A DNA stretch of 64,000 nucleotides from Chrysoporthe austroafricana (taxonomy: Eukaryota; Ascomycota; Sordariomycetes; Diaporthales; Cryphonectriaceae). The notes under the pieces are model-generated. The model saw only the letters and a program-made list of their open reading frames with translations, did not search any database and had not been told where the DNA came from. The DNA lies in the NCBI GenBank assembly GCA_001051155.2, contig JYIP02000002.1, positions 5,499,315 to 5,563,314 on the forward strand, written 5' to 3'. Within the stretch, counting starts at the first letter, position 1; each line of letters starts with the position of its first letter. Below are positions 1-64,000 of the stretch, piece by piece. The position numbers were made by a program, and so were the translations under genes.

Positions 1-970
1 AACTATTTGTTATATTCCTTTGCAACTTATTAAACCTTGAAGCTATTGCTAAAGCCCGGGAAATTATTCCTAATTAATAAATATAGCTATTATTTATCAA
101 TATAATATTATTAGTAATATATAGTACTGCTTTCTTTTAATAATTTATAAATTTAGCTATTTATATTGAAAACTAGTTATAATATTGCTATATAACGACT
201 ATATATAGCTATTAGCTTTGCGTACCGATATATCCTATCGTAATTTTATTTTATATTCACTATTATTATACTTATTTAATACCCTATTATCTGAAAGCTA
301 TATTTTCTACTAATATTTACAAGCAATTTTAGTCTTTAATTATATTTATACTAAATATTTCGGCAATAAATATAATTAAGCACTACCGAAATATATTTGG
401 ATATCGGCTAGCCTTATTATATATAAGTATTATATATATTTATTTACTTTAAGCATAAACCGATTATAATAAAGGATTAATTCTAAGCTTTTGATATAAG
501 CAAGTTTTCTTTTAGTTCCCGGCATAAGCATATTTGTTATTTAAGTTCTCGGTATAAGTACGTTTACTTATTAAGACTCTAATACGAATCGGCTTTATGA
601 AACGATTGTTATTTCCTATATAATCTCTTTTGTCCAATAATGCTATTATGCTTTTCCTTGCCGTATAACCCAGAGTTCTATTATATCGTACTATTGCTAT
701 TCAAGATATCTTTAACAGTTAGCTTCCTTTATAGATAAAGGTTATAAAGGGCTAGCAATTGATAGCAAAATTTATAAACGAAGTAAATTCGTAATGGATT
801 CGCTTAATAAATCTATAGTAAATCCTTTAGTAAATACGCAATGAATTTACCAAATGGATGCTATATTCTTACCGGAAGGCTTATATAATGCCTTAATAGG
901 CTTTAGCGTAATTTACTTTCTTAGAAAAACTATGCTTTATAATATATTTCAATACGTTTACTATTAATAA
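1..970. other. AT-rich sequence, no gene recognised
   Basis: This is very AT-rich DNA with stops in all frames. I find no similarity to the LTRs or gag-pol frames that recur elsewhere in the window. From about 970 on, the sequence can be aligned by eye with the gag-protease part of the other elements. This stretch may be a more degraded piece of element A or a different repeat. Confidence 0.5.
494..572. repeat. short degenerate tandem repeat, period about 29-30 bp
   Basis: About two and a half imperfect units, each with the core TTCCCGGCATAAGCATATTT or a RIP-like variant such as TTCTCGGTATAAGTACGTTT. Units begin near 512 and 541, with a partial one before. The function is unknown. Confidence 0.5.
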
Positions 971-1069
971 AAAAGATTAAAATAGGATAATTAAATATCC
1001 AAATATATAAAGATTAAATACTTTATTTATAAGCTTATGCTATAAGAATTCTTTTAAAATATTTTATTC

Positions 1070-4000
1070 TAGAATAGCGAGTATAGATTTCAAGAAAATA
1101 GAAGGATTAATTATTTATACCCTTATTACTATAAACTTATCTAAATATGCTATATTTATTATAATTGCTAGATATATTTTAACGAGAAAATCAAATACAA
1201 TTGGTTTCCAATTAAAGAATAGGATTAATTGATCTAATTTATTACGGAATCCCGAAAAAAATATAGAAAGATCTTGTATATTGAAAATAATAATGCTTAT
1301 ATCGAATTACTCGATAACTATCCGTAGAAATGCGTTCAAAGAAAAATTATATAGGAATAATATTACGTTATAGCATGCTCTATTTATATGCAAGATAAAG
1401 CTAAAGAATAATATCGATTGCAAAAAACCGAAAAGGCAAAGCAATATAGCTAAAGCTAAATACGAAAGCTAGTAAAGCAAGTAACGAGAAAAGTTTAAAA
1501 TATTCCAAAACGGAAGAATTGCTTATAACGGGATAATAGCCGATTAGAATTACGAAATCCTTATTTGTAATTATAAAAGAAAATGAGAAATATATTATAC
1601 TAAATATATATATTAATAAATAACGATATAGCATACTTTTGGATAATAGCATATAAGGAAACTTTATTTTGCTAGAAGTTATTAATAGGGAACGAATTCC
1701 CTGAATGCAAAAAAAGGATTCTTATAAACTTAATATTATAGAAAGAAAAGCGGTTGCATATAATTTTAATATAATCGATATAGAAACTAATTACTTATTT
1801 ATTTCGATTTAAAACCTTATAATAAAAACTACTTTCGATATTATAAATACGGTATAATACGAATTGATTTTAAAAATACTTTAACTTAAAAAGCATAATT
1901 CTCAAATAGATTGGATTATTGGCTAGATTTTATAAAAACAGGCTATATTTACTGAAAGGATTATAATTAACGAAAAAAGGAAAGTTTTAATTATTGAAAA
2001 TAATATTAAGAATATGCGCTTAAATAAGCTTAAGTATACCTTTAAAGCGAATAAACTTGCTAGAAAATAAGGAAAAGTTACGGATATTTCGAATTTATAA
2101 GTACGGATTAAAGACGAATTAAGAATTTAAGCGATTAGCGATTAATAGAAAACTAATTCAGTATAAAGCGTTATTAAGCTATATGGATTATAAAACTATA
2201 AAGAAATACTATTTCCAAAATAAGTATAAAGAGATTACGGGAAGAAATTCGGGTTAATAAACGACAAATACCCGAAATTACTAAAAATTAAGATTCGGAA
2301 ATAATAATAGAAAGCAAGAGAGGCAAAGTACGCTCAATAATACTTTTTATTTTTCCAAATCTTAGAAAATAAAGAAAAACCGTTATTAGAATTCAAAAAC
2401 GTATTAAAAGAATATTACGAATTCAAGAAATTATAGCAAAAGAAGTTCGATACCGGCTTATTAAAGCATAGCCCTTTTAATTACGAAATCTTATTGAAAA
2501 AAGAAACGAAACTGCAAAATTATTCTATTTATAAACTCGACTAAGCAAAGCTCGAAATATTTAGAGAATATATTAACGAAAATTTAAAAAGAGGCTATAT
2601 ACGGAAATTATAATTATTCGCAAAATACTCGATCCTATTTATATTCAAAAAAAACGGCAAGTTACGACTTTATATAAATTACTAATAGCTTAACGATATT
2701 ACGATTAAGAATCGTTATCCCTTACTTTTAATAAGGGAAATGCAAGATCGATTAGTCGGAACAAAATAGTTTATTATATTCGATTTTAAGAAAGGATACT
2801 ATTATATTCGGATTAAGGAAGACAATATTTGGAAAATAGCTTTCAGAACTCGTTACGGACATTTTGAGTATATAATCTTATTTTTTGGATTAATTAACGC
2901 GCTCGCGTCTTTCTAAGAAATAATTAATAATATCTTTCGCGAATATTTAAATATTACTATTATTATTTACTTTAATAATATTTTTATCTATTCGAAAGAT
3001 TTTGAATTATATAAATAGCATATATAGCAAATATTCCAGATTTTATAAAATAATAAGTTTTTAATCGAATTAAGTAAATATTACTTTTATTAATAAAAAA
3101 TCAATTATTTCGGTTATATTATAAAATTAAGCAAAATTAGCATATAGAAAGATAAAGTTTAAGCAATAAAAAAATAGCTTATATTAGGAAAAACCAAAAA
3201 AGTTAGAATATTCTTTAGCTATATTAACTTTTACTAACAATTTATTCGAGATTATAATAAAATCGCATACCTTTTTACGGATTTTATAAAGAAAGATCGA
3301 AAATTTAAATAAATATAAAAAGTATAAGAAGCATTTAATAAAATTAAAAAACGAATAATATTAGAACTTATACTTTATAAAACAGACTTAAATAAGCTAT
3401 TTGAAATCGAAACCGATATATCGGATTATGCATTCGAAAGGCAATTCGGTTAATAAAATAACTAGAAATATTTCAAAATCGTAAGCAACTTTTCGAAAAA
3501 GCTAAATAGCCCGGAATTCAATTATAGCATTTCAAATAAAGAATTAATAACGATTATAAAAATATTCGAAAAATAGTAATACTACTTAATCGGAATCAAA
3601 TACTAAATTATAATGCATTCGGATTATAAAAACTTAATAATATTTATAATAATAAAAGTTTTGAATAAATAACAAATTAAATAAGCAAAATTCCTTTTAC
3701 AATTCGATTTAAAGATTATTTATTGCAAAAGATCTGAAAATAGCAAAGCGGACGTATTTAGCAAACGATTAAATTATTAAGATATAAAACTTAAAGAATT
3801 TCAAAATATTTTCCGATAAGATAAAAATAGCAATCTTGTAAATAAAACTAAAGAACTTAATACGATTATCAAAATTTCTAGCAATAGGAAAAAACTAGAA
3901 AATATAATTTTAAAAAAATAGAACGAATATATCAGGAATATATATAATGCATTCGTATACGGCTATTAAGAAATTAAAGCTACTTATAAAAGAATTAAGA

Positions 4001-5180
4001 AATATTAAAACTTTCCAGGATTGAAAAAAGGATTGAAATAATCTTACGAGAATGCAATAGCTATAAGAAAAACAAAATTGAATACTATAAGCTTTATAAA
4101 TTATTCCAATCGCTTTCTATTCCAAAAGCAGTTTAGTAATCTATTAATTAAGATTTTATTATTAAGCTACCCTTTTTACGAAAACCTTTAATTAAAATGT
4201 AATATAATAATATTTTAATAATAATTTGCAAACTAAATAAGTATGCTTATTTCTTTTTATATAAGAAAAGCAGTATTACAAAAGAGCTCGTATATATATT
4301 TTTCAGAATAGTTATAGCTAATTACGGCATGCTTAAAGAAATTATTTCCGACAGAAATAGGAAATTTATATTAAATTTCTGGATTTTACTTACAAAATTA
4401 TTCGGAACTTAACAAAAGATATTTACGGCTTTCTATTTATAAATAAATAGACAAATAGAACGAATAAACCAAATTATTAAATAATATTTATAGCATTATA
4501 TAAATTACGAGCAAAATAATTGGGTTAACTTGCTATTATTAATATAATTTATATATAATAACGCAAATACAAATATAACGAAAAAATTACTATTTTATAT
4601 ACTTTATAGCTATAACCCGATAACTTATTATAACGAATTATTAAGAGCAAATGCAAAAATAGCGGAAAAACGAATCCGGAAAATTAAAAAAATCTAGAAA
4701 GAATTCTAGCAAAAACTGAAATTTATATAAGAAAGAATAATAAGATATACTAATTCCAAAAGGATTAAAAGACTAATCCTATAAGAAAGGGATAAAATCT
4801 ATTTTATTTAATAGAAAGAATATATTAAGATAATAAAACTTTCTTATTTGCTAGATTATAAGAAACTTAGCTTATTCAAAATCTTAAAGAAAATCTCGGA
4901 TATTAATTTCAAACTCGCATTACTCTATAGAATGAAAATCTACTCAGTATTCCATATTTCGCTTTTCGAGCTAATACTTAAAATAGCCCAAATAGATAAA
5001 TTAATACAAATCGAAACTTATAAATTAGAATACGAAATCGAACGAATTTTCAAATATCGAAAAATAATTACGTACAGAAAGTATTTAATTAAATGGAAAA
5101 GGTATTATTCAAGTGAAAATAGCTAGGAATTAATTAGCAATTTGGACAATGCGCAATAAGCATTCGAAAAATACTGGAAA
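1070..5180 (+). pseudogene. Element A gag-pol remnant (protease, RT, RNase H, integrase, chromodomain)
   Basis: This is a decayed polyprotein. Reverse transcriptase is clearest at about 2650-3020: a stretch like LYINY-QLNDITIKNRYPL, then the active-site loop near 2965-2985, read as YFNN instead of Y-x-D-D. RNase H follows around 3370-3750. The integrase core lies at about 4150-4460, with a DSILIIVCKLNKYAYFF-like segment and ISDRN. The integrase C-terminus and a chromodomain follow at about 4840-5180 (ERIFKYRKIITYRKYLIKWK). No frame is open for long. The loss of both catalytic Asp codons by G-to-A change fits RIP. It cannot make an active enzyme. Confidence 0.8.
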
Positions 5181-5194
5181 AAGCAATTAATTAA

Positions 5195-5818
5195 CTAGTT
5201 AAAAGAATAATTGAAAAAACCCGGTATAATCTCGTACTCGGAAGCCAAATTAATAGCAAACCAGTCGATATCAGAACCAAATTGCTATAAAGCAGCTTCC
5301 AGATTAAAACTTTCGGGAAGCGGATTTTTAGGAATTAGGGTTTCGGAAATACGATATTCGACTTCGGCCTTATAGCATTCCTCCTCAGCTTCTTCCGTTT
5401 CTAACCTTTCCAATTCCGCAATATTATTAATTTCCCGGCAAACGGCCTGTATTATCTTATTATATTATTTACGTTTCAATTTTCGTTAACGAAAGATATA
5501 AGCATTCAATATCGTCGCTTTCTCTTCTATAGCCTTAAATTCGGTTTCGAGCTATCGATATTTAATAATAATACGATCCAGCTAAGCAGGGGAAAGGCCC
5601 CGAACGTTATAATTTGTAAGGCTTAAGCGAATGCAAGATAAGTAACGGGAAAATTTAGAATCCAGCAAGCGATATTCCTTTCCCAGCTCGCAAAACTCGC
5701 AATAAGAATAAAGCATAAGCACGATAGACTTAAATAATGCTATAATACGAAAAAGAGAAGCTTTCTGCTCGGCTTTTAAGAATTTCGTTATACGAAAACC
5801 GGTAACTTTGCTATATAT
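5195..5818 (-). pseudogene. Element A antisense ORF: Cys-cluster / coiled-coil protein, degenerate
   Basis: This frame lies on the strand opposite gag-pol, between the chromodomain and the 3' LTR. From a presumed mutated start (ATA for ATG) at 5818 it runs 207 codons in one frame to TAG at 5195, with only substitutions breaking it. The Cys region reads CEFCELGKEY then RLLDSKFSRYLSC. With Tyr standing for Cys (TGC to TAC), the spacing is C-x2-C-x5-C-x9-C-x2-C-x7-C. A charged stretch rich in Glu, Lys and Leu follows, and then a conserved tail (GSDIDWFAINLA). The same ORF recurs in elements C, D, F, G, I, J and K. A DNA-binding or RNA-binding role is inference only. Confidence 0.7.
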
Positions 5819-5906
5819 CCTAATCAAGAAATTGTAATAACAAAAGACAGATTTTAAGAAGCTTAGAAAGGATTATTAAAGATAATAACCGATAGGAAAA
5901 GAATAA

Positions 5907-6344
5907 TATTATAACTTAATAGAAAGCTAAAGGATATAGAAAAAAGAAAAGCAGTTAAGCTTTTTACCCCTTAATTCCGTTAGAGAAAAACCTATAAAAT
6001 TGCTTACGTAATCAAAAAGTTAAGGTTAGTTAAGATCGATAAGATCGATACCGATCCAAGCGGATCGGTAAATTCGATATAAGAAATTATTAATCCAGAA
6101 CTGAAAAGCCGGATATATAAGGATAGGATATTTATTAAATAGATTATTATAGCTTATCAGTCGTAAATCTAAGTACTACTTAGACTCTATAATACTTTCA
6201 AGTAATAGCTTCCTAAACTTATAAACTTTACGATTATTTTATTAAACGTATTTCGGTATTCAAAGCTATATTTAATACCGCTTTTGCTAGCATAAACCCT
6301 TTAACTTTACAGTTTATCTTAGGATTATTGCAGCGTTTATAACA
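5907..6344 (+). repeat. Element A 3' LTR (438 bp)
   Basis: It begins TATTATAAC just after a purine-rich tract (ATAGGAAAAGAATAA) and ends GCGTTTATAACA. The sense TATA element GGATATATAAGGA is mid-LTR. GTTAAGGTTAG and TTACGTAA lie upstream of it. The ends are inverted repeats of the TGTTATAA/TTATAACA type. Confidence 0.85.
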
Positions 6345-6742
6345 AATAAATACAAACTTTAAGAAAATAGAAAGATTAATTATTTATACCTTTATTATTA
6401 CGAACTTATTTGAATATATTATATTTATTATAACTGCTAGATATATTTTAGCAAGAAAGTCAAATATAATTGGTTTTTAATTAGAAAATAGGACTAATTA
6501 ATCTAACTTATTATAAAATCCCGAAAAAGATATAGAAAAGTCTTGCATATCGAAAATAATAATGCTTATATTAAACTACTTAACGATTATTTATGGAAAT
6601 GCATTTAAAGAAAAACGATATAGAAATAATGCTATATTATAGCATGCTTTATCCATATGCAAAATAAGGCCAGAAAATAATATAAATTGCAAAAGGCTGA
6701 AAAGGCAAAGCAGTATAGCTAAAGCTAAGCAAAAAGGCTAGC
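6345..6742 (+). mobile_element. Fragment B: gag-protease piece of an older chromovirus
   Basis: This fragment matches by eye the sequence at about 1065-1445 in element A and about 50,713-51,090 in element K, in the same orientation. It is cut on the left by the end of element A's LTR and on the right by element C. It looks like the target into which A inserted. Its continuation is not found on the other side of C. Confidence 0.7.
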
Positions 6743-7188
6743 TATTATAACGCTGCAGTAATCTTAAGATAAACTGTAATATCAAAAGGTTTATGCTAGC
6801 AAGAGCAATGTTAAATATAGCTTTAAATACCGGAAATATAGCTAAAGAAATATTATAATATTTATAAGCTAATTAAGCTATTATTTGAAAATACTATAAG
6901 GTTTAAATAATACTTAAATTTACGACTGAAAAGCTATAATAATTTATTTAATAAATATCTTGTCCTTATATATTCAGCTCTTTAATATAAATCTATTGGA
7001 TTTAAAATAGATTTTTAAATTCTAAGTTTGCTAAATCTAAAACAAATCCTCAAATCCTTCTTATTTCATAACCCTAACCCTAGGTTACGTAAGCAGTTAT
7101 AAGGTTTTTCTTGGCAAGGCTAGGGGTAAGTTGCTTAGCTAGCTCTTTTTTCCTTCCGTATACCTTAATCTTTTATTAAATTATAATA
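6743..7188 (-). repeat. Element C 3' LTR (446 bp)
   Basis: It starts TATTATAACGCTGCAG and ends TTATAATA. Read on the plus strand it carries the conserved inverse TATA segment CCTTATATAT (about 6963), then AACCCTAACCCTAGG followed by TTACGTAAGC (about 7071-7095). The minus-strand polypurine tract TAAGAAAGGGATAA adjoins it at 7189-7202. Confidence 0.85.
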
Positions 7189-7278
7189 TTATCCCTTTCT
7201 TATCGATTGTTATCTTTAACGATCTTTTGTAAGTAATTCTGGTTCGTACAAATATATTATTGTGCTTTCCTAATTAGG

Positions 7279-7884
7279 ATGCCGAATAGAGTTTCCAAGC
7301 TTAAATTTTCTAATTTTCGTCTTAATAAGAACAAATAGCGTAAATCCTTAATCTTTCGGATTATTTATTGCGCTATTATTATGCGCCTTTATTTTTATTA
7401 TAATTGCTTGGGTTTAGAAATTTGCGCGGTTTCTAAATAGGATTTGTCCCGTTATTTCCGATACGTTTAGCATAATTAATCGAGCTGTAACGTCTTAAAG
7501 CCGATTAATGCTACGAAGCTTTCTTTCGTATTTAATTAGTTTCAGAAACTGGAAAACGAGATTAAGAGTCTGGAAAATAAGCTAATAAGGCTGCGGAAAC
7601 AGAAGCGGATATAGCAAGAACGGATAGCTCGAACCTTCCGTTATAGTTTATTTAATCTTAAGGATTTGGAACGGTTGGAAAAAGAAAAGGCTGCGGAAAA
7701 ATACCGTAAGGCTACGGTTGAATATTGCGCTATAAAGACTTTAGTTCCCGAAAGTCCTCTTTCCGAAAGTTTTGATCTGAATGCTATTTTGCAGCAATTC
7801 GGTTCCGATATCGACTAGTCTGCTATCAACTTATTCGCAAGGCACGAAATTATATTAAGTTTTTCTAATTATTTTTCCGATTAG
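7279..7884 (+). pseudogene. Element C antisense ORF, start codon preserved
   Basis: This copy keeps an ATG (MPNRVSKLKF). It then stays in one frame for 201 codons to TAG at 7882, with only TAG/TAA stops inside. Order: basic N-terminus; Cys region (YYNCLGLEICAVSK, then SRYFRYVQHNQSSCN, where Tyr probably replaces Cys); heptad-like charged stretch (LENEIKSLENKLIRLRKQKR); acidic segment with LERLEKEKAAEKYRKA; C-terminal tail ESPLSESFDLNAILQQFGSD. The polypurine tract and LTR are just upstream. The LTR has CCCTAACCC and TTACGTAAGC on this strand, which could promote it. The product is not known to me beyond similarity to uncharacterised fungal Cys-rich proteins. Confidence 0.7.
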
Positions 7885-7889
7885 CTAAT

Positions 7890-10800
7890 TAATTGCTTTT
7901 CCTAATACTTCTTAAATGCTTATTATACGTTATTTAAATTGCTAATTGGTTTTTAGCTATTTTCGTTCGAATAGTATCTTTTCCATTTAATTAAGTATTT
8001 TCTATATTTAATTAGTTTTCAGTATTTGAGAATTAGAATTCGTTCGATTTCGTATTCTGATTTGTAAGTTTCAATTTATACTAATTCGTCCGTTTTAATT
8101 ATTTTGAATATTAGTTCCAAGAACGAAATATGGAATACCGAATAGATTCTTATTTTATAAAGCAATGCAAATTCGAAATTAATATTTGATATTCTCTTTA
8201 GAATCTTGAATAAGCCAAGCTTTTTATAATTTAGCAAATAAAAGGGTTTTGTTATTTTGATATGCTCTTTTTATCGAATAAAATAGATTTTATCCCTTTC
8301 CTATAAGATTAGTCTTTCAATTCTTTTGGAATTAGCGTATTTTGTTATTTTTTCTTATATAAACTTTAATTCTTTCTGGAATTCTTTTTAAGTTTTTTTA
8401 ATATTCCGGATTCGTTTTTCTGCTGCTTTTGTATTTATTCTTAGTAATTTGTTATAATAAGCTATTGGGTTATAATTATAAAGCGTATAGAACGGTAATT
8501 TCTTTATCGTATTTATATTTATATTATTATATACGAATTGTATTAATAGTAGCAAATTAACCCAATTATCTTATTCGTAATTTACGTAATATTGTAAATA
8601 TTATTTAATAATTTAATTCGTTCGTTCCATTTATCCGTTTATTTGTAAATAAAATGCTATAAATATCTTTTGCTATATTCCGAATAATTTTATAAATAAA
8701 GTCCAGAAATTTGATACAAACTTTCTATCTCTATCGGAAATAATTTCTTTAAGCATATTATAATTAGTTATAACTGTTTTGAGAAACGTATATATAAGAT
8801 CTTCTACTATGCTGCTTTCTTTATATAAAAAGAAATAAGCATATTTGCTTAATTTGCAAACCATTATTAAAATGCTATCGTATTGCACTTTAATTAAAAG
8901 TTCTCGTAAGAGGAATAGCTTAATAATAAAATCTTAGCTAATAGATTGCCAAATTGCTTCCGTAATAAAGAGCGGTTGGAATAGTTTATAAAGCTTATAA
9001 TATTCAATTTTGTTTTTCTTGCAGCTATTGCATTCTTGCAAGATTATTTTAATCCTTTTTTTCAATTTTGGAAAATTCCAGTATTTCTTGATTCTTTCAT
9101 ACGTAGCTCTGATTCCTTAATAGCCGTATACGGGTATACTATATATATTTCTAATATATTCGTTCTGTTTTTCCGGAATTATATTTTCTAGTTTCTTTTT
9201 CGGAAGATATTCTGAAGCTCTTTAAGTTCCGTATTTTAATAATCTAATCGTTTGCTAAGCGTATTTGCTTTGCCGTTCTCAGATCTTTTGCAATAAATAA
9301 TTTTTAAATTAAATTATAAAAGGAATTCTGCTTATTTAACTTATTATCTATTTAAGATTTTCATTATTATAAATATTATTAAGTTTTTATTATTAGAATA
9401 TACTATAATCTAATATTTGATTCCGATTGAATAGTATTGTTATTTTTCAAATGCTTTTGCTATTGCTATTAATTCTTTATTTAAAATGCTATAATTGAAT
9501 TCCGAGCTATTCAATTTCTTTAAAAAGTTATTTACGATCCGGAAATATCTTTAATTATTTCGTTAATTAAATTGTTTTCCGAATATATAATCTAATATAT
9601 CGGTTTCGATTTTAAATAGCTTATTTAAGTTTGCTTCGCAAAATATAAGTTCCGATATAATTCTTTTCTTGATTTTATTAAATGCTTTTTATATTTCTTA
9701 TATCTATTCGAATTTCCGATCTTTTTTCGTAAGATTTGTAAAAAGGCATGCGATTTTGCTATAATCTCGAATGAATTATCGGTAAAAATTAGCATAATCG
9801 AAAAATATTCTAATTTCTTTAATTTTCTCTAATATAAGCTATTCTTTTACTGCTTGGATTTTATCTTTTTATATACTTATTTTGCTTAATTCTTTAATAT
9901 AACCGAAATAATTAATCTTTTATTAATAGAAATAATATTTATTTAATTCGATTAAGAATTTATTATTTTATAAAATCTAAAATACTTATCGTATATGCTA
10001 TTTATATAATTCAAAATCTTTCGAATAAATAAGGATATTATTAAAGTAAACGATAATAATAGTATTTAAATGTTCGCAAAAGACATTATTAATTATTTCT
10101 TAGAAAAATTCAAGCGTATTAATTAATTCAAAAAGTAAAATTATATATTCGAAATATTCGTAACAAGTCCTGAATGCTATTTTCTAAATATTATCTTCTT
10201 TAATCCGAATATAATAATATCCTTTTTTGAAATTAAACGTAATAAACCAATTTGTTCCAATTAATTAGTCTCGCATTTCTTTTATTAAAAATAAAAAATA
10301 GCGATTCTTAATTATAATATCGTTAAGCTATTAATAATCCATATAAAGTCGTAATTTGCTATTCTTCTTAAGTATAAATAGGATTAAATATCCTATAAGT
10401 AATTGTAATTTCCGTATATAATTTCTCTTTAAGTTTTTATTAATATATTTCTTAAATGCTTCGAGCTTTATTTGGTTAAGCTTATAAATAAAGTAGTTTT
10501 AGGGTTTTATCCTTTCTTTTAATAGAATTTTATAATTAAAAAGGCTATATTTTAATAAGCCGGTATCGAATTTGTTTTATTATAGTTTCTTAAATTCGTA
10601 ATATTCTTTTAATATATTTTTGAATTCTAATAGTAGTCTTTTTTCGTTTTCTAAGATTTGGAAGAATAAAAAGTATTATTAAGCGTATTTTTAAGTTCAA
10701 ATAACGGTCTTTTCTTGTTTTCTGAAATTTAGAAAAACAAAAAATACTATTAAGCGTATTTTACTTTACTAGCTTCCTATTATTATTTTCGGGGCTTAAT

Positions 10801-13390
10801 TTCCAGTAATTTTAAGTATTTATCGTTTATTAGCTCAAATTTTTCTTTATAATTTCTCTATATTCGTTATTTTGGAAGCGGTATCTCTTTATAATTCTAT
10901 AATCTATATAGCCTTATAACGTTTTGCGTTAAATTAACTTTTTATTAATTGCTAATTGCTTAAATTTCTAATCTGTCTTTAACTTATATTTATAAGTTTG
11001 AAATATCCGTAACCTTTCTTTATTTTCTAGCAAGTCTATCCGTTTTAAAAGTATATTTAAGCTTATTTGAGCGCATATTACCGATATTATTCTCAGTAAT
11101 TAAGATTTTCCTTTTTCCGTTAATTGCAACCTTTTCAGTAAGTACGGCTTATTTTTATAAAACTTAGCCAGTAGTCCAATCGATTCAAGAATTATACTTC
11201 TTAAGCTAAAATATTCTTAAGATTAATTTATATTATATTATATTTATAATATCGAAAGTAGTTTTTATTATAAGGCTTTAAATCGAAATAAATAAATAAT
11301 TAATTTCTATATCGATTATACCAAAATTATATATAATTGCTTTCCCTTTTATAGTATTAAATTTATAAGTATTTTCTTTTTATATTTAAAGTATTCGTTT
11401 TCTATTAATAATTTCTAACGAAATGAAATTTCTTTATACGCTGCTATCCAAAAATGCGCTATATTATTACCCGTTAATATATATATTCAATATAATATGC
11501 TTTTTATTTTCTTTTATAATCGCGCATAGGGATTTCGTAATCCTAATTGGCTATTATTCCGTTATAAGCAATCTTTCTCTTTTGAGATATTCTAAGCTTT
11601 TTTTGCTGCTTGCTTTACTAACTTTCGCGCTTAGCTTTAGCCATATTGCTTTGCCTTTTCAGCCTTCTGTAATCGATGCTATTCTTTAGCCTTATCTTGC
11701 ATATAGATAGAATATGCTATAATATAGCATTATTCCTATATCGTTTTTCTTTAAATGCATTTTTACGGATAATTATCGGGTAATCCAATATAAGCATTGT
11801 TATTCTCAATATGCAAGATTTTTCTGTATTTTTTTCGGGATTCCATAATAGATTAGATTAACTAATCCATTCTCTAATTGGAAACTAATTATATTTGATT
11901 TTCTCGTTAAAATATATCTGGCAGTTATAATAAATATAGTATATCCAGGCAAGTTTATAATAACGAAAGTATAAGTAACTAATCTTTTTATTTTCTTGAA
12001 ATTTGCATTCGTTATTCTGGAACGGAATGCTTTAAAAGAGTTCTTATAATATAAGTTCGTAAACGAAATGCTTAACTTTCATATGCTTGGATATCCAGTT
12101 ATCTTGCTTTAATTATTTCTGTTTTAAATGCTAAATAACTATCTTTTCTGTTTTCGTATTGAGTTTTTTTTCGAATATAAAGATTAGTAAATTATCTGGC
12201 TGCCTATCTTATAATATAATTTCTTCGAATATAACGCTTGGTATAAGTATTTCCGCCCGTTATATGCTAATTTCCTCCTTTACTATTGCTTTTCATTATC
12301 GTTCAAAATAATAATTTAAGGGAAACCTTCTTAAATCTACTTCTTTAATATTTAAGAGATTGCTTAAATAATCCGAATTACTATTATTTATAGCTATATT
12401 GTAAATAAAGCCTTTCCTTCTTATAGCGAATTGCTTTTATCTTTTAAGCTTATATAAAAACTATCTTAAACTTTCTTTTGCTAAGAAATGCAATAAGCAA
12501 TAATTCTAATAGCAGGCTATTTAATTTATATTGCTATAGTTAAAGTCCGCTGCTTATTTCAATAGAATATTATTATTTAATTAATTAAATTCTTATCGTT
12601 ACGTAATATTAGCTTATTTTTCTATAATTAATTTCCAATTTCGTTTTTTCTTTTCTTAATAATAATTGCATACGATATAGCCTTTCTTACCGCAATTGTA
12701 ATAAGTAATTCCCTTGCGCTATTCTTATATTAGAATATTCAATTTTATAAATTTAATATATATCGTATTTAAATAAGCTATATTATTTCGATTTTTCTAT
12801 TAAAACTTATATTTTCTCGAATTAAATTAACATTTCGGGATATTATTATAGTTCTTCTGCTATTATTAATACCGTTCGTAAAGCTAATTATCGATACGAA
12901 TTGCTTTATTAATAAACTCGCTAAGTTTTTCGAATCGGTTTTTCTTATAAAGCTTATCTTTAATTTCTTCTTTAAGTCCTATATAATAAGTATTTATAAA
13001 GGGTTCGTTTTCGTAATTTAAATAAGCGATAATCTGCTTGAATTTAGCCGTATAATTCGCAGCCGAGCTAATTTATCGGAATGCTTCCAATTGCCGTATT
13101 ACAATGCATTTTTTATTTGAGTTTCCAAAAGTTTTAATAAAGGCTAATTCAAAATTAGCATAATGCTAAAAAATGCGCTTAATATTTTCAGAACAGAAAT
13201 CCTTACTATTATCCAAATAATCGCGAAAGGTTAATTCTCATTACTAGAAAGCAATCTTTTCGAAATAACTTCTCGCGAAATCAATTTTGTCGTAAATAGT
13301 CCTGAATTGGGCGCTATAATATTTGAAATAAGCTTTAAGTTAAGTTAAAAAAGCTTGGAAGTTTCTCTGAATGCCTTTATAAGGCCCAAG
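7890..13390 (-). pseudogene. Element C gag-pol remnant
   Basis: Read on the minus strand from right to left: gag with a CCHC-knuckle trace at about 12,650-12,715; protease region; reverse transcriptase with YFNN in place of Y-x-D-D near 10,027-10,065; RNase H at about 9300-9600; integrase core at 8673-8888 (DSILIMVCKLSKYAYFF, then EIISDRDRKF, open for 71 codons); and chromodomain at about 7955-8090. All the rest is broken by RIP-type stops. The gag start is separated from this part by element D. Confidence 0.8.
13386..13390. repeat. Target site duplication of element D, left (CCAAG)
   Basis: The partner is CTAAG at 20,724-20,728. They differ by one C-to-T change in a CpA context, so the duplication appears to have been altered by RIP after insertion. 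Confidence 0.65.
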
Positions 13391-13813
13391 TATTGTAAAT
13401 GCTGCAGTAATCCTAAGATATACTATAAGGTTAAAAGGTTTATACTAAGTATAAGCCTTGAATACTGAAATACGATTTACTAAGTATCGCAATATTTACA
13501 AATCTTAAGTAATTATTAATAATAAAGGTTCAATTAATACTTAGATTGACAATTGAAAAGCTATTACTATCTATTTAGTAAATATCTGGTCCTTATATAT
13601 CTAGCTCTTCAATCCTGGACCGATAGAATCGGTATCGAATATATCGGTCTATAGTTATATCGATAGGACCGATAGCGGTCCTATTAGTCCCTTTCCTTAA
13701 CCTTAACTTATATAAGCATATAGTTGGATTTGTAACCAACCCTGCATTTCCTAATACTCAATAAGTCGTAACTTTAATATTACATTCTGATTCTGCATAT
13801 TAATTCATAATAT
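13391..13813 (-). repeat. Element D 3' LTR (423 bp)
   Basis: It starts TATTGTAAATGCTGCAG and ends TTCATAATA. A 14-bp deletion relative to the partner LTR lies after TTTATACTA near 13,443. It contains CCTTATATATC, a GATCGGTATCGA-rich segment unlike other families, CCTTAACCTTAA and TTATATAAGC. The polypurine tract follows on the minus strand. Confidence 0.88.
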
Positions 13814-13901
13814 TATCTCCTGTCTTATTGATTGATATCTTTATTAACTTCTATAAGCTTTCCCGGTTCTTCTTATCATTTATCGTACCTTCCTGATTAG
13901 G

Positions 13902-14516
13902 ATATCGGGCAGGGTTGAAAAGTCTTATTATAAGAAAACTATCCAGAGCAACGCCTTTTGCATCTCGGTTTTTTCTTATTATTCGGAAATGCCTGCTTGT
14001 TCTTTTTGTATGGACCGTAACCTTTTTTGTACTGCTTCTAAAGAGGATTCTTCCCGGTATGCGGAATGCATTCGCAATAAACGGGGGAATTGCGATATAG
14101 CCGGGCTTTCCCCGATACAAATGCAGAAGATCGCAAGGTAACATTCCCAAGTTGAAACGGAATTGGAAGCGGCCGAAAGGGAAGCGATACTAGCAAATGC
14201 CAAGGTTTTGCGCTTTCGAAAACAGCATCGTTTGTAGGCTAAGAAGATAGCGCGCGCGGTTTATTGCGGGCTGGATACTATCGAAGAGTTAGAAAAGTTA
14301 GAAGCCGAAAAGGCCGAGGAGGAATATCGTAAGGCCGAGGCCGAGCGTTATGCTATAGAGCCTTTCGTTCTTAAGGGTTTTTTCCCGGAAAGTTTTGATT
14401 TTAAAGCTGCTTTGCAATAGTTTGGTTCCGAAATTAATTAGTCCGTTACTATTTCGGAAATTAAGCCCGAAAATGCGGCTAGTCTTTCTAATATTAATAT
14501 TTTTCTAGTTAACTAA
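13902..14516 (+). pseudogene. Element D antisense ORF: best preserved Cys-cluster copy
   Basis: This frame has 204 codons from a mutated start (ATA at 13,902) to TAA at 14,514, with four internal TAA/TAG stops and no frameshift. An internal ATG at 13,989 begins MPACSFCMDRNLFCTASK, followed by EDSSRYAECIRNKRGNCD. If Tyr is restored to Cys, the pattern is C-x2-C-x6-C-x9-C-x2-C-x7-C. That lies within the range known for Zn(II)2Cys6 clusters. It is followed by heptad-like VETELEAAEREAILANAKVL and the acidic EELEKLEAEKAEEEYRKAEA. The region is visibly richer in GC than the rest of the element. It is encoded opposite to gag-pol, just inside the 3' LTR. Confidence 0.75.
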
Positions 14517-14539
14517 TAGGTTTTTCTGACTAGTTATTT

Positions 14540-17500
14540 GTTATTTTCGTATTGGGTATTAACTAGTAGCTGCTTTTTCTTAATAGATTTGGAAGGCTTA
14601 TTTCGCATTAGCTAGGTTTTTAGTCGGTTCTTAGCTATTTTCGTTCGAATAATATCCTTTCCATTTAATCAGATATTCTTTATAATTTATTAATTCTCAA
14701 TACTTAAAGATTCGTTCTATTTCGTATTCTAGTTCGTTACTTTCTGCTTATGCTATATTATTTGTTTCGGCTATTTTAAATATAGGTTTAAGAAACGAAA
14801 TATGAAAAACCGGATAGATTTTCATTCCGTAAAGTAATGCAAGTTCAAAGTTAATATCTGAGATTTTCCTTAGAACTTTGAATAATCCGAATTTCTTGTA
14901 ATTTAGCAAATAAGAAGGTCTGGTTATTTTAATATATTCTTTTTATCGAACGAAATAAACTTTATCTTTTTCTTGCAGAATTAATCCTTCAATTCTTTTA
15001 GAATTGGCATACCGGGTTATTCTTTCTTATACAAATTTTAATTCTTCTTGCAATTCTTTTTGTACTTTCTTAATTTTCTTAATTCGTTTTTCTATTGCTT
15101 TTGCATTTGCTTTTAATAATTTGTTATAATAAGCTATCGGATTATAGCCGTATAGTATATAGAATAATAATTTCTTTATCGTATTTATATTTGCGCTATT
15201 ATATGCAAATTATATTAAAAGTAATAAATTAACCCAATTATTCTATTCGTAATTTATATAATGCTATAAATATTATTTAATAATCTGGTTTATTCGTTCT
15301 ATTTATCTGTCCGTTTATAAGTAGAATGCTATAAATATCTTTTATTGCGTTCCGAATAATTTTATAAGCGATATTTAAAAGTTTGATACGAATTTCCTAT
15401 TTCTATCGGAAATGATTTTTTTAAGCATGCTATAATTAGCTATAACCGTTCTCAAGAATATATATGCAAAATCTTCTGCTATGCTGCTTTCCTTATACGG
15501 AAAGAAATAAGCATATTTATTTAATCTATAAATTATTACTAGGATGCTATCGTATTATACTTTAATTAAAGGTTTTCGTAAAAGAAATAATTTAGTAATA
15601 AAATCCTAGCTAATAGATTGCCAAACCGCTTTAAGGATAAGAAGAGGTTAAAATAGTCTATAAGGCTTATAATATTCGATCTTGTTTTTCTTGTAGCTAT
15701 CGTATTCTTATAGAATTTTCTTAATCCTTTTCTTTAATCTTAAAAAGTTTTAATATCTCTTGATTCTTTCATATATAGCTCTAATTTCCTAATAGCCGTA
15801 TGCAAATGCGCTATATATGTTTTTAATATATTCGTCTTATTCTTTCGTTATTATATCTTCTAGTTTCCTTTTATTACTAAATATCTTAATAACTATATCG
15901 AATTCCCTAGCTTTATTTATAAGGTTGCTATTTTTATTTTGCTAGAAGATATTTTGTAATTCTTTTGGCTTTATATTTTAGTAGTCTAATCGCTTGCTAA
16001 ATGTATTTGCTTTGCCGTTTTCCGATCTTTTGCAATAAACAATTTTTAAGTCGAATTATAAAAGGAATTCCGCTTATTTAACTTATCGTTTATTCAAGAT
16101 TTTCATTATTATAAATATTATTAGATTTTTATAGTCTGAATGCATTATAATTTAATATTTTATTCCAATTAAGTAATGCTGCTATTTTTCGAATGCTTTT
16201 ATAATTGCTATTAGTTCCTTGTCTGGAATGCCGTAATTAAGTTCCGGACCGTTCAGTTTTTTCGAGAAATTGCCTACGATTTTGAAGCGTTCCTAGTCGT
16301 CTCGTTAGCCGAGCTATTTTCCTAGCGTATAATCTGATATATCGGTTTCGATTTCGAATAGTTTGTTCGGGTTGGTTTCGCAAAATATAAATTCTGATAT
16401 TACTCGCTTTTTGATTTTATCGAATGCTTCTTGCGTTTCTTATATCTATTCGAATTTTTAATCTTTTTTTATAAGATTTGTAAAAAGGCTTGCGATTTTG
16501 CTATAATCTCGAATAAATTATTAGTAAAAGTTAGCATAGCCGAGAAATGCTTTAACCTCTTTTATCTTTTCTAGTATAAGCTATTCCTTTACTACTTGGA
16601 TTTTATCTTTCTGTATGCTAATCTTGCTTAGTTCTATCGTATAGCCAAAGTAATTGATTTTTTATTAATAGAAATAGTATTTATTTGGTTTTATTAAAAG
16701 CTTATTATCCTATAGCGTTTGGAATACTTGCTATATATGCCTTTTATAGGATTTAAAGTCTTTAGAATAAATAAGGATATTATTAAAATAAACAATAATA
16801 ATAGTATCCAAATATTCGCGAAAGATATCGTTAATTATTTTTTGGAAAAATGCGAGCGCGTTAGTTAATCCAAAAGGTAAGATTATATACTCGAAATGCT
16901 TATAGCGAATCCTGAATGCCGTTTTCCAGATATTATTTTCCTTAATTCAAATATAATAATATCCTTTTTTGAAATCGAACGTAATAAACTAGTTTGCTCC
17001 TATCAGCCAGTCTTGTATTTCTCTTATTAGCGGTAGAAAATAGCAGTTTTTAATCGTAATATTATTAAGCTATTTATAATTTACGCAAAGTCGTAATTTG
17101 CCGTTTTTCTTGAATACGAATAAGATCGGATATCCCGCTAATAACCGTAATTTTCGTATATAGCCTCTTTTCAGATTTTCGTTAATATATTCTTTGAATA
17201 TTTCAAATTTCGCTTGATCGAATTTATAAATAGAGTAGTTTTTAAGTTTTATCCTTTCTTTTAATAGAATTTCGTAATCAAAAAGGCCGTATTCTGGTAA
17301 CCCGGTATCAAATTTCCTTTGCTATAGTTTCTTGAATTCGTAATATTCTTTTAATATGTTCTTAAGTTCTGGTAATAGTCCTTTTTCGTCTTCTAAGATT
17401 TGAAAGAACAAAAAATATTGTTAAGCGTATTTTGCCTCGCTTGCTTTCTTTTTCTATCTATATATACTGGTTTCTAATAGCCTTAAGTGCTTATTATTTG

Positions 17501-20270
17501 TAAGGCCAAATTTCTTTTCGTAACCTTTTTGTGCCTGTTATACTGGAAGCTGAATCTTCTTATAATTCTATAATCCATATAATTTCGTAACGCTCTATGC
17601 TAAATCAGTTTTTTGCTAAATGCTAATTGCTTGAATTCTTAATCCGTTCTCAATCTGTGCTTATAAATTCAAAGTATTCGTAACCTTTCCTTGTTTTTTA
17701 GCAAATGCTCTTGCTTTAAAGGTATATCTAAACCTATTTAAGCGTACGTTTCTAATACTATCTTTAGTAATTAGGACTTTCCCTTTTTCGTTAATTGCAA
17801 CCTTTTCAGTAAGGACGGCCAGTTTTTACGAAATCTGGCCAATAATCCAATCGATATAAGGGTTATGCTCTTTAAACTAGAGTATTCTTAAAATCAACTT
17901 ATATTATACCGTATCTGTAATATCGAAAGTAATTTTTGTTATAAGGCTTTGGATCGAAATAAGTAAATAATCAGTTTCTATATCGATTATACCAAAGTTA
18001 TATGCAACCGTTTTTCCTTCTATAATATTGAATTTGTAAGGATCTTTCTTTTGCATTTAAAGGATCTATTCCCTATTAACAACTTCTAGCAAAATGAAAT
18101 TTCCTTATGCGCTACTGTCCAATAGTACGCTATAATATTGCCCGTTTATATATGCGTCCAATATGATATATTTCTCGTTTTCTGTAATAATGGCGTATAA
18201 GGACTTTATAGTCCTAATCGGCTATTATCCCTTTATAAGCGATCTCTTCCTTTTGAATTATTTTGTGCTTATTTCGCTACTTGCCTCGCTAACTTTCTTG
18301 CTTAGCTTTAAGCATACTGCTTTGCCTTTTCGGCTTTTTGCAATCGGTATTATTCTTTAGCCTTATTTTGCATATGGATAAAATATATTAATATATAGCA
18401 TTGCTCTTATATTATTTTTCCTTAAATGCATTTCTATAAATAGTTATTAAGTAATCCGATATAAGCGTTGCTATGCTCAATATATAAGACTTTTCTATAT
18501 TTCCTTTAGGATTCTATAATGGATTGGATTAATTAGTTCTATTCTCTAATTGGGAACTAATTGTATTTAACTTTCTCGCTAAAATATATCTAGTAATTGT
18601 AATATACGCAATATATCCAGGCAAGTTTATAATATCGAAAGTATAAATAACTGATCTTTCTATTTTCCTAAAGTTTGCATTCGCTATTCTAAAACGGAAT
18701 GCTTTAGAAGAGTTTTTATAATATAAGTCTATAAATAAAGTATTCGATTTTCATATATTTGGTTATTCAGTTATCGCGCTTTTATTATAGCTGCCTTATA
18801 TTTAGGATGCTTTAGTTTTCTGATTCTTCTTTAAAAGTAAAGGTTAGTAAATTATCTGGCTATTTATCTTATAATATCGTTTTATCGAACGTAACGCTGG
18901 GTATTAGCGCCTGTATGCTAAGTTCTCTTTTTATCGCCCTTTCTCATTATCGGTCGAAGTATATTTCTAAAGGGAACTTTCCCAGATCTTCTTTCCTAAT
19001 GTCCAGCAAATTGCTTGAGCAGTCCGAATCGCTATCGTTTATAGCCGTATTATAAAGTAAGCCTTTCTTTTCTATAGCGAGTTGCTATTGCCCTTTAAGT
19101 TTGCGTAAGAACTACTTTAAGCCTTCCTTTTCCGAGAGGTATAATAAGCAGTAATCTTAATAGCAGGCTGTCCAGCTTATGCTGCTATAATCGGGGTCCT
19201 TTGCTTGCTCTGGTAGGATATTATTATCCGGCTAATTGGGTTCTTGCTGCCGGGCGATATTGATCTATCTTTTCGAGACCGGCTTCCATTCTCGTTTCTT
19301 TTTCTCTTGATAGCAATTACGGGCAATATGCCCTTTCTTGCTATAATTATAATAGGTAACCCCTTTGCATTATTCTTGTATAAAAGCGTCCAATTCTATA
19401 AGTCTTGCATGCGTAATGCTCGAATAAGCTATGCTATTTCGGTTGCCGTATTGGAATTTGCGCTTTCCCGAATTGGGTCGGTACCGAAAAGCATTATTAT
19501 AATTCTTCTATCGTTATTATTTTCGTTCGTAAAACCGATTGTCGATACGAATAGCTTTATTAATGAACTTACTGAGTTTTTCGGGTCGGTTTTCCTTATA
19601 GAATTCGTTTTTAATTTCTTCTTTGAATCTTATATAATAAGCATCCATAAAAAGCTCGTTTTCGTAATCGAAATAAGCAATAATTTGTCTGAATTTGGCT
19701 ATATAGTTTGTTATTAATCCTGTTTGCCGAAATGCTTCTAATTATCGTATTGCAATGCGTCGTTTATCCGGATTTCCGAAAGTTTTGGTAAAGGCCTTTT
19801 CGAAATTGGAATAATGCTAGAAAATGCATTTAGTATCCTCGGAACGGAATGCGTTATCGTTATTTAAGTAATTGCGAAGAATAGGCTCTTACTATTAGAA
19901 TGCTATTTTTTCGAATCGGCTTTTTGCGAAATCGATTTTGTCGTAAGTAGTCCTAAACTAAGTATTATAATGCTTAAAGTAAGCTTTAAATTGGGTTAAG
20001 AAAGCCTGAAAGTCCTTGCGAATACCTTTATAAGGCCCGGGCTTATTAAGCTTGAAAGCTTTAGCCTATTGAAAAGCATTAACGCGGAAAACCTCGTTCT
20101 TAACTTTCTCAAGCTATTAGTATAGGGCTATATTTTGTTCCTGGAATTGTTCATTAATAAAGATAACCGGGTTTCTATTCTAAAAGGCCTGATTGCTAGA
20201 AGAAGATAGGGTCTGAAGCGCTATCGTATTTCTAGTATTGCTTAAAAAGTATATACTGAACCGTTCTTAA
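14540..20270 (-). pseudogene. Element D gag-pol remnant
   Basis: Minus strand, right to left. Gag runs from about 20,270 to 18,800, with a zinc-knuckle trace near 19,300-19,370 that reads YYNYSKKGHIARNC (a first Cys changed to Tyr). Then come protease, reverse transcriptase with YFNN near 16,780-16,800, RNase H (about 16,130-16,420), the integrase core (about 15,300-15,560, with ISDRN) and the chromodomain (about 14,620-14,790). Stops are frequent but fewer in gag than in the older elements. Confidence 0.8.
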
Positions 20271-20286
20271 ACAAAAATTATCAAAA

Positions 20287-20723
20287 TATTATAAATGCTG
20301 CAATAATTCTGGGATATACTGTAAGGTTAAGAGGTTTATACTAGCAAGAGCGGTATTAAGTATAAGCCTTAAATACTGAAATACGATTTACTGAATATCG
20401 CAATATTTATAAGTTTTGAATAACTATCAATAATAGGGGTCTAATTGATATTTAGATTAATAACTGAAGAGCTATTACTATCTATCTAGTAGATATCTAA
20501 TTCTTATATATCTGGCTTTTCAATCTTGGACCGGTAGGATCGGTATCGAACGTATCGGTTTATAGTTATATCGATAGGACCGATAGCGGTCCTGTCAGTC
20601 CTTTTCCCTAACCCTGGCTTATATAAGCACGTGGTTAGATCCGTAGCCAACCCTGCATTTCCTAATACTTAGTAAGTCGTAACTTTGGTACTATATTCTA
20701 ATTCTGCATATTAGTTTATAATA
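20287..20723 (-). repeat. Element D 5' LTR (437 bp)
   Basis: It begins TATTATAAATGCTGCA and ends TTTATAATA. It contains the sense TATA segment (CTTATATATC on the plus strand near 20,500) and CCCTAACCCTGGCTTATATAAGC near 20,610-20,632. Its inner edge (minus-strand leader) starts TTTTGATAATTTTTG, not TGG. Confidence 0.88.
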
Positions 20724-20973
20724 CTAAGCTTATTAAGCTTGAAAGCTTTAACCTCTTAGAAAGCGTTAAAGCGGAAAACTTTATTTTTGATTTCTTTAAG
20801 CTATTAATATAGGGCTAAGTTTTATTATTAAAGCTGCTTGTTAATAAGGATAATTAAAGCTTTTTCCTGAAAAACTTAAATGCTAAACGAAAACGGGATT
20901 TAAAGCGCTACCGTATTTCTAGTATTGCATAAAGGGTATATATTAAACCGTTTTTAAATAAAAATTATAAAAA
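20724..20973 (-). pseudogene. Element C leader and gag start, cut off by element D
   Basis: This contains the CTAAG duplication (20,724-20,728), then gag 5' sequence that continues the frame interrupted at 13,390, then the leader next to the 5' LTR. On the minus strand the leader reads TTTTTATAATTTTTATTTAA. Confidence 0.75.
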
Positions 20974-21420
20974 TATTATAAATACTGTAATAATTCTAAA
21001 ATAAACTGTAAAGTTAAAGGGTTTATACTAGCAAAAGCAATACTAAATATGGCTTTGGATACCGAAATACGTTTAACAAAATAATCGCAAGGTTTATAAG
21101 CTTAAAGGGCTATTACTTAAAGGTATTGTAAAGTCCAAATGGTATTTAGATTTACGACTGGAAAGCTATAGTAATTTATTTAGCAAATATCTTATCTTTA
21201 TATATCCGGTTTTCCAGTTTGGATTTGCTAGATCTGGGATAGATCCTTAGATCCTGGATTTGCTGGATTTGGGACAGATCCCCAAATCCTCCCTATTTCA
21301 TAACCCTAACCCCGGGTTACGTAAGCGGTTATGGAATCTTCTTTAAGCGGGGCTAAAGTAAAGCGCCCGGCTAGTTTCCTTTTTCTTCTGTATACCCCGG
21401 TTCCTTATTGGGTTATAATA
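20974..21420 (-). repeat. Element C 5' LTR (447 bp)
   Basis: It pairs with the LTR at 6743-7188. It starts TATTATAAATACTGTAA and ends GGTTATAATA. It holds AACCCTAACCCCGGG and TTACGTAAGC near 21,301-21,330. Confidence 0.85.
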
Positions 21421-21707
21421 TATAGTCTAAATGATATTTAAATTTACGACTGAAAAGCTATAGTAATCTATCTAGTAGATATCCTATTTTTATATATCCT
21501 GCTCTTACAGATTGAATAGCCTGGATAGCTTAGTTATTTTTCAGGATCGCTTGGATAGCTTAGCTATCTTAGCTATCCTAACCCTAACCCTTGCTTATAT
21601 AAGCATCTGGTCATTTCCGTAATCAAGCCTGGGGGCGGGGTGCTAGTTGGATGATTCCTGGAACAGCCCCGGGTCCACAATCTGGCCCTGCATGTTGGTT
21701 TATAATA
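21421..21707 (-). repeat. Truncated LTR E
   Basis: This is the right part of an LTR of the same superfamily. It begins inside the conserved TTTACGACTGAAAAGC block, then has CTTATATATCC-like and CCTAACCCTAACCC plus TTATATAAGC motifs, and ends GGTTTATAATA at 21,707. The left part is missing where element C adjoins. It borders unique DNA on the right. Confidence 0.75.
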
Positions 21708-21739
21708 CTGGTAAAGGCAAGGGACTAGCGAAAAATTCG

Positions 21740-21915
21740 AATTCTAGAGGCTCAGAATGCGGTTCTGATACCTTCAAAAAGAAGGAGGGTCGATATTAGT
21801 CCGAATTCGAAGTTCGTCAATATCGACGCTATACGGAAGGCTCAAATCAAGGCCGATCGTGAAGAGAGAGAGGTCGAAATACCCTTGGCTGAAAAGGACT
21901 GTATTATTGTAGCTT
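21740..21915 (+). pseudogene. Possible tail of a pogo/Fot-type transposase
   Basis: A short open stretch ends at TAA (21,913). It reads EAQNAVLIPSKRRRVDISPN followed by SKFVNIDAIRKAQIKADREE. The basic cluster and the 'PN-KF-I--I--AQ' style resemble C-terminal tails of fungal Fot/Pot (pogo) transposases as I remember them. The catalytic part is absent and no terminal inverted repeat is seen. The assignment is weak. It could be part of another unrelated decayed gene. Confidence 0.3.
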
Positions 21916-22037
21916 AAATGGTTGAAAAATCAACAAGTGAAATATGGGTGTGAAATCTGGGGGGGGTTGTCAGGGTGGGCGGCTAAGGGGTGTGGCGACT
22001 TATGCCTTGCTGGTCCTCTAGGAACTGGCCAAACTGA

Positions 22038-22526
22038 AAAGGCCGTACTGGCGATTTCGGCCCGAAATTCTGCTGGCACGAGAGTCAGCGTGATGGGCCC
22101 AGCTAATTCAGCGTTATCTTCGAGCGCATTACACGCTAACTGTTCGGACTCGACACCATCTACACTATGCTCATTGTCCTGGAATACTCGTCACAAGTTG
22201 AGGTCATTGTCGCCATATAGCTCCTCTTGCTGGGAAACAGCGAATACTATATGTTCTACGACGATTTCAACGCCCTAGATATGTCGCAGTTGTCAATGAT
22301 CAGTTAGTTGGCCCAACATGTGTTGCGACTGTTAGGTAATCTGCCTATGAGCAATGCTATCATGCTTAATATGAAGCGCAAACCAACCGTCGCAGACATT
22401 ATCGCTGTCATTGGGCCACAGCTTGGGCTTTCTGATGCAAATGACTAGGACAATGACGCCAACTCATTCACCGGTGCCAAAGTCGCTGCTGCCGTCTCCG
22501 AGTCCCGTCTTCAGGACAATAAAACG
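22038..22526 (+). pseudogene. Decayed ORF of unknown family, stops of RIP type
   Basis: One frame looks protein-like, with segments such as GLDTIYTMLIVLEYSSQVEV, YYMFYDDFNALDMSQLSM and NMKRKPTVADIIAVIGPQLG. It is interrupted by TAA, TAA, TAG, TAG and TAG, each of which could derive from CAA or CAG by C-to-T in CpA. The sequence is otherwise of normal composition. I do not recognise the family. It lies on the same unique segment as the 2EXR-like gene, from which it was separated by insertion of element F. Confidence 0.4.
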
Positions 22527-23059
22527 TGATCAAGATCCTGCTCCTGATGCAGAGTCAGGCCCGCTCGCGGGCAAATCACTGGCAAGCCCAATTAATCCGC
22601 CTATTAAGACGACAGAATCCATGGCATTCAAACTCGGTATTATCGACTGCTCATGATTCTCTTGATAGCATTGTCATACCCTTCATGGTCTTTGCAAATG
22701 AGTATGCCGTAAATAAGACTGGCGCAAGTACAAGCTCTAAAGCCTTACAAATTTGAGAGTAGGATAAGAGGATCATATTAGTGAGGACCCATGGTATATC
22801 AAGACGACTACCCTCTTAGTGGGTCAAAACTCATCGGAGCACGCGGGTAGCCTCCCATACTATCAGCACTCTCCGTCACTACCTCAATACGGTATAGAAG
22901 CATCAAAAAAGAAGTTGTTGTGCGACATAGAGTATTACAACGACTTTTACTTAGACATTCCTGCATATTGGCGTCTGAACGATCTTGTAGAACGCAAGTT
23001 GGAAGACCAAGTGCCCTGGAAATCTTGAGATCTCGTGACCAATTACTATGAGTGACAGA
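22527..23059. other. Unique non-repeat DNA, no convincing gene
   Basis: Composition is normal and several short overlapping frames exist, none with recognisable domains. The longest (22,819-23,028 +, SLPYYQHSPSLPQYG) has no motif that I know. The stretch ends at the CAAAG duplication of element F. Confidence 0.5.
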
Positions 23060-23064
23060 CAAAG
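23060..23064. repeat. Target site duplication of element F, left (CAAAG)
   Basis: An exact match to CAAAG at 30,402-30,406. It defines the element ends at 23,065 and 30,401. Confidence 0.9.
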
Positions 23065-23546
23065 TGTAATGAGCACCCGAGTAGCGCAAGTACCTGGTAC
23101 GTCAGAGGTTTATGCTAGGCAAGGGTAGTATGCAGTACAATCTACTTATATACGGAAATACAGTTCTGAAGTGTTCTGGAGTTTGCTAGGAGTTCACTAT
23201 CCGTATTGGATACTTCTCTCCTTAGAGAAATACTTAGATTGACGACTGAAGAGCAACTATGAAATCTATTTAACGGTAAGGAATATTCAGTCTTATATAT
23301 CCGGCTTTTCAATACGGGATTATCTGCTTATCTAGTAAGCTGGTAAGCTTGGCTTACTGGCTTACTGGGTAATCTTATGATCTTTATCCTTATTTATCTT
23401 TAACCCTCGGTTAGGTAGTCCCGGATAGTCGGGTATCTTTATATAATTAGTCTTCTTGCGGCGGATATTGGATCCGTATTACGTTATTCCTGGATCTACT
23501 GATCCGGCTTATTCCTATAACCTGAATTATTCGTTAGTTCATAATA
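23065..23546 (-). repeat. Element F 3' LTR (482 bp)
   Basis: It starts TGTAATGAGCACCCGAGTAG and ends TTCATAATA. It contains TTGACGACTGAAGAGC, the TATA segment CTTATATATCCGGCTTTTCA, alternating AAGCTTGGCTTACTGG repeats, TTTAACCCTCGGTTAGG and CTTTATATAATTAG. The minus-strand polypurine tract CAAGAAAGGAGATAA adjoins at 23,547-23,561. Confidence 0.9.
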
Positions 23547-23639
23547 TTATCTCCTTTCTTGTAATTTTTGTCCTTAAAGATTTTCCGTAAGTAATCCTGC
23601 CTGATATTCTTATTTCGGATCGCGCCTTCCTAATTCGTT

Positions 23640-24227
23640 ATATCGAATAGGGTTAAAAAGTTTCGTTCGCTCAAAACTGTTCGTCGCGATTCTCTCTTAG
23701 AGGCGATTCTTTAGCATGCTGTTCAGATGCCTTCCTGTTCGTTTTGTAAGGGTTGCAGTATTTCGGTCTGCTAGGTTTCCGAACGGGATTCTTCTCGCTA
23801 TTCGGAATGCGTACGGCTTAATCGTTCTTGTTGCGATATGCTAAATATGTCTTCCGGCGAATTGCGCAAGATAACTTCTTATTACAAGAAGCTAAAAGAT
23901 AAGCTAGAGGTAGCGGAAGAAAAGGTCTTCCGCTTTTATCGTTAAAAGCGTATATAGTACGAGAAGATAATGCGGGCCGTTTGCCGGGGAATCGATAGTA
24001 TGGAAGAGTTGGAAAAGCTGGAAGCCGAAAAGGCCGAGGAGGAGCGTCGTAAGGCTAAGGTCGAGTGCTATGCTATAGAGCTTTCTATTCCCGAGGGTTC
24101 TTTCCTAGAATCGTTCTTATAAAAGGTAAAGGAGATTGATTGGGCTATTATAGATTTTGGGTTATTTATTATTAAAGGGTCTAAAAGTATAATTAGGCCT
24201 ATTGATCGTCCTGTAAATAGCTTTTAG
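23640..24227 (+). pseudogene. Element F antisense ORF (195 codons, degenerate)
   Basis: The frame runs from a mutated start (ATA at 23,640) to TAG at 24,225 with no frameshift. Order: basic N-terminus; CSFCKGCSISVC; SERDSSRYSECVRLNRSCCD; SSGELRKITSYYKKLKDKLE (heptad-like); MEELEKLEAEKAEEERRKAK; and a tail VKEIDWAIIDFGLFI. The protein is close to that of element K. Most damage is TAG/TAA. It lies on the strand opposite gag-pol, 94 bp inside the LTR. Confidence 0.75.
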
Positions 24228-24239
24228 AGGATAGTTTTT

Positions 24240-27200
24240 TTATTTTCCCAATATTCTTTGATAAGTTCTGGATTAATATTATTCGGTTTTTCCTATATAT
24301 TTTTTTCGTATTCGTAATTTTTCTATTTAATAAAGTACTATTATTCTTATTCTTGTAATCTTGAATCAAGTATTATTTCGATTTCCTATTATTATTCGTT
24401 TAAGTCGAGTTCAATATCGTAATCCAATAGCGTATTTACTAGTATTGGTTCGAGAAGTAATTTGTAAAAGACTGGGTATATCTTTATTCCTGGTAGTAGG
24501 TTAAGCTTATAGCTAATATCTGAGAATTTTTTTGAAATCTTGAAAGGGCCTAGTTTCTTATAGTCCAATTTATCGCTAGGTCTTTTGGTTTTGATATTTT
24601 TGCGTTTTAAATAGATTTTATCTCTTTCTTATAGGATTGGTCTTTTAATTCTTTTCTGGTTAGCATATTTTATTATATTTTCTATAAGTTCTTGGAATAT
24701 TTTTTAGAATTTTATTTGGATATCCTTGATTTTCCTAATTCGTTATTTTGCTATTTCCGCAATTGCTTTTAGGAATGCTTCGTAATATACTATTAGTTTA
24801 TATCCGTATAGCATTTTGAATAATAATATTTTTATTATCGATATTATTGCGCTATTATAAGCGAATTATGCGAATAATAAGAATTTAACCTAATTATTTT
24901 AGTTATAGTTAATATAATATCTAAAATATTATTTTATAATCTAGTTAATCCTTTCTGTTTATTTATTTATTTCGGGGTAGAATATTATAAATATTTTGTA
25001 TTTCGTTTCTAGTTATTTTATAAGTAAAGTCCAGAATCGCGATATAAACTTCCTATTTCTGTCGGAAATAATTTCTTATAGCATTCCATAATTGCTTATA
25101 ACGTTTCTCAAAAACGTATATGCCAGTTTTTCTGCAATATTAGCTTCTTTATATAATAGGAAGTAGCTATATTTGCTTAGTCTGCAAACTATTACTAAAA
25201 TACTATCGAATGCAATTTTAATTAAAGGTTTTTGTAAGTTTAGTAGCTTAATAATGAAATTTAAGCTAATAGAAGTTCAAATAATGCTCGGTATTAATAG
25301 GGGTTATAATAGCCTATAAGGCTTATATTATTCTGCTTTATTTTTCTTGCAGCTATTGCAATTATTAATAATATTATATATTCTGGATTTAAGTTTTAAC
25401 GAATCCCAATATCTTTGGATCCTATCTATAATCGCTGCGATTCCTTAATGGCTATAGGCTAATGTTTCGTATATTTATCTGATATATTTATCCTATTCTT
25501 TTAATATTATATTTTCAGGTTATTTTTCTTAATTATTGATTCTGAATGAAATATTAATTTCTCGTCGCTATATAAGGTCCCCGTTTTTATTAATATTGAA
25601 AAGGGTTTATTTTTCGATTTCCTTTCCTAGTTTATAGTCCGTTCGTTTGCTAAGAGCATTTGCGCGGGTATTTTCCCTTCCCGGTATATATATAATTTTA
25701 ATATTAAATTGTAATAGGTATTTTGCCTATTTGATTTATCTCTTATTAAATACTTTCGTTATTATAAATATTGCGAGGTTTTTATAGTCTATAAAGATTT
25801 GGATTGGATGTTTTGTATTAATCAAGTAATATTCCCATTCTTGGAATGCATATATTATTGCTATAAATTCTTAGTTTGGCATAACGTATTTAAGTTCTGG
25901 TCCGTTAAGCTTCTTACTGAAATTTGCGATAAAGTATAGTTTTCTTTAGTTATCTTTTTAGATAAATTTGCCGCCGATAGCATAGGCCGATATATTAGTA
26001 TTAATTTCGAATGGTTTTGTTAAGTCTGCCTTTTGCAATATAAGTTTTTGGGTAATTCTTTCTTTGAATATTTCAAATGCTTCTTGTTAAGTTTTTGTCT
26101 ATTCGAATATTTTGTCTTTTTTGGTTAATTCTGTTAATAGCCTGGCAATTTCTGCATATCTTTTGATAAATTATCGGTAGAAATTAATGTATCCGAAGAA
26201 TAATTTGATATTAGTAATATCCTGAAATTGCGGCTATTTTCGTATTGCTTTAACCTTATCTTTCTGCATTCTGATTTTGCTTGGTTCGATTGTATATCCC
26301 AAGTAATTAACTTTTTGCGTATGGAATTGGCTCTTTTTTCCGTTAATAAAGAGTTTGTTATTTTTAAGGGTTTATAGAACTTGTTTGATATAATATCTAT
26401 ATATTTCGAAGTTTTTGGAATAGATTAAGATATTATTAAGGTAAATAATAATAAAATAGTTTAGATATTTTCGCAAAATATAGTATATATATTCTTAGAA
26501 GAATGCTAAAGCGTTAATAAATCCGAATAGCATAATAAGGTATTCAAAATAATTATAGCGTATTCTAAATGCTATTTTCTATTTATTTCCTTCTTTAATG
26601 CGAATATATGCATATCCCTTTTGTAAGTCGAGTATTGTAAACTAATTTGCATTACGAAGCCTATTGCATAGCTCTTTCGATAATAGAAGTAAATACCGGT
26701 TTTTGATAATAATATCGTTAAGCTTCTTATAATTTATGTAAAGTCGTAATTTGCCGTTTTTCTTTAGTACGAATAGGATAGGGTATCTTGCTAATAAGTA
26801 AGATTTTCGTATGAATTCCTTTTTAAGTTATTTGTCGAAATATTCCCTAAAGGCTTCAAATCGGGCCTTATCTAATCCGTAAATCGGTTCGAAAATCGGG
26901 TATATCCCTAGCTTAAAAGGGATTTCGTAATCGTATAGGCTATATGCTAAGAATCTTACGTCCCTTTTTAGCATAAAGATTTTCTTAAACTAGTAATATT
27001 CCTTTAGTATATTTTTGAATTCTAGTCTTGGTCCCTTTTTTGTATTTGCTATTTATAAGAATAGAAAGTACCGTTTTGCTATTCTGTTTTCGTAATTGAT
27101 TTCTTTATATTTCTATAATCTATATATCGGGGCTTCCGGGTATTATCTGTAATCTGGGGAGAATTATCGATTCTCTTTTTGCGGTATTTATCGCTAAAAT

Positions 27201-29880
27201 TTTGTTTCATATCGAGCCGAGCGATTGCTTTAGCATTCGTCCATTTGTAATATTAATTTACCGTTACTTTATACTTTAGAATTTAACTATTATATAATTC
27301 TTTTCTATAAGCCATTAGCCTTTGCTAATTTGGAAATAGTATGAGTATCCGTTTGAAAGCCTTCTATTAAGCTCTTTTCAATAACTGAATCTCGTTTTGC
27401 GCTTTTGATTGTAACTATCTTTCGGGGTTTATTATTATCCCAATAGATCTAGCCAGTAATCCAATCGATTCGAAAGTTATGCTCTTTAAGCTAAAGTAAT
27501 CCTATAATTATATCGTAATTTGCTATATCCGTAATATCGAAAGTCAAGTTTATTATATATCCTTGGATCAAAATAAGCAGATAATTAGTCTCTCTATTAA
27601 TTATACTTTGGTTATAAGTAACCGGTTTTCCCTTTACGGTATATAATATATATAGATTCCCTTTTTGCTTCTATATAATATGTGCTTGATTGATAATTTT
27701 TGGTAAAATGAAGTTCCTCTAAGCGCTATTATCCAAAAGTGCGCTATATATTTGCTTATTGAATTGCATTAATATCTTGATATGCTTCTAGCCTGTTATC
27801 GTTATTAGGTTTAGGGACTTTATAAGTCCGAATGTCTGCTATCCCGTTACAAGCGTTCTTCTCTTTTTAGGGTTGGTTTAGAGCTCTGAATTGCTAGTTT
27901 CTCGAGTCTTTATTTTAATTCCGTATATCTTTGTTTGTAATAATTTTCGGGATTCTTCTGTTAGTGCTAGGCGTATAGTTTTCTATTAGTATGGATTTCG
28001 CACTTTTCCGTTAAGCATTCCTGTTATCCTATTTTTTTTTCGAAGCAGTTCCGGGAAAAATTGCTAGGTAGTTCAATAAGGCCAAAATATCCGTTTCGAT
28101 CGAGCCTGATTCTATAATGAAAATCCTATTCTTTATAGGCTTTAACGACTAAATATTAATCCTTTTAAAAGAACTAGTTGTTTGCTATTTTAGCCGCAAA
28201 ATATTCTTTGCAATTATTATAAATATACGAAATTTATATAATTTAGTAATATTGGAACGATCTTATGCTAATTCTCTCGTTCTTATATTTCTTATGGGTA
28301 TTATTCTAGAAACGGATATATCTGAAGATTTCGTTAAGTATAAGCCCAAAAATAGCATATTCCGTATTCCTTAAAGGTTCGAAAGTTATATTTGATAGCG
28401 GGTTTTGGATATTTTTTTCATCTTCCGTACTGGAAGTAACGGGTTCCCATAAGTTATTTTCTTATCTATTCTGGAAAGTCTTTTCTTTATTAGGGTTTAT
28501 CGATTCTGTAATTTCGTTAAGGGGGTTTCTTATTAAATGGTTAACCCAGTACAATTAGAGGTATTTCCTCTTATCTTCCTTATATTCTTCTCGTTCGATA
28601 ATTCCGAATAGTCCGGGATCGCTATTGAGTAAGTGGTCGTATTTACTGGCAATCTTTCCCAAAGAATTAGTAAAGCAATCGGATATAGTATCGATCCCGA
28701 TACTTCTTATTGCTAGCTATCTCTTTCCTTTTAGCGCGCGTAAAAACTAATTGCTTTCCTCTTTATCTAAGAGGTATTCCTGGCAATAGTTGTTATAGCA
28801 AGCAGTCTAGCTAAGGCTATTATATTTCTTTTCGGAATCCGATATTTATCTTTTAAGGCCCTTTTTTTATGGTTAGTCGTTCTTTCGCTAAGTTATATTG
28901 AGGTATTTTCTTTCTAATAGGGGTTTCCAATTCTTTTTCCCGGGTTGCCGGCATTCCCTTGCTATATGCCCTGTTTTTCCGTAATTATAGTAATTGAAAC
29001 AGGGTTTTTCTTTGCTAGGGCTCTTTTATGCCGCATTTAGTTCTATAAGTCCTGGATAAGTTATACTACTATATGCGGTATTACGCTATTATTGTAATTA
29101 TTATAGGGTTTTTTCCGTATTGGCTTGGAATTTAAAGCGAAAGTATGCTTATATCCCTTATTTCTCTATTCGTTTCTTATATTATCGGTTATCGATTTTA
29201 ACCGCGATTTCTATATATTCCGAAAATTCTTGGGGTCTATCAATTTTGTAGAGTTCGTCCTTAATTTCGTTCTTGAGTCTTGCATAATACTAGGTTATTA
29301 TCCAAGCCGGGTCTTAAAGTAATTTGGACGAGATGCATTTGAATTCGGCCGTATAGGCTAATACCGATTTGGTTTAATATAGCCTTATAAGTTTCTATTT
29401 TGCTATTCTAATTTCATTCGGGTTGCCAAAAGTTCTTTTGATTATTTATTCGAATCCATTAAAATAAGAGAATATCTTAATCGTTTCTGTTTTGCATGCC
29501 GCTAAATTGCTTTAGTTATCCAGATAATCGCGAAAAAAGGGTTCGTACTAAGCCAAGGTTTCGTATTAAAAGCGAGCGCTTGCGAAAACGACCTTTTTTT
29601 TTTCGGTATCAAACTGGGAACCATAATGGGCAAAATAGGCCTTGCATTGAATAATAAATCCTTGGAAAGTCTTCTAATCCTTACTGTAAGCGTTAGGCTT
29701 ATCGAGTTTGTAAGGTTTATCGGCAATAGTAACTTAAAGGCCTTCTTTCTAATTTTCAAGTTCCTGGATACGTTATTGCAAAGCCGCAATCTGGGCTTGC
29801 AAGGCCTGAAGCGTAACCTGCTAAGAGGAAGACGGTATTGGAATAAGAAGAGCTATCGTATTTCCGTATTGCTGAAAGTA
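24240..29880 (-). pseudogene. Element F gag-pol remnant
   Basis: Minus strand, right to left: gag (about 29,880-28,300) with a knuckle reading FNYYNYGKTGHIARECRQP near 28,940-28,995; protease; reverse transcriptase with YLNN for Y-x-D-D near 26,428-26,462; RNase H; integrase core (about 24,950-25,230, ISDRN-type); and a chromodomain at about 24,245-24,410 (RLQEQEQYYFI, then NPELIKEYWE). Frames are broken by RIP-type stops. It is related to, but visibly diverged from, elements A, C, D and G-K. Confidence 0.8.
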
Positions 29881-29919
29881 AATAATACTGAACCAGCTCT
29901 TGAACAAGAATCGTTAAAA

Positions 29920-30401
29920 TATAATAAATACCCGAATAGCGCAAATACCTAGTATGTCAGAAGTTTATGCTAAGCAAAGGTGGTATGCAATACAATCTAC
30001 TTGTATACGGAAATACAGTTCTGAAATGTTCTGGAATTTGCTAGGAATTTACTATCCGTATTGGATACTTCTCTCCTTAGAGAAATACTTAGATTGACGA
30101 CTAAAAAGCAATTATAAAATCTATCTGACAGTAGGGAATATTCAGTCTTATGTATCCGGCTTTTCAGTACGGGATTATCTGTTCATCTAGTAAGCTAGTA
30201 AGCTTGGCTTACTGGCTTACTGGGTAATCTTATGATCCTTATCCTTATCTATCCCTAACTTTCGGTTGGGTAGTCCCGGATGGTCGGGTGTCCTTATATA
30301 ATTGGTCTTCTTGCGGCGGATATTGGATCCGTGCCACGTTGTTCCTGGATCCACTGATCCGGCCTGTTCCTGTAACCTGAACTGTTCGTTGGTTTATAAT
30401 A
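29920..30401 (-). repeat. Element F 5' LTR (482 bp)
   Basis: It starts TATAATAAATACCCGAATAG and ends GTTTATAATA. It differs from the left LTR mostly by C/T and G/A changes. The motif TTGACGACT (30,094-30,102) is the complement-pairing partner of the leader at 29,909-29,917. Confidence 0.9.
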
Positions 30402-30616
30402 CAAAGGCTGCTATGCTATATTTAAGTCTCCTATAATAGCCAGGCAGGTTTCGGCATTTATGGAAATAAACGGCTAATTACGACTTATAGGCGAGTACAG
30501 CCTATATTCTGACTTTTCCCAGACTTAAACAGAAAAGCCGCCAGAAGAACAAGTCAAGTCAACATTAGACATTTACTACTCCTAGAGGCGTGGAGATCAC
30601 CCTTTAGCTCACGAAA
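30402..30616. other. Upstream region of the 2EXR-like gene
   Basis: This is unique DNA after the CAAAG duplication (30,402-30,406). It contains GGAAATAAACGG and CTTAAACAG but no firm promoter element. The original upstream sequence beyond it now lies on the far side of element F. Confidence 0.4.
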
Positions 30617-31600
30617 ATGAAGCCAATTCGCGGCTTGACACCGTATTATCCACCAGAACTCGTCTTCTGGCCAAGATGGCAAATACAATACAACAACAGA
30701 GAAGTCATTCCCGACCGTCTAGTCGTCCCCCATCATGAGGTTCCCCTCGAGCAGGAAAAGTCCGTTGGCATCGAAGAGAACTCCTTTGACAGTCTAGTTG
30801 GGGATACTAGGCCAAAAAGATCTTTCATATGCGACTACGACCTGATGTTTATCCACAACTGGGTCTTCGAGCATTGTGAGAATCCCGAAGCCACAATTTA
30901 TTATATTCAAGGGGACAGGCTTCCGGAGAACTTGGACCTAGTGGAGCACGTTGCCATTCACGCAAGCTCTCTATTGATTAAAACGGACGAGCTAGACTTA
31001 GTATAGGGAACTCAGCTTCGATTCATCCTTCGTAATTTTCCAAGAGTCCGTTCGATCACCCTTGTGGCAACTACGGTTCTGGACGTCTCACATCCCCCAA
31101 CCTGCCCGCTGTCATACGAGATCGTTAATATCGAAGCAATTGATATACTTGACCGCAGGAGGTTGGGTGTCGACGAAGGCCCTGGAGCTGTTAAGCTCTG
31201 TCTCGAGACCAAGCGCCCTGGAAACTTTGTGATCGAGGCCTGGGAGGATCTGTGTCGGAGGTGGCCAGCCTGGTTGGCTCGGAACAAAAACGAGAAGACT
31301 GCGCCTGTGCTTACCATAATGGGCATGATATGTTTTGCGAAGGAGTGGGATAACCTGGAAGAGCAAGGCGAACATGGAAAGTCGTGTACGCTTGTTGTTG
31401 AGAAACTGCCTGCAGCCCTCAAGACAATAGCAAGGCAGCTCACGCCAAGGCAAAACGTGGAAGATGGGCCACCTGTACTGAGGATCACATCGTTTTGCTC
31501 AGTCCGGGCGGACAGCTCAACAGGCTCCAGTATGATGGAGAGGCCAGCTTTAAAGAGGGCGGCCTCGCTTTGTACGCTGAAGTGCAAGCGGTCGATATGA
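30617..31600 (+). pseudogene. 2EXR-like fungal protein with one in-frame stop
   Basis: The ATG at 30,617 opens a frame that runs 327 codons to TGA at 31,598, broken once by TAG at 31,004-31,006. After the stop the same frame continues with clear homology: NPEATIYYIQGDRLPENLDL, VEHVAIHASSLLI and LRFILRNFPRVRSITLVA. This is the style of the C-terminal half of fungal 2EXR-family proteins (a common, uncharacterised ascomycete family). TAG for CAG is a CpA-to-TpA change, so leakage of RIP from element F, about 600 bp away, is plausible. An intron covering the stop would be only about 15 bp, so splicing does not rescue it. The last 30 codons may be out of frame (see the next entry). It could be a recent pseudogene. 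Confidence 0.6.
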
Positions 31601-31755
31601 TGCAAATGCAAAGGGATGCCTCCCGTCAAGAGAATTCCCTCGCTGTGCCTGCTAGAAACAATATCGAGAACACAAGCAGAGCAGACACTGAGGCCATAAT
31701 TTCACAAAATGCACTCATAGTATTACTTGGCGTAGGCACACTTTTCGATGCATGA
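31495..31755 (+). pseudogene. Alternative C-terminal frame of the 2EXR-like gene
   Basis: In the next frame over the 3' end of the 2EXR-like gene, the sequence reads naturally: LNRLQYDGEASFKEGGLALY then AEVQAVDMMQMQRDASRQ, to TGA at 31,753. This suggests a frameshift near 31,480-31,500 and that this is the original C-terminus. A 28-bp GT-AG stretch (GTACTG to TCAG) is too short for a normal intron. The evidence is compositional only. Confidence 0.35.
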
Positions 31756-32053
31756 GGGGCTCAACTCAAGACAAGGTCTGTGCAAGGCACATTCAGCGTA
31801 TACAACGAAGAAGACAGCGATATTCTCAATGACGAGATTTAAGGTAGAGAAAATCTAAGTATCTCTCTTTGACGAGAGATACGGATCTGAAGAAGATGAG
31901 GGGTCTCATTTGCAGTGGCTACGAGGATAAAATACATTTTAGGCGGATTAGCGCTACTGTGATAGGAATAGCTTCGCTTGTCTTACAAGCTGTTGGCTTT
32001 TATTCAATATGCTCTAATAAGAGACGTATTTACCACAGAAAAGTCGGACGTGC
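31756..32053. other. Intergenic, nothing recognised
   Basis: This lies between the 2EXR-like gene and the 3' end of the GFA gene. It contains short AT-rich stretches only. Confidence 0.5.
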
Positions 32054-33184
32054 TTAGTCTATATTGAAGTCAGGAGCGTCTCCGAACCTCTCAAAAGACC
32101 ATTTCTTCATACCCTCCGCCAAACTTTCGGTAAACACGGGCTCAAATTTCTTCCCGCTCTCAGAATTCGCAAGCCTTCCTGCCCTCCACGTCATCCAATC
32201 CTCGGCCAGAATTCCCTCCGGAGCTCTTAAGAGCCCAAGAGACACATCGATGATCTGCTTCTCAAGAGTTGGAGTGCGTTCTTCACAGGAATAAATGACA
32301 GTCGCACCACACCTGCCACAGAATCCTCTCAACACGCCGGGTGAAGAAGCGAAGGTCTTCATGGTGCCATAGGGCGCAAGATCCGGCGGCATCGGTGGCT
32401 GGATATGAGCTCGCGGTACGAAAGTCCAAGCGGTGACAAGTGTTCCACATTGGAGGCGGCAATCTGCGCATGGATCAAGGCACGCAATCCACTTGGTTCT
32501 GTCCTTTGGAGACACATATTTAGATAGATACGGATCATTCACGACGGCAGGTATGGTCGGTCGAGTTGTGGTGAAAGAGACACCACCGCAGTGGCATTCC
32601 GCGCGAAGAACCTCGTTTCCTGTCTCATCGTATTCCTGCTTCGGTGGCTGATTCTTGATCTGGGCAGACCACCACTTGCTCTCGGGATCGGGATTCCAGA
32701 CTTTGAGCTCGCGGTCTCCCAACTGAGGCAAGAAGCTGAACAACCCCGAACCTCCCGTGGAGCCTTCTGTGAAGCAATGCATTTTCATTTGGAAGATATC
32801 CTCGCCGTGCTCGGAGAACAGCGCGGTCGCCACAACCCACTCGTCATTCGCAACATGGACTTCTCCATTAGGATCGTGAAGTTTGCGATCGCCAACGTGA
32901 CAACCACAGGTGCTACAAAAGAAACGTTCAGCCTGGGCGTTGGCGTGCTTGTATCTAGTCATCTTGTCGAGTGATGAGGGCGCTGTGAAGCTGGGTGAGA
33001 CGCCCTTCGGCAGCTCTGTGTGGAAGACGCAGAGCGTCCCGTGGGTGTATCGGCATATGCTGCAGTGACAGAGATGTACAGGAAGAGGGAGGTTCGAAGT
33101 CGGTATGTCGACGCTATACTGCACGGATTTACAGTAGCAGGATGCCGTGAGGCTCTTTTTTGGGGGGACACTCAAGGTTGCCAT
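32054..33184 (-). CDS. Tandem GFA/CENP-V domain protein
   Basis: Two GFA (glutathione-dependent formaldehyde-activating enzyme-like) zinc folds lie in one chain. An upstream ATG at 33,328 gives 424 residues. I prefer the internal ATG at 33,184 (MATLSVPPKKSLTASCYCKS, context GTGGCCATGG), giving 376 residues, because family members usually start close to the first Cys pair. In 424-residue numbering, domain 1 has CYC (64, 66), CHCSIC (87, 89, 92) and CSTCGC (138, 141, 143). Domain 2 has CHCGG (245, 247), CADCRLQC (287, 290, 294) and CGRCG (337, 340). These are the expected zinc ligands. No signal peptide is seen, so it is probably cytosolic. A detoxification role is assumed from the family; the true substrate is unknown. 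Its 5' end faces the MFS gene across a shared upstream region. Confidence 0.88.
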   Translation of the reverse strand: MATLSVPPKKSLTASCYCKSVQYSVDIPTSNLPLPVHLCHCSICRYTHGTLCVFHTELPKGVSPSFTAPSSLDKMTRYKHANAQAERFFCSTCGCHVGDRKLHDPNGEVHVANDEWVVATALFSEHGEDIFQMKMHCFTEGSTGGSGLFSFLPQLGDRELKVWNPDPESKWWSAQIKNQPPKQEYDETGNEVLRAECHCGGVSFTTTRPTIPAVVNDPYLSKYVSPKDRTKWIACLDPCADCRLQCGTLVTAWTFVPRAHIQPPMPPDLAPYGTMKTFASSPGVLRGFCGRCGATVIYSCEERTPTLEKQIIDVSLGLLRAPEGILAEDWMTWRAGRLANSESGKKFEPVFTESLAEGMKKWSFERFGDAPDFNID

Positions 33185-33344
33185 GGCCACACTTTGAGTT
33201 CGGATTAACGGAACGAGCTGTGATTCAAACCATTGATGAAGGGAAGAGTATGGCACTATGTAGATACCAAAGTCGATATCTACAGGATATGAGAAGTAAT
33301 GAAGCAATGACAGGGCCTTTGATTCCATATCGTGAGCCGCGCTA

Positions 33345-34475
33345 ACCGGAGTTTCTGTAGGACCGACTTATCTCAGCGTCATTGATATTCAGGGCTAGGG
33401 CTACTCGAGGGTTGGGGTCAACCTACCGTAGGCTAGGCATATAATTATCGAATTACATTTCCTTTCAAAACATTAAAGATATAATAAGTTAGCGTTTTTC
33501 TCATGCTCAATAGACTCGACTGGAATTATCTTCTTTGCACTACGCATGTCATGCATTTTTCCAGTATTAATGATATATGTAAAGCATTATGGGCGCGAAT
33601 TAGCTAGAGCCACTTGAGCATTAATTAAATTCGGTACCATGGGATTCGGTACCATGGGATTCCTATGTTGAACATTTGATACAAGCTGACTGTGTCCTAA
33701 AAAAAAAAACAAAGAAATCGAGTTTTTCCGTGCCTACTTTTCCTAGGCACATTGAACACACAATAAGCACGTAGCCCCATGACAGTTACTAGTGAAGCAA
33801 CAGGGCTTGCTACCCCTTTCCTATTGGCAGTTGATGGCAAAAACCGAACTTGATGCAGGCCGTCTAACTTACATCTGTGAGGATAGGCAAGCAAATTTCC
33901 CATTTTTCTTTCTTCTGGCAGCTACTTCGCCGTGAGAATCTCGATAACTATGCGCCAAGCCCGTGTTGTAGAGGGTCTAGTATATACAGCACTAGGGACA
34001 GTCATCGGTGCCGAGGCGGCGGCCATTGATCTTCCGGTACCTAGGCCCTTTGCATCCCATCCACACCACACTATTTTGGCCGTGTTCCTCCTGCCGTACC
34101 CTCTTATCACTTGTCATCAGCTTATAAATCTTTCCGAGAGAAGTGACGCTCCTGGTCTTAGCCAGTGTAAAGGTCGGCCTGTGAATATCAGCAATGTCTT
34201 GGCCTGCTTCGACCATCCTTTTTGGAGGCACAGTGCAACATGATGGCAGCGATGTTACGGCTCGGGCAGGGAGACGCTGCCGAATGCGGCACCGAGACAG
34301 TCCTCGACGGGAATTCCCTGTGTCGTTTATCCGTTTTCGGCTCCGGGTTTTAGCCGCGCACGACGGTCTCTTGCAGTTTTCAGAGAATCACTTTAAATTC
34401 TGTTCCTTTCATAAAAGGAGAGGTGCCCAGAGTATCCTTGCTGCTTCGCTTGGCATTCCAAATCTACTCGATATC
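33345..34475. promoter_or_regulatory. Shared upstream region of the GFA and MFS genes
   Basis: This is a divergent intergenic region of about 1.1 kb with short AT-rich and A-run stretches (poly-A at 33,698-33,707). The reading frame before the MFS start is open back to 34,194 but has no transporter features, so it is probably 5' leader. I see no defined factor-binding site. Confidence 0.45.
33629..33658. repeat. Perfect 15-bp tandem duplication in the divergent promoter
   Basis: Two direct copies of ATTCGGTACCATGGG. Each contains the palindromes GGTACC and CCATGG. It could be a recent slippage product or a doubled binding site. Confidence 0.7.
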
Positions 34476-36311
34476 ATGACCAACGAGAATCTTGACCAGC
34501 AGAGCAAGTCGTCGAGCTCAGATACAGCTTCGCTGGAGCGCCAGCAGGGTGGATCGACTGTGGCGTATCCCCCGACAAACCTGGCTAGGGAACAAGCCAC
34601 CGCCAAAACTCAACAGCCTGGCGATCCCATACGAGCAGACGAGGAACCGCCAAGTGAACAGCCCATCACATCCCCCAGTCCCGATGGCGACCCATCTCAG
34701 GCTGTTGGGGCTCCCTACTCCTCCTACTCGCTGTGGGAAAAGCGTCTCATCATCCTAGGAGCCGCCCTGAGCGCCTTCTTCTCCCCCTTGACGGCCCAGA
34801 TCTACTTTCCAGCCCTGAACGTCCTCGCAGATGCCTTCCACGTCAGTACGGCTAAGATCAACCTAACCGTCACTACGTATATGATCTTCCAGGGCGTCAC
34901 TCCCATGTTCATTGGGGGTTTCGCCGACACGGGGGGTCGGAGGCCGGCCTACGTCATTTGCTTCGTGGTGTACGTTGCCGCCAATATTGGTGTCGCCCTG
35001 TGCCAGGACTATGCGCAATTGATGGTTCTTCGCTGTCTGCAGTCAGCCGGCTCGGCCAGCACTGTCGCTCTGTGCCAGGCCGTCATCGCCGACACCATTA
35101 CCTCCGCGGAAAGGGGCCAGTACATCGGTATCACTGTCGTCCCCATCGTGCTGGCGCCTTCATTAGGCCCAGTTCTCGGTGGGATTTTGTCGCAGTACCT
35201 GGGCTGGAGATCCATCTTCTGGTTCCTCACCATTCTGGCAGCTGTAACACTCATCCTGATGCTATTCTTCTTCCCCGAAACATGCCGGAAGATTGTCGGC
35301 GACGGCAGTGTGAGGCCCCATCCTGTGTACAGGACTATCTGGCAGGTCATCAAGGACAGTCATCGCAGGCGCAAGGCTGCGAAGACCAACGACCTTGATC
35401 AGCTCCATCGCATCAACACAGCCACTTCAAGCAAATCGCGCCCCAAGTTAACGATCAGCGTCGGTAATCCTTTCGACTCGGTCAAACTCCTCTTTGAGCC
35501 GGTGCTCGGCCTGCTCCTGCTCTACAGCTCCGTAGTCTTTGCAGGATTCTATGCGATCGCGACTGCTATGTCCGAACAGATGAAGGAGCTGTACGGCCTT
35601 GGAGAGATCGAGATCGGCCTCATGTACCTACCCATGGCTGGTGGATCTATTGTAGCGGCTTTCATCGTCGGTCCTACCATCAACTGGAACTATCGGCGGC
35701 ATGCTAAGCGACTCGGGATGACCCTAACAAGGGGTCGTCAGGATGACCTTTCCAATTTCCCCATAGAGAGGGCGCGCATCGAGGTGGGTCTCCCGCTGCT
35801 AGCCCTCGCGACATGTGTCCTGTTCGCATGGGGTTGGGCGCTACAGTACAAAGCAAGCATCGCAGTACCTGCCGTCCTGCTGTTCCTAATGGGCGTCGGG
35901 ATGATCGGATTCAACAATACCTCCAACGTTCTCATCGTGGACATGTATCCGGGAAAGGCAGGCGCAGCAACGGCTGCGAACAATCTGACCAGATGTCTCA
36001 TTGGTGCGGCGGCGACGGCGGTGATCATACCAATGATTGATGGTATCGGGGCGGGGTGGGCGTTCACGATCTTCGGGTTCTTGTATCTACTGGGTGCTCC
36101 TGTCTTGCTACTCATCATGAAAAATGGTGTCAGGTGGAGGCGGAGGCTAAGGGAGAAACAAGCCCAGAAGGGGGCTCGTAGCAAGGAGAAGACGCCGTCG
36201 AACGACACCTACGATGGTCCTAAGCAAGACATAGTTTCGGAGAAACTCCCTTCCGGTCGACCTACTGTGGCCAAAGGCGCCCCGAGCACAAGCGCAGGAG
36301 CCACTACTTAG
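34476..36311 (+). CDS. MFS drug:H+ antiporter, DHA1 family, QDR type
   Basis: Exports small molecules across the plasma membrane in exchange for protons (family knowledge). The ATG at 34,476 (ATATCATGACC) gives 611 residues. An in-frame ATG at 34,194 would add 94 residues without transporter features and is less likely. A hydrophilic, Ser/Pro-rich N-terminus (about 1-85) is followed by about 12 hydrophobic segments. Motif A is GGFADTGGRRP (147-157) and motif C is APSLGPVLGG (227-236). After TM6 comes PETCRKIVGDGSVRP (267-281), the 'PET-R-hydrophobic-VG-GS' signature of fungal QDR transporters such as yeast Qdr/Aqr/Dtr proteins. The central loop (about 285-345) is basic. No intron is evident. 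It is the most complete gene in the island. Neighbouring hydrolases and the GFA protein suggest an export/detoxification context, but the substrate is not predictable. Confidence 0.92.
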   Translation: MTNENLDQQSKSSSSDTASLERQQGGSTVAYPPTNLAREQATAKTQQPGDPIRADEEPPSEQPITSPSPDGDPSQAVGAPYSSYSLWEKRLIILGAALSAFFSPLTAQIYFPALNVLADAFHVSTAKINLTVTTYMIFQGVTPMFIGGFADTGGRRPAYVICFVVYVAANIGVALCQDYAQLMVLRCLQSAGSASTVALCQAVIADTITSAERGQYIGITVVPIVLAPSLGPVLGGILSQYLGWRSIFWFLTILAAVTLILMLFFFPETCRKIVGDGSVRPHPVYRTIWQVIKDSHRRRKAAKTNDLDQLHRINTATSSKSRPKLTISVGNPFDSVKLLFEPVLGLLLLYSSVVFAGFYAIATAMSEQMKELYGLGEIEIGLMYLPMAGGSIVAAFIVGPTINWNYRRHAKRLGMTLTRGRQDDLSNFPIERARIEVGLPLLALATCVLFAWGWALQYKASIAVPAVLLFLMGVGMIGFNNTSNVLIVDMYPGKAGAATAANNLTRCLIGAAATAVIIPMIDGIGAGWAFTIFGFLYLLGAPVLLLIMKNGVRWRRRLREKQAQKGARSKEKTPSNDTYDGPKQDIVSEKLPSGRPTVAKGAPSTSAGATT

Positions 36312-36880
36312 ATACCTTATTACAGTGAAGACGTCTGACACGAGCGAGGGGTGGTCTGGGCGCGACAAAGGCCCCAAGTAGTCCACAACTTGGTGAACAA
36401 CACGGAAGTCGGATGCTTGCGAAACATTCTGTTATCGTCTTACTGCGTACTAGACTCATGTAACTGTTTCGATATCGTAGTTGCCCAGACCATGGGCAAT
36501 TGCTTTCTCCAGATGACGCAATAGGAGCCACATAATCATACTAGCCAACACAGCAACAGGAATCCCCGTCAAAAGGGGATTACTTCTTTTGCTAGATGCT
36601 ACTAATGATCTGATTCTCTGATATTTCTATATAGCCCATGACATCGTAGATATGTAAGGAACCAACATTCAAGATGATACAGCTTGGTCAATTTTAGCGG
36701 AGATGTGCTCTAAATGTACAAGGGATCAGTCCCTCCCCACCCAAACAAAAGAGAAAGGTTTCTTTTTTTAAAAAATAAAAAAAAAAAAAAAGAAAGAAAA
36801 GGAGAGAAAAAGAGAAAGAAACTACCGCCTGCCCCACAGTCATCCCTCGCTGTGGACTGCTTTGCGTCGAGGTCAATGTC
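36312..36880. other. Convergent intergenic region with purine tract
   Basis: It lies between the 3' ends of the MFS gene and the hydrolase gene. It holds an A-rich, then GA-rich purine tract at 36,770-36,822 and no gene. Short frames here lack any motif. Confidence 0.6.
36770..36822. repeat. Poly-A / polypurine low-complexity tract
   Basis: A run of A residues with one T is followed by a G/A-only stretch (AGAAAGAAAAGGAGAGAAAA). It is probably slippage-prone and may contain assembly error. Confidence 0.8.
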
Positions 36881-37910
36881 TCAATATGGAAGCTCGACGC
36901 TCTTATCCCACGTCTTACCCAGTAACCAGGCCATTCCATCCAACGACTTTGTTCGAATCTCGTCAGTATGCGTATCGGGATGAGGAATCGTGGACCAGCC
37001 TGCATGATCAATGTTCTGAAGAATATCGACTCGCGTCTCAGCAACGCCCTTATCCTCTAAAGCCTTAGCGTATACAGGTGCATCGTCCCGGAGAAAATCC
37101 CGCTGTCCAGCCTGGAAGTACACTTTTGGTGCGTGATGCCCTGAAATCTTGGCGAGGTCAAGATTCAAAGGCGAGAACCACGGCGAGTGAAAATCGGCCT
37201 TGAGTCTTGACTCAGTCACCTTCCAAGATGCAGCAGAAATGAAGGGAGCATTGGCGTGCTCTACACGAGACGTCCACATGGGCGCGTATTCGGCGGGCAC
37301 AATGGTCTCGTGAACCAGGCAGGGGACTGAAAGAAAAACGCCGGTGATAGGATTCTCGATGGAGCCACGGCCTTCAACGAGCTTCGATGACTTGTCTGCT
37401 GTGGCTGCCGCGTGAATGCTAGCGACGACGGCCGAGAGATTAGCGCCGGCACTGATACCCGTCAAGACAATGCCCTGGCTGGGATCGAATTTGATATTTG
37501 TATCCTTGAGGGGCCGTGGTTGAGATTGTCAGGGTGTGAGAGCCAGGCGACAATGTCCCAGGCGCTCTGCATCGGTGCTGGGAAGGGTTCCTCCGGGGCA
37601 TACTTGTAGCTAGGACACACAACGATGGCACCGAGAAGGCTGGCATAGCCTCGTGCAGGGCTGAGCACGAATTCAGGGCCCCCAATAACCCATCCACCAC
37701 CGTGGAAGAGGACGATCAGGGCCGCTTTTCAGCCGTAGTGCTAGCCGGCCAGACAATTATGGTCCTAGAGGTTGTTCCGTCTAGTAGGGACACTTCAATT
37801 GAATCCTCCTTCAAATGGTGAGGGCAAGGTCCTAAGATTTTGAGACCGTCCTCGGTCCATTTCTGCATGTGCTGGCGTGACTCCACAACCGATGAATCAG
37901 CTTCTGTCAT
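36881..37910 (-). pseudogene. Alpha/beta-hydrolase fold-3 (HSL-like), two frameshifts
   Basis: The ATG at 37,910 (MTEADSSVVESRQHMQKW) starts the first frame, which ends at about 37,727 (RTIIVWPASTTAEKRP). The second frame (about 37,729-37,515) has the oxyanion motif HGGGW and then SYKYAPEEPFPAPMQSAWD. The third frame (about 37,513-36,881) has the nucleophile elbow LTGISAGANLS, the acid region AGQRDFLRDDAPVYAKAL and the catalytic His in NIDHAGW. All three parts of the Ser-Asp-His triad are present and the domain is otherwise full length, about 340 residues. Both breaks fit loss of one base in a short run (A4 near 37,733; C4 near 37,514), or a 4-bp loss at the first. So it is either a young pseudogene or the product of sequencing error. 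No intron with good sites explains them. Confidence 0.75.
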
Positions 37911-39307
37911 ATTGTATCGGTGGCTGCAGGGTCTATTGGGGTGAAGTAATTGAAGAAGAATGGTCCGCGGCTGTGCGCTTCGAATCTCCAAAGTATGGAT
38001 TGTTCGCTAGGCTTTGCTGGAAAGTACCGTGATCACTCTATTGTATTTATATCCATTGTATTTATTATCCTCAGCCACGGAAATAAGTCGCATCTTGACA
38101 GAAGAAACTTGATCCCTGCCACGAGAGACCCATAAATTCACACCGAGTGACTCATTATGCTCGGGTAGGAGTCGGTATCCCAGATATCCTTCACAATCCT
38201 TCACAATCCTGCCGCCGGGAGCGGCTTAGTTTTACGCCCTTCGCCGCGGTGCAGCCGTACATTGACAAGGCGCAAGACTGTCACTGCCGGAGCAGCAAGA
38301 TCGAAAGATAATCAATCAATACAGTTGACAAATTTTCAGACTGAGATTGGTGAAGACAAAGCAAGATGAGGCCCTTAGCTAGCGGTCCAGTCGATCCGAG
38401 GGCTGGTCCGAACGAAGATGGATCTCGGAATTGGAACCGTTCGAGCCTGACACTTCGCCCTTGTCTGCAATCTGGCTCTGTGTGAGGCTCGGGGTCCGGG
38501 ATTGGCGCATCCTAACGAAACTGAACGCAGTACATATTACTACTACCTACCTAGGCAGGTAACGCTCAAGCATTTGACACCTCAGCGCAGGATATTGGAG
38601 ACGTAAATCTCGCCTCACTGCTCTCGGCCATTTAGGCCAGAAGCAATGACTGGCAACTTGCTGTAACTTAGTTAATACATTGTGAGTACTGCGGAATTTG
38701 TAGCCGTTGTGACTTCTTTACACATTGGACCGGGAAAGGATAATGCAGTCTTAGCACAGAGTTCCTTGATCAACGCCTGGTGTATATTCAAAAACCTAAG
38801 AATGTGGGCAACAAGGAAGGAAAACGAGCCGCACACATTTAGCATATATCAGAATATCCCTGAAGCCCGTCTATGATGAGATTACCGGGTCCTAATCAAT
38901 CTAGTACTCGGTGATGAGAATGGAAATAGGATAGCGATATGGTCCATCAAGGCACATCGGTTTGGCAGTACCTATGAAGAAGTATAAGAGCCAAACTAGT
39001 GCACGCATTAGCGATTTCGCTTTTGCACGTTTTCCCCCAGTGCCCTATATTACCCAGTGCGCCATAATACTATCGATCTCAATAGCATAGTTAATACCCA
39101 TGGGTAGTTCTTCAAGCAGAAGTATACTTCTCTGCCATTTCCAAGTTGATAGTCGTGGTGCAGAGGCACGCGCAAATCCGCGAGTTCCTCAAGCCAGTCC
39201 TCCATATGCACGCGAGACTCCACTTCGACCTCTTGGCGGGGTCATGTTGATCCCCGCCCGAGCTCTTCTCTACAGCCTACTCCGTTATATACGCCCATGA
39301 TCTCGCG
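37911..39307. other. Long intergenic region, divergent promoters
   Basis: This is the upstream region for the hydrolase (minus) and the SGNH hydrolase (plus). It contains a doubled CCTTCACAAT (about 38,187-38,206) and a CTACCTACCTAGGCAGGTAA palindrome-like block (about 38,544-38,563). Several short frames (for example 38,682-38,876) lack domains. No RNA gene is recognised. Confidence 0.5.
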
Positions 39308-40113
39308 ATGCCTTCGAAGAAACTCCGAATCCTCTGTCTCGGCGCATCTCTGGTGGCTGGGTACTCCTCTATGGGGGCAGTTATGCATCCGTTCTCGCAT
39401 AGTCTTGCCAAGATGCTGGGTGCTATCATGCCAGAAATCGATATTGAGGTCGTTGTCGACGGTCTTCCTGGAGACCGAGTGACTACGGGCAAGTTTGCCG
39501 ATCGCATGCAAAATCATTGTAAGTACGCTGGCTTAAAACGCGGTCGCTAAGCCACTTTAACAGGGACTCGACTAACGTATTCCAATAGTTGCAGATGGTA
39601 ATGAGAAATTCGATTGGACGGTTGTCTTGGGCGGGACCAAGTAACGTCCTTGATATCTTCACGTCTTTTTGAACTGTGGCTGATACCAAGCAGTGATCTC
39701 GCATTGTTCACGAAAGTTGACGAAATTATGAAGAAGTTCAAAGATATTTGGGAAATCCCTCTAAAACACGGCAGTGGGGTTCTTGCACTCACGGTGCCTG
39801 GGGCAACCATCGACGGAAATAATTCTCGACTGGTTGAGCTGCGAAACGCACTGAACCAGAGGATCAAAGGTCATACTGCGGACTGCTTGTAGGTACTTAG
39901 GTATCTAGGATATAATTCAGACCCTGAGATGCTGATAAGAATACTAGTCATGTGTTCGACCTGCACGATACCCTGCCTTGCGATACGGCTCATATCAAGT
40001 ATTGGGATGATGCCATCCATTTCACTCCCGATGGATATGATTTCATTGGTGAAAAGATTGGGATCGCGTTGATGGGAATTATTGTGGCAGAGAAGACTAA
40101 AGGACGTGCGTAA
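39308..40113 (+). CDS. SGNH/GDSL-type hydrolase, four exons
   Basis: Spliced model: exons 39,308-39,518, 39,589-39,640, 39,694-39,888 and 39,948-40,113, giving 207 residues. Introns are 70, 53 and 59 bp with GTAAGT, GTAACG and GTAGGT donors, AG acceptors, and branch sites CTAAC or CTGAT. Catalytic blocks are in order: LCLGASLVAG (Ser14), DGLPGD (Gly55), VVLGGTND (Asn88) and DDAIHFTPDGY (Asp174, His177). These are the four SGNH signatures in the right spacing. There is no signal peptide, so it is probably an intracellular esterase/acylhydrolase of the fungal GDSL-like group. The substrate is unknown. All splice junctions keep phase, which supports an intact gene. Confidence 0.85.
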
Positions 40114-40477
40114 ATCCATGTTTCGAATGCATCATTTCGGACAATTGGTATGCATACATCGAATATCCTGATATGAAAACCTTGGCAGCTAACACTAGGC
40201 TTAGGCAAGTCTTAAAGTCTCTATAGACCCTGTCTCTAAGCCCCTGTCTCTAGTACTTTCCGTTCAAAACTCTCCGGATATATATAGAGGAAATGTAAAC
40301 AATGGCTTTGACTTTTCTAAAATCATCATTTCGTCCAGCATCTTTAACTTTCGAAGCCTCTTTCTAGATCAGTTCTAGCTTGCAAACTGTTGCAAGGCAG
40401 CCCGAGTTACACCCAGCCACCCGCATGAATCACATCAAACTCTCGTTCAAACACGCGTGGAATGGCATCCAAACTAA
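40114..40477. other. Intergenic, nothing recognised
   Basis: It lies between the SGNH hydrolase stop and the GH16 remnant. It includes repeated CCTGTCTCTA words (about 40,229-40,252) but no gene. Confidence 0.5.
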
Positions 40478-40976
40478 TTAATAGCGCTTGGATTGACTCC
40501 GGCCAAAATAGTAACGCTTCAAGTTTGAAAGGTCAGCGGCCGCAGCATCACATTGCTGCCACATGGAAACCTTCTTAACAACCATTTCACTATGACCCTT
40601 CTTCCCCCAGGTCGATCCCCACTGATTCCTGGCATCCCAGAAGTCCTTCTTCGATGTGGTCGATGCGTCTACCCAAGGCTTGCCCTGTACGCTGTCCGCA
40701 AACCAACCGGAAGTACTTCCGACGCCCACAGACAGGATCAAATAGAAAGGGCGGTCGAATGGAGTGGCATAACCTGTTCCTGCCCTCTCCCATGGATCCA
40801 TAATTTTAGATCCATTCTCATATGCCGCACAGTAACTACTAAGTTTGAAGAAGTTATGCTTGAAATTGACGTAGGTGACCTGAGCCAAGCGACTGTCGAC
40901 CTACGTGAAGATGTAGTCTGGAGTTTACTCTAGGTTGAATGTGTGGAACTTATTGTTATATGTTGAGTGTAATGCG
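40478..40976 (-). pseudogene. C-terminal remnant of a GH16 beta-1,3-glucanase-like protein
   Basis: The open part (40,888-40,478) reads RLAQVTYVNFKHNFF, GSKIMDPWERAGTGYATPFD, RPFYLILSVGVGSTSGWFAD, GKPWVDASTTSKKDFWDARN and SEMVVKKVSMWQQ. This is typical of the C-terminal half of GH16 proteins related to beta-1,3-glucan-binding/laminarinase enzymes. Upstream in the same frame are NKFHTFNLE, a TAA, TPDYIFT, a TAG, then VDSRLAQV, so two nonsense codons interrupt the part before the open frame. The N-terminal half with the catalytic E-x-D-x-x-E is missing. It is a decayed fragment and not expected to be active. Confidence 0.75.
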
Positions 40977-41009
40977 TTTTGTGTATTTGTAGTGAGTTGC
41001 TAGCGATCG

Positions 41010-41386
41010 GTGGTAGAATCTGGGCCCCAGTGCAAATACCACTACTACATGAACAGTTGGCGCGTCTGGGTCACTTTATTCTTCGGCGCTCGCAACCTCG
41101 CCCTCGCCATCGTCCGCTACCGTGGCGAAAATAACAGTCTCGTCTACCAAATTTGGACATGTTTCTGCTGGGTCCCGCTTCTCTTCAACTTCCTCGGCGG
41201 CATCTCCATGCACGTGTGCCAAGCCATTCTGTCTCACATGTTTTCATTGATATGACCTGTGGCGCCACCGCCAAAGATGTCGCTAATACCTCCTTCTTTA
41301 TCGAGATGGCTATAATCGCCCGCCGCTTTAAATTAATCTTTGCCTTTTGCATATGGCTGCGAAGAAATGGGCTTCCCAGAGTGTAG
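41010..41386 (+). pseudogene. C-terminal membrane remnant, possibly a GT2-type glycosyltransferase
   Basis: Frame one (to 41,253) reads YYMNSWRVWVTLFFGARNLA, then LVYQIWTCFCWVPLLFNFLG and GISMHVCQAILSHMF, two to three hydrophobic segments. After a one-base shift near 41,250, the next frame reads FIDMTCGATAKDVANTSFFI and EMAIIARRFKLIFAFCIW. The 'DMTWGATAKEV--T-FF-E-P-I---FK' style is what I recall from the C-terminal part of fungal family-2 membrane glycosyltransferases. Here W is C. The N-terminal catalytic part is absent. It lies back to back with the GH16 remnant. The family call is tentative. Confidence 0.4.
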
Positions 41387-41878
41387 GCACATCCTCCCTG
41401 GACTTTCCGGGAATTCTGTATATGCGTGTCAGCGATTTATCACTTTTCATAATTCGTTTTCTAATTCTGTAAGGATCGATATAAACAAAAGTAAATAGAA
41501 AGATGAAAACTGGAAACTCTACTAAGTGAACTTCATTAAAGCCGGAGTTAGCAATATCGGAAAGAGGATATGGCTAAAAATAATGCAGGCGAGCGGGAAA
41601 ATAACAATGAGTTGACTGATCCTCCAGAGATAGGGAAAGGTGTTAGACGCCGCAAATGACCAAAGCCTTGATAGCAATGCCGTATTTGACTGGGAAAATC
41701 AACGAGACTAGTTAGAATAGAACGCGAGCTGTATCAGTGCTCGTGAGGTCCGTGGTGGATGGGGGCCGTTGGGGTTAGGGTCCCAACCGCCACAACCCTG
41801 TGATCACGGTCCAGTTCCAAGCTGGCCGTATGAAGCTTTCCAACCCACATACAACTAAAAGCGCGAGCGGCTTCGACA
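41387..41878. other. Upstream region of the thioesterase gene
   Basis: No gene is seen. AT-rich stretch at 41,455-41,530 and CCACAACCCTGTGATCACGG near 41,790. A promoter presumably lies here. Confidence 0.45.
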
Positions 41879-42442
41879 ATGAGCCCCATCCTCCCGGAAG
41901 ACGAGGTCCATCATTTCAAGTCAATACCATGGTGTGCTAGGCACCTCGAAGCTCCCGGTCTCATCGTCACACCCGTGTTCAGCAGGGTTCCCGGACCCCG
42001 CTTCCATGACACGCTGCTGTCCGAGACGCTGAGGACGCAAGACACGATAACAGCCTTCGCCTGCTTCTATCCTCGGCCCAAAAGCGAACGTGACGTCATT
42101 CCGGAGATCAAAGCCTTCGTGACTCTCGGCAGCATGGTCAGCGGATATCCCGGGGTATCACATGGCGGCGTTATCGCGACTCTCCTCGATGAGACGTTGA
42201 GTCTCATCGCGCCAGGTAGTCGATGGCGGGCGTACAAAGAAGGTGCACCGGCTGTCATGACGGCATATCTGAACACAAGCTTTCTCCGACGACTGAAGAT
42301 ACCCGGGACATATTTGATATCGGTTTGGCTAAAGAAGGCCGAAGGAAGGAAATTGTTTGTGGAGGGAGTTATGGAGGATGAGAACGGTGAGAAGCTGGCT
42401 CAGGCCGATGCACTCTTCGTGGAACTTCAAGAAAAGCTATGA
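41879..42442 (+). CDS. Hotdog-fold thioesterase superfamily protein (4HBT-like)
   Basis: This is an intronless frame of 187 residues, starting ATG in GACAATGAGC. The central motif GYPGVSHGGVIATLLDE (89-105) is the hotdog signature: His-Gly-Gly followed by the helix carrying the catalytic acidic residues (Asp104/Glu105). It is followed by TAYLNTSFLRRL, GTYLISVWLKKAEGRKLFVE, GVMEDENGEKLAQADALFVE, the usual strand order. The family hydrolyses acyl-CoA or similar thioesters; THEM4-like fungal proteins are closest in style. No targeting signal is obvious. The stop is followed 195 bp later by the convergent end of the oxidoreductase gene. The gene looks intact. Confidence 0.9.
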   Translation: MSPILPEDEVHHFKSIPWCARHLEAPGLIVTPVFSRVPGPRFHDTLLSETLRTQDTITAFACFYPRPKSERDVIPEIKAFVTLGSMVSGYPGVSHGGVIATLLDETLSLIAPGSRWRAYKEGAPAVMTAYLNTSFLRRLKIPGTYLISVWLKKAEGRKLFVEGVMEDENGEKLAQADALFVELQEKL

Positions 42443-42636
42443 GGTCATTGCAAGATGGCATGTGTAGCTTTGCGTACTGAAATTCCAGGACCATATAAAA
42501 TAAGTAATATTTGACACGGGGAAGAATAGATTGCCAGGCATGACCAGCCTCCGTACCAACGTGCAACCACCACCAGGCTGCTAGTCACTTCTCGAAGAGA
42601 CTACGTTCAAGTTTCTCTTCTGATTCAGCTTCGCCC

Positions 42637-43464
42637 CTAATTCAGCCCAGCCAGCCGACGAAACCCCACATTTTCAATGATGCTGAACTCTCCCAGATTC
42701 TCAATGCCTGGGCCTTCCAATCGACCCTCCCACTTGCCCATGGCCATTTCCGTTACGAACTGGCCTAGGCGCTGAGTCGGACTCCAGTAAGACCTCGCCA
42801 GGTACCGGATGGGTGGCCCAAGGATGGGTGTGAGGACGTTTTTATACGCTTCTTGGGTCGGAATGTAGGGCTTTATGGCATCGTGAGTTGCGAAGTCGAT
42901 GAAGCAGGGGCGGATCGAGGTAGCCTGCAGCGTCTTATTTTTGTTACACATCTCTGCAAGGAGGACCTCCGTCTCACCCTTGACACGCGCGAAGATCTGA
43001 GTAAAGCGGCCTGGATTGAGAGTCGCGCCGTGGCCTGACACGTAGACGAAATTGAAAGGCTTCGTCTCGGTCCCAAGACCCTCGAAAGCCTCGGCTGCGC
43101 GCAGTGTGAAATCCTTGGTGATCCTGACGTAGTCTCTGCCAGAGACGCGGTCAGTGGAAATAGAAGACCGTGTGATCACGTGTCTGCTGAGGTCGTCAAC
43201 TCACTCTTTGCTGACTTGAGTCTGGGAGATGCCCAAGGCCCATACGCAGCCCGTGGCCCCTTTCAGTTGGTCGAGAAGGCCTGCATCATATCGCTCGAAG
43301 TCTTTATGGAGTATGACATTTATCCGGGGATCCTTCAAGTCTTCAGCCATCTTCACCGGTCTCCTGCTGATGATGGAGATCTTGGTGACATCCTTCATCC
43401 GGACCATCGCGTCCAGGACAGCTGAGCCGCACAGGCCTGTCGCTCCAGTTAGGATGAGATGCAT
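42637..43464 (-). CDS. HTATIP2-like NAD(P)-binding oxidoreductase, two exons
   Basis: Exons 43,464-43,205 and 43,135-42,637 join to 252 residues. The 69-bp intron has donor GTGAGT, branch-like CACTGAC and acceptor GGCAG. The junction restores WALGISQTQVSKE/DYVRITKDFT, which is the conserved family order. The N-terminal Rossmann motif LTGATGLCGSAVL (5-17) binds NAD(P). NFVYVSGHGAT (central strand with Ser) and RPCFIDF follow. The family is atypical short-chain dehydrogenases related to human HTATIP2/TIP30 and common in fungi as uncharacterised proteins. The substrate is unknown. Without the intron the frame would appear as two ORFs. The gene looks intact. Confidence 0.87.
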
Positions 43465-44029
43465 CTCGCACGGGAAAGGGGGATCTGTTGCGGTGGAATG
43501 GAGACTATTTCAGTACCCGGTTAATAGAAAGTAGGACTGAGAATAGTCTGAAGATGTTCGTGAAGAGGTTGATATATAGAACTCGATCCTCGAGGTGCTA
43601 CCGTCAGCCCGACTGCGCCGCGTGCGGCCGCATTACCGCGCTCGGCCGCTAGCGTTGTTATCACATCAGCCAAATAATTAGTTGTCCCGCACCCGTCCCG
43701 TGCAGTAGGACGAAGGCTCACATTTTTGTACGTTCTTCTCGATACATATACAGCAAATGTTTACCATCGGGATGGGTGTGATACGCCTGAGCTCCCTCTA
43801 CCAGTCTTTTGACAGCTAACACTCCATGATTTTTTACTGCCTGTCATTTTGCAACACTCGGCTTGAAAGCCACCGGCAACGTCGAATACTGTGGAAAAGT
43901 GGAGCAACCAGCACCCTAACCCTGGCATTTCTGTGCTCTATATATTTATGGCTGAGCATTATACGGCTATTTTCACTCTTTTTTGTAGTAAACAGATTTC
44001 TATCTCAATACTTATTTATTCTTTCCTAT
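43465..44029. other. Border between gene island and right repeat block
   Basis: This is the upstream region of the oxidoreductase gene and then unique DNA up to the LTR of element G. It contains a GC-rich block (43,600-43,700) and an AT-rich end. No gene is recognised. CCCTAACCCTGG at 43,914-43,925 is isolated. Confidence 0.5.
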
Positions 44030-44476
44030 TGTTATGAACGCTGCAGCAATCCTAAGATTCACTGTAGAGTCAAAGGGGTTTATACTAGCAAGAGCGGTGC
44101 CAAGTATAGACCTTGAATAACGAAATACGTTTAACGGAATATCGCAATATTTATAAGCCTAGGCGGCTATTACTTGAATGTACTGTAAGGTCCAAATGGT
44201 ACTTAGATTTACGACTGAAAAGCTATGGAAATTTGTTTAATAGATAGTCCTTTCTTATATATCCGGCTTTTCAGTTTTGGCTTACTTGCTTACTAAGTAA
44301 GCCGATAAGCTTAGCTTACTGGATTATTAAGTAATCCGGTAAGCCGTATCTTATCTAGCTTTAACCCTTGATTATATAAGCAGATATAAACCCTTTTCGG
44401 GCAGGGCTATTAGCATAATAGCCCGATAGCTTCTTTCGTATATTATATATTCTAAATTATATATTAAGTTATAATA
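44030..44476 (-). repeat. Element G 3' LTR (447 bp)
   Basis: It starts TGTTATGAACGCTGCAG, a little-mutated end, and ends GTTATAATA. It contains TTTACGACTGAAAAGC, CTTATATATCCGGCTTTTCA, AAGTAAGCCGATAAGCTTAG repeats, TTTAACCCTTG and ATTATATAAGC. The polypurine tract follows. Confidence 0.88.
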
Positions 44477-44565
44477 TTATCCCTTTTTTATAAATTATTA
44501 TCCTTAATAATTTTTTATAAGGTTTTCTTGCTTTTCTATTTGTCGATCGCACTTTCCTAATCAGG

Positions 44566-45168
44566 ATATCGAATAAAATACAGAAAACTCGCTTTTCTTA
44601 TTCAATTAAAACCTAGCATTACGACTCTCTCTTGGAAGCAGTCTTGCAGTATACTATGCAAATGCTTTTTTATTTATTCTGCAAGGGGCATAGCATTTTC
44701 AATTGCTAAATCTCGGAAAGCAATTCTTTACGTTATTCAGAATACATACGGCTTAATTATTCCCGGTATAATATCCTAAGGGTTACCTTTAATAAGCTGC
44801 GCAAAATAGCTTATTAGTATTAGAAATTGGAAAATAAGCTAAAAGCTGCGGAAAAGAAAGTTTTTCGCTTGTATTATTAAAAATGCATATAGTATAAGAA
44901 GATAATACGGGCTATTTATTACGGTATTAATAATATAGAAAATTTGGAATAATTAGAAGCGGAAAAGGCTAAGGAAGAATATTAAAAAGCTGGGATTAAG
45001 CGTTATGCTGCAAAAACTTTAGTTTTTAAAAGCTTTTTTCTTAAGAATTTTAACTTAAATGCTGCTTTATAGCAATTTAGTTTTAAGATTAACTGGTTTA
45101 TTATTGATTTATCCGTAAAGCTTAATATTAAGATTAATTGATCCGGTCCCGATTATATTTCTAGCTAA
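44566..45168 (+). pseudogene. Element G antisense ORF, heavily degenerate
   Basis: From a mutated start (ATA at 44,566) the frame runs 200 codons to TAA at 45,166 without a frameshift. There are about ten internal stops, all TAA/TAG but one TGA. Homology with the better copies remains: SSLRYSEYIRLN-like, LENKLKAAEKKVFRLY, LEAEKAKEEY and NLNAAL. Most Cys codons are now Tyr. Confidence 0.6.
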
Positions 45169-45179
45169 TTAATAAATTA

Positions 45180-45612
45180 TTTTTCTTAATAATTCTTAAG
45201 TACTTATTATATATTATTCGGGTTATTAATTAATTCCTAGCTATTTTCGTTCGAATAATATTCTTTCTATTTAGTTAAGTATTTTCTAATCTAGTTAATC
45301 TTTTATATCGGAAGATTCATTTTATTTCGTATTCTAGTTTATTAGTTTCGATTTATATCGACTTGTCCGTTTCGGCTATTTTGAATACCAGTTCGAAAAA
45401 CGAAATATAGAATACCAGGTAGATTTTTATTCTATATAGTAATGCGAATTCGAAATTAATATTTGAGATTTTCTTTAAAATTTTGAATAATCCGAGTTTC
45501 TTATAATGTAATTAATAAAAAAGTTTTATTATTTTAATATATTCTTTTTATCAAATAAGATAAACTTTATCCTTTTCCTATAAGATTAGTTTTTCAATCC
45601 TTTTTGAATTGG
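45180..45612 (-). pseudogene. Element G integrase C-terminus and chromodomain
   Basis: The minus-strand remnant of the chromodomain is at about 45,235-45,360, followed upstream in the frame by the integrase C-terminal region. It is interrupted at 45,612 within the sequence homologous to 8,340 in element C (GAATTGG next to the insertion). Confidence 0.7.
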
Positions 45613-46171
45613 TATTATAACTCGATATACGAATTAAGGGCATATAAGATAGCCACTGAAGCAACTTAACAAGCAGCCTTATTATAAAAGAAAACGCACG
45701 TTAATTATATAATTACGGGTTAGGGTTAAATAAAATAAGGATTACTAGATTATTAAGTAATCCAATAAGTCAAGCTTACCGGATTACTTAACGAGCTAAT
45801 AATCCAGAATTAAGGAATAAAGGATATAAGGAAAAATATATGCTCTATAAACTACTATAATTCTTTAATCGTAAATCTAAATACTATTTAAACCTTATAA
45901 TACCTTCAAGTAATAGCCGTACAAGCTTATAAATATTGCAATATTTCGTTAAACGTATTTCGGTATTCAAAGCTATATTTAATACCGCTCTTGCTAGCAT
46001 AAACCCTTTTGATTTTACAGTTTATCTTAGGATTACTATAGCGTTTATAATATTTTCACGATTTTTATTCAAAAACGGTTCAGTATATACTCTTTAAGCA
46101 ATACCCGAAATACGATAGCGCTTCAGATTCCGTTTTCTTCCAGCAACCAGGCTTTTCAGGAAGAAATCCTA
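45613..46171 (+). mobile_element. Element H: 5' LTR and leader of a plus-strand chromovirus
   Basis: LTR 45,613-46,052 (440 bp), starting TATTATAACTCG and ending GCGTTTATAATA. The leader TTTTCACGATTTTTATTC and the gag 5' region (46,053-46,171) follow, until element I interrupts. The gag start region matches that of element K near 49,130-49,210. The rest of H lies beyond the window. Confidence 0.82.
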
Positions 46172-46607
46172 TATTATAAACGCTGTAGCAATCTTAAAAT
46201 AAACTATAGAGTTAAAGGGTTTATGCTAGCAAAAGCGGTACTAAGTATAGCCTTGAATACCGAAATACGTTTAATAAAGTATCGCAATATTTATAAGCTT
46301 ATACGGCTATTACTTGAAAGTACTATAAGGTCCAAGTAGTACTTAAATTTACGACTGAAAAGCTATAGTAATCCTATCTTAGCAAATATTCTGCCCTTAT
46401 ATATTTAGCTCTTTATTTCTGGATCGACGGGTTTTTGCATTAAGCCTTTCGATTTTTCGGGATCGATATCGATCCTATCGATCCGGGCTAACCCTAACCC
46501 TTGGTTATATAAGCGGGTAAAGAGGAACTAAATAGAATTGTTAATAAAGTGCTTTGCCGGCCCTTTTCTTATATTATATACCCTAATTCCCCTATTAAGT
46601 TATAATA
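46172..46607 (-). repeat. Element I 3' LTR (436 bp)
   Basis: It starts TATTATAAACGCTGTAGC and ends GTTATAATA. It has CCTTATATAT, a GATCGATATCGATCC block, the telomere-like motif and TTATATAAGC. The next bases on the minus strand form the polypurine tract (AGAAAAGGAATAA). Confidence 0.85.
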
Positions 46608-46694
46608 TTATTCCTTTTCTATCGATTGTTATCTTTAGCAATCTTCTATAAGCTTTTCAGATCCGTCTTGCATTATTGCAATTTCTTAATTAGG

Positions 46695-47292
46695 ATAATT
46701 GATAGGGTTATTAGTTTTCGAGTATCGAAACTTTTTAAAGCTAAGCAGAAAGCTTTCTTTTTCCGTATTATAACATTATTTGGGTTAATCGTGCTTATGC
46801 CTTATTCTTATTGCGAGTCTTATAAGCTAGGGAAAAAGTATTATTTGCTGGATTCTAGGTTTTCCCGTTATTCGTTCTGTATTCGCTTGGGTCTTGCGAA
46901 TTGCGATATTCAGGATTTTTCCCCTGCCCAGCTAGACCGTATTACCGTTAAGTACTAGCAATTCGAGGCCAAGCTTAAAGCTATAGAAGAAGAGGCGGTA
47001 GCGCTAAATGCTCGTATTTTTTATTAACGAAAATTGAAATGCGAATAGTATAATAAAATAATACGGGCTATTTGCTAAAGAATCGATAATATTAAGGAAT
47101 TGGAAAGGTTAGAGGCGGAAGAGATTAAAGAAGAGCGTTGCAAGGCTAAGGCCGAGCATTATGCTTCGGAACCTTTAATTCCCGAAAGTCCTTTTCCTGA
47201 AAGCTTCAATCTGAATACTGCTTTGCAGCAGTTTAGTTCTGATATTAATTAGTCCGTTATTAATTTATCTATAGGGCATAAAGTCGTGCTAG
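46695..47292 (+). pseudogene. Element I antisense ORF, split by element J
   Basis: The start (ATA at 46,695) begins an almost clean frame: SKLFKAKQKAFFFRIITL, YSYCESYKLGKKYYLLDSRF, SRYSFCIRLGLANCD, then AEEIKEERCKAKAEHYASEP. With Tyr for Cys the pattern is C-x2-C-x5-C-x9-C-x2-C-x7-C. After removal of element J and one copy of GCTAG, the codon at the break is completed at 62,110-62,111. The frame then reads FSNYLSG and stops with TAG at 62,133-62,135, 207 codons in all. This supports both the ORF and the nesting. Confidence 0.72.
47288..47292. repeat. Target site duplication of element J, left (GCTAG)
   Basis: An exact match to GCTAG at 62,105-62,109. Confidence 0.9.
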
Positions 47293-47726
47293 TGTTATAA
47301 ACGCTGCAGTAATCTTAGGATAAACTGTAAAGTCGAGGGTTTATACTAGCAAAAACGGTACCAAGTATTGCTTTAAGTCTTAGAACAAAATTGCTAAGTA
47401 TTGCAAAGTTTATAAGCCTTGAGTAGCTATTAATGGTAAGGTCCGATTAATACTTAAATTGACAATTGAAAAGCTATAGTAACCTATCTTGACAAATGCC
47501 CTGTCCTTATATATCCAGCTTTTCAGTACTGGGTTTGCTGGATCTATAATAGATCCCCAGATCCTAAATCTAATAGCTCTGGTACAGATCCTCAGATCCT
47601 ATTATATAACCCTAATTCTGGCTTATATAAGCGATAGGAAGGGTATTATAAGTAAAGCTATAGACGAAATGCCTATCTGTCCCTATTCTTCCCCTTATAT
47701 GCCTTATCTCTTACTGGGTTATAATA
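47293..47726 (-). repeat. Element J 3' LTR (434 bp)
   Basis: It starts TGTTATAAACGCTGCAG and ends GTTATAATA. The inverted repeat TGAAAAGCT (47,467-47,475) and AGCTTTTCA (47,517-47,525) encloses the TATA segment CCTTATATATCC. GGCTTATATAAGCG is at 47,612-47,625. Confidence 0.9.
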
Positions 47727-47816
47727 TTATTCCCTTTCCAATCGATTATTGTCTTTAATAATTCTTATAAGTAATCCCGGTTCGTTCGTATAGCTTATCG
47801 TGCTTTCCTAAATAGA

Positions 47817-48422
47817 ATAAGTAATAGAATTTCAAAACCGAAATCTATTAATCTTTATTCTGATAAACGCAAATAATGTAATTCTTTAATTTTTCGGATT
47901 ATTTATTACGCTATTATTATGCGTCTTTATTCCTATTATAACTGTTTAGGGTTGGAAACTTGCGCGGTATCCAAGCAGGATTTATCCCGTTATTTCAAGT
48001 ATATTTAGTATAATCAGGCGAGCTGCGATATTTTGGAACCGACTAATGCCGCAAAACTTTCATTTGCGTTTAACTAGTTTTAGAAACTGGAAGATAAAAT
48101 CGAAAGTTTAGAAGACAAGTTAATACGGCTGCGGAAATAGAAACGGATATAGCGGGAGCGAATAGCCAGGGCGTTCTGTTATAGCTTGTCCAATCTCGAA
48201 GAGCTAGAGAAACTGGAAGCCGAAAAGGCGGAAAAGGAACGTTGCAAGGCCGAAACTGAATATCGTATTCCAGAGACCTTAATTCCTAAAGGTCCTTTTC
48301 CTGAGATTTTTAACTTGAATACGATTCTGTAATAATTTGGTCTTAATATCGACTAGTTTGCTATTAATCTGATTATAAGGCATAAAGCCGTATCGGGTCT
48401 TTTTGGTTATTTTTCTAGCTAG
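47817..48422 (+). pseudogene. Element J antisense ORF
   Basis: The frame is 201 codons from a mutated start (ATA at 47,817) to TAG at 48,420, with no frameshift; all internal stops are TAA/TAG. It reads YYNCLGLETCAVSKQDLSRY, NQASCDILEP, LEDKIESLEDKLIRLRK, LEELEKLEAEKAEKERCKAE. It is nearest to the element C copy. Confidence 0.72.
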
Positions 48423-48424
48423 CT

Positions 48425-48620
48425 AGTTAATTGCTTTTTCCAGTAATTTCTGAATGCTTATTATATATTATTAAAATTGCTAATTGGTTCCTAGCTATTT
48501 TCGTTCGAATAATATCCTTTCCATTTGATTAAATATTCTTTATATTTGATTGGTTTTCGATAATAAAAGATTCGTTCGATTTCCTATTTTAGTTTATTAG
48601 TTTCGATTTATATAGATTTG
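48425..48620 (-). pseudogene. Element J chromodomain, cut by element K
   Basis: Minus-strand chromodomain remnant (about 48,490-48,610). The sequence breaks at ATTTG (48,616-48,620) and resumes after the second ATTTG at 56,158 with the continuation TCTGTTTTGGCTAT. It matches the uninterrupted copies at 45,340 and 62,310. Confidence 0.8.
48616..48620. repeat. Target site duplication of element K, left (ATTTG)
   Basis: An exact match to ATTTG at 56,153-56,157. Confidence 0.92.
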
Positions 48621-49096
48621 TATTATAAACCAACAAACAGTTCAGGTCACAAGAACAGGCCGGATCAGTAAATCCAGGGCCAGTATGGCACGGATCCAAT
48701 ATCCGATACAAAAAAACCACTTATATAAGAATACTTGACCATCCTGGATTATATAATCAAGGGTTAGAGATAGATAAGGATAAGGATTATAGGATTACCC
48801 AGTAAGCCAATAAGCCAGGCTTACCAGCTTACCAGATAATCAGATAATCCCGTACTGAAAAGCCGGATACATAAGACTGAATATTCCCTACCGTCAGATA
48901 GATTTCATAATTGCTCTTCAGTCGTCAATCTAAGTATCAATCGGACCTTACCATTGATAATCGCTCAAAACTTATGAACATTGCAATACTCGGTAAACGT
49001 ATCTCAATATCCAAGGCGTATACTTGGTACCGCTCTTATTAGCATAAATCCTTTGACCTTACGGCATATCTCAGGATTGCTGCAGCGTTTATAATA
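48621..49096 (+). repeat. Element K 5' LTR (476 bp)
   Basis: It starts TATTATAAACCAACAAACAG and ends GCGTTTATAATA. The sense TATA region GGATACATAAGACTG is near 48,862. The motif AGTCGTCAA (48,920-48,928) lies about 50 bp downstream. CACTTATATAAGAATAC and AATCAAGGGTTAG are upstream. Confidence 0.93.
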
Positions 49097-49098
49097 TT

Positions 49099-49107
49099 TT
49101 GACGACT
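49099..49107 (+). other. Candidate self-primer binding site (TTGACGACT)
   Basis: It lies 2 nt after the 5' LTR end. It is the exact reverse complement of AGTCGTCAA at 48,920-48,928 in the LTR, about 50 bp downstream of the TATA element. No TGG-starting tRNA primer site is present at the LTR edge. The arrangement resembles Tf1, which primes from the 5' end of its own RNA. This is an inference. Confidence 0.5.
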
Positions 49108-49128
49108 TTTATTCAAGAACGGTTCAAT

Positions 49129-50200
49129 ATATACCCTTTGGGCAATACCAGAAATACAATAGCGCTTCAGATTCCGTCTTCTTCCAGCAACCAGGCCCTT
49201 CCGGAAAAGGCTTTAACTATTCTTACTAACGAGCAGCTTCAGTAATAGAATATGGCCTTTTACTAGCAGCTTAAGGAAGTCAAGAATAAGATTATTCGCC
49301 TTAACGCTTTTCAGCAAGCAAAGGCTTTTAAGCTTGACAAATTAAGGCCCTATAAAGGCATTCGGGAGGACTTTTAGGCCTTTTTAACGCAATTCAAGGC
49401 CTATTTCAAGCATTACGGGACCCAGTTCAGAACCGCTTATAACAAGATCGATTTCGCGGGAAGCCGCTTTGAAAGGATAGCCTTTCAGTAATAGGAGCTT
49501 ACTTTTCGCAATTACCTGGATAACGATAATACATTTCGTTCCGAAAATACCAAACGCATCTTCTAGCATTATTCTAATTTCGAAAAAGCCCTTATCAAGA
49601 TTTTTAGGAATCCGGACGAACGATATATTACAATATAGCAACTAGAAATATTATGACAAACCGGCTTGGTTGCAGACTATACGGCCAAATTCCGGCAGAT
49701 CGTTACTTATCTCGATTATGAAAATAAACCCTTTATGGACGCTTACTATGCGGGATTCAAAGAAGAAATCAAGGACAAACTTTATAAAGAAAACCGACCC
49801 GAAAAATTTAGCGAATTCATTAATAAAGCGGTCCGTATCGATAATCGACTTTACGAACGGCGCTAATAATAATAGAAAAACTATAGCTATACCCCGAAAT
49901 ATTAGCCCAATTCCGGAAAGCGCAAGTTTTAATAGAAAAATCGAAATAATACAGCCTATTCGGGCATTATGCATCCTAGACTTATAGAACTAAACGCCCT
50001 TATACGAGAATAATGCAAGGGAATTACTTATTATAATTGCGACAAGAAAGGATATATCGCTTGCAACTATTATTAGGAAAAGAAGAAACGAGAATAGAAG
50101 CTAATCCCGGAAAGATAGATTAGCGTCGCTTAGTAATAAGAGCCCAATCAGCTAAACAATAATATCTAATAAGAGCAAATAATAAACCCTGGTTATAGCA
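49129..50200 (+). pseudogene. Element K gag remnant
   Basis: A presumed start (ATA at 49,129) opens a frame that is broken by stops but stays in register. Segments: EKALTILTNEQLQ, QLKEVKNKIIRLNAFQQAKA, KLDKLRPYKGIREDF, FRNYLDNDNTFRSENTKRIF. The open part 49,666-49,866 reads VADYTAKFRQIVTYLDYENK, as in the retrotransposon gag domain. A knuckle at about 50,012-50,068 reads YYNCDKKGYIACNYY (C-x4-H-type site with the His lost). It would form the virus-like particle coat in an active element. Confidence 0.82.
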
Positions 50201-53200
50201 ATACGAGCTGGATAGCCTGCTACCAAAATCATTACTTATTGCACCTTTCAGAAAAAGAAAGCTTAGGATAATTCCTATGCAAACTTAAAAGATAATAGCA
50301 ATTCGCTATAAGAAGAAAAGGCTTACTTTATAATACGGCTATAAACGATAGCAATTCGGACTGCTCGAATAACCTGCTAGATATTACGGAAGAAAATCTA
50401 GGAAGATTCCCTTTAGAAATATACTTCGACTAACGATAAGAAAGGGCAATAGAAGAAGAATTTAGCATATAAGCGCCGATACTTAGCGCTATACTTAGCG
50501 AAACGATATTGCAAGATAAATAGCCAGACAACCTGCCAACCCAAATATTCGAAAAAAAACCTATCGGAAAAATAAGAAAGCCGGTTACTGAATACCCCAA
50601 ATAGGATTACCTTAAAAACCGTAACTGAATAACCAAGCATATGAAAGTAGAATACCTCGTATACGGGCTTACTTTAAAAAAACTTCTCCAAAGCATTCCG
50701 TTCCAAAATAGCAAATACAAACCCCAGGAAAATAGAAAGATCAGTCATTTATACTTTTATTACTATAAACTTGCTTGAATATATTATATATACTATAATT
50801 GCCAGATATATTTTAGCGAGAAAGTCAAATACAATTGGTTCCCAATCAGAGAATAGAACCAATTAATCTAACCTATTATAGAATCCCAAAAGAAATACAG
50901 GAAAGTCTTGCATATCGAATACAGCAATGCCTATATTGAATTACTTAACGATCGCCTATGGAAATGCGTTTAAGAAAGAATAATATAGGAATAATGCTAT
51001 ATATCGGCATATTCTATCTATATGCAAGATAAGGTTAAAGAATAATATCGATTGCAAAGAGCCGAGAAGGCAAAGCAATACGCCCAAAGCCAAGTAAGAA
51101 GATTGGCAAAGCAAGCAGCGAAACAAGTACAAAATAACCTAAAAAGAAAAGATCGCTTGTAAAGGAATAGCAGCCGATCAGGACTATAAGGTCCTTATAT
51201 GCCATTACGAAAAATAACGAAGGATATATTATTTTGGATATATATATTAACGGGTAACGTTACAGCGCACTATTAAACAGTAACGTATAAGGAAATTTTA
51301 TCTTGCCGGAAATCGTTAATAGGAAACGAATTCTCTAAATGCAAAAGAAAAATCCCTATAGATTCAATACTATAAAAGAAAAAGCAGTAATATATAACCT
51401 TGGAATAATCGATAAAGAAACTAATTACTTACTTATCTCGATCCAAAGCCTTATAACGAAAACCATTTTCAATATTACAAATACAGTATAGTATAAGTTA
51501 ATCTTAAGAATATTTTGGCTTAAAGAATACAATCCTTATATCGATTGGATTACTAGCCAGATTTCATAAGAATAAGCTATACCTACTGAAAAGGTCGCAA
51601 TTAACGGAATAGAGAAAGACTTAATTACTAAGAATAGCATTAGGAATATACGCTTAAACAGGCTTAGATATACCCTTAAAGCAGAAATACTTGCCAAACG
51701 ATAAGGAAGGGTTATAAGTATTTCGAACTTACGAATACAGATTAAAGACAGACCAAGAATTCAAGCGACTAGCGATTAGCAAAAGGCTAATCTGGTATAA
51801 AGCATTACGAAATTATATGGACTATAGAATTATAAAGAGATTCAGCTTTCAGTATAACAGATATAAGAAGATTATAAAAGAAAATTCGGCCTTATAAATA
51901 ACAGATACTCAAAACTACTAGAAACCAAGATATATAGACAAAGAAAAAAAGCGATAAAAGAAAAATACGCTTAACAATACCTTTTGTTTTTCCAAATTGC
52001 AGAAAACGAAAAAGGACCGCTACCAGAATTCAAGAACGTATTACGAAAATACTATAAGTTCAAGAAACTATAGCAAAGAAAATTTGATACTGGCTTACTA
52101 GAATACGGCCTTTACGATTACGAGATTCTACTGAAAGAAAGAATTTAGCCAAAGTTCTACTCTATTTACGGACTTGATAAAGCAAAATTCAAAGCATTCA
52201 GGGAATATATTAACGAAAACTTGAAAAGAAGCTATATACAATTATTGCGATTACTTGCGAAATACCCAATCCTATTTATATTCAAAAAGAATAGCAAATT
52301 ACAATTTTGTATAGATTACCGATAACTTAACGATATTACAATCAAAAACCGGTATTTACTGCTATTAATAAATAAAATGAAAGACTAACTAATAGGAGCA
52401 AAATAGTTTATTACGCTTAACTTTAAGGAAGAATATTATTATATCCGGATCAAAAAAAGCAATATCTGGAAAACGGCTTTCAGAATACGTTACGGATATT
52501 TCGAATACGTAATTATGCCTTTTAGGCTTACGAATGCGCCTGTATTTTTCCAAGAAATAGTCAATTACATCTTCCGCAAGTTCCTAAATATTACTATTAT
52601 CGTCTATCTTAATAATATCCTTATCTTTTCCAAGAATTTCGAATTATACAAATAATACGTATGCGAAATATTCTAAATATTATAAGATAATAAACTCCTA
52701 ATCGAATTAAGCAAATACTGCTTTTACTAGCAAAAAGTTAATTATTTCGGCTATATTATCGAGCCAGAGCAAATTAGCATACAAGAAAATAAAGTTAAAG
52801 CAATACGGGAATAGCTTATGCTAGAAAATATCAAGGATATCAAAGCATTCTTAGGATATGCTAATTTCTACCGACAATTCATTCAGGACTATAGCAAGAT
52901 CGCATACTCTCTTACAGATTTTATAAAAAAAGACCGAAAATTCAAATGGACCCCAGAAATATAAAAGGCATTCGATAAAATCAAAAAACGAATCATATCA
53001 GAACCGATTCTCTATAAAGCAAACCTAGAGAAACCTTTTGAAATTAAAACCGATACGTTAAATTACGCATTCGGTAAACAATTAGGCTAACGAGATAACC
53101 AAAGATATTTCAGGATTGTAAGCAATTTCTCAAAAAAGTTAAACGGCCCCGAACTCAATTATAGCATTCCAAATAAGGAATTAATAGCAATTGTTAAAGC

Positions 53201-54820
53201 ATTCGAAAAATAGCAACGATACTTAATCGGAACCAAATACCAAATCATAATATATTCGGATTACAAAAACTTAATAATATTTATAATTACGAAAGTCTTG
53301 AACAAGCGATAAATCAGATAAGCAGAGTTCCTCTTATAATTCGATCTGAAAATTGTCCATTATAAGGGATCCGAAAATGGCAAAGCAGACGCATTTAGCA
53401 AATAATTAGACTGTTAAAATACGGACCCCAAAGAATTTCAGAATATCTTTCAGCAAGATAAAGACGGCAACTTTATAAACGAAGCTAAAGAACTCGATAT
53501 AATTATCAAAATCAGTAATAACGAAAAGGAACTAGAAAATATAACCTTTAAAGAATAGGATAAATATATAAGAATAATATATAACGTACTAGCATATAGC
53601 TATTAAGGAATCAGAGCTACGTACGAAAGAATTAAGAAATACTGGAACTTCCCAGGGTTAAAGAAAAGAATTGAAAGAATCCTACGAGAATGTAATAGCT
53701 ATAAGAAGAACAAGATCGAATATTATAAGCCCTATAGACTATTCCAACTATTCCTTATCCTAAAAGCAGTTTGGCAATCCATTAGCTAGGACTTTATTAC
53801 TAAGCTACTTCTCTTACGAAAACCTTTAATTAAAGTACAATACAATAGCATTCTAATAATAGTTTGTAAATTAAGCAAGTATACTTACTTCTTTCTATAT
53901 AAAGAAAATAATATAGTAAAAGATCTCGCATATATATTCTTAAGAATAGTTATAGCTAATTATAGTATGCTTAAGGAAATCATTTCCGATAGAAATAAGA
54001 AGTTCGCGTTAAACTTTTGGATTTTATTTACGAAACTACTTGGAATACGACAAAAAATATCTATAGCATTTCACTTACAAACGGACGGATAAATAAAACG
54101 AACAAACCAAATCGTTAAATAATATTTACAATATTATATAAATTACGAACAAAATAATTAAATTAATTTGCTACTTTTAGCATAATTCGCTTATAATAGC
54201 GCAAATACAAATATAACAAAAAAGTTATTATTCTATATATTATATAGCTATAACCCGATAGCTTATTATAACGAATTACTAGGAATAAATGCGAAAATAG
54301 CAGAAAAACGAATTAAGAAAATCAAAAAAATGCAAAAAGAATTGCAAAAAGAATTAAGATTTATACAAGAAAGAATAACCCGATATGCCAATTCCAAAAG
54401 AATTAAGGAATTAATTCTACAAGAAGGAAATAAAGTCTATTTCGTTCGACAAAAAGAATATATCAAAATAACCAAACCATTTCATTCGCTAGATTACAAA
54501 AAACTCGGACCATTCAAGATTCTGAAAAAAATCTCAAATATTAATTTCGAACTTATACTACCTTACGGAATAAGAATTTACCCGGTCTTCCACATTTCGC
54601 TTTTTAAACCTATATTCAAGATAGCCGGAATAGATAATATAGCATAAGCAGAAAGTAACGAACCAGAATACGAAATGGAACGAATCTTTAAATATCGAGG
54701 ATTAATAAACTATAAAGAATACTTAATTAAGTGGAAAAGCTATTACTCGAATGAAAATAATTGGGAACTAACCGAAAACTTAGCTAATGCAAAGCAAGCA
54801 TTCCAAGGCTACTGGAAAAT
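50200..54820 (+). pseudogene. Element K pol remnant with chromodomain
   Basis: Order: protease region (about 50,700-51,600); reverse transcriptase (about 52,150-52,950) with YLNN in place of Y-x-D-D near 52,604; RNase H (about 53,030-53,420, FEIKTDTLNYAFG); integrase core (about 53,760-54,130), where ISDRNKKF carries the second Asp and the catalytic Glu before RTNQ reads Lys; integrase C-terminus (54,330-54,647 open, LDYKKLGPFKILKKISNINF, VFHISLFKP); chromodomain 54,667-54,820 (EMERIFKYRGLINYKEYLIK, WKSYYSNENNWE). Changed catalytic residues fit G-to-A RIP. It is inactive. Confidence 0.85.
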
Positions 54821-54971
54821 AGCTACCAGGATATAAAGTTTTTCCTAATAAAACGGACTAACCAGTCAAATAGCCAGTCCAGGAAATTCGCTACAATACT
54901 AATACGAGCAAATCTGTACTAGTAAAAAGAAATCCGCTATTAGAAACGACTAATCAGAAAAGACTTACAAA

Positions 54972-55583
54972 TTAACCGGAAAGATAGTTAATACCAGAAG
55001 AACTACTTATAGGACAATCAATAAGCTTAATCATATCCTCAGACCTCCTAATAACGAATAACCCAAAATCTATAATAGCCCAATCAATCTCTTCTACCTC
55101 TTGCAAGAACGATTCCGGGAAAGGACTTTCGGGAATAGAAAGCTCTATAGCGCGACGCTCGATTTCAGCCTTGCAACGCTCTTCTTCGGCCTCCTTAGCT
55201 TCCAGCTTTTCCAACTCTTCTATACTATCGATTCCTTGACAAATAGCCCGCATTATCTTCTCGTACTATATACGCTTTTAATAACGAAAACGGAAAACCT
55301 TTTCTTCCGCTACTTCTAGCTTATCTTCCAACTTTTTGTAATAAGAAGCCATCTTGCGCAATTTGCCGGAAGATATACCCAGCATATTATAACGAGAACG
55401 ATTAAGCCGTACGTATTCCGAATAGCGAGAAGAATCCCGTTCGGAAACCTAGCAAACCGAAATACCGCAGCCTTTACAAAACGAATAGGAAGGCATCTGA
55501 ATAGCGTACTGAAAAATCGCCTCTAAGAGAGAATCGCGATAAACGGTTTTGGGCGAACGAGATTTTTTGACTCTACCCGATAT
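54972..55583 (-). pseudogene. Element K antisense ORF
   Basis: From a mutated start (ATA at 55,583) the frame runs 203 codons to the stop at 54,972, with three TAG/TAA interruptions and no frameshift. The last 93 codons are fully open from ATG at 55,253. It reads MPSYSFCKGCGISVC, SERDSSRYSEYVRLNRS, ASYYKKLEDKLEVAEEKVFR, IEELEKLEAKEAEEERCKAE and ESPFPESFLQEVEEIDWAII. It is convergent with gag-pol, about 150 bp from the chromodomain end and 94 bp from the 3' LTR. It is close to the element F version. Confidence 0.75.
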
Positions 55584-55661
55584 AACGAATTAAGAAGGCA
55601 CGATCCGAAATAAGAATATCAAGCAAGACTACTTACGGAAAATCTTTAAGGATAAAGATTA

Positions 55662-55676
55662 CAAAGAAAGAGATAA
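55662..55676 (+). other. Element K polypurine tract
   Basis: ACAAAGAAAGAGATAA directly precedes the 3' LTR. The same A/G-rich block, AAGAAAGGNGATAA in consensus, lies at the inner edge of the 3' LTR in elements C, D, F, G, I and J. It is the expected plus-strand primer site. Confidence 0.8.
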
Positions 55677-56152
55677 TATTATAAATTAACGAATAATTCA
55701 AGTTATAGGAACAAGCCGGATTAGTAAATCTAGGGCTAGCATAGTACGGATCCAATATCCGATACAAAAGAACTACTTATATAAGGATACTTGACTATCC
55801 TAAATTATATAATCAAGGGTTAGGAATAGATAAGGATAAGGATTATAGGATTACCCAATAAACCAATAAGCCAAGCTTACTAGCTTATTAGATAATCAGA
55901 TAATCCTGTACTGAAAAGCCGGATATATAAGACTGAATATTCCTTACTATCAGATAGATTTTATAGTTGCTTTTCAGTTATCAATCTAAATATCAATCGG
56001 ACTTTATTATTGATAGTTGCCTAAGATTTATAAATATTGCGATATTCGGTAAACGTATTTCAATATCCAAGGCGTATATTTGGCATTGCTCTTATTAGCA
56101 TAAATCCTTTGACCTTACGGCATATTTCAGGATTGCTATAGCGTTTATAACA
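55677..56152 (+). repeat. Element K 3' LTR (476 bp)
   Basis: It starts TATTATAAATTAACGAATAA and ends GCGTTTATAACA. GGATATATAAGACTG is the sense TATA region. On the opposite strand, CCTAACCCTTGATTATATAA faces the antisense ORF. Confidence 0.93.
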
Positions 56153-56157
56153 ATTTG

Positions 56158-59100
56158 TCTGTTTTGGCTATATTAAGTATTAGTTCGAAAAGCGAAATGT
56201 AGAATACCGGGTAAATTCTTATTTTATAAAATAATGCAAATTCGAAATTAATATCCGAAATTTTTCTTAGGATTTTGAATAAGCTAAGTTTCTTATAGTT
56301 TAGCGAATAAAAGGGTTTTATTATTTTGATATATTCTTTTTATCGAATAAAATAAATTTTATCCCTTTCTTATAAGATTAGTCCTTTAATCTTTTTAGAG
56401 TTAGCGTATTTCGTTATTTTTTCTTATACGAATTTCAGTTCTTTTTAAAATTCATTTTAAACCTTCTTAATTCTTCTAATTCGTTTTTCTACTGCTTTTG
56501 CGTTTATTCCTAGCAGCTCGTTATAATAAGCTATCGAATTATAGCTATAAAGCGCGTAAAATAATAATTCTTTTATCGTACTTGTATTCGCATTATTATA
56601 TGCAAATTATGCTAATAATAGCAAGTCGATCTAGTTATTTTATTCGTAATTTATATAATATCGTAAATATTATTTAATAATTTGATTTATTCGTTCCGTT
56701 TATCTGTTTGTTTGCAAGTAGAATGCTATAAATATCTTTTATTATATTCCGAATAGTTTTATAAGTAAAGTCTAGAAATTGGATGCAAATTTCTTATTTC
56801 TGTCGGAAATAATTTCTTTAAGCATGCTATAATTAGCTATAACTATTCTGAAAAACGTATATGCGAAATTTTCTGCCATACTGCTTTCTTTATAAAAGAA
56901 GAAATAAACGTATTTGCTTAATTTGCAAACTACTATTAGAATGCTATCGTATTGCACTTTAATTAAGGGTTTTCGTAAGAGAAATAGTTTAATAATAAAG
57001 TTTTAGCTAATAGATTGCTAAACCGCTTTTGGAATAAAGAATAGTTAGAATAGTTTATAAGGCTTATAGTATTCGATTTTGTTTTTCTTATAGCTATCGC
57101 ATTTTCGTAAGATATTTTCAATTCTTTTCCTAAAGCTTAGAAAATTCCAATATCTTTTGATTCTTTCGTATATAGCTCTAATTCCTTAATAGCTATATGC
57201 AAATGCGTTATATATATTTTTGATATATTCGTCTTATTCTTCTATTATTATATTTTCTAGTTTTTTCTTGCTATTAAAGATCCTGATAATTGTATCGAGC
57301 TCTTTGGTTTCGTTTATAAGGTTATTATCCTTATTTTACCGGAAAATATTCTATAGTTCTCTTGGTTCTATATTTTAATAATCTAATCGTTTGCTAAATG
57401 CATTTGCTTTGCCGTTTTCCGATCTTTTGCAATAAACGATTTTTAAATCGAATTATAAAAGGAATTCTATTTATCTGATTTGCCGTTTATTCAGGACTTT
57501 CGTTATTATAAATATTATTAAGTTCTTATAATCGGAATATATTATAATCTAATATTTTATTCCGATTAAATAGTGCTGCTATTTTTCGAATGCTTTTATA
57601 ATTGCCATTAATTCTTTGTCCGGAATGCTATAATTGAATTCTGGGCCGTTTAATTTTTTCGAGAAATTGCTTATAATCCTGAAGCGTTTTTGATTATTTT
57701 ATTAGCCGAATTGTTTTCCCAATGCGTAATCTGATATATCAATCTCGATTTCGAATAGCTTATTCGAATCTATTTTGTAAAGGATAAGTTCTGATATTAT
57801 TCGTTTCTTGATTTTATCGAATGCTTCTTGTATTTCTTATATCTATTCAAATTTTTAATCTTTTTTCGTCAGGTCCGTAAAAAGGCATGCGATCTTATTA
57901 TAATCCTGAATGAATTATTAATAAAAGTTAGTATAGCTAAAGAATGCTCTGACTTCTTTAATTTTCTTTAATATAAGCTATTCTTTTATTATTTAGACTT
58001 TATTTTTTTGCATATTAATTTTGCTTAATTCTATCGTATAACCGAAGTAATTAATTTTTTGTTAATAGAAATAGTATTTGCTTAATTTAACTAAGAACTT
58101 ATTATCTTACAGAATTTGAAATATTTACTGTACGTATTATCTATATAATTTAAGGTTTTTTGAATAGATAAGGATATTATCGAAATAAATAATAATAATA
58201 GTATTTAAGTATTTGCAAAGGATATCGTTAATTATTTCTTGGAAAAATACGGGCGCGTTAGTCAGTTCAAAAAGTAAGATTATATATTCGAAATATCCGT
58301 AGCGAATCCTGAATGCTATTTTCCAGATATTATCCTTTTTAATTCGGATATAATAGTATCCTTCCTTAAGATCAAGCGTAATAAATTAATTTATTCCGAT
58401 TAGTTAATTTCGCATTTCCCTTATTAGAGGTAAAGGATAGCAATTCTTAATCGTAATATTATTAAGCTGCTTATAGTTTATATAAAGTCGTAGCTTGCCG
58501 TTTTTCTTGGGTATAAATAAGATTGAATATTTTGCTAATAATTGCGATTTCCGTATATAGCCTCTTTTCAGGTTTTCGTTAATATATTTCCTAAATGCTT
58601 TAAGCTTTGCTTAGTCGAACTTGTAAATAAGATAGTTTTTCGGTTTCGTTCCTTTCTTTAATGGAATCTTATAATTAAAAGGGCTATATTCTGGTAAATT
58701 AGTATCAAATTTCCTTTGCTATAGCTTTTTGAACTTATAGTATTCTTTTAATACGTTCTTGAGTTCTGGTAACGGTCTTTTTTTGTTTTCTGAAATCTGG
58801 AAGAATAAAAAGTACTGTTAAGCGTACTTTGCTTCGCTTGCTTCCTGCTGCTATTTTCGGGGTTTAACCTCTAGGGGTTTTGAATGCTTATCGTTTGTTA
58901 GCCCGAATCTTTTTTCGTAATTTTTCCGTATTAGAAGCTAAATTTCTTTATAGTTCCATAATCCATATTTCTTCGTAATGCTTTGCGCTATATCAGTCTT
59001 TTGCTAATTGCTAGTCGTTTGAATTCTTAATTCGTTTTTAATCTGTACTTATAAGTTTAAAGTATTTGTAATTCTTCCTTATTTTCTGGCAAGTCCGTTT

Positions 59101-61670
59101 GCTTTAAAGGTATATTTAAGCCTGTTTAAACGTATATTCTTAATGCTATTTTCAGTAATTAAGTCTTTCTTTCTTCTATTAATTATAACCTTTTCAGTAA
59201 GTATAGCTTATTCTTATGAAATTTGGCTAGTAATCCAATCGATTTGAAAGTTATGCTCTTTAAGCTAAAGTATTCCTAAAATCAATTCGTATTGCGCTAT
59301 ATTTATAATATCGAAAGTAGTTTATTATAAGGCTTTGGATCGAAATAAATAAGTAATCAGTTTCTATATCGATTACGCTAAGGTTATATGCAACCGCTTT
59401 TCCTTTTATAATATTAAGTTTATAGGGATCCCTCTTTTGCATTTAAGGAATTTGTTTTCTGTTAATAACTTCTAGCAAGATAAAATTTCCTTATACGCTA
59501 TTATTTAAGAATGCGCTATATCGCTACCCGTTAATATATGCGTTTAGTATAATATGCTTTTCGTTTTCTTTCGTAATCGCATATAAGGACCTCGTAATCT
59601 TAATCGGCTATTATCTCGTTACAAGCGATCTTTCCCTTTTGGAATATTCTGGGCTTCTTTCGCTACTTGCTTTGCCAGCTTTCGTATTTAGCTTTGGCTA
59701 TATTATTTTGCCTTTTCGGCTTTCTGTAATCAATACTACTCTTAAGCTTTATTTTATATATAAATGGAATATGCTATAATATAGCACTATTCCTATATCG
59801 TTCTTCCTTAAACGCATTTCTATAGACAATTATCGGGTAGTTTTATATAAGCATTATTATTTTCGATATGCAAGACTTTTCTATATCTTTTTCGGGATTC
59901 TATAATAAGTTAAATTAATTGGTCCTATTCCCTAATTGGAAACCAATTATATTTGACTTTCTTATTAAAATATATCTGGCAGTTATAATAAATATAATAT
60001 ATCCAGGCAAGTTTGTAATAACGAAGGTATAAATAACTGATCCTTCCGTTTTCTTAAAGTCTATATCCGCTATTCTAGAATGGGATGCTTTGGAAGAGTT
60101 CTTATAATATAAGCTTATAGACAAAGTGCTTAACTTTCGTATATTTGGATATTTAGCTATCGTACTTTTACTATAATTAATTAGTGCTTGGGATGCTATA
60201 TTCCTCTGATTTTTCTGCAAGTGCGGGAGTTAGTAAGTTATCTAGTAGCCAGTCTTATAACATTATAGTATTCGGCATTAGTGCTATTATATCCTGAATT
60301 CCGAGCTCTTCCTTTACTATTGCTTCCTATTATCGTTCGAAATAGTAATTTAGGGGAAACCTTCCCAGATCTTCCTTTTTAATATCGAAAGGGTTGTTCG
60401 AATAGTCCGAATCGCTATTATTTATAGCCGTATCGTAAATAGGGCCTTTTCTTCCTATAGCGAGTTGCTTTCGTCTTTTAAGTTTGCGTAAGAACTATCC
60501 TAAACCTTCTTTTGCTAAGAAATGCAATAAGCAATAATCCTAATAATAAGCTGTTTAGCTTATATTGCTATAATCAGAGTCCGCTGCTAATTTCAATAGG
60601 ATATTATTGTTTAGCTAATTGGGTTCTTATTGCTAAGCGATATTAACCTATCTTTTTAAAACTAGTTTCTATTTTCGTTTCTTCTTTTCTTAATAATAAT
60701 TGCGAGCAATATAGCCTTTCTTGCTGCAATTATAGCAAGTAACCCCTTTGCATTATTCTCGTATAAAAGTATTTAGCTTTATAAGTCTAATATATATTAT
60801 ATTTGAATAAGCTATATTATTCCGGTTTTTCTATTAGAACTTGCATTTTCTTAAATTGGGTTAGTATTTCGGGGCATTACTGTAATTCTTTTATCGTTAT
60901 TAGCGCCGTTTATAAAATCGGTTATCGATACGGACTGCTTTATTAATAAACTCGCTAAGTTTTTCGGATCGGTTTTCTTTATAGAGTTCGTCTTTAATTT
61001 CTTCTTTGAGTCCTGAATAATAGGCGTTTATAAGAGATTTATTTTCGTAATCGAAATGAGCGACAATTTATCGGAATTTGGCCGTATAGTCCGCGGCTAA
61101 TCCAGTTTATCGCAACGCATTTTACTATTATATTGCAATGCGTTTTTTGTCCGGATTTCCGAAAGTCTTAATAAAGGCTGATTCAAAGTTAGCGTAGCGC
61201 TGGAAAATGCGCTTGGTATTTTCGGAACGAAATTCCTCGCTATTATCCAAGTAGTTTCGGAAAGTTAGTTCCTATTACTGAAAGGCTGTTTTTTCGAAAC
61301 GATTTCTTACGAAATCGATTTTGTCGTAAGTAATCCTGAATTGAATGCTATAATGTTTGAAATAGGCTTTGAGCTGAGTTAGAAAGGCCTGGAAATCTTT
61401 TCGGGTATTTTTATAAGGGCTAAGCTTATCGAACTTAAAAGCTTTAGCTTATTGGAAAGCATTAAAGCGGAGAATTTCATTCTTGATTTCTTTAAGCTAT
61501 TAATACAGGGCTATATTTTGCTGCTAGAATTGTTCGTTAATAAAGGTAATTAGAGCTTTTTCCTGAAAGGCCTGGTTGCTGGAAAAAGACGGAATCTAGA
61601 GCGCTATCGTATTCTTGATATTGCTTAAAAGGGAATATATTAAACCGTTTTTGAATAAGAGTTATCAAAA
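56158..61670 (-). pseudogene. Element J gag-pol remnant
   Basis: Minus strand, right to left: leader and gag (about 61,640-60,230) with a knuckle trace near 60,680-60,770; protease; reverse transcriptase with YFDN for Y-x-D-D near 58,170-58,205 (one Asp survives); RNase H (about 57,480-57,780); integrase core with an open part 56,772-56,957 (DSILIVVCKLSKYVYFF, EIISDRNKKFASNF); then the chromodomain part interrupted by K. Confidence 0.8.
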
Positions 61671-62104
61671 TGTTATAAACGCTGCAATAATCTTAAAATA
61701 AACTGTAAAATCGAAGGTTTATACTAGCAAGAACGGTATTAAGTATTGCTTTAAGTTTTAAAACAAAATTGCTAAGTATTGCAAGGTTTATAAGCTTTGA
61801 ATAGCTATTAATAATAGGGTCCGATTAATACTTAAATTAATAATTGAAAAGCTATAATAACCTATTTTAACAGATACTCTATCCTTATATATCCAGCTTT
61901 TCAGTACTGGGTCTATTGGATTTATAATAGATTCCTAAATCCTGGATCTGGTAGCTCTAACGCAAATTTTCAGATCCTATTATATAACCCTAACCCTGGC
62001 TTATATGAGCGATAGGAAGGGTATTATAAATAAGGTTATAGACGGAATGCCTATCTGTCCCTATTTTTCCCTTTATATGCTTTGTCTCTTATTGAGTTAT
62101 AATA
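61671..62104 (-). repeat. Element J 5' LTR (434 bp)
   Basis: It starts TGTTATAAACGCTGCAATAA and ends GTTATAATA. It keeps CCCTAACCCTGGCTTATATG near 61,986-62,010. It is followed by GCTAG (62,105-62,109). Confidence 0.92.
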
Positions 62105-62109
62105 GCTAG

Positions 62110-64000
62110 GTTTTTCTAATTATCTTTCTGGCTAGCAGGTTAATTATTTTTTTTAGTAGTTTTTGAATGCTTGCTGCGCATTTTTCAGGTTATTGACTGG
62201 TTTTTAGCTATTTTCGCTTAAATAATATCCATTCTACTTAATTAAGTATTCTTTATACTTGATTAGTTTTCGGTATCGGAAGATTTATTCGATTTCGTAT
62301 TTCGGTTTATTGGTTTCGATTTGTATCGATTCGTTTATTTTGGCTATTTTGAATACCGGTTCGAGAAACGAGATATGGAATACTGGATAGATTTTTATTT
62401 TATAGGGTAATACGAATTCAAAATTAACGTTTAAAATTTTCCTTAAAATTTTGAATGGGCTAAGCTTCTTATAATTTAGCGAATAAGGTCTTATTATTCT
62501 GATATACTTTTTTTGTCAAACAAGATAGATTTTATCCCTTTTTTATAAGATTAGTCTTTTAATTCTTTTGGAATTAATATATTTCGTTATTCTTTCTTAT
62601 ATAAATTTTAGTTCTTCTTGAAACTCCTTTTAGATCTTTTTAATTTTCCGGATTTATCTTTCTGCTGCTTTTGCATTTGCTCTTAATAGTTCGTTATAAT
62701 AAGCTATCGGGTTATAGCTATAAAGCGTATAAAATAATAATTTCTTTATCGTATTCGTATTTGCGCTATTATATGCGAATTATATTAATAATAGCAAATC
62801 GACTTAATTATTTTATTCGTAATTTATATAGTATTATAAGTATTATTTGACAATTTAATTTATTTGTTTTATTTATTTATTTGTTTGCGAGTAAAATACT
62901 ATAAATATCTTTTGCTATATTTTAAATAATTTCGTAAGTAAAGTCCAGAAATTTAATACGAACTTTTTATTTTTATCGGAAATAATTTCTTTAAGCATAC
63001 TAGAATTAGCTATAATTATTCTAAGAAATATATATATAAGGTCTTTTGCTATATTGCTTTCTTTATATAAGAAAAAGTAAGTATATTTATTTAGTTTGCA
63101 AATTATTATTAAAATGCTATTATATTGTATTTTAATTAAAGGTTTTTATAAAAAGGGTAACTTAATAATAAAGTCTTAATTAATAAATTGCCAAATTATT
63201 TCTAGAATAAAGAATAATTGAAATAGTTTATAAAGCTTATAATATTCAATTTTGTTCTTCTTATAGCTATCGCATTCTTATAAGATTCTTTCGATCTTTT
63301 TTTTTAATCCTAAAAAATTCTAATATTTCTTAATTCTCTCGTATATAACTCTGATTCTTTAATGGCTATATGCTAATATATTATATATAATTCTAATATA
63401 TTCATTTTATTCTTTAAAGGTTATATTTTCTAATTTCTTTTCGTTATTAGAAATTCTAATAATTATATTAAATTCTTTAATTTCGTTTATAAAATTGCTA
63501 TTTCTATCTTGCTAAAAGATATTTTGAAGCTCTTTAAGTTTTATATTCTAATAATCTAATTATTTGTTAAATGCATTTATTTTGCTATTCTCAAATCTTT
63601 TGCAATAAACAATTTTCAAATTAAATTAAAAGAAGAATTCTGCCCATTTAACTTATTATTTATTCAGGACTTTCGTTATTATAAACGTTATTAAGTTCTT
63701 ATAGTCGGAATGTATTATAATTTAATATTTAATTCCGATTAAATAATGCTGCTATTTTTCAAATGCTTTAATAGTTGCTATTAATTCTTTATTTAGAATG
63801 CTATAATTGAGTTTTAAGCTATTTAACTTTTTCGAGAAATTGCTTATAATTCTGAAATATGCTTAATTATTTTATTATTCAAATTATTTTCCGAATGCAT
63901 AATTTGATATATCGGTTTCGATTTCAAATAGCTTATTTGGGTTTGCTTTGCAAAATATAAGTTTTAATATAATCCGTTTTTTGATTTCGTTAAATGCTTT
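62110..64000 (-). mobile_element. Element I, right part (chromodomain, integrase, RNase H), runs off the window
   Basis: This continues element I after J: the end of the antisense ORF (to 62,135), chromodomain (about 62,200-62,335), integrase core (about 62,850-63,130), integrase zinc region and RNase H (about 63,640-64,000), all on the minus strand and very AT-rich. Reverse transcriptase, gag and the 5' LTR are beyond the window. Confidence 0.8.

What the first reader, a model, noticed from the sequence alone, without database searches (positions are those of the whole stretch)
13902..14516. Conserved antisense gene in eight chromoviral retrotransposons, with a Zn2Cys6-like cluster and coiled coil
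Seen directly: in elements A (5195-5818 -), C (7279-7884 +), D (13,902-14,516 +), F (23,640-24,227 +), G (44,566-45,168 +), I (46,695-47,292 plus 62,110-62,135 +), J (47,817-48,422 +) and K (54,972-55,583 -), a frame of 195-207 codons lies opposite to gag-pol between chromodomain and 3' LTR. No copy has a frameshift. Damage is substitutions, nearly all internal stops being TAA/TAG, while the same elements' gag-pol is badly broken. Cys spacing, after allowing Cys-to-Tyr changes, is C-x2-C-x5..7-C-x9-C-x2-C-x7-C, close to the fungal Zn(II)2Cys6 range. A heptad-like charged region follows. Inference: a real, selected accessory gene of these elements, perhaps a DNA-binding regulator or targeting factor. 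I recall similar unannotated Cys-rich proteins in many ascomycete genomes but cannot verify this here.
Basis: partly seen in the sequence, partly recalled or inferred. Interest (0 to 1): 0.85.

Follow-up and report, generated by a model that had tools for sequence, protein, structure and literature searches.

The report
Retrotransposon's backwards-encoded zinc-cluster DNA-binding protein
A group of fungal jumping genes carries, written backwards between its enzyme gene and its end repeat, a small conserved gene whose protein looks like a fungal gene switch and may control the element's own promoter.

Summary
All eight frames lie where stated, opposite to gag-pol, just inside the 3' LTR; 47 of 48 internal stops are TAA/TAG, as RIP makes. 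Across 94 copies sampled from the same genome the frame is under purifying selection: transversions by codon position 479:297:942, four-fold sites changing 3.9 times as often as two-fold third positions, TGA 3 times in 17,729 codons against 37-413 in the other frames. LTR-side DNA shows no periodicity. Unbroken relatives exist in Cryphonectria, Lachnellula, Camillea and unnamed collections. Of 81 relatives, 46 have full Zn(II)2Cys6 spacing; one of six scored passes Pfam's Zn_clus cut-off. Long helices and an acidic tail follow. The LTR ahead of the gene holds an array of short inverted motifs, often CGG-bearing, between two TATA-like boxes. Best reading: an element-encoded Zn2Cys6 regulator, probably of its own LTR; binding is not shown. 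Antisense genes at this place are known (brtn of Boty in Botrytis; Retand in plants). I did not find the Zn2Cys6 identification, selection test or LTR target in print.

The parts
13902..14516 (+). antisense gene of element D (broken copy, 4 internal stops, no frameshift)
13998..14093 (+). Zn(II)2Cys6-like cluster of copy D (C-x2-C-x6-C-x9-Y-x2-C-x7-C)
14112..14396 (+). region aligned with the two long helices of the P0010 model, taken as coiled coil (approximate limits)
14397..14513 (+). C-terminal tail; acidic with W/F/L in the unbroken relatives printed
13388..13815 (+). 3' LTR of element D (element's sense strand is -)
13591..13613 (.). TATA-like anchor on the far side of the inverted-motif array
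13614..13698 (.). array of short inverted motifs (ACCGAT/ATCGGT), 5 CGG/CCG triplets; candidate binding region
13699..13717 (+). TATA-like anchor on the gene side of the array (TTATATAAGC at 13708)
20284..20726 (+). 5' LTR of element D, 82% identical to the 3' LTR
14784..14966 (-). integrase C-terminal SH3_Tf2-1 domain of element D
   Evidence: G000:C12:5514098-5514280 -
14543..14725 (-). chromodomain-like 3' end of pol of element D (approximate; motif recognised from memory)
5195..5818 (-). antisense gene, copy A
7279..7884 (+). antisense gene, copy C
23640..24227 (+). antisense gene, copy F (element LTRs 23061-23546 and 29916-30401)
44566..45168 (+). antisense gene, copy G
46695..47292 (+). 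antisense gene, copy I, cut by the insertion of element J
47817..48422 (+). antisense gene, copy J (element LTRs 47291-47726 and 61671-62104)
54972..55583 (-). antisense gene, copy K (element LTRs 48621-49101 and about 55677-56157)

Best explanation
These chromovirus-type Ty3/Gypsy elements carry an accessory gene on the antisense strand, tail-to-tail with pol and starting, in most copies, some 50-90 bases inside the 3' LTR. Shown: it is protein-coding and was under purifying selection while the families were active. Well supported: the product is a small Zn(II)2Cys6 protein with a basic N-terminus, a zinc cluster, long helices that probably pair as a coiled coil, and an acidic aromatic tail like an activation domain. 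Inferred: it is expressed from the 3' LTR, which holds two TATA-like boxes around an array of short inverted, often CGG-bearing motifs. It would bind that array as a dimer and set transcription of its own element (and of itself), much as GAL4-type factors act on a divergent promoter. Whether it activates or represses is open; the acidic tail favours activation.
For: Coding and selected: with flat LTR control. Place: of 39 gene copies with long flanks 36 have their own pol end downstream on the opposite strand and 35 both pol end and LTR (copy I taken out because its pol match is J's); 35 of 39 have the best LTR match in native orientation. Presence, tested from the pol side: of the 10 best SH3_Tf2-1 matches (150 listed of 509 candidates), 4 have the gene in the list and 5 more have a diverged copy, one of these on a weak match; 1 has none. 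Protein family. Zinc cluster: 46 of 81 with full spacing against 1 of 16,200 shuffles; PF00172 in 36 of 81 members, next family 3; P0016 22.3 bits against the cut-off of 21. Models with two short helices in the Cys region and long helices after it. LTR array: 129 CGG/CCG in 2,890 bases against 181 in 13,839 of flank and 47.8 expected from composition; self-complementarity z >= 3 in 16 of 34 arrays against 1 of 34 control stretches.
Confidence: 0.6

Rival explanations
1. It is a targeting or chromatin factor: the Zn2Cys6 protein binds host DNA or chromatin and tethers the pre-integration complex, working with the chromodomain of integrase.
For: The elements carry a chromodomain-like pol end, so targeting matters to them; a DNA-binding dimer could add site choice.
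Against: The gene lies on the antisense strand and so needs its own transcript, unlike gag-pol; the inverted-motif array sits in the element's own LTR. Insertion sites were not analysed.
Confidence: 0.15
2. It is a copy-number or silencing-related repressor: it shuts the LTR off, or its antisense transcript makes double-stranded RNA.
For: Antisense transcripts with possible silencing roles are known in other retroelements (review passages); a repressor would also be kept by selection between families.
Against: The codon-level constraint shows that the protein matters, not only the RNA; an acidic aromatic tail is unusual for a pure repressor (inference).
Confidence: 0.2
3. The frame is open by chance or through constraint on the sense strand.
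For: Opposite frame '-',0 has as few stops in all (476 against 472). Opposite frame '-',1 shares the third-position excess, because its wobble base is the same base, and shows a mild four-fold against two-fold contrast (10.1% against 7.1%), as does '-',0 (2.6% against 1.7%).
Against: The near-absence of TGA (3 against 37-413) and a 3.9-fold contrast (14.2% against 3.6%) single out the antisense frame; pol ends before the gene or at its end; unbroken relatives keep the protein.
Confidence: 0.02

Closest known systems
brtn of Boty-like retrotransposons (Botrytis cinerea, Sclerotinia; Zhao et al. 2011, Virology 417:248)
   Same: Additional antisense gene in a fungal Gypsy element, between pol and 3' LTR (review passage); a Botrytis Boty-like element with CHROMO domain carries brtn-106 (passage). 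Perhaps a homologue, since a Lachnellula protein (P0086; same order as Botrytis, recalled) is in the family found here.
   Different: The paper is not held and its sequence could not be compared. In the passages seen no domain or function is given.
Antisense ORFs of plant Retand, Grande and RIRE2 elements (TRP28 domain in Retand)
   Same: Same place and strand; Retand TRP28 is predicted to bind DNA and suggested to be regulatory (passages of PMC11963269).
   Different: Different domain (TRP28), plant hosts, and Retand is a non-chromovirus lineage.
HBZ of HTLV-1 (recalled; the review mentions the HTLV antisense promoter in the 3' LTR)
   Same: Antisense gene read from the 3' LTR, coding a dimeric DNA-binding regulator.
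   Different: bZIP protein, spliced transcript, animal retrovirus; analogy only.
Fungal Zn(II)2Cys6 transcription factors (HAP1, PUT3, GAL4 type)
   Same: C-x2-C-x6-C-x8..11-C-x2-C-x6..7-C cluster followed by a long helix; CGG-type motifs near TATA-like boxes.
   Different: Only about 200 residues, encoded by a mobile element; some subfamilies have x7 or x8 in the second gap.

Membership tests
Fungal Zn(II)2Cys6 proteins | Six-Cys spacing C-x2-C-x6-C-x5..12-C-x2-C-x6..8-C (recalled definition) | tested here: met
   46 of 81 relatives, all six observed spacings inside the definition; 1 of 16,200 shuffles by a slightly wider pattern. Window copy D has it with one Cys read as Tyr; K/F/G/J/C and A/I types deviate with x7/x8.
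Fungal Zn(II)2Cys6 proteins | Match to Pfam PF00172 above its cut-off | tested here: inconclusive
   Above the cut-off in 1 of the 6 relatives scored with bits (P0016, 22.3 against 21); 36 of 81 at E <= 0.1, bits not shown; none in P0001, P0002 or the two own-genome open frames.
Fungal Zn(II)2Cys6 proteins | Fold of a binuclear zinc cluster plus coiled-coil dimer | tested here: inconclusive
Fungal Zn(II)2Cys6 proteins | Binds CGG-type half-sites | not testable with these tools
   Only indirect: CGG/CCG-rich inverted arrays in many of the LTRs.
brtn (Boty antisense gene) | Antisense gene between pol and 3' LTR of a fungal Gypsy element | tested here: met
   compared with the description.
brtn (Boty antisense gene) | Sequence homology with BRTN | not tested
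   No BRTN sequence at hand; the paper is not held.
Chromovirus (Ty3/Gypsy) | RT, RNase H, integrase in Gypsy order with SH3 and chromodomain | tested here: inconclusive
   RVT_1, RT_RNaseH, Integrase_H2C2 and SH3_Tf2-1 in order in L040; the chromodomain was seen only as a motif read by eye, no Pfam call.

The most novel reading that the evidence does not exclude
The LTR is a bidirectional, GAL1-10-like promoter. A family-specific array of inverted half-sites lies between two outward TATA boxes and is bound by the element's own antisense-coded Zn2Cys6 dimer, giving each family a private self-recognition circuit. At least one copy (L039), stripped of gag-pol and unbroken in GC-rich DNA, has stayed on as a host gene.
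Probability: 0.35. Interest if true: 0.8.

Novelty: new variant of a known kind. Interest (0 to 1): 0.62.

Why it matters
[quoted passage not shown] A Zn2Cys6 identity with a candidate target array in the LTR turns that open question into a binding and reporter test. It would also mean that fungal elements encode a common type of fungal gene regulator, a possible source of new host transcription factors, and that some short 'Zn2-C6' or hypothetical proteins in fungal annotation are retroelement genes.

Tried and rejected
Rejected: chance open frame or sense-strand constraint. Rejected: first idea that L039 keeps its native 3' LTR; the larger LTR piece there is inverted relative to the gene, and only an 80-base piece is in native orientation. 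Rejected as evidence: PDB sequence matches of P0002 to TAL repeats, which have no stretch passing on its own, and of P0001 to WNK kinases and mL40, all above E 0.06, taken as a coiled-coil effect. Not clean: co-variation of zinc-loop length with LTR motif class; L002 breaks it. Literature: no paper joining Zn2Cys6 to an antisense gene of an LTR retrotransposon turned up; this library lacks most subscription papers.

Full report
Observation. Their internal stops are 31 TAG, 16 TAA and 1 TGA. That is what RIP (C to T in CpA, either strand; recalled) makes from Gln and Trp codons, whereas TGA is not a usual product. Copy I is interrupted by the insertion of element J, in which K is nested (LTR matches). 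The same genome (48 Mb, 22 contigs, unnamed) holds many more copies: searched with an unbroken relative, 150 places were scored among 389 candidates, and 2 of the 150 have no stop in the matched stretch.

Is it a gene? I took the fetched loci (98, chosen from the top of the lists, so better-preserved copies are favoured) and the window, kept matches of at least 480 bases and dropped repeats of the same place, leaving 94 copies. RIP makes only transitions, so I counted transversions, in 47 disjoint nearest pairs (pairs under 2% transversions skipped). By codon position they are 479, 297 and 942; position 3 is highest in 46 of 47 pairs and tied in one. At third positions with the same first two bases, four-fold sites differ by transversion in 273 of 1,926 (14.2%) and two-fold sites in 119 of 3,281 (3.6%), so replacement changes pass at about a quarter of the silent rate. 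Two opposite-strand frames show a mild contrast of the same kind: '-',1, which shares the wobble base, 10.1% against 7.1%, and '-',0, 2.6% against 1.7%; the other three frames show none. TGA occurs 3 times in 17,729 codons in the antisense frame and 37, 50, 67, 137 and 413 times in the others. Less flattering: counted over all stop types the antisense frame (472) and frame '-',0 (476) are level, so stop type and substitution pattern are what separate them. The LTR-side DNA of 19 disjoint pairs gives 200:217:209 (p 0.71). The copies were found by similarity, which favours preserved frames, but that cannot make the TGA against TAA/TAG difference.

Anatomy. Of 39 copies with long flanks, the script found a pol 3'-end match on the opposite strand downstream in 37, an LTR match upstream in 38 and both in 36. 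For copy I the pol match belongs to J, so the true counts are 36 and 35. With orientation required, 35 of 39 have the best LTR match in native orientation, 3 inverted, 1 none. In L040 the order RVT_1, RT_RNaseH, Integrase_H2C2, SH3_Tf2-1 on one strand is followed by the antisense gene on the other. Pol ends before or at the end of the gene, tail to tail, in the four cases looked at. In element D the LTRs are 13,388-13,815 and 20,284-20,726 (82% identical), so the gene begins about 86 bases inside the 3' LTR.

Do elements lack it? These 39 were found through the gene, so they cannot answer that. From the pol side, I took the 10 best SH3_Tf2-1 matches of the genome (150 listed of 509 candidates). 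Four have a partner in the list. I fetched the other six: five have a diverged copy at the right place and on the right strand (best E per locus 3e-13, 1e-7, 2e-7, 2e-5 and, for L108, 0.002), and one (L103, GC 0.54) has neither gene nor related LTR. So 9 of 10, one of them on a weak match. In L104, L105, L106 and L108 the matches are split over two frames, which may be an intron, a shared old indel or decay; I did not resolve it. The remaining 140 listed matches were not checked.

The protein. With copy D as query, one Cryphonectria parasitica protein was found (53% identity). The alignment search gave 10 proteins (P0002 included) and P0016 gave 72 (itself included). Named sources are C. parasitica, Lachnellula arida ('Zn(2)-C6 fungal-type domain') and Camillea tinctor; the rest come from jgi, ena, lgn or src collections without an organism, probably metagenomes. 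The two branches align over nearly their whole length (hhalign probability 100). Of the 81 relatives, 46 have the complete Zn2Cys6 spacing and 35 do not; shuffled sequences match in 1 of 16,200. PF00172 is the commonest Pfam match (36 of 81 at E <= 0.1, next family 3). It is above its curated cut-off in P0016, the only one of six so scored. AlphaFold models of P0010 (pLDDT 80) and P0016 (84) show two short helices in the Cys region and then helices of 52 and 47, or of 81, residues. That these pair as a coiled coil is inferred. Structure searches give only weak matches: HAP1, PUT3 and Pho7, all Zn2Cys6 factors (recalled for the fold class), are among the few chains listed, but unrelated chains rank as high or higher, and Foldseek puts HAP1 first only at E 0.59. 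In the ten proteins whose tails I printed (nine of the 81 and P0089), the last 45 residues have net charge -5 to -8 with 3 to 5 W/F/Y, like an acidic activation domain (inference).

A candidate target. Upstream of the gene the LTRs share two TATA-like anchors about 85 bases apart; both were found by fuzzy match in 25 of 38 flanks and the left one in 34 of 38. Between them lies an array of short motifs in both orientations. By my simple classes, 20 of 34 are of the CCGAT/ATCGG type (D, A and others), 4 of the GTAAG/CTTAC type (F, G, L040, L002), 4 of the GATCC/GGATC type (I, J, L017, L031) and 6, K and C among them, fit none. CGG/CCG triplets number 129 in 2,890 array bases against 181 in 13,839 flank bases, and 47.8 are expected from the arrays' base composition. 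Self-complementarity is z >= 3 in 16 of 34 arrays and in 1 of 34 control stretches. Against: K, J and C arrays have no CGG. In five further LTRs (four of them close kin) CGG is denser than in flanks (20 in 425 against 33 in 2,505) but not above composition (17.6), while self-complementarity is again high in 4 of 5, by simple base shuffles. I saw the array in ten LTRs before testing it, so the 34 are not fully independent, and related families are not independent of each other. Zn2Cys6 dimers classically bind paired CGG triplets (recalled), so the array is a natural candidate, not a proven site.

A stand-alone copy. L039/L022 (contig C12, 3.39 Mb) has an open frame of 218 codons from its ATG in about 50% GC DNA. 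Five pol pieces of L040 find nothing there but one spurious 10-residue match; one LTR fragment is in native orientation just upstream and a larger one is inverted. In a DNA search of the genome, none of the matches other than itself covers the gene part (40 of 304 candidates scored). It may be a domesticated gene or an old relic that escaped RIP by being single; its age is unknown.

Prior knowledge. The antisense gene brtn of Boty-like elements was described by Zhao et al. 2011 (title in reference lists, passages of PMC8365987 and PMC7264820). The review passage says that the function of such genes is not known. A Monilinia transcript matches truncated Pol and BRTN (one passage, PMC5987419), and a Botrytis Boty-like element with CHROMO domain carries brtn-106 (passage, PMC4227169). 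In plants, Retand antisense ORFs code the TRP28 domain (passages, PMC11963269). A fungal LTR-element survey (two passages, PMC3248453) has no hit for antisense or zinc. Whether BRTN itself is a homologue was not tested.

Verdict. Gene real and selected: about 0.97. Zn2Cys6-type DNA-binding protein: about 0.85. Regulator of its own LTR: about 0.5. Activator rather than repressor: a guess from the tail.

Noticed in passing
L039:3963-4622 (-), contig C12 about 3.39 Mb: Stand-alone unbroken copy of the gene in about 50% GC DNA without gag-pol; possible domesticated gene.
   Followed up: partly
window 46,695-62,135: Nested insertions: element K lies inside J, and J interrupts the antisense gene of I (LTR pairs 48,621-49,101 with about 55,677-56,157, and 47,291-47,726 with 61,671-62,104).
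   Followed up: partly
L104, L105, L106, L108: Diverged kin whose antisense-gene matches fall in two frames at about the same place; shared indel, intron or decay.
   Followed up: no
LTRs upstream of the gene, e.g. window 13,690-13,705: A telomere-like AACCCTAACCC/AACCCTTG stretch is seen between the inverted-motif array and the gene-side TATA in many of the LTRs printed.
   Followed up: no
L002 (contig C20 about 92 kb): D-like antisense protein with an LTR array of another family's type; possible recombinant element.
   Followed up: no
L103 (contig C20 about 2.95 Mb), GC 0.54: Strongest SH3_Tf2-1 match of the genome, in GC-rich DNA, without antisense gene or related LTR; another lineage or an old pol-derived gene.
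   Followed up: no
L040:7968-8225 (+): Piece reading like a Copia-type reverse transcriptase (motif from memory) beside the chromovirus.
   Followed up: no
L039:8259-9224 (-): Open frame with DUF3716 near the stand-alone copy.
   Followed up: no
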